Assembly: GCF_041381155.1 (NCBI RefSeq)
Contig: NC_091147.1
Location: 10,810,837-10,874,836 of the forward strand
Length of the DNA: 64,000 nucleotides
Origin: Argopecten irradians
Taxonomy: Eukaryota; Mollusca; Bivalvia; Pectinida; Pectinidae
Direction of reading: 5' to 3'
Of this stretch, positions 1-64,000 are shown piece by piece. The notes beneath the pieces are model-generated. The model was not told where the DNA came from and did no database searches. It saw nothing but the letters and a program-made list of their open reading frames with translations. The translations under genes were made by a program, and so were the position numbers. The stretch's first letter is position 1; every line of letters starts with the position of its first letter.

Positions 1-3000
1 TCAATCTTCTTGGCCTACACAGTATGCCTAGTGTGCATCGCATCCGGTTCGTTTTTTACATTTCTGTATTCTTTGGAATGGGGACCGTCCCTTACAATTC
101 AATGGATGTCAGCTTTTTTTATCGGCACAACAGAAAGCGTGATTTTGATTGAACCAACGAAAGTAAGTTAAAAAAGTCATCTCGTTTTCAGGTCTTTAAG
201 CTTATGCCTAACAACAGTATTTGATAACTCTCTATATTCGCGTCAATGGTAATTATTTCCAGAAAATACTTAAAACAAAAACAGGCCATACACTTCTTTG
301 CTATATACACTGTCACGAAACGAAGAGAATAACTAGCGTCATATCATATCAAGTCACGTTCTGTCTCACTCTGCACCACTCTGTCATCCCACATCATAAC
401 TTCGCTGATACTTCACTGATAGCGGCTCGTTGAGTTGAAAACGTAGACACTTACGGAGAGGCATTGATGGTGAACTGAATCTTTCCGGCGTTTAGGGGGT
501 TTTCCTAAAAGTCGTATGTCTTACACATCATTCTAATTTTAAAGTTTATCTGCATGCAAAGATTAAGTAATTGAAACGCATATAAAACCTCTAGTAGTCG
601 TATGGTGCTGTAATAGTAACACGCTTATGTAGATACTCCGTTAAGACTGAGTATAATAAAACATACCTTGTTTTGTAGGCCTTAGTACTAGCTGTCCTGA
701 TTGTTTGTCTCTGTTCGGAGAAGACGGGAGAAAATGACTTTCATTTTCCTCCAATTTCTGTATATCCAAAGATAAAGGATATATACAATCAAGGTATGAA
801 TTCTTTTCTAGCGATTCTTTACTCTTCATAGTTCTTATTAGCAACTGTAACTGGTACTAAATTTCACGTGGAAACATATGATGGTTTTAGATTGGGAAGA
901 CACGATTCTGATTGGTGAAGTACTAATACACTTAAGATGCCCAATAGAAAAGGATACTCGAAATACTAGTCCCCATGGTCTATGAATTATGTGAGGGTGA
1001 ATAAATGATGGTTGATGCGGCATGGATAGTATTGTCCTTTGAATCCATATAATTACAGGAAACCAACACGATATGTTATCTCCGTGCGACAAGCCAGAAA
1101 CGACCGATCAATTGCGTCGTCGGTATATCATACGTATGGACCGAAAACTCAACACATTTCTAAGGAACTTCGCTATGGGTTTGGCATACATATGTGTTCT
1201 TATGGTCATTGGATCTCAACAAAAAGTTTCCGAAGTCAGCAGACAGAACTTACAAATTAAAAGTACCCTAACAGCAACAGGAGAGGTAATAACAAAATCC
1301 TTTAAAACTGATTTATCAAATAATCTTTTTCATTGGTTTATAGGATATTAATTACATTTTGTTTCAAATTGCATCGAACTAGTTAAATCTTTCCGAACAA
1401 AAGTGGACATAAGCAGACGGATTCTTCTTCAAACCAACTTTCTTTGGCACAAACATTACAAAATGTATTATACTCTCTGAATTGATGAAATATGTCTCTG
1501 CTTGTATTCGATAGATAAATTAAAACCATTATTATAACTCCTACAATATGATCCATTTTGTCAGATTAAATCAATAGAGGATGTGTGGATGTATATTGAA
1601 GCTGTTGTGCTGCATCGCCTGTATTCCTCCGAGTTTTATAACGGTGAAATCAAATCGTTTGATGACCTGAGATTTATAGAAGATAACCTAAAAATGGGTC
1701 CGCTGAGAATACGACAAATTCGAGTTTCAGGTAGGTGTTGCATGCATATTACCCTATCAAAATGTGTAAGGTAAACATGAACGATCAAATTTAGGATGTT
1801 TTTGAACTCAGAAAACCTACATTTCGAAGAATCTCAGCAGCCATGCACCATTATTTTGTCACGATGTCATGGAGTCCTTAATATGAGGCGTTTCCATACA
1901 TTGCGCATGATATGCTTCTAGAGCATCCTTTCCCCTGTAGCCTCTATAGGACAATCGTTATATTGTTTATGTGACACATCGATAGTGATATGTTTTCGAA
2001 GTGTCTAAACAATCCTTATATATAATTTCCAATACTCATTCTATGTTTTAGATACCTGTGCAGCTCCCGCTTTGCTAAGGACTTATGCCATACACTGTTT
2101 ACCTGGCTACGATACAGACAATGAAGATAAAGGTGTTTACACGAAAGGTAGAAAATGGTTAAAATATTCATTTTAATGCCACCGCTATATATCTTACAAT
2201 ACAAGACTTAGGAAAGCCGAGATGACGAAGTTTAACCTCCAACCATTTCCTTATACATGTAGATGACATTCAAAACGGATACAAACTGCTGGTTATTTAC
2301 CTGATTCCACCCGAAGCAAGAAAAAAATCACTAAATCACTAAATTGAATCAGAACATTCTCCTATTTACTTCCATGGGAAATATATAAGTGCCTTCACAA
2401 ACAGTAACTCTGCCCAGAGTGTAAAAAATCAATAAATACCCATCAATGAATTACTTTACAATACATTGTCATGAACCAAGAAAAAGACCACACCGCAATT
2501 ACAGGGGACTCGATATAGTAAAAATGACTTGATTCCGGTGATTTTTACATCATGGTTTGACGGGACTGAATGACGTTTCATTCATCGGAAGGTTAAAGTT
2601 CGGAGTTAGATTGGAAAATTTTCCGTCAGATATGGAACTGATTCACGTCATCGTATTGACGGATAAACCATTTCGTATTGACGGATAAAATGTGGCAGTA
2701 AATATCCGTCAGTATATGCGGCAGTTGCAAGATAAATAGTGTTACACATGGCTTTGTCGCGGATTCAAATTTCTTTTGTCATTTATATTTTGCTGAACCG
2801 TTAAATTAAATTCCAGCATATTTGACCTGAAAAATCTTGATTTGAAATTGACCTTAGATTCACGTGAAATTCACCTGAAATTGAGGTCAATTTTATATGA
2901 AGAATTTTCAGGTCAATTTCAGGTTAATTTCCCCTGAAACTGACATGAACAAATCTTTATGTGAATTCAGGTTAAATCTTCATATGAATTTCAGGTCAAT

Positions 3001-5937
3001 GTCATTTCACCTGAATTTTTTTTCATGCACAATTCAGGGCAATTTCAGGTCAAATTGACCTGAAAAATGCTTCAGGTCAATTTCACTTGAAAAAATCTCC
3101 ATATGAATTTCAGGTCATTTTCAGGTCAATTTCATATGAATTTCAGGTCGATTTCATGTCAAGGTTTTGACCTGAAATGACTTTCTTTGCCCTTTTCAGG
3201 TAAATTTGACCTGAAAAATTTCACCTGAAATTGACCTTAAATTGACCTGAATTTACCTGAAGACATATTGCCTGTGTATAATACACAAATCCTATATAAC
3301 ACAAAGCCTCAATGCACTTCGAGATATTCACTTTCCTGCAATTACTAAAATGCAATATGTTGAAAAGTCAATTACACTGATAAGGTTAACCCTTGTTGTG
3401 TTCTCTAAATATTATATTGTAGGTTGGATCCCTTGGAACACATCTGATTTATGGGATGGTGTCGACACCCCGTACCGATATCACTACACCAGCCCAGAGG
3501 AGACACCAACCTACTGGGGTCTATTTGGGACCTATGGTGCCAGTGGGTATCTCGTTGATTTAGATATTTTGCCAGATGAGGCAATAAATGTAGTAAGAGA
3601 TTTAAAAAACGATGGATGGCTCGATCAGAAAACCCGTGCTCTGTTTATAGAAATCTGTCTCATGAACAGAAATAATAGATTGTTTACCCAAGTCAAAATC
3701 GTCTTCGAGCTCCCAAGTACAGGTAGAGTCTTCATGAACACACAGGTCGTATCAGCCAATCTGTACCCCTACACCAATACATTTGATTTTATTGTCCTGG
3801 CACTACAGTTAATCTTTGTAGTCACCATTTTTATCCGACTTGTGTCACTGATCGTCAAAGTGATAAAGACCAGAGGTCATTCCCTTACAACAACGAGTCA
3901 AGTCTTGGACATCCTACATCTTGGAGTGTCCATCGCTGCAGTGGTGTATTTTTTCATGAGGTTCACCGACACAATAAGCGTTCTCAACACCCTTAGACAA
4001 GATACGGGTAAAGTTATTTTTACTATTTTAGTGGTTTATTTGTATATCAAATATATTTAGATAACCTAATTTCAGTATTTCGCCGTCTATAACTATGAAA
4101 GTTTGTGGCCTACATTGCTATTGATTTGGTCGTTTTAACATCTTTTGGTTTCCCATATCAATATTTAACACAAGATTGTGAAGACAAATTCAGTGATATT
4201 ACATTAAATATTCTTAGTGTATATTTCAATATGCTTCAACAAGCACATCAACATACGGACCCTTATAGTTTTTTTTATAATTAACAGGATTCTACACGTC
4301 TTTTGGATGGGTGTTCCTTTGGGATGAATACTACACCACTACTCTTGGTATCATCACCTTCATCGCTATCCTTGACGTACTGAAGAATCTGTCATTCAAC
4401 TACTACCTGTTCCTGATGTATAAAACAATTCTGTCATTTCGATCCGAGGTTTTCCATTTCCTTATAACACTATCCATCATTATTGTAGGGTTCGCCAGCC
4501 TAATACATCTTATATATGGACATAGTGAAAGTGGTTTTAGTAGCATGGCGACATCAATTCTGACTTTATTTCGAATGACAATTGGAATTATCAAGTTTCG
4601 ACATGACATACAAGTGGTGGTAGTGGGTATTTTTATCATTATAGGACTATACGCTTCAATGGCCACGATTCTTTTCGTTAACCTATTCGTCAGTTCATTG
4701 GATCATAGATTATCATACATCAAGGAGTGTATTAGGAAAGGTTTGACTTCATTCGACTCGCATCTCAGTAGTCATTTCTGGAACAGATTGTCCAAAGTAT
4801 TCACAATTTGTGGAAGTACACAACGGGAACAAGGTTTGTTAAAAATAGGTAAAAATATTTCGTTGATCATTTATGTAGTTCGCTCTCAAGTCTAGAACTA
4901 CAATCGATTCATATTACAATGATTATATTACAGAGATGATATATTGCAAACGTTATAAAAGGACTAATTTTGATTGCGTTAACGTCAGTATGAACGCAAT
5001 TCGATAAAACATTCAATCTAGCTCGTTTGCGATACATGTAGAATATGCATGTATCCTAATGCGGTCATATCACCTTTTACGCAATCAAAACATTGTTTAA
5101 TTCATATAGCTCATAACATGCTTACTTCTGCATGTTCGTCGTCATATTTAAATTGGTTGATAATTTGGGTTAGTACGGGAGGCATTTTGAACGCAACTCC
5201 TCTTTCGTTGACGATATGGAGACAATTTGTCCAATTTACAGATTGTCGATTTATCCCATAGATCACTGCCTACCAAACTCAGTTTTATATTGGAAGACAA
5301 GTTTCATTTTACACATACATATATCTAAACATATAGTTTGTTGAGATCATATTTCAATATGTCTTATTTCAGAGCACGAATGTGACACTGATCGCCCAAA
5401 GGTAACAAAAAACACCCACTTCATTTCTAATTATCAATCACTGTTCCAGTATTAAAAATCTGAAAGATTACTTTGGAATACGACATTTTGTATATTTTCA
5501 TTGTTATTCAATTCGTTATCAAAATTAATTTACTGTAACGTCCCTTCAACAAGTGCAAGCAATGGAGTAAGAGCTGCTAAGAATATTTATAAATATCCCT
5601 TCTACGTTATTGAAAAGGATAGTTTTGGACAGCATAGTGATGATGTGTTCACATTAATATGGCGTACTGTTCACTGTTCAATAATTATTATCATTTACAT
5701 TTTTCATAACATTTTTTTCCGCATTTTCGTCAATTTTGTCACAATTAATGATTCGATAATTGCGTCGGGGTTTTTTTGCAATAAAAAGGGAGATGTAACC
5801 TGTGATAGGTTTCTATCGACGATCCTAAAGCGGTTTGAAGATGATTCCATCTTAGAGAGATCAGCCCTAGAGTCGGTGTTATTACACCTGGAACGTAGAT
5901 GTAGACTAAGAACAACTTTAAACGGATTGCAGTTCAG
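1..5937 (+). CDS. Polycystin-1-like (PKD1/PKD1L family) channel protein, 3' part; first half of a phase-consistent longer gene
   Basis: Exons read as 1-162, 679-793, 1059-1285, 1565-1730, 2052-2147, 3423-4007, 4288-4833, 5373-5401 and 5789-5937. All have GT donors and AG acceptors, and the phases match throughout. The 5' end lies outside the window. In order (residues counted from base 1): hydrophobic helices around 1-25 and 35-70, as in the PKD1 membrane region; S1 near 118-140 (FAMGLAYICVLMVIG); an extracellular polycystin domain with the family signatures TYWGLFGTYGASGYLVDLD and VFMNTQVVSANLYPYTNTFD; S2-S3; then, in the 4288-4833 exon, S4-S5, a pore-like segment (MATSILTLFRMTIG) and S6 (ATILFVNLFVSSLDH). 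This is the 11-TM PKD1-type end, known in other animals as a cation-channel or receptor subunit of cilia and plasma membrane. Exon 5789-5937 gives a charged helical linker (RFLSTILKRFEDDSILER) and ends in phase 2, matching the exon at 7370. The acceptor before 5789 is weak. Family call is confident; subtype (PKD1, PKD1L1, PKD1L2) is not decided. Confidence 0.9.
2800..3265. repeat. Palindromic interspersed GACCTGAAA / TTTCAGGTC repeat in a polycystin intron
   Basis: About 460 bases of the intron between exons 2052-2147 and 3423-4007 are built from the 9-mer GACCTGAAA and its reverse complement TTTCAGGTC, mixed in both orientations and separated by short AT-rich spacers. It could form many alternative stems. 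No coding potential is seen. Confidence 0.85.
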
Positions 5938-6234
5938 GTTTGTACAGCTATAATATAACACAGCTACGTACACAATACTACATTATGTATTACACGCTCC
6001 AAAGGATATGTAGATAGCTTCCGCTATTCAAAGCCGCTATGAAAATTTAAAACAAAATTCAATCCCTATGTGTTATTATTGACTTTTGCTATAAGGATAA
6101 CTTAATGTAAAAGCGTCGTCTTACAACACCTCGGAGAGTTCGTTATACGACCATTTCTTGCTAAACGTACATGGAGCTCCGCATAAAAAGGCATGATTTA
6201 TGAATATGTCGTTCCGAGGGAGACTAATATGATC

Positions 6235-6381
6235 TTTCTCTACCTTGAGGGTATGACAGGGAAATCTCTACCCAAGGAGAAGATTCACGACTTTCTCACC
6301 CGAGACTTGCCAAGGGTTAGACTGTTGTAAATCTCCTCTGAGGGTAGGGATTTTCCTGTCCTAAAATCAAGGTAGGAAAAT
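6235..6381. repeat. Imperfect inverted repeat (MITE-like hairpin) in the intron between the polycystin and ZU5 halves
   Basis: The left arm 6235-6285 (TACCTTGAGGGTATGACAGG onward) pairs with the right arm 6329-6381, leaving a loop of about 43 bases. The arms are about 50 bases with several mismatches. Fragments of the same motif recur near 7225-7260 (a CAGAGAAATCTAACCCT stretch), suggesting a small dispersed family. The rest of 5938-7369 shows no exon I can support. Confidence 0.65.
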
Positions 6382-7369
6382 TATCCTTTTTCTACACCTG
6401 TAATTTCCCTAAAAATGTTAAAAACTACACATACCACGATTTGAAAAAAGACAAATATTTATTTGATACCTGTATCAACTTGGAGACTTATATTTGCTTT
6501 GTCAAAAACTTAATTAAACTTGTTACACTGTAACAAACAGAATTCTAAATCGTTTTGAAATATTTGACGTCAAAGAAATATTATCACATATAATATCCAA
6601 CCCATTTTGATAGTCTTTTAACTTGGTTAACATCAACGAAATATGTCAAGGCATGTTAACTTTCGATTGCAATGATCATTAGGTCCAAGTTCAGAACGTG
6701 AAGCACGAGTTCGGGGTCAAAAGTAATATCAATTACCACATACACTACACGTGATAGCTAACAGGATGTTGTTTTAGTCATTTAGTCTCATTCAGTCAGA
6801 CTCTTGATGATAGAGACGTTCTGATTGTGAGTTCTCTCCCCTCTAAAGATCCTTACCTCAAAACAAGTATACGAGTTATTTCCCTTTTTATTTGACGAAA
6901 TCATGACATTAACTTGTACTTATATTATCTGTCTTAATTTTTAACAGTTATTAATTAAAGAGATTATAATCATAATTAATATAATATATTTATTATAAAG
7001 AATAAACATATGTATGAATAATTTGAATGTCAGTATGAGAGAATCAAATTTGCTGAATTTATGTATTTATTTGTAAAATAATATACGTAATATGCATTTC
7101 TTGAATAAAATATATGTTTGAAAAAAAATCAATTTCCAATTTAACTGCACAGGTTAATGTTTATTTGCATATGACGTTTTACAACTTCCGTTTTATCATA
7201 CAAATATGTTCTACGCGAGAAGGCTGTCTTGCCCTGGGTAAGACAGAGAAATCTAACCCTCACCGGAAGTGCAGATATCTTAGATGGGGTAGAAATGACG
7301 TCTTTCGACCAATAAATAACTGTGGTTCGTCGGTGAGGTGTATAAAACAATACTTGATAATGGTTCCAG

Positions 7370-10300
7370 GTATTCTATCGACTGGTCAAAGGAAGATAAC
7401 ACCTTGATAATGGAGTTCTTTCGAGGTACGGTGTACTGTAACATAACCGTTGATACCTATACCATACCCGAAGCCTGTCGACGAGGACTTGTTCCGTACG
7501 GTGAATCCACTCAGCCTATCAGTATAGTATTTAAGATACACCAGTTAAAAGGAAGACAACGACATGTCTCAGGACAAAACTCCGTAACCATGGATACTAA
7601 ACAAAAGTTTGTAGGTTTGCAATTACTATCAATATATTCATCCATAGTATAGTTGAGCAGAATAAAATGGTCGCAAATGATGATTCTTATCAACCATACT
7701 GTACAAAGTGGACATATAATAGTATATCATGTTGAATAAAAATATAAGTATCACGTTCAGAGTCATTGCTAACTGGAAATAATTTCATAAATATTATCAG
7801 ATTATCAGATCATAATTACGTTTATAATGTATCTAACAAATGCAGTCGGTGATACAACAGTTTTGACAAGTTGACAATGCTACATTGAACGTGTTTAAAA
7901 TATTGATACCATATTTGTTAGGTTGATCTCAGATTTGTATATCGACAGAGTGTTAAGCAGAGTACATTGCAGCGTTGTATATTGTTTATATATTAAAGTG
8001 CCATGTAATGATCAAAGTACCTTCTGATATCCTGTCGTGCCGACCTACGTTCCTCATCATACGCAGCAGAAACCATAATGAATGGTACCAACTACCAGCT
8101 AAGCGTGACCCAGCGAAGGAAGGGGAGGTAACTTTATTTCTTACGCTACACGTAATATATTTTGTCTCCTTAAGCAAAACATTTAAAACACTTGTTTCTG
8201 AAAATGTACATATATCAATTTTTAATCAAAATGGAAAATATAAGTAATTCAGGACGAGACCATCCACCAGCGACTGAGGTTTTGTAAACGTTCCAATGTG
8301 TTCGTAATCTTACCCATAATAAAAAATGGAAAATAATTGTCAGGGGGCCGTCATATGCACAAAAGCTACACACAATTTTTATTTTCCATACCCATTTCTG
8401 ATTCATTTTTATTTTCATAGGTTTATTTATCTGCTTCCACTTCGTGTTTCCCACACTACGTATTGGCTGTCATCTCTGACCTTTGGCCTGGTATTCCACC
8501 TACCGTGCAGGAGAAGAGTGCGATTGAGTACACCCTCACTAAATCAGGTGACGTCTTCTACCTCCCCGGGATGTGTAAGAAGATTGCAGTGGTGTTTCCG
8601 GAGGCCTGTGTTTCGCAGGACACGGAAATAACAATATTGGTAATAATCGATATTTAAGTTTTTAATTTGCTTAGTTGAACCCATAACGATAGACCATTAT
8701 TTTTAATAGTATATTTCAATTAACATAATGTTTACATAAATTAAATTAATGCACCCGTTTTCAACAGAAAATGTGTGGTCAGTTGAGTATTCATAATTCA
8801 TATTCGCAAAGCTAAAAGTTGTTATGATATAAAATCCCAGTTGTACTTACCATGACGACCACAAGTTCTGATTAAAGTAAATTTACTCTCTCAATCAACC
8901 AATTATTTTAGACCCAGGCTGTCGTATGACCGTTTATCTGTAAGGTATTTTATCTCTGAGCGAACCGATGACACTATTGTACCCGTCCACACCGGAGTGA
9001 TGACGCTGTGCACGTTCAGCACGATAGAGGGGTCACCTTCACCAAACTCATGTTGGGTTGTGTGTTGTGTGTATGACCAGGAAAGCCTTTTTTATGAACA
9101 GCAGAGTCGCATTTCATAATGTATTGGTCAACATCGGAAGACGGAGGTTATCAAAAGGCTGGAGACGGCAAAGTATCGGAATTAATACGTCAGGAACGTC
9201 TCTGTAGGCTATCAAACCTGTCATGAACGTCTCTCTATTCCATTTTGTCTAGTCAGTGGTCGGGGGAAAGTCGGTTCTTCCTCCATATTACCGCTGGTCG
9301 CAGGGGTGTGTAGAAGAAACTGAAAACTACAAACCACCAGAGAAATACCTTTCCAATAGTTGCTTTCGAAGATGGCATTGTAATGTTCTGGCTTTTGTTT
9401 TCTATGACTGTAAATTGAATCTCTCCATGGGGAATGAGGAAGAATCCTGATTATTTCCATATGTCGTCTAATATGAAACACTATTGACAAACAGTTCTTT
9501 GTGCAAATAAGATATGTCATCTGTTACTTTTATCATTTATTGAATGAAATTAACTTTTCCTTTTTATAATGACCATACTTGTTAAGCTATCTTAATTAGC
9601 AGTTTTGGCGAGCTGTTTTCCTGCATTGTTAGATGTGAATATATATATATGCTAAAATCAAATGATTTTGAAACATTATGTACTATTCTATCGTAAATAA
9701 TAAAGAGATAATTTAAACATTACATGTTGCTTCTTTATTCGTTATTTTGATGTTTGTCTTTATCTAAAAAATAGGTTGTTGCTTAATTACTGACGCTGTG
9801 TGTATATATATCTAATTGGAGCTAGGAGATGATTAATTATTACTGTATGTAAACCCATAGTCATACAGATATTTCCTAATAAATGTATATTTTTCAGCTG
9901 GAGCGCGGAGATAATTTCCCAGTACTGCATTTCCTGGCCCATGGTGACATCTCAGGACCTATAGCTGTTCAGTTCAGGAGAAAAAGAAACATACCGACAT
10001 GTGGTATCTATATATTATATTTCATTAACAGTAAAGTCACCGTGATTGCTTAGATGCAAGTGGGTGGATTGGATGAAGTTGAAAACTGTCATTCAATATT
10101 TATAAAAGACGTAAATTACAACCACAGTCACACTAGTTTTAAAATTAACCAAAATGAGGTGGGCTATGTCATGCAATATTTTGAAAGTATAACATGATTT
10201 ATGAGACATCCCTGTATATAAAATGAAGTATAATTGTTGCTGCAGGTGATGAATCCCAATTTAAGCTAATGACGAAGCAAGGAGATCTGGAGTGGAAAGA

Positions 10301-11990
10301 AGGAAACCCTGGAGCACGGACATTCCAAACTGACTTAAGCGTCCAGATTGACTGTTTGAAGGAAAGGTGAGATTTCCTTATAAATCAAACAATTGATCAT
10401 GACATCACAAACGAAAGGTTGCTACATTCTGTACAAGTCGTGAGAGTAAAAGGCTAAATGGTTAAAGTAGTTATGACAAAAAGTTATATCAAAGGAGTAA
10501 TTTATTATATACACCTATTTGGTATTATACCTTGAAATGATGGTGTTAGACGTTGTATTTAGAAAGTGTAACTATATATAAATCTGTCTATTGGATATGA
10601 TATATCCCTTCACAAGTTTACAATCAATATGCTTAAGACATTATGATTACAACTGCGATAAAGAAAAATGACTTGTCATCCTGTATAGATTTAATTAATA
10701 TCATCTTCGAATATGGAATATTCGGGACGATGATATCACGATGTCTAGAGCGTGGGCATAATACAGAAAATGCAATTAGAAATGAACACAATTATACACA
10801 TTATCACCTTTAAAACTAGTCAATACCATATAATGACTGACATCATATATTTCATTTAGGATGAGGAGTTTTGATATTTAGTACAGTTATAGATTGTTAA
10901 TATACACTTTTTGTAATATCGAAACATTTTTCCGATCGAATCGCATTTTTTTCTTTATATTTCAAAGATCTGTCATTTACATCTTTGTACGCACAGACAG
11001 TGCAGATGCGTGTTATTTATATGTAATACAATGCTTCACTGAACATAAGAGTTGTTTTACAAGAACAACATATAACTCTAGATTTATGATTCACTAAACG
11101 CATTGCAATCAATAGAATCAAATAATTCACCTGAATTAATATGAAAGTATACAAACATTTAGCTGCTTTTCAGTTATTTTTTATAATTTTCTCTTACCCA
11201 GCGTGAGGACTTCGATCACTGTGTGTAAATCAGGCTATCTCACTGTAAGTACATACTTTATAGCATCAATAACTAATACAATATATACTCGGGTACAGCA
11301 AGTCATTCACACAGCATTATGTTGATCACGATATTAGGAATATTGAAACAGAGGAATTCCATTGAGTATTTAGCATGTTGATACCACTTTCTAAAACGTC
11401 CGTTGCTGAAGTAGTTAAAAAAGATATTATTGTAGTAAACAAGAAAATAATATCGGTTGAGGGTGGTTTTAAGAGACGCAATGGAACGACTACGAGTGTA
11501 TTTGGGTGAATTTTCCAATGTTTTCCTTTAAAATGCCCAATTTATATCTTTATTATTTCAGCTGTTTCACAAGAAGACGTATCTGGGTAAGTTTTGATTT
11601 CATAACAAAATAAGATTCATCAAAGCAATTTTTAATACGAAGATGTCGCAGATATACTTATTTCATTGTACTTTAAACCTCGTGCGTATTACAAGATACT
11701 TGATAATTTACACGACGAAATATATATTAAGTATTGTTTAAATTTTAAGATATTATAATAACATTTTAGATCACCAAAAGGGAATTCTTTTGTGCATCTA
11801 CAACAAAACTATCACAACTCAGCACTGGCGTAAGATAGGACGCAATCTCGGATTCTCACAGAAATGGCTTACGGAACTGGAAGTCAGAAAACCGAGGACC
11901 CTAGAAGAAAAAGCGTGTGTTATTCTACAACAATGGCTGAGGGGAAACGGAGGGCGGAATCTCTTCGATATACGCGAACGTTGGATGTGA
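7370..11990 (+). CDS. ZU5-like/UPA-like region plus C-terminal death domain; second half of the polycystin gene model
   Basis: Exons 7370-7610, 7999-8127, 8421-8639, 9898-10003, 10246-10366, 11202-11244, 11562-11586 and 11770-11990 (TGA 11988-11990) join in frame. The first needs one base to complete a codon, which is exactly what the exon ending at 5937 supplies. With the upstream exons the window encodes 1059 aa. The first two exons give a beta-rich segment with FFRGTVYCNITVDTYTIPEA. The next pair resembles ZU5 (MCKKIAVVFPEACVSQDTEI, then HGDISGPIAVQF), as in UNC5, PIDD and ankyrin tails. A UPA-like stretch follows. The last exon is a death domain (HWRKIGRNLGFSQKWL; LEEKACVILQQWLRGNGG) ending five residues after its last helix. 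Death domains recruit partners by homotypic contact in cell-death and NF-kB signalling. No start codon context or promoter is evident between 5937 and 7370, which favours one gene, but a separate ZU5-death gene with an unseen 5' exon remains possible. The death domain is the safest call and the ZU5 assignment is moderate. Confidence 0.8.
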
Positions 11991-12170
11991 CTTCCGATGA
12001 CATACTGTCATGTTCTATATTCTCTTTTAATTTGATATATTTAAATTTAACTTAAGTCAACTACATTTTAGGACAAGTGGATTTAAACACTTAAAAACGT
12101 TCTAGATAGTGAATTGTTTTACACTTTTATCAAACGTTTTACCAGCACACATAATTTGCTCGTTTGTCTA

Positions 12171-12335
12171 GTGTGAAAGGAGCGGATTGTTGTGGGTTGT
12201 ACATATGATAGTGTTAAATACGGTATATATCACTTAACTGATGGAAGATGCTTCTTTGGCTCAGTCGGTATATTTTTCACACCGAAGGCCCGGATTCGAT
12301 CTAATGCTGGGACACCCATCAGGAATCCCGTGTGT
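12171..12335 (+). mobile_element. tRNA-derived SINE-like copy (degenerate)
   Basis: Starts with the head GTGTGAAAGGAGCGG. A tRNA-like block follows from about 12250, with box A (TTGGCTCAGTCGGTA) and a box B relative (CCGGATTCGATCT). It shares order and sequence with copies at 12430, 18701 and 52489. The polymerase III boxes are partly eroded. Confidence 0.6.
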
Positions 12336-12429
12336 TTAGCCCTGATCTTCGAAATGAGCGCCCAACATAAGGTATCATGGAAGGTGGTTAGAGAGTCTCT
12401 GGTTGAAATTCATGAAATCTCCATACGGT

Positions 12430-12550
12430 GTCTGTCACTCAGCTGACGGAGTATATTTCCTTAGCTCAGTCGGTAGAGCCGTAGTTTTTCACACTGGATA
12501 CCCGTGTTCGTACCATAGTCGCCACACTCAATAGGAATCACATGTATGTA
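12430..12550 (+). mobile_element. tRNA-derived SINE-like copy lacking the head
   Basis: Begins at the internal motif GTGTCTGTCACTCAGCTGAC, followed by box A (TTAGCTCAGTCGGTAGAGCC) and a degraded box B near 12510. It lies about 95 bases after the previous copy in the same orientation, so the two may be a tandem pair or nested insertion. Confidence 0.6.
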
Positions 12551-12724
12551 TCTTTGTCTTTAACGATCTGTCATTCCCACCATCTTTAATCTACAAAAAG
12601 ACAGTACGGATGCATGCTATTTATTTGTGATATTGGTGTTACTTAACGAGCAGTTCGTTGCAACGGAGAGTTACTTCAAGACTCATGTTCGGGTATCTCT
12701 ATACTACTACACAGGAAAATTGCA

Positions 12725-12900
12725 TACACGTTTTACGTACGTTATAAAACGCATGTAAAACGCACGTTGAGGACCACGCATGTAAAACGTACTTACGAAA
12801 CGGTATGTTATACGTGTGTTAAACATGCGTAATACGCATGGTAAACAGACGTTAAACGTAAACGTATGTAAAGCGGACGTTTCAAAACATACGTTTCATC
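12725..12900. repeat. Cryptic ACGT-rich repeat (ACGTTTTACGCATG variants)
   Basis: Closely packed variants of TACGTTTTACGCATGT and AAACGCATGTAAAACG in both orientations, with no fixed period. A second patch of the same vocabulary lies at 14395-14545. Confidence 0.6.
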
Positions 12901-13393
12901 CTGTTACAAAATCCGCCTTTTTATCATTTTATGTACATTTACATGGTCTTTGAAGTTGCACCATATATTTGTAATTTTGAAAATTAAAGTTTAATTCCAT
13001 TTTATTTGTATTTTCGGTTCCTGTCCAATGACGGATATTTTTTCATACATAGTATGTTGTATTTACAAACGAGTGACTACTTATTGATAACTTCCATACT
13101 CTTCGAATGATTTTATTTTTCCTACATCAATTTGTCCCTAACACCACTTCATCACTTACATTTTAAATAAAGGCTAAAAGTTTTACAAAGGTCGTGCCCA
13201 ATGTTCAATTGTTTTCAAATTCTGGCTCAGTGATAATAATATTATATTTTTTTCAAACATATGAACGAAAATGACCTTATTGATTATCCATCGATTGGGA
13301 AAAAGGAAAGATCTGTCAAGCGGAGCGGTCAGCGAAACCAAAGGGATTTGAGAACAAATTAACTGTTAACGTTAAAATCTGACGTGTAATAGC

Positions 13394-13491
13394 ACAGGCG
13401 TCTGCTTCTGATTTTGAAAAAATACAATAACCTAACCCTACTATGTAGTAGGGAAGGCTATTTTTTTTAAACTCGAAGCAGACGCCTATGT
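13394..13491. repeat. Near-palindromic hairpin, about 98 bp
   Basis: Left arm ACAGGCGTCTGCTTCT at 13394 is mirrored by AGCAGACGCCTATGT ending at 13491. The centre (CCTACTATGTAGTAGGG) is itself palindromic, so nearly the whole interval can fold on itself. It is consistent with a foldback MITE. No target-site duplication is obvious. Confidence 0.7.
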
Positions 13492-13856
13492 ACTCCCATA
13501 ACATGTGAGTCGACTGGTCAGCCGTTTTTTTTATCGGACGTTATTTCGCTACACGACGTAATGTTCAAAAAGTGTCTCTTCGTGCTATACCTCTAACATT
13601 GTTGGAGTAACGCCTATGGTAATAGTTATGTCATCGATGTAGCCTTGCACAAGTCCCCAAATGCCTCAAATGACTTGAACATTTCAAGAAGAATTCTAAT
13701 GAAGATCCGAAGTAAAAGTCAGTAATCTATTTTCTAGTTTACAAACTAAATACATCTAAATGCATTTTTTCCTTTACATATGTATAATGTAGCTACATGT
13801 ATAATCCTTAGCTACATGTATAATGACAATTTTAGGACATTTACTCATGATCTCGT

Positions 13857-13966
13857 TGATCAAACAGCATTCTCGATACTCAAGGGGTTCGATCACTTAC
13901 GATCTCTACACGTGTAGAGATCGTAAGAGATGGAACCCCTGGAGTATCGAGGATGATCAAACAGCA
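13857..13966. mobile_element. 84-bp hairpin flanked by 13-bp direct repeats (miniature foldback element)
   Basis: The direct repeat TGATCAAACAGCA occurs at 13857-13869 and 13954-13966. Between them, 13870-13953 is a near-perfect hairpin centred on CTACACGTGTAG, with arms running CTCGATACTC..GGGGTTC..GATC and back. The flanking duplication looks like a target-site duplication made by insertion. Confidence 0.7.
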
Positions 13967-14394
13967 GTTGTAGACCTACTACATTGTACATCATGAAGCG
14001 CTGGTCAGCTGATATTGATCATATGTATTCAGAGCATTAGTCTTCAAAACTGTTAAAATCAAAATTTAAAAGACGGAATCCACATTAGCGGTTTTGCTTC
14101 TGTTCACAATCAGCTACATATAGATGTACATATAATTGTAGACCTACATGTATCATCATACGATATTGAAGCTGCATTATTCTATCATGAGGCTAGTGTG
14201 AAGTTCACTATAAGTTGGTGGAAGACATATATAGAAAACATGAAACCAAAACAAAAAGGCTATTAAAAATGTATTTGCATATGGGAATAACATTTTTGAA
14301 AAAAATACTGCAGGTCTTCAATAACATTGATAAAACTAATGTTTTACATGTAATTAGTAGGGTTATTTTAACAGACGTCCGCTATACATGTGAA

Positions 14395-14545
14395 GGAAAA
14401 CAAACGTACGTAAAACATGTGTTAAACATACGTTTAACGCATGTTTTGTTCAAACGTACGTTTTACGCATGGTGGCCAAAACGTACCTAAAACGCATGTT
14501 TTAAACATACATTTAACGCATGTTTTTTCAAACATATGTAAAACA
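14395..14545. repeat. Second cryptic ACGT-rich repeat patch
   Basis: Repeated AAACGTACGT, AACGCATGTTTT and AACATACGTTTAACGCATG variants occur here. The vocabulary matches 12725-12900. Apart from the two hairpins, the 12.9-14.4 kb interval between the patches contains no recognised gene. Confidence 0.6.
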
Positions 14546-15068
14546 TGTGTTGCACTTTTTGCTGTGTACCTACTAAACGTTTTCCCAATAAGTGAAATAG
14601 AGTTTGGTCATAGGCACCAAATGAAAGAGAAGCGAATTATGCACTGCCATACCCCGGCTCGATTTCTCGTGACTATCAACTAAGCTACCTAATAGTCGAC
14701 TATCGATAAGATCCATCACATTCACCGTTACTTTTCGTCACAATAACGTCACAAGCAATTATATCTATTTAAAGATTTGTGACAGTAACTTCTGGTTATC
14801 CCCTAGATTTTCATGAATGGAATGAGTACTATTCTTTTATATTACTCTCTAAATTGAAGAGGAATGCTTACAGATAGAAAAAAAATACAAGTACGATATA
14901 AACTAGATTTGATGGTAACCAAAACACGGGTTTTATCAAACAAAAGTGATAAGTAACCCTATCTAATGGACGATTGAAAGATATAACGAGCGCTCGAAAG
15001 AGCGACCGAACAAACGAAAGAAAGAACAATTGAAAGAATGACAGAAACAATGAAATACTTAGCTCTCT

Positions 15069-15092
15069 TTATATATATATATATATATATAT
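15069..15092. repeat. (TA)n microsatellite
   Basis: An alternating TA run just upstream of the truncated LINE. Similar short TA tracts occur near 25595, 30448 and 41435. Confidence 0.9.
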
Positions 15093-15329
15093 TGAGGTAA
15101 TGGTTTATTTGATAAGAAGCAATCATTCTGAGCAAAACATCTACTCTAATAAGAAGTAAACATTAATGTTAAGTAATGAACACCGGTTGTAATCGTTTAG
15201 TCAATTATATATGTATATGCGAAATGGCCTTCATTTTTAAAAACTGTAGAGCAAATAAATACGTTTAATTAAAGCCTTTATTATGTATACCATTTCAATT
15301 TTTAGTTCACTGATTAACCGATTACTCTA

Positions 15330-17167
15330 GATCTGTCGGAAGATTTCACGAGTCGTTGCTACCTGTAGTGTACAAGATATATGAAACTATCGTTCATAAA
15401 CGACTTGTTACCTGGCTCCAGGAAAACTGTCCGGCGTTCCCAAATGAACAACAACAAGGTTTTCAACGTTTCGTTGGTTGCGAAACAGCGTCGTTCATCC
15501 TTCAGGAAACGATTTTTGCAAACATTGAACAGCATAACAAGGTATTTGCAGCTTTCCTGGACATAAAGAAAGCGTTCGATACCGTTTGTCATAGGGGACT
15601 TATACAAAAATTGAAGCGGAAAGGAATACATGGTAGAATATTAAGCATTGTGGAAAACACATATTCAGGACTTAAAAGCGCTATTCTTTGCAATGGAACC
15701 AAATCGCGATGGATCGAAATGAAGCGAGGATTGCGACAAGGTGGGACGATGTCCACGTTATACTATTTGATCTTCATCGACGATCTCCTGAACGACTTAT
15801 CTAAATCTAACTCTGGTGCCCCACTTAATGCTTTACATTGTGGTAACCCTACACTTGCTGATGATATCACCTTACTCGCCCTGTCACCGCGCTCCTTACA
15901 GTATATGCTTAATATATGTCAGGATTATTCAATGCAGTGGAAATTTTCATTCAGTACTACCAAAAGCTGTACCATGGTCTTTGGTGGTCGATTCGATAAG
16001 GATATTTTTCAATGGAGATTAGGTGGAGTAGAACTGGAAATGAAGGATAACCATGAACACCTTGGAATACCTATATCTAACAACATGTCATGTACAAAAA
16101 AGATTGAAAAGAGCTATAAAAAGGGACGCGCATCGCTGTTTGCTATACTCGGCATTGGTGCAAACGACTGTAAAGTAAACCCAATGATATACCTCAACCT
16201 ATACAGAAAAGTTGTACTGCCATCCGCACTCTATGGATCTGAAACATGGAACAACATCCCGATTTCAACACCTTGCAGTTAAAAAAATTCAGGATTTTCC
16301 TACGCGCACAAGATCTGACATCGCGGAGAGCATGCTCGGTCTCTTTCGTATTGGAGCAGAAATTGATAAGCGAAAACTACAATTTCTCCATCGACTTATA
16401 AAACTACCGAACGATTACCTTGCAAAGAAAGTCTTTTTAGTGCGTGTATATACCTATCTAAACGACGATGTTCCGGAACAAAAAGGATTCATACCAGATA
16501 TTTGTAATATCTTAACAAAGTACAACTTAATGGATTTATTCGCTCGTTATATCACTACCAAGACGGAGTTTCCTTCAAAATCGAATTGGAAACTATATAT
16601 TAAGCACGCTATTAGAAACCGTGAAACTGATCTGTGGCGTGATAGAATGAACAATCAGAGTGACTTCGACAGATTCAGATACATACACAAGCAGATATAT
16701 CCCCACGGATTATGGATCAACGCAACATCCACAGCGGATCTCGCTTGTGCGAGATTTGTATCTAAATTATTGACATATCCACCACAATCTCAAGAAAAAA
16801 CATGTAAAAAATGTGGTAAAGTATTCACAGATCTCATCCGCCATTACGTCACACATTGTGACGTCACCGTATGTATCAGAGACAGATTCACTACGCAAGT
16901 ACTTGATATTTGTGGTATTGATACATTTTTAACTGTAGATAATGCCTCAGACGAAATTTATCTTCGGAAGACACAGCCCAAACATTCCTGGCGGCTGAGG
17001 AGAGGTTCTAACTGAAATGACTGTGTAAATTGTTATTATTATTTCTTTTTTTTTCGCGATAACGTAATGTGTTGAACTTTTCTTTTTCACTCTCTTTTTG
17101 AATATATTGAACATATACTGTATCTCTTTTAGAGGAAATAAAGAATTGAATGAATGAATGAATGAAT
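15330..17167 (+). mobile_element. 5'-truncated non-LTR retrotransposon (LINE) with (GAAT)n tail
   Basis: The element carries a reverse transcriptase and downstream C-terminal region but no endonuclease domain or 5' ORF. It ends after AGAGGAAATAAAGAATTG in a (TGAA)n tract at about 17145-17167, a typical LINE microsatellite tail. The left boundary is approximate: homology-like reading begins around 15330 (RFHESLLPVVYKIYE). Confidence 0.85.
15356..17015 (+). pseudogene. LINE ORF2 reverse transcriptase fragment, broken by one frameshift
   Basis: The first frame (15356-16282) holds RT motifs: the template-binding stretch LLPVVYKIYETIVHKRL, catalytic FLDIKKAFDTV, the GLRQGG turn and the LADDI aspartate pair. 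At about 16250, after SALYGSETWNN, the reading shifts to the frame closing at 17015, which starts RFQHLAVKKIQ and continues TRSDIAESMLGL, then KLQFLHRLIKLP, ending in a cysteine/histidine finger (CKKCGKVFTDLIRHYVTHC). The join looks like a small deletion because the usual spacer between the two blocks is missing. Reverse transcriptase would copy the element RNA into DNA at the target. This copy lacks the endonuclease and is out of frame, so it is dead. Confidence 0.85.
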
Positions 17168-17459
17168 AATTCAAAAGGTTATGTATATTCTATGAAATTC
17201 TTTAAAACCATGATTACAAATTAATGAAATTAGCGGTATATTAATAGCTGCAGTATAAGTAATTTTGTTTGTACATGTATGATTATAATGGCTGATAAGT
17301 AAAATATTGAACTGATGATGCCACGCGACCGAAATCACGGATGAAGCATGTAAACAAATTAGATTATCGTCTATATCGTTTTCATATGAAAAAAACAGTA
17401 CCTTATCTGATTGGTAACCACACAAATAAATGAATATTTCGGTACAAATATGTTTTAAG

Positions 17460-17725
17460 ATGCTCCAGTGCCGACAGAGAATTAACGATACTTAAATTTG
17501 AAAAAAAATGGTGTTCACTCACGTAAATGTATGTCTAATTAACACAAAAAATATGTAAAATAGTATATTTTGCTAAATGGTACACGCGTAATCAATACTT
17601 TATTCCATATAGGACATAGTGCTATGGACTTTTTTGGAAAGCAATCAATTATTTCTGACATTTTTTATTTTGAAGTAAAATAAGAAGCTAAAACTTTTCA
17701 ATGACGGTAATGGTGTTAAGTAAGT
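17460..17725 (+). repeat. Dispersed repeat, copy 1 of an unnamed family
   Basis: Aligns by eye with 28990-29268 in the same orientation: GCCGACAGAG, then ACACAAA, GCGTAATCAAT, CTTTATTCCATATAGGACAT and TTTATTTTGAAGT blocks occur in the same order with similar spacing. No ORF is seen. The remaining DNA from 17168 to 18700 shows nothing else I can name. Confidence 0.6.
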
Positions 17726-18700
17726 AACTTTTGTAACTGGAAAAAAACCTTGATTCGTCCGCTCCTGTTTTTTTATACAATAGAAAAAATACCATTGGTC
17801 AGCGATAAAGTATTTTTAATGGTTTAAATAACGCGCGAACTGAGGTACAATTTATGAACCTTCTTCAAGGAAGTATAATGTATTAAGTCATATATTCCAT
17901 TCATAAAAGGTTACCGTTAGATGAATTTTCTAAAACATTTCATAGTTAGAAGAAAATACTTTCCACTGATGATTCTTGTTCGAGCATTCATGTTTATTCT
18001 CATAAATATATCTCATACGTCTTGTAAAACACAAATTTAGATAGTATAAATCAGGGAGTTTGTTTCAAGTTCTTCTTTGTGGTACAGCTTTGAAGCAGAC
18101 AGAAATAACGCTTTATGTTTCATAAGGGAGGTAACCCTCGATGATATCGATATGGTCCTACAGGTAGCGGTAATTTGGCCATTGTCCGGCGGATCACCAT
18201 ACAGTTAGTCCGAGCCTATGTTCGAAGAAGTGGGCGAGGTGTTCCGATTGTTGTATATCCGTCAAGACGATAACGTGAATATGCTCCACACCTAGCGAAC
18301 CTTTTCCCACTTGACCCCGAAATTAATGTTGCACAGTAGAGGTGTAAAGCAGGGTTCCTTTTTCTTAATCAAAATAGTGTAAAATCATGTTTTTTTGTCG
18401 TCGATCTATATTATTTTCTCAAGAGCATAAATAATTAAATATCATAATCACAAATTTGTATGTAAAATGTAACAAATACAATCAATACATTTCAAAGACA
18501 AAAAAAATGTCGAGATTATTAAGCTATTTTGGTCATGTCAACTATACAAATGCAGTTCACCCACATCCAGTTTGAGTGCACAAACATATTTCTAAAATGG
18601 TGTCTCCTTATCTGAAATTAATATTGTGAAGATTTCAGAAAAATGTGTTGTCCTAATCCGATTTCCCTGTGAGTTTTGTTGCATTTGGAGTTTTTTCGTA

Positions 18701-18850
18701 GTGTAAAAGGAGCGGGTCGGTGTGGTTTGTAAAATAGTGTCACTCAGCTGACGAGCATGCTTCTTTGGCTCAGTCGGTAGAGCCGTAGATTTCCACGCCG
18801 GAGACCCAGGTTCGATTCCTAGTCGGGGCACTCGACAGGAATGTGTATTT
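18701..18850 (+). mobile_element. tRNA-derived SINE-like copy, best preserved
   Basis: Head GTGTAAAAGGAGCGGGTCGG at 18701, middle GTGTCACTCAGCTGAC, then a tRNA-like block at about 18759-18831. The D-arm GCTCAGTCGGTAGAGC pairs, and box B is GGTTCGATTCC. The acceptor stem pairs poorly and the anticodon stem does not pair, so this is not a working tRNA gene. The tRNA-like part sits downstream of a roughly 58-base head, unusual for tRNA SINEs, where it normally leads. Confidence 0.65.
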
Positions 18851-18948
18851 TTCCTGTTCTTCTACAGTAGCATTACTTACACATGGCTAATCGAATAACA
18901 AGTTGTACAACTGAACGGCATACAAAATCAAAACTGAAAGTGCCATTG

Positions 18949-21063
18949 TTAAATAGAGAACACCCGAACGGAAGACGGGCTGTCTACTCGGATCCCCACA
19001 GATTCGTCCCTAAAGGGATGGATATACGGATCTTCTATACAGATGTACCGTCCCGGAACAACGTCCTCCCACTGGAAATACGGACTGGGGTCGTCACGCT
19101 CGAAGTAGAAGGCAACATATACCTCATCGCCATCTTTGTCCTGTGAATAATAAAAAAAAGTAGAGTATACATATAACGGATATGGTAGATAGTTAGTGGT
19201 CTATTTTAATTTCGACAAGTAACCAAAACTTTCGACACAATTATTGCGATAACTCCTATTCTGTACCCAGTATTTCCATTCTATTACAGACTTACATGTA
19301 GCTACCGTTGCGGTATAAGTAGGTATTGATCATTATGTCAGGTGCTGATGAGCGTGACGCCATACTTTTCAGAGAATAACACGTTAGCTCGTGTGTGTGA
19401 AGTACAAGGTGCGTGTTTGGGGAAACTGCAGTAAATTCGTATTGTATGCCTTTTTTGTAAGAGTTAGCAAAACCCCACCTGATACATTTTTGCCCTTTTT
19501 ATAGCTACATCCCTTTAAAGAATGTAACTGTATCCTTGAGTTACATTGTATTACTAGTAAAAAATACCAAACAATTATATGTGCTAATTCATAATACATT
19601 CGTACTAAGGTTTAAGTTCATTTGTTTCATGTCCACAGCCAGTTATGATAATAGCTGCTCAAGAGAATGTCAAACTCAGTACCTAAAAGAGGAAAGCAAG
19701 TGATATGATGTCGGAACAAGATAACCACTCATCCTTCGCCATATCGTCAATGTAAACTGTGACCAACCATGTTTTATAATGTAATAGGACATGTCAAGAC
19801 AGGTGAGTATTGAGATGTTAAAATGGAACCCCAATTTAAGTGCATGGAATAAATATATAATTTTCCAACGTAAAATAAATGTTGTATTTAATCATTGCAT
19901 ACTGCTGTATGCTTTAGACAGGATGGGTTATTATTACTTATCGAATTTTAAACAAAAATGCGGTTTAAAAGGTAGCAATATATATTTTTTGTTTTGTTGG
20001 CTTCAACATTTCGAACACATACTTTCAATTTTTTCGATCTAAGTAAATTTCACTCGTATTCATTTTTTTCATTTAATTTTGAAAACCGCGAATATTAATC
20101 TTCGCGTACTTGTTTCGAAATAGAAATCGCGAAATTTTAGTAGCCCCTAAAAAGTTGGTTTACTTATTATTCAAGTTTTTTATATCCTAGTCAATACAAA
20201 ATGTAAGTTACCTGTAGGAAAATGCAGTGTCGAAAAATATACTCATGAAACCGTGATATAAATCCTACGACCCCGTTAGAGGTACGGCGTGGCCTCATAC
20301 CGAACAGTTCCGGTGGAATCTCCCTGATAAAATCCAATATGTTACACCCAGGGAAAGCCTTCCATGCCAGACTCTTGGCCTTATCCATCGCCACTGGTTT
20401 AGCGTATAGACGGACAGAAAGATCTCTCACAGTCGGTTTGGAATGTATACGAGAACTTGTATCTCTATTGGCATTTGTCGATTTCGCTGAAGCATTAGTT
20501 TCCTGCCCGAATCCGCCTTTAGGTTTTGTTTTAACATCTTCCTCTTTCGCCTCTTTACATTCTAATTTGTGTTTTTTCCTGTCTTTCTTTTGACAAATTT
20601 TCGAACAATAATCTACCATTTTGCATCGAGCACAAGTCTTAACTTCCGGGCCTAATTTCCCACATACAGTACATGTTTTGTGTTGTGTTTTATTCTTTCC
20701 TCCCTCCATGTCCGCAAAGAAATTCAAATGACCCGATACCATATCACTCAAAGCATATAAATTGTGTCGACCTGCCTGTCTCTCTTGTTCAATGTACACT
20801 TCCTGCGCGTTTCCACCTATTGACTTGGTAGGATATAATACAGTTCCTGCTTTATTTTCTCTTTTTGGAACAAACGGAGTGTCATCTGATACGTTTACAT
20901 ACTCTAACTTTCTGCGATATTGTATTTCTTCACATTTGACCTTGTGTTGACCTTTCCAGTCCAATCGCTGACACACTGGGGAACAGTAGTACACTTCCTT
21001 ACATGCCGAACAACGCCGGAGACTTAATGGTTTCTTACCGCAATATCCACATTCATTCTCCAT
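18949..21063 (-). CDS. Protein with two MYND-type zinc fingers
   Basis: There are two coding exons on the minus strand. The first runs 21063 down to 20212 (donor CAG|GTAACT, phase 0). The second runs 19140 down to 18949 (acceptor TTCACAG, stop TAA). Together they encode 347 aa. MYND finger 1 spans residues 5-44 (C5, C8, C18, C21, C27, C31, H40, C44). MYND finger 2 spans 131-169 (C131, C134, C144, C147, C153, C157, H165, C169). Both are complete. MYND fingers bind proline-rich partner peptides, usually in transcription or chromatin complexes. The C-terminal 100 residues (IPPELFGMRPRR, FISRFHEYIFRHCIFL, YVAFYFERDD, DSPSSVRVF) form a conserved-looking domain I cannot name, and there is no SET domain. 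A TTTATCGTTTCAG acceptor at 21072 shows an intron in the 5' UTR just before the ATG, so the promoter lies further right. The partner or target is unknown. Confidence 0.88.
20083..20166 (-). repeat. Fragment of a CGCGAA-rich MITE, inside the MYND gene intron
   Basis: The sequence has AACCGCGAATATT, CGCGAAATTT and AAAAGTTGGTTTAC. It matches the right end of the more complete element at 40580-40812. Another diverged remnant (CCTCGCGAAAAAGTGCTCG) lies near 25110. Confidence 0.5.
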
Positions 21064-21439
21064 TTTTAAACCTGAAACGATAAATATGTCTTTGACTTAG
21101 ATCGAGTTAATCACATGGTTAGAGTATAAACAGTTGCGCTTTTACATTTTTTATGTTGAATGATTTCATTATGGATTTCGCGTGCATTACGAAAAAGGAA
21201 AAAAAAAAGGAAAAATATCTCTTCCGAGTGTTTGGGTCCTTGGTGTGTTTCTAATATTTAACGAGTAAAACATCTTCAATTATCATATCATGTTTTTATC
21301 GGTAAATACACCGGTAGATATTGACTGAGAACGGATATACATAGTAATATTATTTTACCATGATTTTAAAGTCGTTATAACAATCAAAACATACACATGT
21401 CATTGGTACATCAGTACATATCATGGAATATAATTCAAA

Positions 21440-21905
21440 ACACTTGTTTGTTTGTTTGTTTGAATGAAGCAACGTCCTATTAGCAGCCATGGTCATGTAA
21501 GGACGGCCTGCCCTGTTCATGGTGTGTGTTTTGGGAAACTGCGAAATAGCCTGAACTCTTGCCCTTTTTAAGTGCTGTCTTGTATATTACTGAAGCATGT
21601 CACTGGAGACACCAAGCAACACACGCAATCGGTCATATTATACTAACGATGGGTGAACTGGTTGCCCTATTCCCTTAATGCTGAGCGCTAAGCAGGAACA
21701 GAAACTACCACTTTTATAGACTTTGGTGTGTCCCGGCTAGGGGACAGAGGCCAGAGCCTTCCTCACAGGGACGATCGCTAACAGAAGGCCAAAAGTAAGT
21801 TAAGAAGAAGATAAAAGATAAGATCATAAATTTAGTCGCCTTTTACGATCATACAGTTGAGGGAGCAGGTACAATATTAACGCCCTAACTGCAGGGCAGG
21901 TATGT
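21440..21905 (+). repeat. Dispersed repeat beginning (TTTG)n, copy 1
   Basis: Starts TTGTTTGTTTGTTTGAATGA, then AACGTCCTATTAGCAGCC, GGTCATGTAAGGACGG, GGAAACTGCGAAAT and AATGCTGAGCGCTAAGCAGG. The same blocks occur reversed at 50918-51182. Shorter relatives occur at 23688-23790 and at 19395-19470 (GTTTGGGGAAACTGC). No ORF is seen, so this is a non-autonomous family I cannot name. Confidence 0.7.
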
Positions 21906-22799
21906 GAAGTGAAGTAGGTAACATGGTAATAAATAGTGACTTGGTATGCTAGATTTGTAGTACGCCTCATTTAAATACATTGGTTAACTGCATGACATCG
22001 CTATCTATCCACAGAGAAATTATATTGTTGTAAATGATAATGTAAATATCGTTAAAAGCTAAAATATGAGACATTATGACAATCAGTTGGTTACTAACAA
22101 CACGTGACGTATTATACTTACCTTTATACGACTACACATTTAATTAGGTGGCTTAGAGGTCACAGACTACACAGTAATGTAAATGTTTATATATATCGCT
22201 GACAAGACGAAACACAATTAAATGCTGATGTAAGTACACCACAAAAGTCTATGGTTTTACATGTAATAACCATCCAGCTACGTTTGAAATGTTCGTTGAT
22301 TTATCCAGTAAGCAAGAATCCTTTAGTTTACCAAATCAATGCCATGTTTTGTGTAATTGTGGTACAGCCAACACTTCTCAGAAACGTTTCACTTTCACTT
22401 TCGGTTTTAAAACGAAAAAGAAAATATAAAGATCTTCCTTGAATAACGTTTTCAGCTTAGTATTGGAATATGTTTTTGTGATAGTACAATTGCAAATTAA
22501 AAGTGGCTTAAATTTAATGATAATTTCTGAATCTTGCAAAGATTCTGAAATTAAGTGTAGTATAAGGGGAGTAACTCAAATATATATATATACACAGTGT
22601 AACGGTGAATGGTTCAATGAGTGACTGAACAGTATTAGTATTTTATTGCTGAACGGTTGGGTTCACACGTCAATATCAGTGGATACAGGATCGCGTGATA
22701 ATATACGATTATAGGACGTCACGAAAAAATGAAGTAAAATAGAATGGAATAAGACTGATATATGTAAAAGTATTGGATTTATCCGTACTTACGCTCGGT

Positions 22800-23545
22800 G
22801 TTTTTATTATGTACTGCGTGGAAAACCATTGGTTGCTCCATTTGCTATGGGGATTTTCCCGATTGGGAATACCGTTTCCGGTTCATACTTATGTAAATTT
22901 TGATTGGCTGTTATTTTTGATACCTAGTCCGCTCAGCTGTATAGCTTGAGCACGTGCTGTTCATGGCATATTATTAAATTTGTGTATATAGCCAGGTGTT
23001 TTAGCTTAGTATAGCGAGTTTTGACGGAAGCTTTCATGTAGCTGGTCAGCTCCATTCTCTTTAATTTCTCTCTTCGAGGTTATTATCCCGATATTATGTA
23101 GGATTTTTCGGCCGTAGTCCTCAAAATTACTCAGGGTAGGGTGGTTGTATTCCATGTAAACAGCGCTAGGTCGTATTTAGAATGTGGTAAATGTTAATAT
23201 AGTGAACCCCAGGGTCGGGAGAAGGGTGGTCGTTGGAGTCGGAAATATCAAAATATAGTGTGTTGTAGTTGCTCAGCTTAGGCCTGTATTGTCTTGGCCA
23301 TGTTGTCTCGCTGGTGAAATGCGTTCTTTGTAAATATTATGTGATGTTGTGTATTTCATCTCCATGTTTAGCCATTGTGTCTTGTCTATAATAAAATGTT
23401 GAACTTTATGAATTGTGTTGTCGTCCGTTGACCTGTAGACCTAGCCAGCAGAAGTCGAGACGGAACCACAGAGTTGACGAACCTATAAAAATCTACTATA
23501 CGAGGTTAAATTGCATATCGGTGACGAACACTGAAACTTTTACAT
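22800..23545 (+). mobile_element. LTR-like block with Pol II promoter and poly(A) signal (possible solo LTR)
   Basis: It has CCAAT-type motifs (ACCATTGG near 22828, GATTGGCTG near 22900), a TATA-like GTGTATATAGCC at about 22981-22992, a GC-richer leader and AATAAAATG near 23390, in LTR U3-R-U5 order. Just past the proposed end, TTGGGCGTCAGTGG resembles a retrotransposon primer-binding site. No gag or pol follows, and the ends are not defined by a clear TG..CA or target duplication. It could instead be a non-coding transcript promoter. Confidence 0.35.
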
Positions 23546-23687
23546 ATAATTGGGCGTCAGTGGCTAAATGATGTATGAAAATAACATGTTACTTTTCAGA
23601 TTGTAGTTGAATATCTGGATTGCAAACATAATTTCTATGGATTATGATTTTTCTTCTTCACACAAATGTTAAAAAATTGTCATAATA

Positions 23688-23790
23688 AGGGCACAACAGT
23701 CATTCCACTTCCTAAATGCTGAACGCTATTGTGTGTCTCGGCAAGGGGACATAACCTAGTGTCTACCTCACTTGGACGAGAAGTCTGTTT
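23688..23790 (+). repeat. Partial copy of the 21.4-kb dispersed repeat
   Basis: CCTAAATGCTGAACGCTATTG, GTCTCGGCAAGGGGACA and CTCACTTGGACGA correspond to the distal part of the 21440-21905 copy. Confidence 0.5.
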
Positions 23791-23799
23791 TCAACCTAA

Positions 23800-26700
23800 A
23801 ACATAAAAATAAAATATTTTGAAATTGATGCATCAAATACCTTTAACTTTAAACAAAAATAAACATCATTAAAATGGGTTAAAACTACAACTTTGGAATC
23901 CATCGGAAGTACTTCTTGACTGGCAATGCTAGCGAACTAACAAAAGCAACAATGCGGATTAAGACAAAACAATTAATATTGAAAATTCGATTTGTGATAT
24001 TGACCTATACAATAATTGACTTAATATACCATTGTGGTAGAAACCGTTAACTTAAGGTTGGTTCAATGACATCAATTGTTTAAATTTCCTGCAATTGTTT
24101 TCCAAATATTGCAATATTTTGCAAATTGTCGGGGAATTTGATGCAGTTACCATGGTTTTCACAAGCTTAAATTAGCGCAGAAATTGGACATTTTTTCTCT
24201 AAATATATTTCATATTGAAATTACATTTTGTTGGAGAGAGAACACAGCATAGAGTCGGATAAACAATACTGTATCTTCCAAGAGCCTGCATATGGACAAA
24301 TATGACGGTAAGAGTTGCAACATGGAATGGTTTTAAAACAAATGTGTAAATGTGTGGAGGGAACCGAGCGAAAAGTACGATTGTCCACAGTGATCTATGG
24401 AATGTGTTTGACTAGAATGTTTTTCTCAGGTTTTGTTTGATAAATGATACTTGTTTAACATGGAATTTTTCCAAATTGAATGCAGAATTTTCGTATTATT
24501 CATGATAATTGCAATTATTTTCTTACGCAGCTGAATTGACTAAAAAAATAATGATTCCAAACACAAAAGGTGTAACATTGTCCATTTTATGTTATACAGT
24601 ATTATATATTGATATGGTATACTACATAGTTAAACAGGTCTATAATGAGCACGAAATAGATTTATCATTTATGTTTGTAATGTATTGAACTTTTCTTATA
24701 AACTTTAATAGCACACAGATGTTAATTATGACCATGTTTAATGCAATATACAATCACATAATGATAATGGAGCAGACGTGCATCTATATCCAATGTCCAG
24801 ATATAAATGGTAGACAATATAGACATAGGCATACATACAATGTAATTGGTGTGTACCGTTATGTGCAGTTTAACACATTGAGTTGATATGCTATATATAT
24901 CAACCTTAAGTAATTTCAAAAGGTTTAAAAAAATTATGACTTTGTTTTTATTCTGCGAGTATTTATTGCTGTAGAATTGATTTAGGATGAACCATTGCTT
25001 GTTTTTGTGTAAAGTATTATGTATATGTAACTGCTCATAATTCACCTCTGATGTAGTGTAATCGGTTACACTCGGGATACTAGACTTCGTTAAATCAGCG
25101 TAAAATTCCACCTCGCGAAAAAGTGCTCGAATACAGTAACCATTGATCTGGTTGCCCATTAGTTTTGTTGCCCACGATAGATGCTTACAATGAAGCCATA
25201 TACCTGACGACAAAAGGCTTGACATTACATGTAACAACACATTTATCAATATCACAGTCCATTGTGTTACATGTTCCATGAACTGATAGTTACTATATTT
25301 ATTATGACATACGATCATTTAACATCTGTATCGTTCACTAAATAAGGAATGGATTAACTGTGCTTAAGTTCAGCAATTCCGCACATTTACCAAGCTGAGG
25401 TGTTTTAAAAGAGTATAAGCAAGTCAAAAAGGTAAGTTACAAATGTATTATATCTACAGCTATAGAATTGGTAGTTTTTCCAAAAGTTTATTTTACTTAA
25501 CTCTTCTCAACGTGAAAACAGCATAGAGGAGTTTGGCATAAAATTGCTCTTGATGATCAATGTCTTCGATCAATCGTTTATTGTTTGTACGGTAAATATA
25601 TATATATATAGTTAATATAGCAAAAAAATGTACCTTGTGAAGGTATATATAAAAAAGAAGAAACACTAGACTTCGTCGCTAGGCCTTCCTGCCTTCCCAG
25701 GCGTCTTCAGGCGAATGGATGTCTATTGGCGTTGCTGTGATATATGACGTATTCATATATAAAATTATATAGTTAATATATGTGTATGTATACTTATATA
25801 CTGCATATTATTTCGTAGACTCGGTTAAAAAAGAGGACCGTTGATCGGCCACTCGGTGATAAACAAAATAAGTTGCATCAATGTACATGTACGTTAGAGT
25901 CAGCTGCATATGGTATGATTTTCAGAACACTCGGCCCATGTTCTTATTGTGTAAGTCCTAGTTAATTGAATATAAGAGTAAAAATGTTGTTTCTTTTGCA
26001 GTTTTTGCCTGCAGATCAGTCTACAAAAAATACTTTTGAAACATTTTGGATTAAACATCACGCCATTTTACATGCTGTAAAATACGTCATATTAGTCAAT
26101 CTTAAAAGAAACATTTAAATGATATGTGCCGTAATTTTCATACTATTACATGTATGTGTTGTTTGTGTGTTATTTATGTGTTATTCACCATTAATTAAAC
26201 GTTATCAACATTTGGAGTATACAATACTTATAGTGCATACGTATTAATTTACACAAACAAATAAGAGCTCAAAATGATTTATGACACTACTGCTTAACAT
26301 AATTATGTTAATGTCAATGGTCTATACTTTCACATATATCAGTAATTGTAAAGTGCCTCATCAGCAGATATGTTTCATGTAACAGACATAAAGCAAAAAA
26401 ATAACTTTCACAGCGCAAGAATGTTTATAACTTATATGTTTTTCTGTGCCTTTGAATGATTTCCATAGCTTAATTCATCAAAACTGACGGTTTTCAATGA
26501 ATTACAGAAGACACAAAATAACATGTTTGCACACTTACTAGCAGTAAGGCAGACACAACTATAATGTACACGTACCGTAAATCCATACTATTGAATCAAG
26601 AATGTTTAGTACATTTTATTATTTCACAATCTAAATTTACTTACGTTTCGAAAAATACTATGCTTACTAAGTAAACGGTGCATAGGCTTTAATTTTGCTT

Positions 26701-29700
26701 AGTCGAAGAAATTTTTTTTAAATAGTACGTACGGCTTATGTAAACAGTGATCTACAAAAAAAACGGTTTACAGTGGTAATTGAGTAATTATGAAACAACT
26801 CAATAGATATGTTTTCTGTTTTCATCTTAACAGGTATTGGTTATCAGAAACACGATTTATTATCTATTTATTTATAAATGTATATATACTAATGACGAAT
26901 CACACATGTTTGAAAAATATTCTTTTAAAGCCATATTACCAGATTCGAAAACTGTATAAATTTAACTCCCGTAAATTATTGGAAAAACGATATCGTGTCC
27001 ATAAATTTAACATGTCATGTTGAATTTATTTCGCAGTTCTTGTTGAATTTATTTCAAGAGGAACTCAATTCATCACCTAATGAAATCGAGAAAATCAATA
27101 TTCAATCCTTATATTTCAATTCAATTGTATTTTTTTGTATTAAAATTTGTGTTAGTCTCAGAAATGGCAAGTCTACAACGAGAGACGAAAAAAAGTTCAT
27201 CATTAAATTCAAATATCGCAAATGTTCAAATTTCTTATACTTTTATTTAGAAACAATTATCTTAACAGTGTTATCCAGTGTTTCTAACAGTAGTAACCGT
27301 TTTTATGAAGATGTGTTAGAAACGTGGTTTTTAGCCGCTAAAGCTAGTTGGTTTAGAAGTTTTGAGTCTGGGCGCTTTCCATCCTTTACGTATGTAGTAA
27401 TATGTAGATTATGATTTTTACCGATTTTTGATCTAGATCCCTAAAACGCCTAAAAATAGTCATAGGGCACTCTGGTGGGCCCATAATTACATAATCAAAA
27501 TAAATATTTGCTTATGACTCGCCATACATATGCATTTACTTTAATCAAAATAATATATATCCGTATCACCCAGTCACTGTAAAACATCGCATGTATGAGT
27601 GAGTAAAGTTACTTTGCAATTCCAAATTTCTAGTTTATTGCTTTATCCAATAAAGGTGTAACGTCAGTGACCCCTATCCAAAGGCAATGCGAAGTTAGCA
27701 TCGGATTCGGGATTCGAACAAAAGCACATTATTCATTATTCAAAAATACAAAATAAGTAACAATTTAAAAACACAAAAAACAGATAAAAACATAATTTCA
27801 TAGCCTCAAAAAAACCCACAAAAAACCCTAAATACCTCGATAAATTGTTACAGACTTGAATACCTTAAAACACATCCTTAGATCGTTTTTCGTTATTCAG
27901 TTTGAATAAAAAAGTCCAGTGTCAGCTACTTTGGGTTAAATATTACTTAAATTTGCTATGAATAACATAGGGGCACGCGCCTCAGGGTTTATTTTCCCCG
28001 AGGTAAATACGACGTTTTATTTCCCTGCCATGTGATGTGTTTCAACTAATCACAGACACTGTTATAAACATGAGGTATAATTTTGTCATTTATTGCCCTC
28101 ATTATAATAAATACCCGTTTTGATCAAGTTTGTGTCCCATCGATGATCACGAGATCTGTCCAAATAAATAGTACGCCACTGTACCGATAATACTGGGTAT
28201 TGATATTAAGGGTCGATTTTATACTGTTGGTTTGACACTGTGACGTGTTCCACATCTCATGTTCGGTTGTAACAGTCATTAAATGACTTGTTGTATACCG
28301 TCATTTGCTTAGTGATTTCATTGCTAGTGACAAATAGTGAATTAAGACCACAAAAGCGATTAACTCTTTCAGTCAATGAAAACGCGATGATTCTTTTCAT
28401 ACACTTACTTTTATTCAACGTTTGCAATATTAATCATTTGATATATTGAGAATTGAATAGCAGATCCCTATCGTGACAGAAAATGATTGTTGACGGGAAG
28501 TACATGTCAACTTACATAGTAGCCTCCTCAACATGTGTGAATTATTTATATATGTGACGGTATTTTGTTGTAAATTGACATTTCTATTCCGAATCAATAT
28601 TTCGTATTATCGTGAAGCTAGAGCAGCAAATGATATATCTATTCATTTAATTAGCAATGCATACTATTAATTTAATGGTTTAATCATTTTAATTCTGAAC
28701 ACAAACAGACACCACTTTCACTTTATAACAGATATGTTCAGCATTTACCCTGTTTTACACCCCATTCATTCACATCCTTTTAACATATATAATTGTTAGT
28801 TAATTTAATTTGTATTAAATAAATTTTTTTGTTTGTTATGCAAATATTTAGTCAGAGGAGATAACTTTTGTAAAAAAAATAAACTAAAGAAAACTTCGTT
28901 CCACATAATATAATATTCAGTTACACAAACGTTATAGCTTTAAACTATTTTAAGTATACACATATTAGATAATAATATAAATTAGATATGTTTCATCGCC
29001 GACAGAGTATAAACGATACCCATTATTGTAACAGTTATTGGGTTTAATCATTTATACACATGTCTTATTAACACAAACCTAATACAAAATAATGTCTTTT
29101 GTTTTTGGTGCATGCGTAATCAATTCTTCATTTCATATAAGACATAATACAAGACATAATTCTACGGCATTTTTCGGGACGTAATTAATTGTTTTTAATA
29201 ATTTCATTTTGAAGTCAATTAAGAAGTTCCAACTTCTCGATGGTGGTACCGGTATTAGTGATAATACAGATTTGCCAGAATGTCTACAGTTCCAGTCATA
29301 CCAGAAAACATCATCAGCTCTTTCTTGTTTCCAGAAGTTGTTAAATCTATGATTGCTTCAGCTTTGGCATTGGAAGGCTTAAACCGTCCCTGTCTTACAA
29401 ATTGACATGAACATTCAACCATTGTATCGCAAAATTCTTAAGTACATATAGAGATTGAACAGTGTTTTGATTTCATTAAACGTGGTTTGAACGCAGCTGG
29501 ATACAGACATATTCAATGTAGCGCAGTAGTCACTCGTTCGCTAACCCGCTCGATCTTTGTCGTGACTAAGCTAAAGTCAAACATTGATTCGATCTTTATT
29601 CAAATGTATAGTACCACTTATTAAACGAAGACATCTGCATCGAAACATAACTAACATATCTTTTTAAAAAAATGCCCTTCGCATATCTATTACATATAGC

Positions 29701-31075
29701 TTAATGTTCCTGCTGCTGATAGAATCCAGTTAATATAAAACCTGTTTCGTCCCTTCTATTATGTCCGAGTGGAAACAGCCGTCCTGTCCACTTCTATCAA
29801 TGTCATCTGTTAGATCCATCATCTAACTCATTGCTCCGATATTTTTAAATATACTTGTGATCGTATGTTAAATATTTTTAATGTCAGTTGAGAAATTGTG
29901 CTATTGACCTTAATTCAGATTTCGTTCATTCTCGTCTCAGTGACAGTCCATCTGCTTGTGTGGTTTTCTAAACGAAGATTGTGAACACTACTTTTTATGA
30001 TGTCCTTTATACAAATGTACGTCAACCCAAGACTGCTCCTTTTTAATTCTATTTTGATACTTGATAATGATAAACTACTGACCATACAAACATTTTGCAT
30101 GGATCTGAAAGACAATGTATTAATAATAATGAAGTTATATTGGATAAAGTTCAGTACTTTGTCAGGGATACCGATATATTTCGTTAATTTAGTTCAATAC
30201 AATGCATATATTTTTTTTTCTATAAGTAATGAATATATAAATTACGAGACTTTTTGCATGGTATGATGTTTATCAAAGTCTAGTTTGATGCCTTAGGATA
30301 TCATCATCATTTGATAAATAGTGATCGACATTAATTTATATTTATATATATAAGTCTAATAATTTGTAGGTACTGTTTACATGTAAGCTGAGGGCGTGTA
30401 TAGGCATGTTGCTTGTTGCCCAACTCTCATTGTCATTAATATCTGATATATATATATATTCTAAAATCAAAATGGATGTTAGAAAAAAAGGTGTTAGTGT
30501 TATTTCGGACTGAAGAAGGCCCTATAGTGGCTGAATATATATTCCATAGAAATGATTTTGATTTTACTTTGAATTTATTTTGGCCTTTTATTTCGGATTA
30601 TTAATATACTAGCTTTATACCGTTTTTCCTCATTATGAGAAAAAAGTTTGTATGGTGTACTTGATCTGTTAACCTATTGGTCGTTTACAAGGTCACAGTT
30701 GCTTTTATTACAGTAACAGTGCTTGAACACATATTCTGTTTTAATGTCAAATACATATTATTTGGATCTAATAACAACTACAGTTGTTTTTAAATTCGTC
30801 AACTTATAACGAGAAAACTGGGAAAAGGTAACAATTAAACTCAGCAATTAAAGCTTATTTAGATAATCATATTACCCGAAGTCTTATCGAATATCGAAGT
30901 GTGACCTAGAATTAGTCCTGCACTGGGTTTGTATTCCCCTCTCATTGACTATATAGGGGCATATGTACATATATGCATGCATCTCCTCTTCATGATATTG
31001 AGTAGCCCCTCTCCCCGATATTAAGTAGTGTAGTTTCAGCCAATCAGTAGCAAGCAGACCAGACAGCCATCTAAA
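23800..31075. other. Gene-poor AT-rich interval
   Basis: No protein family is recognisable on either strand. The longest open frames (25318 down to 24722; 26995-27414) have AT-driven composition and no motif. The interval contains a TA tract near 25595, the dispersed repeat copy at 28990-29268 and an inverted repeat around 30465-30570 (AAAATCAAAAT / ATTTTGATTTT). Confidence 0.6.
28990..29268 (+). repeat. Dispersed repeat, copy 2 of the 17.46-kb family
   Basis: In order: GCCGACAGAGTATAAACGATA, ACACAAACC, GCGTAATCAATTCTTCATTTC, ACATAATTCTACGGC and TTCATTTTGAAGTCAATTA, collinear with 17460-17725. The family is diverged, with many substitutions. Confidence 0.6.
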
Positions 31076-31345
31076 AATATGAAATATGGACCCTGCGAAC
31101 AGGTTCTGTTTACGAAACAGTGAAACATTGACCTCGTAAATATGTCTGTTTAATAACCGAGAAATATAGACCCGCCAATAGGTTAAGTTTACGACACCGT
31201 GAGATACATTGTATGGACCCTTCGAAAGGGATGTGGTTACGAAACCATGAAATATGGACCCGTGAAAAGGTTCTGTTTAGTTACCGTGAAATATGAAACT
31301 CATGAATAGGTTTTGTTTAGTAACCGTGAAATATGGACCCACCGA
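31076..31345 (+). repeat. Imperfect tandem repeat, about 40-46 bp unit, roughly six copies
   Basis: GTGAAATATGGACCC followed by a variable GCGAAAAGG, then TTCTGTTTACGAACC, recurs about six times with indels. It ends about 360 bases before the lectin start codon. Confidence 0.75.
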
Positions 31346-31375
31346 TTTTACGCTACACAGTATTTGCCCGGATCG

Positions 31376-31563
31376 TATTCCGTCTTTGCATATTACAGAG
31401 TTAGCTCCCTTGCGGGTAGGTATCGATTGTTACGTCATTATTTTGTGAGCGCAATTAACGTCATTTTCTCCGAAAAGTATGACGTTACGCTCGAAAACAC
31501 ATGACATCACAATCAATACCTACCCGCAAGGGCAGATAACTCTGTAATATGCAAATACGGAAT
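31376..31563. mobile_element. MITE with about 65-bp terminal inverted repeats
   Basis: The left arm (from TTCCGTCTTTGCATATTACA, then TCCCTTGCGGGTAGGTAT) is repeated in reverse at 31500-31563 (ATACCTACCCGCAAGGG, TGTAATATGCAAATACGGAA), leaving an inner stretch of about 60 bases rich in ACGTCA half-palindromes. No transposase is present. It lies about 100 bases upstream of the lectin TATA-like box. Confidence 0.8.
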
Positions 31564-31663
31564 GTTGGACATCAAGAAGACGAAGTGGAGAAACACTAAT
31601 AACTTCCAACTTTGGGGGCCTTGTAATTAGTACATTGTAGCACCAGACGTTGAAGAATCTGCT

Positions 31664-31703
31664 GTATTTAAGAAGGTAGAAGGGAATAAAACGGTTTCTC
31701 AAC
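31664..31703 (+). promoter_or_regulatory. Putative core promoter of the lectin gene
   Basis: TATTTAAG at 31665-31672 lies about 32 bases before the ATG at 31704, giving a very short leader if it acts as a TATA box. This is inferred from position only; an upstream 5' UTR exon would displace it. Confidence 0.35.
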
Positions 31704-34700
31704 ATGTTTCAGATGACCGTTTGGCCACAGTTGGCTTTTCTAACACTGGCCCTCAACCTTAGTGGACTGGCGATATCCCAAGGTAATTAACAAATAGTTT
31801 TTACTGCAAGATGAAAGACGCCAAGCTTCAATGTCTTAACGTTACCAACATTGGTACTTCAATGTCTTAACGTTACAAACATTGGAACTTCAAAGTCTTA
31901 ACCTTACAAACATTGGTACTTCGATATCTTAACGTTACAAACATTGGTACTTCAATATCTTAATGTTACAATTATTGGTACTTCAATGTCTTAACGTTAC
32001 AAACATTGGAACTTCAATGCCTTAACGTTACAAACATTGGTACTTCAATGTCTTAACGTTACAAACATTGGTACTTCAATGTCTTAACGATACAAACATT
32101 GGTATTTCAATGTCTTAACGTTACAAACATTGGTACTTCAATGTCTTAACGTTACAAACATTGGTACTTCAATGTCTTAACGATACAAACATTGGTATTT
32201 CAATGTCTTAACGTTACAAACATTGGTACTTCAATGTCTTAATGTTACAAACATTGGTACTTCAATGTCTTAACGATACAAACATTGGTACTGCAATGTC
32301 TTAACTATAAAAACTTGGTACATCAATGTCTTAACGTTACAAACATTGGTACTTCAATGTCTTGACGTTACAAACATTGGAACTTCAATGCCTTAACGTT
32401 ACAAACATTGGTACTTCAATGTCTTAACGTTACAATCATTGGTACTTCAGTGCCTTAACGTTACAAACATTGGGACTTCAAAGTCTTAACGTTACAATCA
32501 TTGGTACTTCAATGTCTTAACGTTACAAACATTGGAACTTCAATGTCTTAACGTTACAAACATTGGAACTTCAATGTCTTAACATTACAAACTTTGGTAC
32601 TTCAATGTCTTAATGTTACAAATATTGGTACTTCAATGTCTTAACGTTACAAACATTGGAACTGCAATGTCTTAACGTTACAAACATTGGTACTTCAATG
32701 TCTTAATGTTACAAACATTGGTACTTCAATGTCTTAACGTTACAAACTTTGGTACTTCAATGTCTTAACGTTACAAACATTGGTACTTCAATGTCTTAAC
32801 GTTACAAAAATTGGTACTTCAATGTCTTAACGTTACAAACATTGGAACTTCAATGTCTTAACATTACAAACTTTGGTACTTCAATGTCTTAATGTTACAA
32901 ATATTGGTACTTCAATGTCTTAACGATACAAACATGGGTACTGCAATGTCTTAACGTTACAAACATTGGTACTTCAATGTCTTAACGATACAAACATTGG
33001 TACTTCAATGTCTTAACGTTACAAACATTGGTACTTCAATGTCTTAACGTTACAAACATTGGTACTTCAATGTCTTAACGATACAAACATTGGTACTTCA
33101 ATGTCTTAACGTTACAAACATTGGTACTTCAATGTCTTAACGTTACAAACATTGGAACTTCAATGTCTTAACATTACAAACATTGGTACTTCAATGTCTT
33201 AATGTTACAAATATTGGTACTTCAATGTCTTAACGATACAAACATGGGTACTGCAATGTCTTAACGATAAAAACTTGGTACTTCAATGTCTTAACGTTAC
33301 AAACATTGGTACTTTAAAGTCTTAACGTTACAAACATTGGTACTTCAATGTCTCAACGTTACAAACATTGGTACTTCAATGTCTTAACGTTACAATCATT
33401 GGTACTTCAATGTCTTAACGTTACAAACATTGGTACTTCAATGTCTTAACGTTACAAACATTGGTACTTCAATGTCTTAACGTTACAAACATTGGTACTT
33501 CAATGTCTTAACGTTACAAACATTGGTACTTTAAGGTCTTAACGTTACAAACATTGGTACTTCATTGTCTTAACGTTACAAACATTGGTACTGCAATGTC
33601 TTAACGTTACAAGCATTGGTACTTTAATATCTTAACGATACAAACATTGGTACTTCAATGTCTTAACGTTACAAACTTTCAATGAAATATCATTTAGTGG
33701 TAATATATTTTCATGACTCTTTATTAAATACTAATATGATCGTTAATTACACTATTTATATGCCAAACTGAAACAGTACAAACAAGCGTAATAATATGTG
33801 ACCAAACAACCCCATAGTCTAACGATTGGTCTCGGCAATTCGTCAGTAAAAAACTTTCTAAAGTTTTTTTTTAAACCGCTATTTCAAAAACAAAAACAAA
33901 ATCACCATATTTTCTAGTAAGTAGCGGCATTCGACATCCTTAAAAGTCACTAAATATCCTAATATCTGAATAATGACTAATCAGAGAGATTTATTTCGTT
34001 ACTTTGGTAACGGAGCTTTTCGACAGAGTACCATCCCATAAGCCCCATATATTAATTTCACTGAAATCAGACACATTCTGTAGCTGATACGTCAGCATTG
34101 CAGGATTCATCCTGATATGAAACGTTGATGCTCACAGTTACACCGTGATATCTACTAATTTAACAGAAAGTGGTGTACAAAACATTTTAGGTTTCAGAGA
34201 TCAACTTCGATTCTATGTCATGTATGCTTTAGATTATAGATGGTGCTGGTATCGGATCTACACTGACCCAAGGTCCTGGCACGAGGCACAAGATATATGT
34301 CGACAGAACAATCAGACAATGGAATTGGCCCACATCAACAACCAATCACAGCATGACTACCTTGCATCACTGATTCGGAACAGTCTACCAGCTATCTACG
34401 CATATCCTCTAGGGTATCAGATGTTGTTATGACTTCAACTCTGACAATGGAATCAAACAGTTTTATAATTAAAACATATTTTCCAACATATTTATTCTTG
34501 CACATGTATCATCATTTTCGAATCAGGACCGATTCTACTAACACATAGCAACGTTGAAATCGCAATACAAACCTTTCGAAACATACAAGTATAGCTTTAG
34601 TATAAACATAAAAGTAGAGTTTTAGTAGAAACATGCAAGTATAGCTTTAGTAGAAACATACAAGTAGATATTGGTATAAACATACAAGTATAGCTTTAGT

Positions 34701-37700
34701 AGAAACATACAAGTAGATATTGGTATAAACATACAAGTATAGCTTTAGTAGAAACATACAAGTGTAGCTTTAGTATAAACATACAAGTGTAGCTTTAGTA
34801 TAAACATGCAAGTATAGCTTTAGTAGAAACATACAAGTATAGCTTTAGTAAAAACATACAAGTGTAGCTTTAGTATAAACATACAAGTGTAGCTTTAGTA
34901 TAGACATGCAAGTGTAGCTTTAGTATAAACATGCAAGTATAGCTTTAGTATAAACATGCAAGTATAGCTTTAGTAGAAACATACAAGTATAGCTTTAGTA
35001 GAAACATACAAGTATAGCTTTAGTAAAAACATACAAGTGTAGCTTTAGTATAAACATACAAGTGTAGCTTTAGTATAAACATGCAAGTATAGCTTTAGTA
35101 GAAACATACAAGTGTAGCTTTAGTAAAAACATACAAGTATAGCTTTAGTAGAAACATACAAATGTAGCTTTAGTATAAACATAAAAGTGTAGCTTTAGTA
35201 TAAAAATATAAGTATAGCTTTAGTAAAAACATGCAAGTATAGCTTTAGTATAAACATACAAATGTAGCTTTAGTATAAACATACAAATGTAGCTTTAGTA
35301 TAAACATACAAATGTAGCTTTAGTATAAACATAAAAGTGTAGCTTTAGTAGAAACATAAAAGTGTAGCTTTAGTATAAACATAAAAGTGTAGCTTTAGTA
35401 TAAACATACAAGTATAGCTTTAGTAGAAACATACAAATGTAGCTTTAGTATAAACATACAAATGCAGCTTTAGTATAAACATACAAATGTAGCTTTAGTA
35501 TAAACATACAAGTATAGCTTTAGTATAAACATACAAATGTAGCTTTAGTATAAACATACAAATGTAGCTTTAGCATAAACATGCAAGTGTAGCTTTAATA
35601 TAAACATACAAATGTAGCTTTAGTATAAACATGCAAGTGTAGCTTTAGTAAAAACATACAAGTATAGCTTTAGTAAAAACATACAAGTGTAGCTTTAGTA
35701 TAAACATACAAATGTAGCTTTAGTATAAACATACAAATGTAGCTTTAATATAAACATACAAATGTAGCTTTAGTATAAACATGCAAGTGTAGCTTTAGTA
35801 TAAACATGCAAGTGTAGCTTTAGTAGAAGCATACAAGTGTAGCTTTAGTATAAACATACAAATGTAGCTTTAGTATAAACATACAAATGTAGCTTTAGTA
35901 TAAACATAAAAGTGTAGCTTTAGTAGAAACATAAAAGTGTAGCTTTAGTAAAAACATGCAAGTATAGCTTTAGTATAAACATACAAATGTAGCTTTAGTA
36001 TAAACATACAAATGTAGCTTTAGTATAAACATACAAATGTAGCTTTAGTATAAACATAAAAGTGTAGCTTTAGTAGAAACATAAAAGTGTAGCTTTAGTA
36101 TAAACATAAAAGTGTAGCTTTAGTATAAACATACAAGTATAGCTTTAGTAGAAACATACAAATGTAGCTTTAGTATAAACATACAAATGCAGCTTTAGTA
36201 TAAACATACAAATGTAGCTTTAGTATAAACATACAAGTATAGCTTTAGTATAAACATACAAATGTAGCTTTAGTATAAACATACAAATGTAGCTTTAGTA
36301 TAAACATGCAAGTGTAGCTTTAGTAAAAACATACAAGTATAGCTTTAGTAAAAACATACAAGTGTAGCTTTAGTATAAACATACAAATGTAGCTTTAGTA
36401 TAAACATACAAATGTAGCTTTAATATAAACATACAAATGTAGCTTTAGTATAAACATGCAAGTGTAGCTTTAGTAGAAGCATACAAGTGTAGCTTTAGTA
36501 TAGACATACAAGTATAGCTTTAGTATAACCATATAATAATAATGATAATTGACTTTATTTTCATTCGATTGCACATTGAGTCAAAGACTCTTCTCACACG
36601 TGGTCGAACATATAAAATGTACAGTATTTACAGCATAGTTAATAAACATACAGTAATTATATAAAATGAAATCAAAGATATAACAGAATAAGTAAATCAT
36701 ATCACAGATTAAATTATCATATCACAAAAACAAAATCATAATATCACAGTCTAGAAAATTGCTATAATTTACGCATAAAAGCCATGCAAACATAAAATAT
36801 CATGCTGCAATTATATATAATGAAATAATAAACACAAATAATTGTCTTGTATACATATATGCCAATATGGCAAAGAAATAAAATTTGACAGATTATACAC
36901 TAATATAGTATACATTAAAACAAGAAGTGAATGTCATTTGATAACATGAAATACTAAAAGAAGGTTTTAAAAATCATCACATAATAAGATGTGGATAAAG
37001 GGATTTCAGTTGTAGTCTATACATAAAATCAATGATTATTTTTATTATTATAAACTTCGAAGAAATGCATTCTGCATTCAACCTTGAAGGTGTTAAGAGA
37101 TGGTTTAGCCGTGACTCTTGCAGGAAGGTTATTCCAATGTGCTGGACCATTAAATTTAAAAGAATTTCTTAACTTGGCTGTTTTATGATCTAGTTTGAAT
37201 GGGATGTACATTACTGACTAAGATGTTACAATTTAGGTAGGCAGGACATAAATTATTCATAATTTTGTACATCAAGACACATTCGTTGTATTCAACCCTG
37301 TGAGTGAAAGGCAGCCATTTCAATTTGACAAACAGTTGTTCACCTGGAACACTATAATCTACATCTAGAATAATTCGTAGTGTCCTTTTCTGGATTCGTT
37401 CAAGTTTTTTAACAAATTTCTGTGAACAGTGTCCCCAAATGTTGGAACAATAATCAATATATGGTAAAATAAAACAATTGTGGTAAGTTATTCTAGCCGA
37501 CATTGGTAGGAATTTTTTAATTCTGCACAGTTGATAAAGTTTAGAATTTTTTTTTCAAGACACCTTGCACTTGTATATCCCAAGATAGATGGTCATCGAT
37601 AATCACACCTAAAAGCTTTTCTTTCTTGACATTTTGTAACTGATAATTTCCATCTGTTATACTTAGTTCCTCTGTAAGTCTGTGCTTCTTCTGTTTACTA

Positions 37701-40700
37701 CCAATATGGTTTAGGTTTTTTCAGTGTTTATTACCATTTTATTATCATTACACCAGTTCTTTACATTATTAAAATCGTTTTGTAGACATGTTTTAATGAT
37801 ATTTAAGTGTTTATCTGCTTTTTGCATAGAAGTATCATCTGCATACATAAAAAGTTGACATTGTTTGGAGCAGAGAGAGAGATCATTAGCATACACTAAA
37901 AACATTAAGGGCCCTAGAATGGATCCTTGGGGAACTCCAGATTTGATTTCTAGGGCATTGCTAAGAACATTACTAAAAGATACCTTCTGACATCGATGTG
38001 TTAAGTAGGAATAGAAAAAAATTATAGTATTATCAGAACAGCCATATAGGTTCATTTTCTGAAGTAATAGCTTGTGATTGACTAGGTCAAAAGCCTTGTG
38101 GAAATCAATAAACATAACTCCTATCAGATTACCTTTGTCCAGCTCATCATACCATTTGTTTGTGAGAGCAGTTAAGGCAGTCTGACAAGAGTGCATATTA
38201 CGAAATCCTGACTGATTCTCAAGGAGAAGGTTATATTTGTTTAAAATTTCATAAAAAGTGGACTGGACATGTTTTTCTAAAAGTTTTGATAAAACAGGAA
38301 GAATGGATATTGGTCGATAATTGCTGACGGAACATTTCTCACCTTTTTTTAAAAATAGGATTTACTTTTGCAAGTATAGCTTTAGTAGAAACATATAAGT
38401 ATAGCTTTAGTAGAAACATACAAGTATAAATTAAGTAGAAACATGCAAGTAAAACTTTAAGTATAAACGTACAAGTATAGCTTAGTAGAAACATACAGGT
38501 AGAACATAAAAGTATATCTTTAGTATATACAAGTATAGCTTCAGTAGAAACATACAAGTAGAACATAAAAGTATATCTTTAGTATATACAAGTATAGCTT
38601 CAGTAGAAACATACAAGTAGAACATAAAAGCATATCTTTAGTATATACATGTATAGCTTTAGTAGTAATACTCTGAGGGTATGGGATACAAAGAATGCTA
38701 GGGCAGAACTAATCCGTTACAACACTGGTAATAAACAATAACCCACAAAGCGAACATCTTTGAGATACGAAAACAATATCATTTATTCAGTAGATTGGAA
38801 TTAGAAATCGCACCAGCATTATACGACCGAGACACTTACTTAATTATCTCATCACGATATTCTACTGTGATACTGTTATTATTTGAATTGAACATTTTTT
38901 CTAGATTAGAAACTCGAGAAGAAGAACTCGGATAATATCCCTAATATGGAAACGTAAAACTCAAAATATCCCTAATATGGAAGAGTAGAACTCGAAATAT
39001 CACTAATACGGAAACGTAGAACTCGAAATATCCCTAGTATGGAAGAGAGTAACTCGAAATATCACAAATACGGAAACCTAGAACTCGAAATATCACTAAT
39101 ATGGAAAATAAGAACTCGAAATATCACTAATATGGAAACGTAGAACTTGAAATATCCCTAAGTTGGAAAAGGAGAACTCGAAATATCCCTCATATTATCA
39201 ACTGAACGTGTCTTTTTATCTGAAGTTATTGTGTTTAATATAATATTACAACAAAACCTTTCTCCAAATACCAGTGTAATCTTATCCCTCTATATATAAC
39301 TTATATCTTACAGACCCACCATGTGGATCGGTTTACACAAGATGAGGTCGGAACAGCCACTTTGGCAAGATGACTACGCTGGTCTGAGTTCTGGGTATAA
39401 TCCTGTTCCTACATATAGATCTAGTGAAGCGTGTTACATGTTACATGACCTGGAGTCGACTTATGTCGAAAGGGGCTGTCACATATCGAAGCCTTTTATA
39501 TGTCAGGCAGAAACCCTCGGTAAGGAATTACCATACATAAGACTTCTTAGATATTCGTTATATCACATATCACTTTTACAGTCACATATAAAGACTGTTC
39601 ATTACCTCTAACAGTTAACATTACCTATACTCATATTATACTCCTGAATACGGTGATAAAATAGCCATAATCTCTGCTGTTTTCACCGAAACGGGGGTAC
39701 TAAGTAATGTGTGTTTTCAACATAATATGACCAGTAGATGTGGGATACTGTAGATCACGTTGAATTACCCGTAGCTCTTTTGCAAAATCATAAATCTTGC
39801 ATATTCATGAGGAACTTTTAAATCTGACTTCCGATTTGTTTTCAATTTCTACAAACAGTATATGATGACTAATTTCAACAAAATATAGATGTAGCAAAGA
39901 AAAGTCAATGACACGTTTGCTATAAATGTTGATCAATTTCGTTGAAATTTAGTCAATAGATGTACCATGGCACACTTGATACAAAGTTTATCAAAACGTT
40001 TTATCCTTAATAACTAATCATAGTAATTAGGAGTCTTCAAACCTTAATGCCATATTTTATGTCACTCTCCCCTCGTGCAAACTAACCAGTTTAAAGAGGT
40101 AATTTAGTTACAATGGTTTGTTGATTATTTGGTGGGAAGCAGATAGATGTCACTTTCCTGTAAACATGTCCGAAAGTAGTTCGACAATGATTAGTTTATT
40201 GTTCAAGTACCTATAGAAATCTAGATTCAAAAAGACGTTCGGTGAATAGGAATGCATGGAACAGTTGTTCATAATTAAAATGATTTGCTATTTGCTTATG
40301 ATGCTATCGTTACACCTTTTTCGACAAATAACGTAATCTTATTTCAGGTAACACAACTCCGGCTTATTGGATATGGAATTTATTTCACACTTGTAAGTCT
40401 TTTTTTAAAGTAACAAAAGACACTCGCTAAAACTAGTGTATTATGTAACTTTCAAAAAAGAAAACTCACTCGTGTGAAATAAATTTCATATTCAACAATC
40501 TTGATATATTTTGATGACTAGTTTTATTTGTCGTACCACAAATTTACAACAAATGACAACAGTTTTATTGTTTATTGTTTTACTGTAAATCAACTTTCTT
40601 TCGTGGCTACTAATTTTGCAATTTCCATTTCAAAACATTTTCACGGAAATCTTGTTTCGCGGATTTAATTATGCATGATTTGGAACATATCAATTCGCAG

Positions 40701-41616
40701 AGATGAAATTTCGAAAATTTATTTGATCACCAGATTCGCGAAAATAAATGAATTACAAATGACAACAATTCGCGAAAATAAATCGCACGCCAAGAAATGT
40801 TGGTTTACGGTAATAGATAGATGACTATAACATATGGATTACACCTATAACAAAATACCATATCTAAATACTCTCATCAGTACTATTGCATGTTTGAAAA
40901 AACATTCCAGTAGTCATATTTGTAACTATAAGTCTAAGAGCTTTTGGTTAATAAAACAGATTGAGATATAACGTGATAATAATAATGTTTGGTATTTAAC
41001 AATAAATCAGACATATTATATACGAAAATGAATAGACAATGATAGGTCATCTCACGACATGCACTAGTTAGTAATGTGTATTATATTAACGGCCCTATTT
41101 TTAAGTTTAGCTATGAAAACAATTATTGTTCTTGTTCATCAATGAATAATTTCGTAGTAGCCAACATAATACTTCGTATTGTGGTAGGGTTTATCAATAA
41201 AAACAATTCACGAATGATAAAAAAACCCAATGATTTTACGGATACAGTTCACAATACCTATCGTCAACAGTAATAATCTATATAGTAGGCTGATACAATG
41301 TTGATTACAGCGACTATCAATATACAATGTAAAGGTTATCATTCAAATATCATTTTTACAGCAATGAAACGCTAATGGCTATAAGGAAATTTCGTATGAA
41401 TTGTATCTTGTTTCAGATAGCGACCCCTTATATATATATATATATATATCTAGATCACGAAACAGTATTTAAAATATAAGGTACATTTAGACTAAGCCAA
41501 TCAGAGGTGATGTTAAAAATGTTACGGTAATTTGTATTGCCTGAGTTAATATTTCAGCCCAAGATTGCTTCAAGTTCATGGACCCACATGGATCCACGAT
41601 GATAAAACGCCAATGA
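31704..41616 (+). CDS. Secreted C-type lectin domain protein
   Basis: Exons 31704-31782, 34191-34413, 39314-39519, 40348-40392 and 41558-41616 are joined in matching phases, giving about 203 aa. Exon 1 is a signal peptide (VWPQLAFLTLALNLSGLAIS). Exons 2 and 3 form one CTLD: YRIYTDPRSWHEAQDIC, LAHINNQSQHDYLASLI, the WIGL core (MWIGLHKM) and the disulfide cysteines in EACYML, ERGCHI and PFICQ. An extra cysteine in WCWY precedes the fold. The EPN/QPD and WND calcium-site motifs are not present (YNPVP and VERGC stand near those places), so calcium-dependent sugar binding is doubtful. Such proteins usually act outside the cell in recognition or defence. The last two short exons (GNTTPAYWIWNLFH; DCFKFMDPHGSTMIKRQ, TGA) fit by phase only and are less certain. 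An ATTAAA lies near 41785. Introns 1 and 2 are mostly minisatellite. Confidence 0.82.
31826..33680 (+). repeat. 31-bp minisatellite, about 60 copies, lectin intron 1
   Basis: The unit is TTACAAACATTGG + TACTTCAATGTCTTAACG. Variants (GATACAAAC, GGAACTTC, ATGGGTACTGC) recur at spacings of whole units. The block with CATGGGTACTGC at 32934 returns at 33244, 310 bases later (10 units), showing higher-order duplication. Confidence 0.97.
34579..36531 (+). repeat. 25-bp minisatellite, about 78 copies, lectin intron 2
   Basis: The unit is ACAAGTATAGCTTTAGTATAAACAT, cut here as AAACATACAAG / TATAGCTTTAGTAT. A roughly 29-unit block starting near 35221 is repeated about 725 bases later near 35946, with a two-unit indel inside. 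Arrays continue past a LINE insertion at 38371-38665. Confidence 0.97.
36532..38370 (-). mobile_element. 5'-truncated LINE (jockey/CR1/L2-like) inserted in the 25-bp minisatellite
   Basis: Reading right to left on the minus strand: KVNPIFKKGEKCSVSNYRP at the truncated start, a region with LLENQSGFRNMHSCQTAL, RT motifs FIDFHKAFDLVNHKLL, SGVPQGSILGPL and LFMYADDTS near 38196-37711, then a frame change, a thumb-like stretch (YIDYCSNIWGHCSQKFVK) and a terminal block (FKFNGPAHWNNLPARV) ending near 37029. The 3' end carries AAAATAAAGTCAATT and an (ATT)n tail at about 36531-36550. There is no endonuclease. Frames are broken near 37711, 37540 and 37190, so the copy is inactive. The minisatellite unit resumes directly at 38371. 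A truncated LINE landing inside an array fits target-primed reverse transcription. Confidence 0.88.
38371..38665 (+). repeat. Continuation of the 25-bp minisatellite beyond the LINE, degenerate
   Basis: GCAAGTATAGCTTTAGTAG units become irregular, including a longer form (GAAACATACAAGTAGAACAT + AAAAGTATATCTTTAGTATAT) repeated three times. Confidence 0.9.
38905..39199 (+). repeat. 31-bp minisatellite, about nine copies, lectin intron 2
   Basis: The unit is TAGAACTCGAAATATCCCTA + ATATGGAAACG. It ends about 115 bases before the second CTLD exon. It is unrelated in sequence to the 31-bp array of intron 1. Confidence 0.9.
40580..40812. mobile_element. MITE with about 28-bp terminal inverted repeats, CGCGAA-rich
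   Basis: The left end TTACTGTAAATCAAC + TTTCTTTCGTGGC is mirrored by GCACGCCAAGAAATG + TTGGTTTACGGTAA at the right. The interior holds repeated TTCGCGAAAATAAAT. It sits in the last intron of the lectin model. A related fragment lies at 20083. Confidence 0.7.
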
Positions 41617-41906
41617 ATTTCTTTCCCCGACTATTCATTTTAATTGAATGGGAAAATAAGGACGTCATATGATAATTAGCATGAAGGGATAAATCTAATT
41701 AAATCTTAAGTTTGATGATTGTTTGTCTTATGTACATTTTATAGCTTCTCGTTTACATCTTTTATATTACTTCCTTAGAATACCACATTAAACAAATAGA
41801 TATATACTTATTTTTTATTCTTTATACATTCATAAAACCTTTAAAAGTTGTGTTTTACTTCCATTGAAATTCTTTTATAGATAACAAAAATGTATATACT
41901 AACTAC

Positions 41907-42035
41907 CTGGATGTCTATAACAACATCATCTAGAAGGTCCATTAATCTATATGACCAATATTTGGCACTTTGTCCTAGTGTGTCCGTCCGGCCATCACCT
42001 TCTAACGCCAATGGTGTACCTCGTGCCAAGGCACC
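41907..42035 (-). CDS. Single exon of a transposase-like protein (Kolobok-type, tentative)
   Basis: A 43-codon open stretch is bounded by a good acceptor (TTTTTTTATGTGCAG) and donor (CCAG|GTAGTT), phase 0 at both ends. It encodes RGTPLALEGDGRTDTLGQSA followed by KYWSYRLMDLLDDVVIDIQ. The core GDGRxDxxGxSAKYxxYxLMD is a signature I associate with a large animal family of THAP/Kolobok-related transposase-like proteins, where the D of GDGR would be a catalytic-domain residue. No neighbouring exon is recognisable: to the right lies unassigned DNA and then the satellite, to the left the lectin 3' end. It is probably an isolated relic or a gene interrupted by the array. Confidence 0.5.
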
Positions 42036-42856
42036 CTGCACATAAAAAAACACCGATCGTACGTTCGAGGAAGATGTATCAAAAATAGGTTTGAACACAT
42101 ACACATGAACGTGGGTAAATATATTAAGTTACCGCCGTATCCCCTCGAGATACCATGTTGTACAATGTACAGTTTTGCATATTCCAATGACGTCGTAATG
42201 TTTACATGTTGTGTGTCGGTCACGCTCCTATTTGATATTCGTTGCATGCAAAAGAATAAGATATGTCAGGACAACATCAGTCTTTGAGTTGTATAAGTTT
42301 AAGCAAAACGACATGTTACTAGTAGCACGACAATGCATTTTATTCACCTCAAAAGACTGACAAGTCCTGTCAGCTAACCTTATTTACTGTGAATCGGCGA
42401 GAATAGGTCTTAAACAATGGACGTTTGGGTGTTTCGAAATATTACTGAAAAAGCGGAATCCTACAGTTGTACAGTAGCCTTACGATACTTGCAATAGCTA
42501 CCTAAAATAGTTTTGAAGTGTTTGAAAAAACAATATAAGCTAACAATCTGAGAGCGGTAAACGTTTACAGTAGTGGGCCTACTGTGGTTGTACCTGTTCC
42601 TCGAAACGACGTCCGATTCATTTGAAAACCTCCAAAATCAACTAATTTTAAACGTGGACACAAGTGATCATAAAATTGAAGAAAATCTCTTTTTGTCACT
42701 ACTCCTTGGCGTAGGCGGTTTGAATCGGACGCCGCGACACAACTACGTTAAATATCCCGCCACGTTATGAATTGTGTAAGCGTGTGTAATCTTATGAAGC
42801 AAAAGATTCAAACAAACTGTTTTGCTCTATGCAGTTTTTAACAAATTTTAGTTTAA
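42036..42856. other. Unassigned DNA between the transposase-like exon and the satellite
   Basis: No recognisable product on either strand. A plus-strand open frame at 42573-42770 has no known motif and no clear splice context. Confidence 0.4.
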
Positions 42857-45800
42857 ATGTAAACGTTCCATCAAGTTAGATTCACTCACTCCCACAAAAT
42901 CGACACACCTGTAAACGTTCCATCAAGTTAGACTCATTCACTCCCACAAAATCGACACACCTGTAAACGTTCCATCAAGTTAGACTCATTCACTCCCGCA
43001 AAATCGACACACATGTAAACGTTCCATCAAGTTAGACTCATTCACTCCCACAAAATCGACACACATGTAAACGTTCCATCAAGTTAGACTCATTCACTCC
43101 CACAAAATCGACACACATGTAAACGTTCCATCAAGTTAGACTCATTCACTCCAACAAAATCGACACACATGTAAACGTTCCATTAAGTAAGACTCACTCA
43201 CTCCCGCAAAATCGACACACATGTAAACGTTCCATCAAGTTAGACTCATTCACTCCAACAAAATCGACACACCTGTAAACGTTCCATCAAGTTAGACTCA
43301 CTCACTCCCACAAAATCGACACACATGTAAACGTTCCATCAAGTTAGACTCATTCACTCCAACAAAATCGACACACATGTAAACGTTCCATCAAGTTAGA
43401 CTCATTCACTCCCACAAAATCGACACACCTGTAAACGTTCCATCAAGTTAGACTCATTCACTCCAACAAAATCGACACACCTGTAAACGTTCCATTAAGT
43501 TAGACTCATTCACTCCCACAAAATCGACACACATGTAAACGTTCCATCAAGTTAGACTCATTCACTCCAACAAAATCGACACACCTGTAAACGTTCCATC
43601 AAGTTAGACTCATTCACTCCAACAAAATCGACACACATGTAAACGTTCCATCAAGTTAGACTCATTCACTCCCACAAAATCGACACACATGTAAACGTTC
43701 CATCAAGTTAGACTCATTCACTCCAACAAAATCGACACACCTGTAAACGTTCCATCAAGTTAGACTCATTCACTCCAACAAAATCGACACACATGTAAAC
43801 GTTCCATCAAGTTAGACTCATTCACTCCCACAAAATCGACACACATGTAAACGTTCCATTAAGTAAGACTCATTCACTCCCACAAAATCGACACACATGT
43901 AAACGTTCCATCAAGTTAGACTCATTCACTCCAACAAAATCGACACACCTGTAAACGTTCCATCAAGTTAGACTCATTCACTCCCACAAAATCGACACAC
44001 ATGTAAAACGTTCCATCAAGTTAGACTCATTCACTCCAACAAAATCGACACACCTGTAAACGTTCCATCAAGTTAGACTCACTCACTCCCACAAAATCGA
44101 CACACATGTAAACGTTCCATCAAGTTAGACTCATTCACTCCCACAAAATCGACACACCTGTAAACGTTCCATCAAGTTAGACTCATTCACTCCAACAAAA
44201 TCGACACACATGTAAACGTTCCATCAAGTTAGACTCATTCACTCCCACAAAATCGACACACCTGTAAACGTTCCATCAAGTTAGACTCATTCACTCCCAC
44301 AAAATCGACACACATGTAAACGTTCCATCAAGTTAGACTCATTCACTCCCACAAAATCGACACACCTGTAAACGTTCCATTAAGTTAGACTCATTCACTC
44401 CCACAAAATCGACACACCTGTAAACGTTCCATCAAGTTAGACTCATTCACTCCAACAAAATCGACACACATGTAAACGTTCCATCAAGTTAGACTCATTC
44501 ACTCCCGCAAAATCGACACACATGTAAACGTTCCATCAAGTTAGACTCATTCACTCCAACAAAATCGACACACCTGTAAACGTTCCATCAAGTTAGACTC
44601 ATTCACTCCCACAAAATCGACACACATGTAAACGTTCCATCAAGTTAGACTCATTCACTCCCACAAAATCGACACACATGTAAACGTTCCATCAAGTTAG
44701 ACTCATTCACTCCAACAAAATCGACACACCTGTAAACGTTCCATCAAGTTAGACTCATTCACTCCCACAAAATCGACACACCTGTAAACGTTCCATCAAG
44801 TTAGACTCATTCACTCCCACAAAATCGACACACCTGTAAACGTTCCATCAAGTTAGACTCATTCACTCCAACAAAATCGACACACATGTAAACGTTCCAT
44901 CAAGTTAGACTCATTCACTCCCACAAAATCGACACACATGTAAACGTTCCATCAAGTTAGACTCATTCACTCCCACAAAATCGACACACATGTAAACGTT
45001 CCATCAAGTTAGACTCATTCACTCCAACAAAATCGACACACATGTAAACGTTCCATCAAGTTAGACTCATTCACTCCAACAAAATCGACACACCTGTAAA
45101 CGTTCCATCAAGTTAGACTCATTCACTCCCACAAAATCGACACACCTGTAAACGTTCCATTAAGTTAGACTCATTCACTCCAACAAAATCGACACACATG
45201 TAAACGTTCCATCAAGTTAGACTCATTCACTCCCACAAAATCGACACACATGTAAACGTTCCATCAAGTTAGACTCATTCACTCCAACAAAATCGACACA
45301 CCTGTAAACGTTCCATCAAGTTAGACTCATTCACTACCACAAAATCGACACACATGTAAACGTTCCATCAAGTTAGACTCATTCACTCCAACAAAATCGA
45401 CACACATGTAAACGTTCCATCAAGTTAGACTCATTCACTCCCACAAAATCGACACACATGTAAACGTTCCATCAAGTTAGACTCATTCACTCCAACAAAA
45501 TCGACACACATGTAAACGTTCCATCAAGTTAGACTCATTCACTCCCACAAAATCGACACACATGTAAACGTTCCATCAAGTTAGACTCATTCACTCCAAC
45601 AAAATCGACACACCTGTAAACGTTCCATCAAGTTAGACTCATTCACTCCCACAAAATCGACACACATGTAAACGTTCCATCAAGTTAGACTCATTCACTC
45701 CCACAAAATCGACACACCTGTAAACGTTCCATCAAGTTAGACTCATTCACTCCCACAAAATCGACACACCTGTAAACGTTCCATCAAGTTAGACTCATTC

Positions 45801-48800
45801 ACTCCCACAAAATCGACACACATGTAAACGTTCCATCAAGTTAGACTCATTCACTCCCACAAAATCGACACACCTGTAAACGTTCCATCAAGTTAGACTC
45901 ATTCACTCCAACAAAATCGACACACCTGTAAACGTTCCATCAAGTTAGACTCATTCACTCCCACAAAATCGACACACATGTAAACGTTCCATCAAGTTAG
46001 ACTCATTCACTCCCACAAAATCGACACACCTGTAAACGTTCCATCAAGTTAGACTCATTCACTCCCACAAAATCGACACACATGTAAACGTTCCATCAAG
46101 TTAGACTCATTCACTCCCACAAAATCGACACACATGTAAACGTTCCATCAAGTTAGACTCATTCACTCCAACAAAATCGACACACCTGTAAACGTTCCAT
46201 CAAGTTAGACTCACTCACTCCCACAAAATCGACACACCTGTAAACGTTCCATCAAGTTAGACTCATTCACTCCAACAAAATCGACACACATGTAAACGTT
46301 CCATCAAGTTAGACTCATTCACTCCAACAAAATCGACACACATGTAAACGTTCCATCAAGTTAGACTCATTCACTCCCACAAAATCGACACACCTGTAAA
46401 CGTTCCATCAAGTTAGACTCATTCACTCACCACAAAATCGACACACATGTAAACGTTCCATCAAGTTAGACTCATTCACTCCAACAAAATCGACACACAT
46501 GTAAACGTTCCATCAAGTTAGACTCATTCACTCCAACAAAATCGACACACCTGTAAACGTTCCATCAAGTTAGACTCATTCACTCCCACAAAATCGACAC
46601 ACATGTAAACGTTCCATCAAGTTAGACTCATTCACTCCCACAAAATCGACACACTGTAAACGTTCAAAATAGACTCACATCCACAAAATCGACACACTGT
46701 AAACGTTCCATCAAGTTAGACTCATTCACTCCCACAAAATCGACACACATGTAAACGTTCCATCAAGTTAGACTCATTCACTCCAACAAAATCGACACAC
46801 ATGTAAACGTTCCATCAAGTTAGACTCACTCACTCCCACAAAATCGACACACATGTAAACGTTCCATCAAGTTAGACTCATTCACTCCCACAAAATCGAC
46901 ACACATGTAAACGTTCCATCAAGTTAGACTCATTCACTCCCACAAAATCGACACACCTGTAAACGTTCCATCAAGTTAGACTCATTCACTCCCACAAAAT
47001 CGACACACATGTAAACGTTCCATCAAGTTAGACTCATTCACTCCCACAAAATCGACACACATGTAAACGTTCCATCAAGTTAGACTCATTCACTCCCACA
47101 AAATCGACACACTGTAAACGTTCCATCAAGTTAGACTCATTCACTCCCACAAAATCGACACACCTGTAAACGTTCCATCAAGTTAGACTCATTCACTCCA
47201 ACAAAATCGACACACCTGTAAACGTTCCATCAAGTTAGACTCATTCACTCCCACAAAATCGACACACCTGTAAACGTTCCATCAAGTTAGACTCATTCAC
47301 TCCCACAAAATCGACACACCTGTAAACGTTCCATCAAGTTAGACTCACTCACTCCCACAAAATCGACACACATGTAAACGTTCCATCAAGTTTGACTCAT
47401 TCACTCCCACAAAATCGACACACCTGTAAACGTTCCATCAAGTTAGACTCATTCACTCCCACAAAATCGACACACCTGTAAACGTTCCATCAAGTTAGAC
47501 TCATTCACTCCCACAAAATCGACACACATGTAAACGTTCCATCAAGTTAGACTCATTCACTCCCACAAAATCGACACACATGTAAACGTTCCATCAAGTT
47601 AGACTCATTCACTCCAACAAAATCGACACACATGTAAACGTTCCATCAAGTTAGACTCATTCACTCCCACAAAATCGACACACATGTAAACGTTCCATCA
47701 AGTTAGACTCATTCACTCCAACAAAATCGACACACCTGTAAACGTTCCATTAAGTAAGACTCATTCACTCCCACAAAATCGACACACATGTAAACGTTCC
47801 ATCAAGTTAGACTCATTCACTCCAACAAAATCGACACACATGTAAACGTTCCATCAAGTTAGACTCATTCACTCCACTCATTAAACGTCATCAAGTTAGA
47901 CTCATTCACTCCACAAAATCGACACACATGTAAACGTTCCATCAAGTTAGACTCATTCACTCCAACAAAATCGACACACCTGTAAACGTTCCATCAAGTT
48001 AGACTCATTCACTCCCACAAAATCGACACACATGTAAACGTTCCATCAAGTTAGACTCATTCACTCCCACAAAATCGACACACATGTAAACGTTCCATCA
48101 AGTTAGACTCACTCACTCCCACAAAATCGACACACATGTAAACGTTCCATCAAGTTAGACTCATTCACTCCCACAAAATCGACACACATGTAAACGTTCC
48201 ATCAAGTTAGACTCATTCATTCCAACAAAATCGACACACCTGTAAACGTTCCATCAAGTTAGACTCATTCACTCCCACAAAATCGACACACATGTAAACG
48301 TTCCATCAAGTTAGACTCATTCACTCCCACAAAATCGACACACATGTAAACGTTCCATCAAGTTAGACTCATTCACTCCCACAAAATCGACACACACATG
48401 TAAACGTTCCATCAAGTTAGACTCATTCACTCCCACAAAATCGACACACATGTAAACGTTCCATCAAGTTAGACTCATTCACTCCCACAAAATCGACACA
48501 CATGTAAACGTTCCATCAAGTTAGACTCATTCACTCCCACAAAATCGACACACATGTAAACGTTCCATCAAGTTAGACTCATTCACTCCCACAAAATCGA
48601 CACACCTGTAAACGTTCCATCAAGTTAGACTCATTCACTCCAACAAAATCGACACACATGTAAACGTTCCATCAAGTTAGACTCATTCACTCCCACAAAA
48701 TCGACACACCTGTAAACGTTCCATCAAGTTAGACTCATTCACTCCCACAAAATCGACACACCTGTAAACGTTCCATTAAGTTAGACTCATTCACTCCCAC

Positions 48801-48842
48801 AAAATCGACACACATGTAAACGTGATCCATCAAGTTAGATAA
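42857..48842 (+). repeat. 52-bp satellite array, about 115 copies
   Basis: The unit can be read as TGTAAACGTTCCATCAAG + TTAGACTCATTCACTCCC + ACAAAATCGACACACA. Copies are about 95% alike. Two alternating single-base classes dominate (ACATG/ACCTG before TAAAC; CCCAC/CCAAC before AAAATC), with rarer CCCGC and CATTAAG forms. Scrambled or shortened units occur at about 46653-46695 and 47873-47912. No start, stop or splice structure explains it; open frames inside are repeat artefacts. Confidence 0.98.
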
Positions 48843-49124
48843 AATCAATAAAAAATATGAAACCTTGTACATAAAGCTGACGCATTTGACAATATTACTG
48901 CTAGGTCCAATAAAAATGTACATGTAAAACAAATACACCCTACCAATACTCAATTGTACCTTGCGGTTTATGTGAAGTGTGAACATGTGTTCTATCAGAA
49001 TTTACTAATATTGACTTATTATATCTGTATAACTGCTACAGTGTTTGATTATACAAATGTGTATATGCAATGACGTATATCTCACTTTTAAATCCTTGGT
49101 ATAAACATATAAAAAACATAGTAA

Positions 49125-49275
49125 GAAAATGTAATGTGTAATTGTAATTAATAACTTTTTGAAATGTAATTGTAATTGTAATTAATTACATTTACAAAAC
49201 TGAGTAATTGTAATTGTAATTGTAATTGAGTTTTGACCAAGTAATTGTAATTGTAATTAATTACATTGCAATGTA
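49125..49275. repeat. GTAATT/AATTAC low-complexity repeat
   Basis: Iterated TGTAATTGTAATTGTAATTA with occasional ATTACA in the other orientation, forming short self-complementary stretches. Confidence 0.85.
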
Positions 49276-50917
49276 ATTGACCCCAACCCTGTAATTAATT
49301 TGATAAAATAAAGTATGTTTTAATGTACCATTCTAGTGATTTTAAGGGATTATTTTCCGAATCAATACGCAACGTCAATAACTATTGGCCATTCAGAAAG
49401 CCAGATTTAGTATGAAAACAAAGAAAAAACTAGTATTTTAAAATATTAATATATTCTTAAAATAAAGAAATTTTAAAATCTATTTCTAATGAATTTGTCT
49501 GAAATCGATTGAAGGGCTGTAGTTGTCTAGTATATCAATGAACCTTATTCATCTAATGTTATTGTTAAGTCGGTTGGCCATGGCAACATATCGGAAGAAG
49601 CTGGAATCCATTATGTTCCGCCATATCATAAGTTGTTCCATCAACTGATGTTTCTCTCTAGGCAGATGTATAATGTTAATTTTCATACTATATTTTTTAT
49701 CTGTATTCTTTTTATAACGGGAATTATAAGTAAATTTAAGCATTGGTTGTCATATCTTTGACATGCATTGGTGTGTAACATACATTGGGTGTTCTAGCAA
49801 CGTGCACCATTGCCAATGCATGTCAAAACCAAATATGACCATCAATGCTCTATTCATTTCGATACAATACTCATATGTCTTTTTTTAACGACCGACTGTG
49901 ATAACAGATTGCGAAGCCTTTAGAATTTCCCTTACGTTAGGTACTTCAATAGCGAACAAATGATGAGTAAAGATAACCATTATCAAAATTATTGAAAATA
50001 TATGTTATATACTGATATGGCAAACAAATGACAAATAAGTCAAGAGAGAATGAAATATACATCGGATTAAAAGACAACGAGTCGGTTTTCTACATTCCCC
50101 GGTAATACTAGATTGATAATGTGTTCGTAAAACGTCTTAACGAGATCTCAATCTCATTAAATTCTTCTGCCTAATATCACTTTCCCCGCGATTCACGCTA
50201 ATCTCATTTTTAAAAACATATTTCATAATCCCAAGGACTTCTGTGATGGCATGCGGATAATCATCGTCATTCACCGTATTCATTGCGAATCGTCAAATCG
50301 GTTTCGAATAAGTGAATCACGTATAATATACGATATTTAATGAGTGTTCATTTCACATGAGCTTTCATTTTTAAGTATAGTTTTTTTCTATTTCTGAGAA
50401 GATTAAATTCTTCAAAATTTCATAAAATCTCGTATGAAATGAACAACAACTTAAATTTCAATATAATTGTACACTCAATGACACCGCTTTAACATGATTT
50501 TGGATTTATTTTAATGTACCTGGATCAATTCCGGAAGTTTCATCATTATCTGTTATGACGTCTATTTGATATCAATTTCGAATGACAATTTCATTAGACG
50601 TTGTACTTTAGGTTTCCAAAAAGCACATCTGTTATTGTATTTAATAATCCAATATCCACAATAAGAAAAATTACATTTTACACACATATACTGTAGATAC
50701 CAAACTAATTTGACATGTAGTCTTTTTGTTCACGATAAAACAATCATAAATGACAGCCCGAAATATTTTGAAGAGCATATCTGTCGACTTGTTGGTTGCT
50801 GGTGTGTCCACATATTTGGAATTAATTCTCTGTTCAATATTCATTACCAGTTTTACCTGGAATACCTGGTGAAGCATCTGTCCCTTGGCTAAGCCACATC
50901 ATAAACTTCAACATTGG

Positions 50918-51182
50918 TAATCTCTGCTCCTGCTTAGAGCTCAGCATTTATCAAGAGAGTGGGATGACTAGTCCACACTTTGTCAGTATAATGTTACCGG
51001 CTAGGATGCTTCGGTGACATAGCACTATAAAAAGGGCAAGAGTTCCATTATACAAGAAGACACAAGACAAACAGTGCAATCTCGCAAAACTTCACATATG
51101 CTACACATCTCATAAAAGTGAGACCGTCCTTACATGACCCTGGCTGTTAATAGGACGTTTATTAAGCAAGCAAACAAATATT
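50918..51182 (-). repeat. Inverted copy of the 21.4-kb dispersed repeat
   Basis: On the minus strand it begins TTTGTTTGCTTGCTTAATAA, then ACGTCCTATTAACAGCC, GGTCATGTAAGGACGG, AACTCTTGCCCTTTTTATAG and AATGCTGAGCTCTAAGCAGG, collinear with 21440-21700. Confidence 0.75.
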
Positions 51183-52488
51183 ATATTCCAATGCTTTCAA
51201 GGAAGTAAACCTTTATTTAGAGTAAGGGCTTTAATGGTCACAGAAACTATTGCCGACTCTTTTAAGTCAAGTTTTCAGAGATGAATAAATGTTTACTTAT
51301 TAAAGTGTTTATTCAGAGAGTTGGTTAAGCAACCTGACCACATGTCCTTTATGTAAAGTTATATTGGTTATAGACTCCTACAAAAAGAATAATTCATTAC
51401 AGAAAAAAATGAAAAATGATTTCGTAATTCTCAGATTATAAAATGACCTTTTTTTTACGTTTCGTGTTACGCAATCTAATCATATGTCCAGTATGTATAG
51501 ATACATTGCAAAAACAAATAAAAAGATATTTCGTAATTCTCAGCATTATATATTGCTTTTTTTCAGTCACAGATATGATTTGATATGACAGAAGTAAATA
51601 TTTTCGCTATATTATTGACAGATGGAGCATGGTCCCATATTTTAATGTCGCATGAACCTTGACTGGGAATGACAATGGTTAGTTCGCCTGTGTACAGAAC
51701 TGTGCCAGTTTTTATACTGACATCAATTTCTACTTACTGGCATTAGTGATCCTGTAGCAGATCATTGGAACCGCCATAGAACAAATATATAGCATTCAAA
51801 ATGGGTTTCTTGGCATCTGATTTTAGTTTTTGATTAAGAAACGAACTCCCGAGACGTGAATTTGTTATTTACCTCGTTGTGTATAAAATAGATATGTCAA
51901 ATATCATCAGATATTTTGTACAACGTCCGTTCTGAACCCTCGAAGGGACGGCTTCCAAATTGGGCTGATTTTCTGAGAAATTGTACCAATTAGGTTCAAA
52001 TGACAAGTGACGTGTTTCGGTGTCCGATCTGATTGTCTATTATAGATCTACGAGACATTGCGACCGTTGGTCCGCTGACCGATGGTCAGAGAACGGAGTC
52101 CTGACACTAGGCACGGCACAGTTTGTCAAGGCATGGGTAGGGTCACATTTATTTGCTCGGATATATCTTCTGTCAAGCGGAATGGAGAGTAATTTATCTA
52201 TGACTCTAGTTTCTGGCCATTGTTGATAGATAGACCGCCTCGTTTAGTCTGTGTATGGCAACACTACTTCCAATACTCTTTTCTTTCATGTTATTGAACA
52301 TGTAACAAGGACTTCGGTCTGTAATTTCACGTGAAATAAATGCACAGAAAACGGAGTGATGATAAGAGTTCAGAGTATTGTAATACTTTATGACTTTATA
52401 AACCATAGTTTACTGCTCTTGCTGTCAGCGAGAGTCTGGTCAATCAAAGTCTGTTCTGGTTTTGCCGACACGAAGCTTATACTACAAG

Positions 52489-52600
52489 GGTGTAAAAGGA
52501 TCGGTGTGGTTTGTGCAAAGCGAGAAATGCGGTGTGTCATATATTCAGCTCGAAGGAGCTTGCTTTTTGTGCTGTCAGTCTGGTAGAGTAAGAGTGAGTA
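52489..52600 (+). mobile_element. Highly diverged SINE-like copy
   Basis: Head GGTGTAAAAGGATCGGTGTGG, middle GTGTCATATATTCAGCTCG and a box A relative (GCTGTCAGTCTGGTAGAG) follow the order seen at 18701. Confidence 0.45.
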
Positions 52601-53891
52601 GATGTCAACATACAGGGATGACGTTGCGTGTACGTTTCATGAGTCGGAGGGAACACTGAACATGGATCATTTAATGTATTTTGTACATTTGTACAAGGTG
52701 ATAGAAACCATATGTGTCAGAGTTTTAACGTTATACTGATAGATTCGAGAGGATATTTCACTATGGTAATTGTTTGTTTTGTTTGTATTTATAGAAGTAT
52801 TAGCGATCAACGAATTGTGACAAATAGGAAGAACACACAGACATGTTGAAGGACGAGACCTGACGCACGCCATGACTCCAGAGTGTGAGAAGCAGAGGAT
52901 ATGATGTGAGAAAGTAAGCGAAATTGTCGTGATCGACGTGCAGGAGAACTGGCGGTGATGTTCGTGCTCGTGTCTTCTTTGGTATAGTGCAATTCTGTTT
53001 GCCCTTTTAATTCATGTGCTTATGTGCACTGAAACATGCGGCGATAAACGGACACTCATGTGCAGCACGACCCACGCCGGTCACTTTAAATGTGCAACGG
53101 GCGCGAACAGTCGTCCCACTCAGCTGTATACTCGCGATGTCTTTTAGTACTGAATGTATCTGGACATTATAGGTTGACTGGTAGCGATGGTCTGTAGAGA
53201 ACATGATGATCGATACGATCGCATACGCATTCGTACGACCGACCATAATTGTCTGGGTGATCGTAAGGGCACTATACCTTGTGTGAACATTTGATACGAT
53301 GCTTATGTAAACCACTTCAGTGGCTGCATAACTTTTCTTTCAGTGGAAGTCTTATGCTTCCCGAATTTAGCTACCAAGAAATAAGGAAAGATTAAAATTT
53401 TAGCCAATTTGAATTCCGTGATTTGGCTTATAGTGTATGTATAATGTTTAGGTCGATGATTCTTTTATATTTCACGGATCAGCATTTTTTGCAACCCAAA
53501 GTGCTCATTGAAACCCTGGAAATCACGAAAAATAACCGGCTTTATATTTCTTTAGACCAGACTCTGTTTTGATGTAAACGATACGTATATATGATAATTT
53601 TAAAATATAACATTTTAATGTACTTTAATACATGCTAGGAGTTGTTGTCGTTAAACGTAATCGTAAAGTAAGCTTTAAGTGTTTAAAAGTCATGATTTTA
53701 AATTTCGCGGTTTTTTCGTGTGATACAGAAGGGGGAGATGGGTAGGAGATATATAATAGTCATTACGCGCGCATGCGCATCAGAGCTGCGACAGAGAAAA
53801 CAAAGAGAAGAAGGGACGTTTTTCAAGGTCAGTCAGTTTTTTGATTTGTTACGTTTTTAACAAATTGAATTGAAAGAAGATATGGAGAGGA

Positions 53892-54490
53892 TATCTGTGC
53901 TTATTATGGGTCATAGTTTTTCGTGAGACGTTTAGAAGGTCAGATGTCAGGGTCGTGGTATAAACCTTGGTTTTGATGAATCATTAATGGCGATTCATTG
54001 TTGTGGTCGGGGTGGCGGTAAAGTAGGTCACCTTCTCCAGTCTGATATGTCTCGAGCTCTCGCGCGACATCGACCCGCTGTAGTAGTTTTTACAGATAGG
54101 TGGCAATGACCTTGATTCACCTTTGTGCGAGGATCTTTCTGGGCGATTGGCTAGAGATATATTTTCGATCGCATCATGGATGGTCAGTGGATTTGGGGTG
54201 GCCAGTGTTTGTGTTATGCAACTCATGTATAGGTCTAAGACCCGTCACGCACCAGTGGACAATTATAATAGTGCTTGTGGATGTGGTGAATGCTAATTTA
54301 CGGACATTGTGTGCGGACTCTAGTGATTGTTTTTTCTGGCGACATTAAGGGATTAAAGACTGGGATATTCTCGTGTCTGAGCCAAGATGGCGTCCATCTT
54401 TCGAGGAAAGGGTCTCGCAAGTATATTCTATCGGTGCGTGGGGCTGTACTGAAGGGCAAGTCATTGAGCGCTTCGCGGAGTGCCATATAA
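53892..54490 (+). pseudogene. SGNH/GDSL-type hydrolase frame of the retroelement, frameshifted
   Basis: Block I-like VLIMGHSF at about 53896-53920 supplies the serine. A block III-like GGND follows at about 54099-54112 after RHRPAVVV. Block V-like DGVHLSRKGSRKYIL at about 54390-54435 supplies the Asp and His. Reading all three needs frame changes near 53920, 53945 and 54090. SGNH enzymes hydrolyse esters; the role in retroelements is unknown. Classical GDS is GHS here. Confidence 0.7.
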
Positions 54491-54965
54491 GGTAAGCGTG
54501 CCCTCATTAACATAAATTATGCGGGACGGCACTTCCGCCCAGGTCATGTATCGGTTACTCTCGTTTATCGAACATTAGGCTAGTGCTGCGATTAATATCA
54601 TTGTATGATTAACTTCAATTTATCACAATCTGAGACTTATTAAAAGGTTGAGTTTTATATAACTTTATATATTAACCATGACATTCTTTAGTTGTTAAAG
54701 TTCAAGGTTAAGTTATGTGCAGTTTGTTTACGTCACATGTCGTCTATATATACATTGTATTGCACGGGTCAAGGTTACTACATAGAAATTCTTTGTTTAC
54801 GTTGAGTGTTAGCTTGTTTAGCATTCAATAGGTAACGGTCTAGCGGTCACTGTCAATTTTACTTCTCTCGCTCTCCTAAGTAAATATTTGGAATATTGTT
54901 GTTTTCCCCTTTGACATAGATTGTGATTTGTTGTTACGATTTGAAATGATTTTAGTTAATTTTTA

Positions 54966-55390
54966 AGTATGTACAGGTGAATGGTGAGATAGGTAAATGT
55001 GGAGTACATCTAAGGTGTGTACAATTAAATATTGCCTTACATCATAGGTATGTACAGGTAAACTGAGTACATCTAAGGTGTGTACAATTAAAATATTGCC
55101 TTACATCATAGGTATGTACAGGTAAACTGAGTACATCTAAGGTGTGTACAATTAAATATTGCCTTACATCATAGGTATGTACAGGTAAAACTGAGTACAT
55201 CTAAGGTGTGTACAATTAAATATTGCCTTACATCTCAGGTATGTACAGGTGATCATGAATGGCGAGTACATCTAAAGGTGTACAACTTAATATTGCCTTA
55301 CATCACAGGTGGTGAATGTTGATTACATCTCATGATCAGGTGTGTACAATTATATAAATATTTTGTCTTATATCATAGGTATGTATAGGT
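54966..55390 (+). repeat. 63-bp minisatellite, about six copies, in the retroelement
   Basis: The unit is GTATGTACAGGTAAACTGAG + TACATCTAAGGTGTGTACAA + TTAAATATTGCCTTACATCA + TAG. It lies between the SGNH reading and the gag-like start, where the termini of split-direct-repeat elements would be expected. Confidence 0.92.
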
Positions 55391-55684
55391 ATAAAATCAT
55401 TGAATTTGCATATTTTTAACAATATGTCTATGTATTGAGTACCAACAAAAAGGTACCACTATATATAGTACTGATTACATTACCAAACAGGATTTGGTAA
55501 TTGGGTGCTTGGTTAATGCATAAAGTACCTATCTAATATGATATAAGGGATACATATTGCAGATTTCAACTCTTACCCAAGGTGGTTTCGAGTAGTAATA
55601 TGTATCGGGTGTATTATAGGAAATATTCACAATCATATCAAGTTTGGAACAAAGGTTTTTCTTTATTTATCACTTATTTCAGAT

Positions 55685-57145
55685 ATGGGTCCAATAAGAC
55701 GCCTACCAAGGCGACAGGCAGCCCTTAACAATAGGGCTGTCAGAGTTCATGAGAACCAACAGGACACTGTGGAACCAAACTCAACTGTAAATGAATCAAA
55801 TTCTGGACAGTCACAATTTTCCTACCGCAAGAGAAATCGCATCAGAATTAATGCAGCAAATGCTGGAAAAGGGTGTGGCAACGGTGTTGCCTGGTGCCAC
55901 ATTGCCTTCATTACATACAGCCCAGAGTAGAGCACCACCTTCGGCCGCACTGGGGGCACCCACCTGTGGTACCAACTGCTGCGACATCATCATCAGCTGC
56001 TATCGATGCACCACCTGTGATACCACCTACTACACCACCTTCGGTAGTCCAAAGTGCTCCAGTTTAGTAACAATGCCTACGATGACTCCATCGGCTGCCT
56101 TGGGGGCACCACTTGTGGTGCCAATTGCTACATCATCTCCCCCCGCAACCCAGCTGTCTGCAACACCTGTAGTACAATTGCAGGACGAGACTGTTAATTT
56201 GGTAGTGTCGCCTTGTAGTATCCAGCCACCATTACAGTCTGTTGTTAACAACATGACAGGTGAGACTAATAATGTGTCACCTTACAGCAGCATCTCCTTA
56301 CCTCTGGGGCTCAACTTAGATACAAAAATTGTGTCAAAAATTCATAGCCATGAATTTGTTGACTTTGGAAATTTGCTTTTACCGGCAACAAAAACAAAAG
56401 AATGCCAACTACGGCTTCAAGGAACCGAAATTTCTGTCGTTCCAAAACAAAAGCATTTTCAAATTCGAACCATTGAACAATGGCTTCAAGCCTTTCATAT
56501 TTTTACATCAGTGTACATCAAGAGCCATGCTCACCGAATAGCTAGTCTACTAAAATATGCAGACACTATTCAAACACTTGCCCGGAGGTCAGGATTTGCT
56601 GCTGCAATCTTTTATGATTCACAGTTTCGCTTACTCATGCAACACAATCAGTAATATGGCATGGGACGTAATCAACCAGGAGTTGTATTTACATGCCCCT
56701 GGCTATAAGTTTGAAACCTGTTCAGAGACAGGTGCCCTTTCCATCAACCCCAGCCCAACCATATGGTAATGGAAAACAAAATTAAAGGTCGGTGCTGGGA
56801 ATTCATGCAAACCGGTTCATGCAACTATGGGTCACAGTGCAGGTTCCTTCATGTCTGTGCCAAATGTGGGGGTAACCACCACGTCAGACAATGTAGGGTG
56901 CAGGGCAACAAAACACCAAAACAAATCGGCCATTAACCCAAATAATGGGACTGCACCAAACACTCAGGGCAACACCGGGACCTCCCAAACAAACACCTCG
57001 GGCAGACAACACGCCTCAAACAAATCCCAGGGGTCGTCCGGGAAAACAGTTCATAAACTTCCCACGCCAGTAAAGTTTGATATATTAAAACAGTATTTGG
57101 GAGGGTATGACTCTGATAGATTGATGAGCTTACAAAAAAGGTTTT
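55685..57145 (+). pseudogene. Gag-like protein of the DIRS/Ngaro-like element with CCCH and CCHC fingers
   Basis: The reading opens at ATG 55685 (MGPIRRLPRRQAA), shifts near 55800 to a frame with AREIASELMQQMLEKG, then a proline/alanine-rich middle and a conserved block near 56335-56654 (SKIHSHEFVDFGNLLLP; TIEQWLQAFHIFTSVYI; SLLKYADTIQTLA). It shifts again near 56650 (NMAWDVINQELYLHA). At 56792-56894 a CCCH finger (C-x8-C-x5-C-x3-H) is followed directly by a CCHC-like knuckle (CAKCGGNHHVRQC). The block and fingers are those I associate with the first ORF of DIRS-like elements, which should package or bind element RNA. Broken frames mean no intact product. Confidence 0.75.
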
Positions 57146-57810
57146 GAAAAGGGATTTTCATTACAACATCAGGGCGAAAGAAGCTTTCGTGAATCTAGAA
57201 ACCTCAAATCAGCAGAACAAAATCCTGTTATTCTGAAACAGAAAATTGACAAAGAAGTATCACTAAGGTAGGATCGCGGGGGCTTATGATTCTCCTCCAT
57301 TCACAAATTTTCAGGTATCTCCTTTGGGTTTAGTTCCACCCCTCCTAAAAAAGAGTCAAAATGAGTATAGGCCTATACATCACTTATCCTACCCTAAGGG
57401 ATCATCAATAAATGATTTTTTTGGGGATTTCTCACTGAAGATTCATCGAGGTTCAACTCCCCCCTATCAGTCAATAATCAGCCCTAGATGCTATTGGTTG
57501 AGTTAAATATTTTGGGACTGGGACATTACTTCGCCAAAAACTGATATTGAGAATGCCTTTCGTATTCTTCCCATATCCCCGAATGATTACGAACTCTGGG
57601 GGTATGAAAATGCGGGTGGGAAATATTACTTTGACAAAGTTCTTCCGATCGGGCTGTTCTATATCCTGTAACCTTTTTGAACAACTCAGCCACAGCTTCT
57701 GCAAATGGTCTATGTCCAACCATTTTCAAGCCTGCAGGCGTAGTCTGCATGTACTAGATGATTTTTATTTGCCGGTCCCCCAGATTCGGATAAATGTAAA
57801 AATGATTTAG
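57145..57810 (+). pseudogene. Reverse transcriptase region of the DIRS/Ngaro-like element
   Basis: In order across several frames: GAYDSPPFTNFQVSPLGLVP near 57279-57338, EYRPIHHLSYPKGSSIND near 57360-57415, a catalytic-Asp stretch TDIENAFRILPISPNDYE near 57540-57590, YYFDKVLPIGL near 57625-57655 and VLDDF near 57746. These are DIRS-type RT signatures. At least three frameshifts and an in-frame stop are needed to read through. Confidence 0.8.
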
Positions 57811-58354
57811 TGTCATTCACTTGCATTTATGTCAAAGGGTGGTGGTATTACCCATCAAACAATACCAACAACAGTACAGCCTACAACTGTCATAACATTT
57901 TTCCGGGAGTTGAAATCGATACAGTTCAAGATGGAGGCACGTTATACCACCGATAAAGTTGAGAAAATTAACCCCCCCCCTCTCACTTTTGTCAGCTAAT
58001 TGGTTCACGCAAAATAAAAGTTACCACTTAAAAGAATTCCCATCTCTGATAGGTCCTCCTCAATTTTTGCATGCTGTGTAGTACTTCCAGCCCCCGGCGC
58101 CTTTTTTTATTTTTTTTTTTATCCGCCTTCTTGGTGTGTGTCTTCCAGGGGCGCCCTTACCAAACGCCGACGCTCTCCACCTTACCAAAGGAATAACTAA
58201 ACCAAACTTTTCGGCACCCCTCCTCGTTTAGAATACAGGCAAGCAAGGTTAGACATTTTTTTTTCGTGACTTGGCAGGAATTCATGGAAGCATCCTTCAA
58301 TGGGGTGTTTCTCTTATCATTTGGCAGATAGATGGGAAACATCAAATCATCTTC

Positions 58355-58690
58355 AAGTTTCTATACTGATGCTAGTGGACTAGGTTTTGGGGCCGTGGTT
58401 TTAACGATAAGTGGTTTTATGGGAATTGGCCGTCAAACATGACCTGTTCATCATATAACTATTAAAGAACTTTTCCCACCCCTATAGTCTATAGCAGTAG
58501 AAATATGGGGCGACGATTTGGAAGAACAAATGCATTACTGTTTTCACACGCGAGTGACAATGCAGCTGTTGTTTCTATTATTGAGAAATCTAAACATACA
58601 AGCACTCGGGACTCAGTTGTCATGATAGGAAAACCTCTTTGTACGCGTTGGGGGGATATAGTTGTCGATACTAGTGTAAAACATTACAGC
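58355..58690 (+). pseudogene. RNase H region of the DIRS/Ngaro-like element
   Basis: FYTDASGLGFGAVV at about 58358-58400 carries the first catalytic Asp. Further on, ITIKELFP and EIWG readings are followed by SDNAAVVSIIEKS near 58555-58590, with the second Asp motif. Frame changes separate them. The stretch 57811-58354 shows only eroded sequence. Confidence 0.65.
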
Positions 58691-58909
58691 TGAATATCCG
58701 CTATTCTGTGAAGAGCATATAGTATGGGTAGAAAGCAGAAATATCTCTAGGCAGAATTTTTATGTCAGATCGATTTGCAGGTTCACGACATTCAAAGGAA
58801 ATAGCTCCTGTCCTACATGACGAAAGACCCCTGTACCAGTCCCACCTCATCTGTTGCCACATTTGATTATACAATAGTGCAACAATTCTCCTGTTAGACT
58901 GCAAATAGC

Positions 58910-59900
58910 ACCCCAATCAGAAAAAGCTACATGAGAGCTTTCAGTCAACTTCAAGATTTCGCTAGTACACATTTTAAAATTCTACCGTAGCTTGCTTACC
59001 AACTAAAGTGGACCTGACTGGTCTATTTTCATTTGCTCATATGTTTAGTGAGAACAAGTCCTCTTCAGCAAACCATTAAGTCTTTGTTGCTGCCCGTAGG
59101 GTCCCCTCCCCCCATTAATAAGGTTAGCAGGCTATGTAGACCCAGCCCAGTCCTTTATTATCAAAAAGATTTTTGGCAGCCTAATTCAAAAGGAGGATAA
59201 CATATCAACCACTGGACTCTCGATTTACCTATTACTCCAGTATATTTGCGGATAATTGGTGCTGGGGCATTACCAATAAAACAGTTTTTATTACCACACC
59301 AATACCAACAGTGTCTATGCTCCATACGAGGCAATGTATCTTTTAGCTTTCCCCATTGCTCCTGCGCGTAGGGTTGAAATGACAGTTAATACGTTTAGTT
59401 GTCATACTATTGCTATATGGAAAACGAACTTAGCCATTATTCCAGATTGTCTTGGCCATCCCCAATCAAAATAGAAATTACTTTTAGTTCATCCTTTAAA
59501 AGCAATTTGTAATATACGTCCATTTGTCCTATCCATAGAGAAAAAAGCAAGATACTTCCATCTGCCCAGTAATCGGGCATTAGTCCAATTTGTGTCCATA
59601 ACGAGGCACTAATCCTGGTCACACTTTTTTCTTTTCCAAACAATTCAAAACCAGTTGTCTTATCAGTTTTTTACTACATGTCTGAAACAAAAACGCTATG
59701 TGCAGCTGGGCATAGATTCTAAAGGCTATACTAGGCCACATGTTTTTTCGAATCGGGGATGCTAGTACGGCTGCAGCTCAAGGCGGTACCAGATGAGGAC
59801 ATTCTAACACATGGGTAGATTGGAAGTCACTGGCTTTTAAACGCTTTTATACGTTTTACAAAACATTTTTTGACAATGCATAGAAAAGATTTGTAGTATT
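58910..59900 (+). pseudogene. Tyrosine recombinase region of the DIRS/Ngaro-like element
   Basis: Readings in order: YMRAFSQLQDFASTHFKI near 58930-58985, LDLPITPVYLRIIGAGALP near 59218-59275, an Arg-box relative (RV/G then EMTVN) near 59365-59395, then RIGDASTAAAQG near 59740-59785 preceded by a His (HMFF), and KSLAFKRFYTFYK near 59828-59865 with the candidate nucleophilic Tyr. These match the R..HxxR..Y layout of tyrosine recombinases used by DIRS-type elements for integration of circular DNA. Several frameshifts separate the boxes. Confidence 0.65.
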
Positions 59901-61244
59901 TTGAAAGACATGGGAAGTTTAAATTCCATACTGAGGTTTATTGCTGTACATGTGTATTGAAGGATTTTTTGTCAACTTGGGCATTGGGTCGAAGTTGGAA
60001 TACTGCTTTTGTCAAAGTTTTAATACTTGTTACTTCTATCTTATTAGGTCAGTTCCTTTGTTTTAATTGAGGTCAAACTTGGGCATAGGGTCGAAGTTGC
60101 ACTCAATAAGACAAATATAATAATTTTTGTGCATATGTATATTAATTTGTTACATTAATAAGGACTTTTAATTGCTGTTATTTCAATGAAGATAGTTTAT
60201 GGTATGATGTTTTTATCAACTTGGGCAATTGGGTACCCCCGAAGTTGTGTGGCATGTCTGTACATACCTTTTGATCCTTTTGCCCATGAAACTTTGTTTT
60301 TACCTGACTGTATTTTACTGAAGTTGTGTGGCACGTTGTTACATACCTTTTGATTTCTATGTACTTTGTTTTACTGAATTACATGTACCCTGGTACTCGC
60401 TTTCGTAGAAGAAATTTGTACTATTAATAATAATTATAATTTTATTTATTATTATTTATTCAACTTTGGCATTGGCGTTCGAAATTGATCTTGTTGATGT
60501 AATTATAATGTTTACATAATGTTTTAATTTATTGTGCATAACTGTTTTGGTTGGCTGGTTATGGTTACAAATGAGGAGGAGATATATCCATAATCTGGAT
60601 AAATGAATAACGTGTTTTATTGATTTCAGTGTTTTCATGGAACTTTTCATATGCTATGCGCTTTTTGTGACAGTTGTACTCTCCTAACAAAGTTTGAACT
60701 CATAATTATTCTACATGATGGATGATGGACTCGATAAACATTTTTGAGATTAAAGGGAGACTAAACCATATTCTTGGAAATAGGTTAACACCTATTCAAT
60801 CACAAAACATGTTTGGAAGTTATGTTTCTTTTGACGATACATCTGACTGTCGTAGGCATCGGGCATAGGGTCGGAGCTATTTTTTTGCCTATAATATCTG
60901 AGGATTGGTTGAAATTTTGATTTATTTTTCTTGTTAATTTTTTTTGTTTTCATATGTTCAAATGATTAAGGAAAGATTCGTAGTGAGGGCTTCGGGTGGG
61001 GTTGATGTTGTTGCAGAACAACATTGTGGCGTTTTTTATCCACCACCTAGAAACCAAATGATGTATTGTGGGGTCAATTGTTTTTTATATTAACTTGAAA
61101 AGTTAATTATCTTTTCAAGTCGGCGTTTATATTTAATAAACAGCCAAATTTCAAAATTCTGAACATAGGTCATCTGCTTTGTTTTTGCCTATGTAATTTG
61201 GTTCAAACAAGGCTTCGCCCTTTCGACGGTCATGTTTAAATTGA
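59900..61244 (+). other. Element 3' spacer with a recurring short motif
   Basis: The phrase CTTGGGCATTGGGTCGAAGT recurs in diverged form near 59975, 60070, 60225, 60465 and 60855, at irregular spacing. A second phrase, GAAGTTGTGTGGCA..TACATACC, occurs twice near 60240 and 60320. No coding motif is seen. Confidence 0.55.
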
Positions 61245-61554
61245 TTAATAAAATAAACATTTTTAATGTACTCTTATTACATTGCTAGGAAGTTGTGCGT
61301 TTTACCGTTAATCTCGTAATTAGTATAAGCTTTAAGTTGTAAATGTTCATTTTAAATTTTCGCGGTTTTTTTTTCGGGTTGTTACTGAAGGGGGAGTTGG
61401 GTTGGAGAATTTAATAATAGTCATTTACGCAATGGCGGCTTCAGGAGCTGCGACAGAGAAACAAAGAGAAGAAAAGGTTACGTTTGTCAAGGTCAGTCAG
61501 TTTTTTTTGTTTGTTTCGTTTTATAACAAATTGAATTGAAAAGAAAATATGTAG

Positions 61555-62230
61555 AGGATTTATCGGTGCTTATTATGGGTTTCATTAGTTTCGTCGAGAC
61601 GTTTAGAAGGTTCTGATGTCAGGGTCGTGGTATAAATCCTTGGTTTTTTTTGATGATGTCATTTAATGGCGATCAATTGTCGTGGTGGTCGGGGTGGGCG
61701 GTTAAAGTAGGGTTCACCCTTCTCCAGTCTGATATGTCTCCGTGCTCTCGCGCGACATCGACCCCGCTGTAGTAGTGTTACATGAATAGGTGGCATTGGC
61801 CTTGTTTCAACTTTGTGACGAGGATTACTTTATGGGGCGAATTGGCTAGAGATCATATTTTCGATCGCCTACCATGGATGGTCAGTGGATTTTTGGGTAG
61901 GCCAGGTGTTTGTGTTATGGCTTCTCCCATGTATAGGTCTAAGACCAGTTCACGCTCCAGTGGGACAAAGTATAATAGTAGCTGAGGATGTGGTGAATAC
62001 TTATTTAAGGATCAATTGTTGTTGCGGGACGCTATTGATTTGTTTTTTCTGGGCTACATAAGGGATTAATGACTGGGATATTCTCGTTGTTGTCTGAGCC
62101 AAAGATGGGGGTCACTAATCTTTCGGAGGGAATGGGTCTAGCTTGTATTCTTCATCTCGGTGCGTGGGGCTGTAATTGAAGGGGCAAGTCTATTGAAGCG
62201 CTTCGACGGATTATACTAGTGCCATATATA
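61555..62230 (+). pseudogene. Second SGNH hydrolase reading (repeat copy)
   Basis: Collinear with 53892-54490: GTGCTTATTATGGGT near 61565, the GTAGTAGTGTTACA block near 61770 and the catalytic-His region eroded near 62100. Relative to the first copy it carries many one-base insertions. Confidence 0.6.
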
Positions 62231-62744
62231 AGTAATGCGTGCCCCTCATTAAACATAAAACTTTATTCGGGGAACGGCACTTCCAGCCAAGGTCCATGTA
62301 TCGGTTTCTACTCTCGTTCGATTTAATTTCTATTGTATGATTTAAACTTCCAATGTATCACACTATCTGAGACTTATTATAAAGGTTGAGTGTTATATTA
62401 ATAACTTTATATATTAACAAATGACATTATTTAGTTGTTTTAAAGGTTCAAGGGTTACTGGTTCTGTGCAGTTCAGTTTGTTCTAGGTTCACTTAGTCGT
62501 CTTATATATACATTGAATTGCTCGGGTTCACAGGTTACTCACATTGAAATTCTTTGTTTTACGGTGGTGAGTTAGCTTGTTTTTGCTCATTGCACTAGGT
62601 TTACCGGTCTTGCGTGGTCAACGGTCAATTTTACTTCTCTCGCTCTCCTGAGTAAATATTTGATATTATTGTTGTTTTTCACCCCTTTGACATAGATTGT
62701 GATTTGTGTTACGATTTGAAATGGATTTTAGTTAATTTTTAAGT

Positions 62745-63265
62745 ATGTACAGTGTGAATGGGTGAGATAGGTAAATGTGGAGTACATCTAAGGTGTGTAC
62801 AATTAAATATTGCCTTTACAATCGATAGGTATGTACAGGTAATAAACTGGAGTACATCTTAAGGTGTGTACAATTATAAATATTGCCTTACAGCATAGGT
62901 ATGTACAGGGTAAACTGAGTACATCTAAGGTGTGTTTACAATTAAATATTTGCCTTACATCCATAGGTATGTACAGGTTTAAAACTGAGTACATTTAAGG
63001 TGTGTACAATTAAATATATTGCCTTACATCTTAGGTATGTACAGGTAAACTGAGTACATCTATAGGTGTGTACAATTATAAATATTGCCTTACATCTTCA
63101 GGTAAGTACAGGTTGCTCATGGGATTGGCGAGTACATCTAAAAAAAAATGGTTGTACATAACTTTATTATTGCCCTTACTTCCACAGGTATGTTACAGTT
63201 GAATGTGGATTTACATATTATCTTGATTCAGGTGTGTACATTTTTTTAAATATTTTGTATTACAT
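62745..63265 (+). repeat. Second copy of the 63-bp minisatellite
   Basis: Same unit as 54966-55390 with extra bases scattered through each repeat, for example GTTTACAATTAAATATTTGCC where the first copy has GTACAATTAAATATTGCC. Confidence 0.88.
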
Positions 63266-63613
63266 CATTGGTTATGTATAGGTATAGAATCATTGAATTT
63301 TGCCAAATTTTTTAATCATTATGGGTTCTATGTTTTGAAGTAACAACAAAAAAGGTTACCACCCTTTTATATAGTACTGATTACAATACCAAACAGGTTT
63401 GGTAATTTGGGTGCTTGGTCTATGCATAAAGGCACCTATTCTTAATATGATATTAGGGATTACATTATTGCAGATTTCAAACTCTTACCCAAGGTGGTTT
63501 CGAGTTGAGTAAGTTATATTTGTATAGGGTGTATTGTTTTAGAGGTCAATTATTCAAAATTCATATTCAATGGTTTGGAACAAAGGATTTTTCTTTATTT
63601 ATCACTTAGTTCA

Positions 63614-64000
63614 GATGAATGGGTTCCAATTTAAGGACGCCATTTCCAATGGCTCGAACAGGGCCAAGCCCTAAAACATATAGGGGCTGTTCGCAAGTCA
63701 ATGAGGAGCCAAACAGGGACCACTGTGGGGATCCAAAACTCAACTGTTAAATGGAATCACAAATCTGGGACAGTCACCAATTTTTCCTACTGACATGAGT
63801 AATTAGCATCGGAATCTAATGGCCAGGCAATTCTTGTAAATAAAGGAGGTGTGTGGCTAACGGTGTTTGCTGGTGCCTCATTGCCCCTTCAATTTCATAT
63901 CAGCCCAGATGTAGGAGAACCATCCTTCGGCCGCCACTGGGGGCCTCACCCTGTGGAGTTCCAACTGCTGCGACTTCATCATCATTTTTGCTCTATCGAT
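63614..64000 (+). pseudogene. Start of a further gag-like reading, truncated by the window
   Basis: Aligns with 55685-56010 (ACTCAACTGTTAAATGGAATC, GGGACAGTCACCAATTTTTCC, GGCCGCCACTGGGGGC), with insertions breaking the frame repeatedly. Confidence 0.6.

Follow-up and report, generated by a model that had tools for sequence, protein, structure and literature searches.

A scallop polycystin-1-like channel gene with a predicted ZU5-like and death-domain tail

The locus and the channel part of its protein

The window is a 64,000-nucleotide stretch of the Argopecten irradians genome (NC_091147.1, positions 10,810,837 to 10,874,836 of the forward strand), and it opens inside a gene whose 5′ part lies outside it. 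A preliminary description made from the sequence had proposed 17 same-strand exons in one continuous frame at positions 1–11990, and this model could be rebuilt as claimed (Table 1): on the forward strand, the frame is open across all 17 exons and encodes 1059 amino acids up to a TGA stop codon (11988–11990), all 16 introns have GT...AG borders, and the exon phases are compatible. The translation agrees at every letter with residues 318–1376 of P0002 (1376 aa), the public-set protein encoded by the window itself, an entry with six member sequences. A second copy within the window was sought by tblastn (E ≤ 1e-3) with five of the ten family proteins described below as queries and was rejected, as these queries find one copy only. 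Inspection by eye shows that positions 2790–3270, in intron 5, are crowded with short repeats of a TTCAGGTCAATTT-like word, some direct and others inverted.

Table 1. Exons of the polycystin-like gene in the window and the intron at the disputed join
Feature	Position	Strand	Content
Exon 1	1..162	+	Before polycystin domain, probably transmembrane; 5′ end outside window; starts at P0002 residue 318
Exon 2	679..793	+	Probably transmembrane and loop
Exon 3	1059..1285	+	Inferred, probably the channel module's first helix
Exon 4	1565..1730	+	Polycystin_dom (PF20519) begins at exon start; Pfam
Exon 5	2052..2147	+	Polycystin_dom; Pfam
Exon 6	3423..4007	+	Polycystin_dom ends, PKD_channel (PF08016) begins; Pfam
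Exon 7	4288..4833	+	Remaining PKD_channel, pore-region motif FRMTIGIIKF, then conserved linker past last channel helix
Exon 8	5373..5401	+	Short variable linker
Exon 9	5789..5937	+	Two predicted helices, start of first β domain; low-confidence model
Intron 9	5938..7369	+	Disputed join; read-through gives FVQL, then TAA at 5951–5953
Exon 10	7370..7610	+	First β domain (ZU5-like); low-confidence model
Exon 11	7999..8127	+	First β domain; low-confidence model
Exon 12	8421..8639	+	Last part of first β domain, first part of second; low-confidence model
Exon 13	9898..10003	+	Second β domain; low-confidence models
Exon 14	10246..10366	+	Second β domain; low-confidence models
Exon 15	11202..11244	+	End of second β domain; low-confidence model
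Exon 16	11562..11586	+	Short linker
Exon 17	11770..11990	+	Death domain (Pfam match at about 11814–11942), then stop codon

In terms of the channel, the window model matches Polycystin_dom (Pfam, E = 1.6e-35) and PKD_channel (E = 1.8e-23), both in excess of the curated cut-offs, and residues 71–175 of P0002, which are encoded upstream of the window, match PLAT, which in polycystin-1-like proteins follows the first transmembrane helix (E = 2.6e-11; three of the ten family members have a match), giving the domain order PLAT, Polycystin_dom, PKD_channel. Among the sequences of solved structures, residues 14–290 of P0002 match human polycystin-1 (E = 1.6e-26) and residues 484–918 match PKD1L3 (E = 1.6e-21). 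Because of the PLAT domain and the match to human polycystin-1, the protein is, on sequence grounds, polycystin-1-like, in agreement with the preliminary description. It shares its ordered domains with polycystin-1 and PKD1L3 but differs from both in adding β domains and a death domain past the channel. The large outer domains of these proteins were not observed in the scallop sequences. The GPS-like segment of P0007, which covers the GAIN/GPS-site region ahead of the first transmembrane helix and reads KSYFFGTFTASVKMISPDMIDF there, has no Pfam GPS match at E values up to 1.

The best channel match of P0002 is to polycystin-2 (5t4d, E = 1.3e-41). In polycystin-2-like channels, the residues LGD form the acidic selectivity filter. 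The scallop sequences, in contrast to polycystin-2 and PKD2L1, have TIGIIKF or TIGMIKF where polycystin-2 has ILGDINF, so that the acidic filter residue is missing and IGI or IGM stands in place of LGD in all nine members that include the channel; they differ further in having PLAT and in lacking a Pfam match to EF-hands.

The join between exons 9 and 10

The family consists of ten proteins, P0001–P0010, obtained by protein search: P0002 and nine relatives, including three from Argopecten irradians (P0004 among them), four from Pecten maximus, and one from Ylistrum balloti, all Pectinidae. This search reaches a relative only if the two sequences have short exact words in common, and the restriction of the result to scallops is to be read with that limit. 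The preliminary description had suggested looking for the same architecture in other molluscs, and it is found in the Pecten maximus and Ylistrum balloti proteins; as judged from these sequences, the fused architecture is conserved across three scallop genera, in several copies. The presence of several copies per scallop suggests that the fused gene has been duplicated repeatedly.

Whether channel and tail belong to one gene depends on the join across intron 9. Exon 9 ends at 5937 in phase 2, and position 7370 provides the one missing base, as had been claimed, completing an arginine codon (AG from exon 9, G from exon 10). The join from 5937 to 7370 is kept in all nine relatives (Argopecten, Pecten, and Ylistrum; P0002 left out), each of which runs without a break from the post-channel linker through the exon 9 helices into the tail and reads G-x-Q-[YF]-R-[YF] at the join. 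In the P0001 model, residues 98–104 are predicted as a β-strand that belongs to the first β domain and spans the join at R102, although in a low-confidence stretch. Three protein searches with the tail as query, covering candidates of about 202–642, 582–1853, and 969–3083 aa (a length rule of 0.55–1.75), yielded ten proteins, in all of which the polycystin linker adjoins the tail; a tail without the polycystin linker was not found among them. P0001, which was retrieved with the tail alone as query, starts within the post-channel linker, and the third search (Pecten tail, longer candidates) gave four proteins, each already among the ten. Because the join is kept in 9/9 relatives and none of the ten proteins has a tail without the linker, the data point to one fused gene with several scallop copies rather than to two neighbours. 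The fusion of channel and tail put forward in the preliminary description is thus very probably real, as far as sequence comparison can tell.

The further claim that no start codon context or promoter lies between the two exons does not hold. A TATAAAA stands at 7341 in the 1432-base interval 5938–7369, which also contains five AATAAA/ATTAAA words, and an in-frame ATG is present at 7410 within exon 10. The word counts are little above those expected from the rate in the window (AATAAA, 3 vs 1.61; ATTAAA, 2 vs 1.34; TATAAAA, 1 vs 0.55), and the promoter-like and poly(A)-like words look like background. At the position of ATG 7410, four of the ten members (P0002–P0005) have Met, whereas Ile, Val, or Leu occurs in the remaining six.

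Two alternatives to a gene that always yields the whole protein were considered. Since read-through from exon 9 stops after four residues (FVQL), a fused gene could also produce a putative channel-only isoform by retention of intron 9, the tail then being an optional, regulated add-on; P0001, with its variant end that lacks the death domain, would fit such a scheme, but P0001 may come from an incomplete model, its end diverges at a place other than intron 9, and we regard this isoform as unlikely. Less probable still is a pair of adjacent genes, namely a polycystin that terminates with the TAA at 5951–5953 and a death-domain gene that starts from ATG 7410 under the TATA word at 7341: the in-frame stop that ends 16 bases past exon 9, the TATAAAA, the ATG, and the poly(A)-like words would suit this arrangement, but it is contradicted by the conserved join, with largely conserved residues running on from exon 9 up to the position of ATG 7410 in all nine relatives, by the absence of a tail-only protein from the three tail-query searches, and by the unconserved Met, the signals themselves being little above the background rate of the window.

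For the fused gene, separate FastTree trees of channel and tail (nine members) agree in setting P0002–P0005 apart from the rest (support 0.995 and 1.000, respectively) and in a Pecten group (0.983 and 0.957). Their agreement is incomplete, as P0003 pairs with P0004 in the channel tree (0.876) whereas P0002 pairs with P0004 in the tail tree (0.969), and Pecten groups with P0008 in the former (0.725) and with P0010 in the latter (0.993). These conflicts could stem from exchange between copies or from noise, and they do not favour separate genes. P0002 and P0003 share an identity of 0.92 over the channel, of 0.84 and 0.86 over the β domains, and of 0.84 over the death domain; the corresponding values for P0002 and P0010 are 0.64, 0.47 and 0.50, and 0.52. 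On these figures, the rate of change is somewhat higher in the tail than in the channel.

Domains and possible roles of the tail

A death domain at the C terminus, as described previously, is borne out by Pfam, with matches to Death (PF00531) in eight of the ten members (best E = 2.7e-05). The eight are most likely the members other than P0001 and P0009, because these two have only 14 and 0 residues, respectively, in the death-domain region. In profile matching of the 1059-aa model, the check suggested in the preliminary description, PKD_channel is matched (1.8e-23), Death scores 19 bits in the window copy alone and falls below its curated cut-off of 22.6, and ZU5 and UPA have no match. A profile built from five tails was compared with the sequences of solved structures (best E = 0.0076; three of the best 20 listed below 0.01); 17 of the best 20 listed are RIPK1 (4), TNFR1 (3), FADD (8), and ankyrins (2; ankyrin-1 and ankyrin-3), all falling on the death-domain part, and the other three are unrelated proteins. 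The best death-domain sequence matches are to RIPK1, not to an ankyrin. One of the ten members matches the death-like model of SH3BP4 (E = 0.0042); unlike SH3BP4, the scallop members have no Pfam match to SH3, and SH3BP4 is, to our knowledge, not a membrane protein.

Between channel and death domain, the tail had been described as ZU5-like and compared with ZU5-UPA-death tails. Neither ZU5 nor UPA has a Pfam match in the ten members at E values up to 1 or in five tails at E values up to 10, under filters that drop most weak matches. Two AlphaFold2 models built from ten-row alignments, for P0006 (mean pLDDT 45.1, pTM 0.28) and P0001 (mean pLDDT 55.7, pTM 0.39), both of low confidence, have β-rich tails, and that of P0006 also has a helical C-terminal part. 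In Foldseek comparisons of these low-confidence models, ankyrin ZU5 structures rank first for both, and at E ≤ 0.001 each model has a single match, an ankyrin ZU5 entry (2.2e-04 and 8.8e-05). The ankyrin ZU5 entries 4d8o, 3ud1, 3ud2, and 6m3q align in order over both β domains, with high rmsd values (8.3–12.0 in one comparison and up to 18.8 in the other, the latter for 4d8o, whose alignment covers the whole module), and the second β domain aligns with the ankyrin ZU5 chains 3f59 and 3kbu. Neither UNC5 nor PIDD appears in the fold matches listed. As these models suggest, the β domains are probably ZU5-like, in line with the preliminary description; a UPA domain between them and the death domain is not shown by the matches above.

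The motif [SH]F[S] is the processing motif of self-cleaving ZU5/FIIND proteins such as PIDD, NLRP1, and CARD8. Processing of the PIDD/NLRP1 type was considered and rejected, with [SH]F[ST] as the single motif tried; it is absent from the last 480 residues (for P0001, from the whole sequence) of all ten members, so self-cleavage of this kind looks unlikely. The scallop members differ in this respect from UNC5, PIDD, NLRP1, and CARD8, and also in that the parts covered have no Pfam match to immunoglobulin or thrombospondin domains. UNC5 receptors have been reviewed (PMC6080411), and according to the excerpted text of another paper, ZU5 and the GPS domain of polycystin-1 are homologous (PMC3482391).

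It has long been asked how polycystin-1 converts stimulation into a response of the cell. The scallop protein may be a polycystin-1-type subunit that shares its channel with polycystin-2-type partners, and whose intracellular tail would comprise the linker, two short helices, two ZU5-like β-sandwich domains, and the C-terminal death domain. Stimulation of the outer domains would rearrange the tail, and the death domain could then nucleate an adaptor complex of the MyD88, IRAK, FADD, or RIPK type. In UNC5, the ZU5 part serves as a brake or scaffold, and the ZU5-like pair might act likewise by analogy. That the tail of such a subunit recruits death-domain partners is the predicted role we favour, at about even odds; death-domain signalling as its main output falls slightly short of that. 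The coupling of a mechanosensory or ciliary channel to death-domain signalling that the preliminary description proposed is hypothetical; the pore motif is not that of polycystin-2, and ankyrin death domains are not known for killing. More tentative, and on the doubtful side, is the proposal that the duplicated scallop polycystin-1-type receptors are themselves death-domain receptors, in which a mechanical, chemical, or microbial stimulus would assemble the signalling platform directly, without a separate receptor or second messenger.

The chief rival, for which the fold ranking speaks, is an ankyrin-like anchor, in which the tandem ZU5-like domains would attach to spectrin or a different partner in the cytoskeleton, the death domain would be structural as it is in ankyrins, and the tail would tether a force-sensing polycystin to the cortex or cilium instead of signalling death or immunity. 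The ankyrin module is ZU5-ZU5-UPA-death, and the scallop tail resembles it in having β domains followed by a death domain and in its closest fold in both low-confidence models, several ankyrin entries being aligned over both β domains; the presence of ankyrin-1 and ankyrin-3 among the death-domain matches and the missing [SH]F[ST] motif are also consistent with an anchor. However, the two-domain alignments have the high rmsd values given above, RIPK1 rather than an ankyrin leads the death-domain sequence matches, and the tail differs from the ankyrin module in being attached to a channel, with no Pfam ankyrin-repeat match, no UPA resolved, and no sequence-level ZU5 match. An anchoring role is possible but rather unlikely.

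Both polycystin-1-like proteins and ZU5/death tails are already known, and their combination was not met in the open-access literature listed, a scope outside which most subscription papers fall; no match listed there describes a polycystin fused to a β/death tail. In the excerpts available, an oyster polycystin-2-type gene with EF-hands is reported (PMC12677090), a survey of TRP genes in the Zhikong scallop gives one TRPP gene (PMC8539334), and the mentions in PMC8260672 and PMC10855541 are unrelated to the fusion. The combination of polycystin and tail would connect a channel directly to a module for signalling or anchoring, and a lineage in which a channel subunit bears its own scaffold and death domain would allow channel-to-adaptor signalling, or a channel with a built-in cytoskeletal anchor, to be tested directly. 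If the fusion is true, polycystins join the receptors that invertebrates fuse to death-fold domains.

Other features of the window

About 8 kb past the polycystin gene, a 301-aa open reading frame on the reverse strand (20194–21096) has two MYND zinc finger stretches (PF01753, E = 1.3e-22). Reverse transcriptase fragments, probably of LINE type, lie at 15314–16279 on the forward strand (RVT_1, 4.3e-23) and at 37714–38361 on the reverse strand (RVT_1, 1.3e-27). On the forward strand, 34121–34429 and 39300–39608 match the beginning and the end of a C-type lectin domain (E = 0.0098, below the cut-off, and 0.00011, respectively); the two pieces are perhaps exons of one gene, with a satellite array and reverse transcriptase between them. 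The largest satellite array, of about 6 kb, occupies 42857–48839 with a 52-base unit, and smaller arrays are found at 31826–33676 (31 bases) and 34579–36533 (25 bases).
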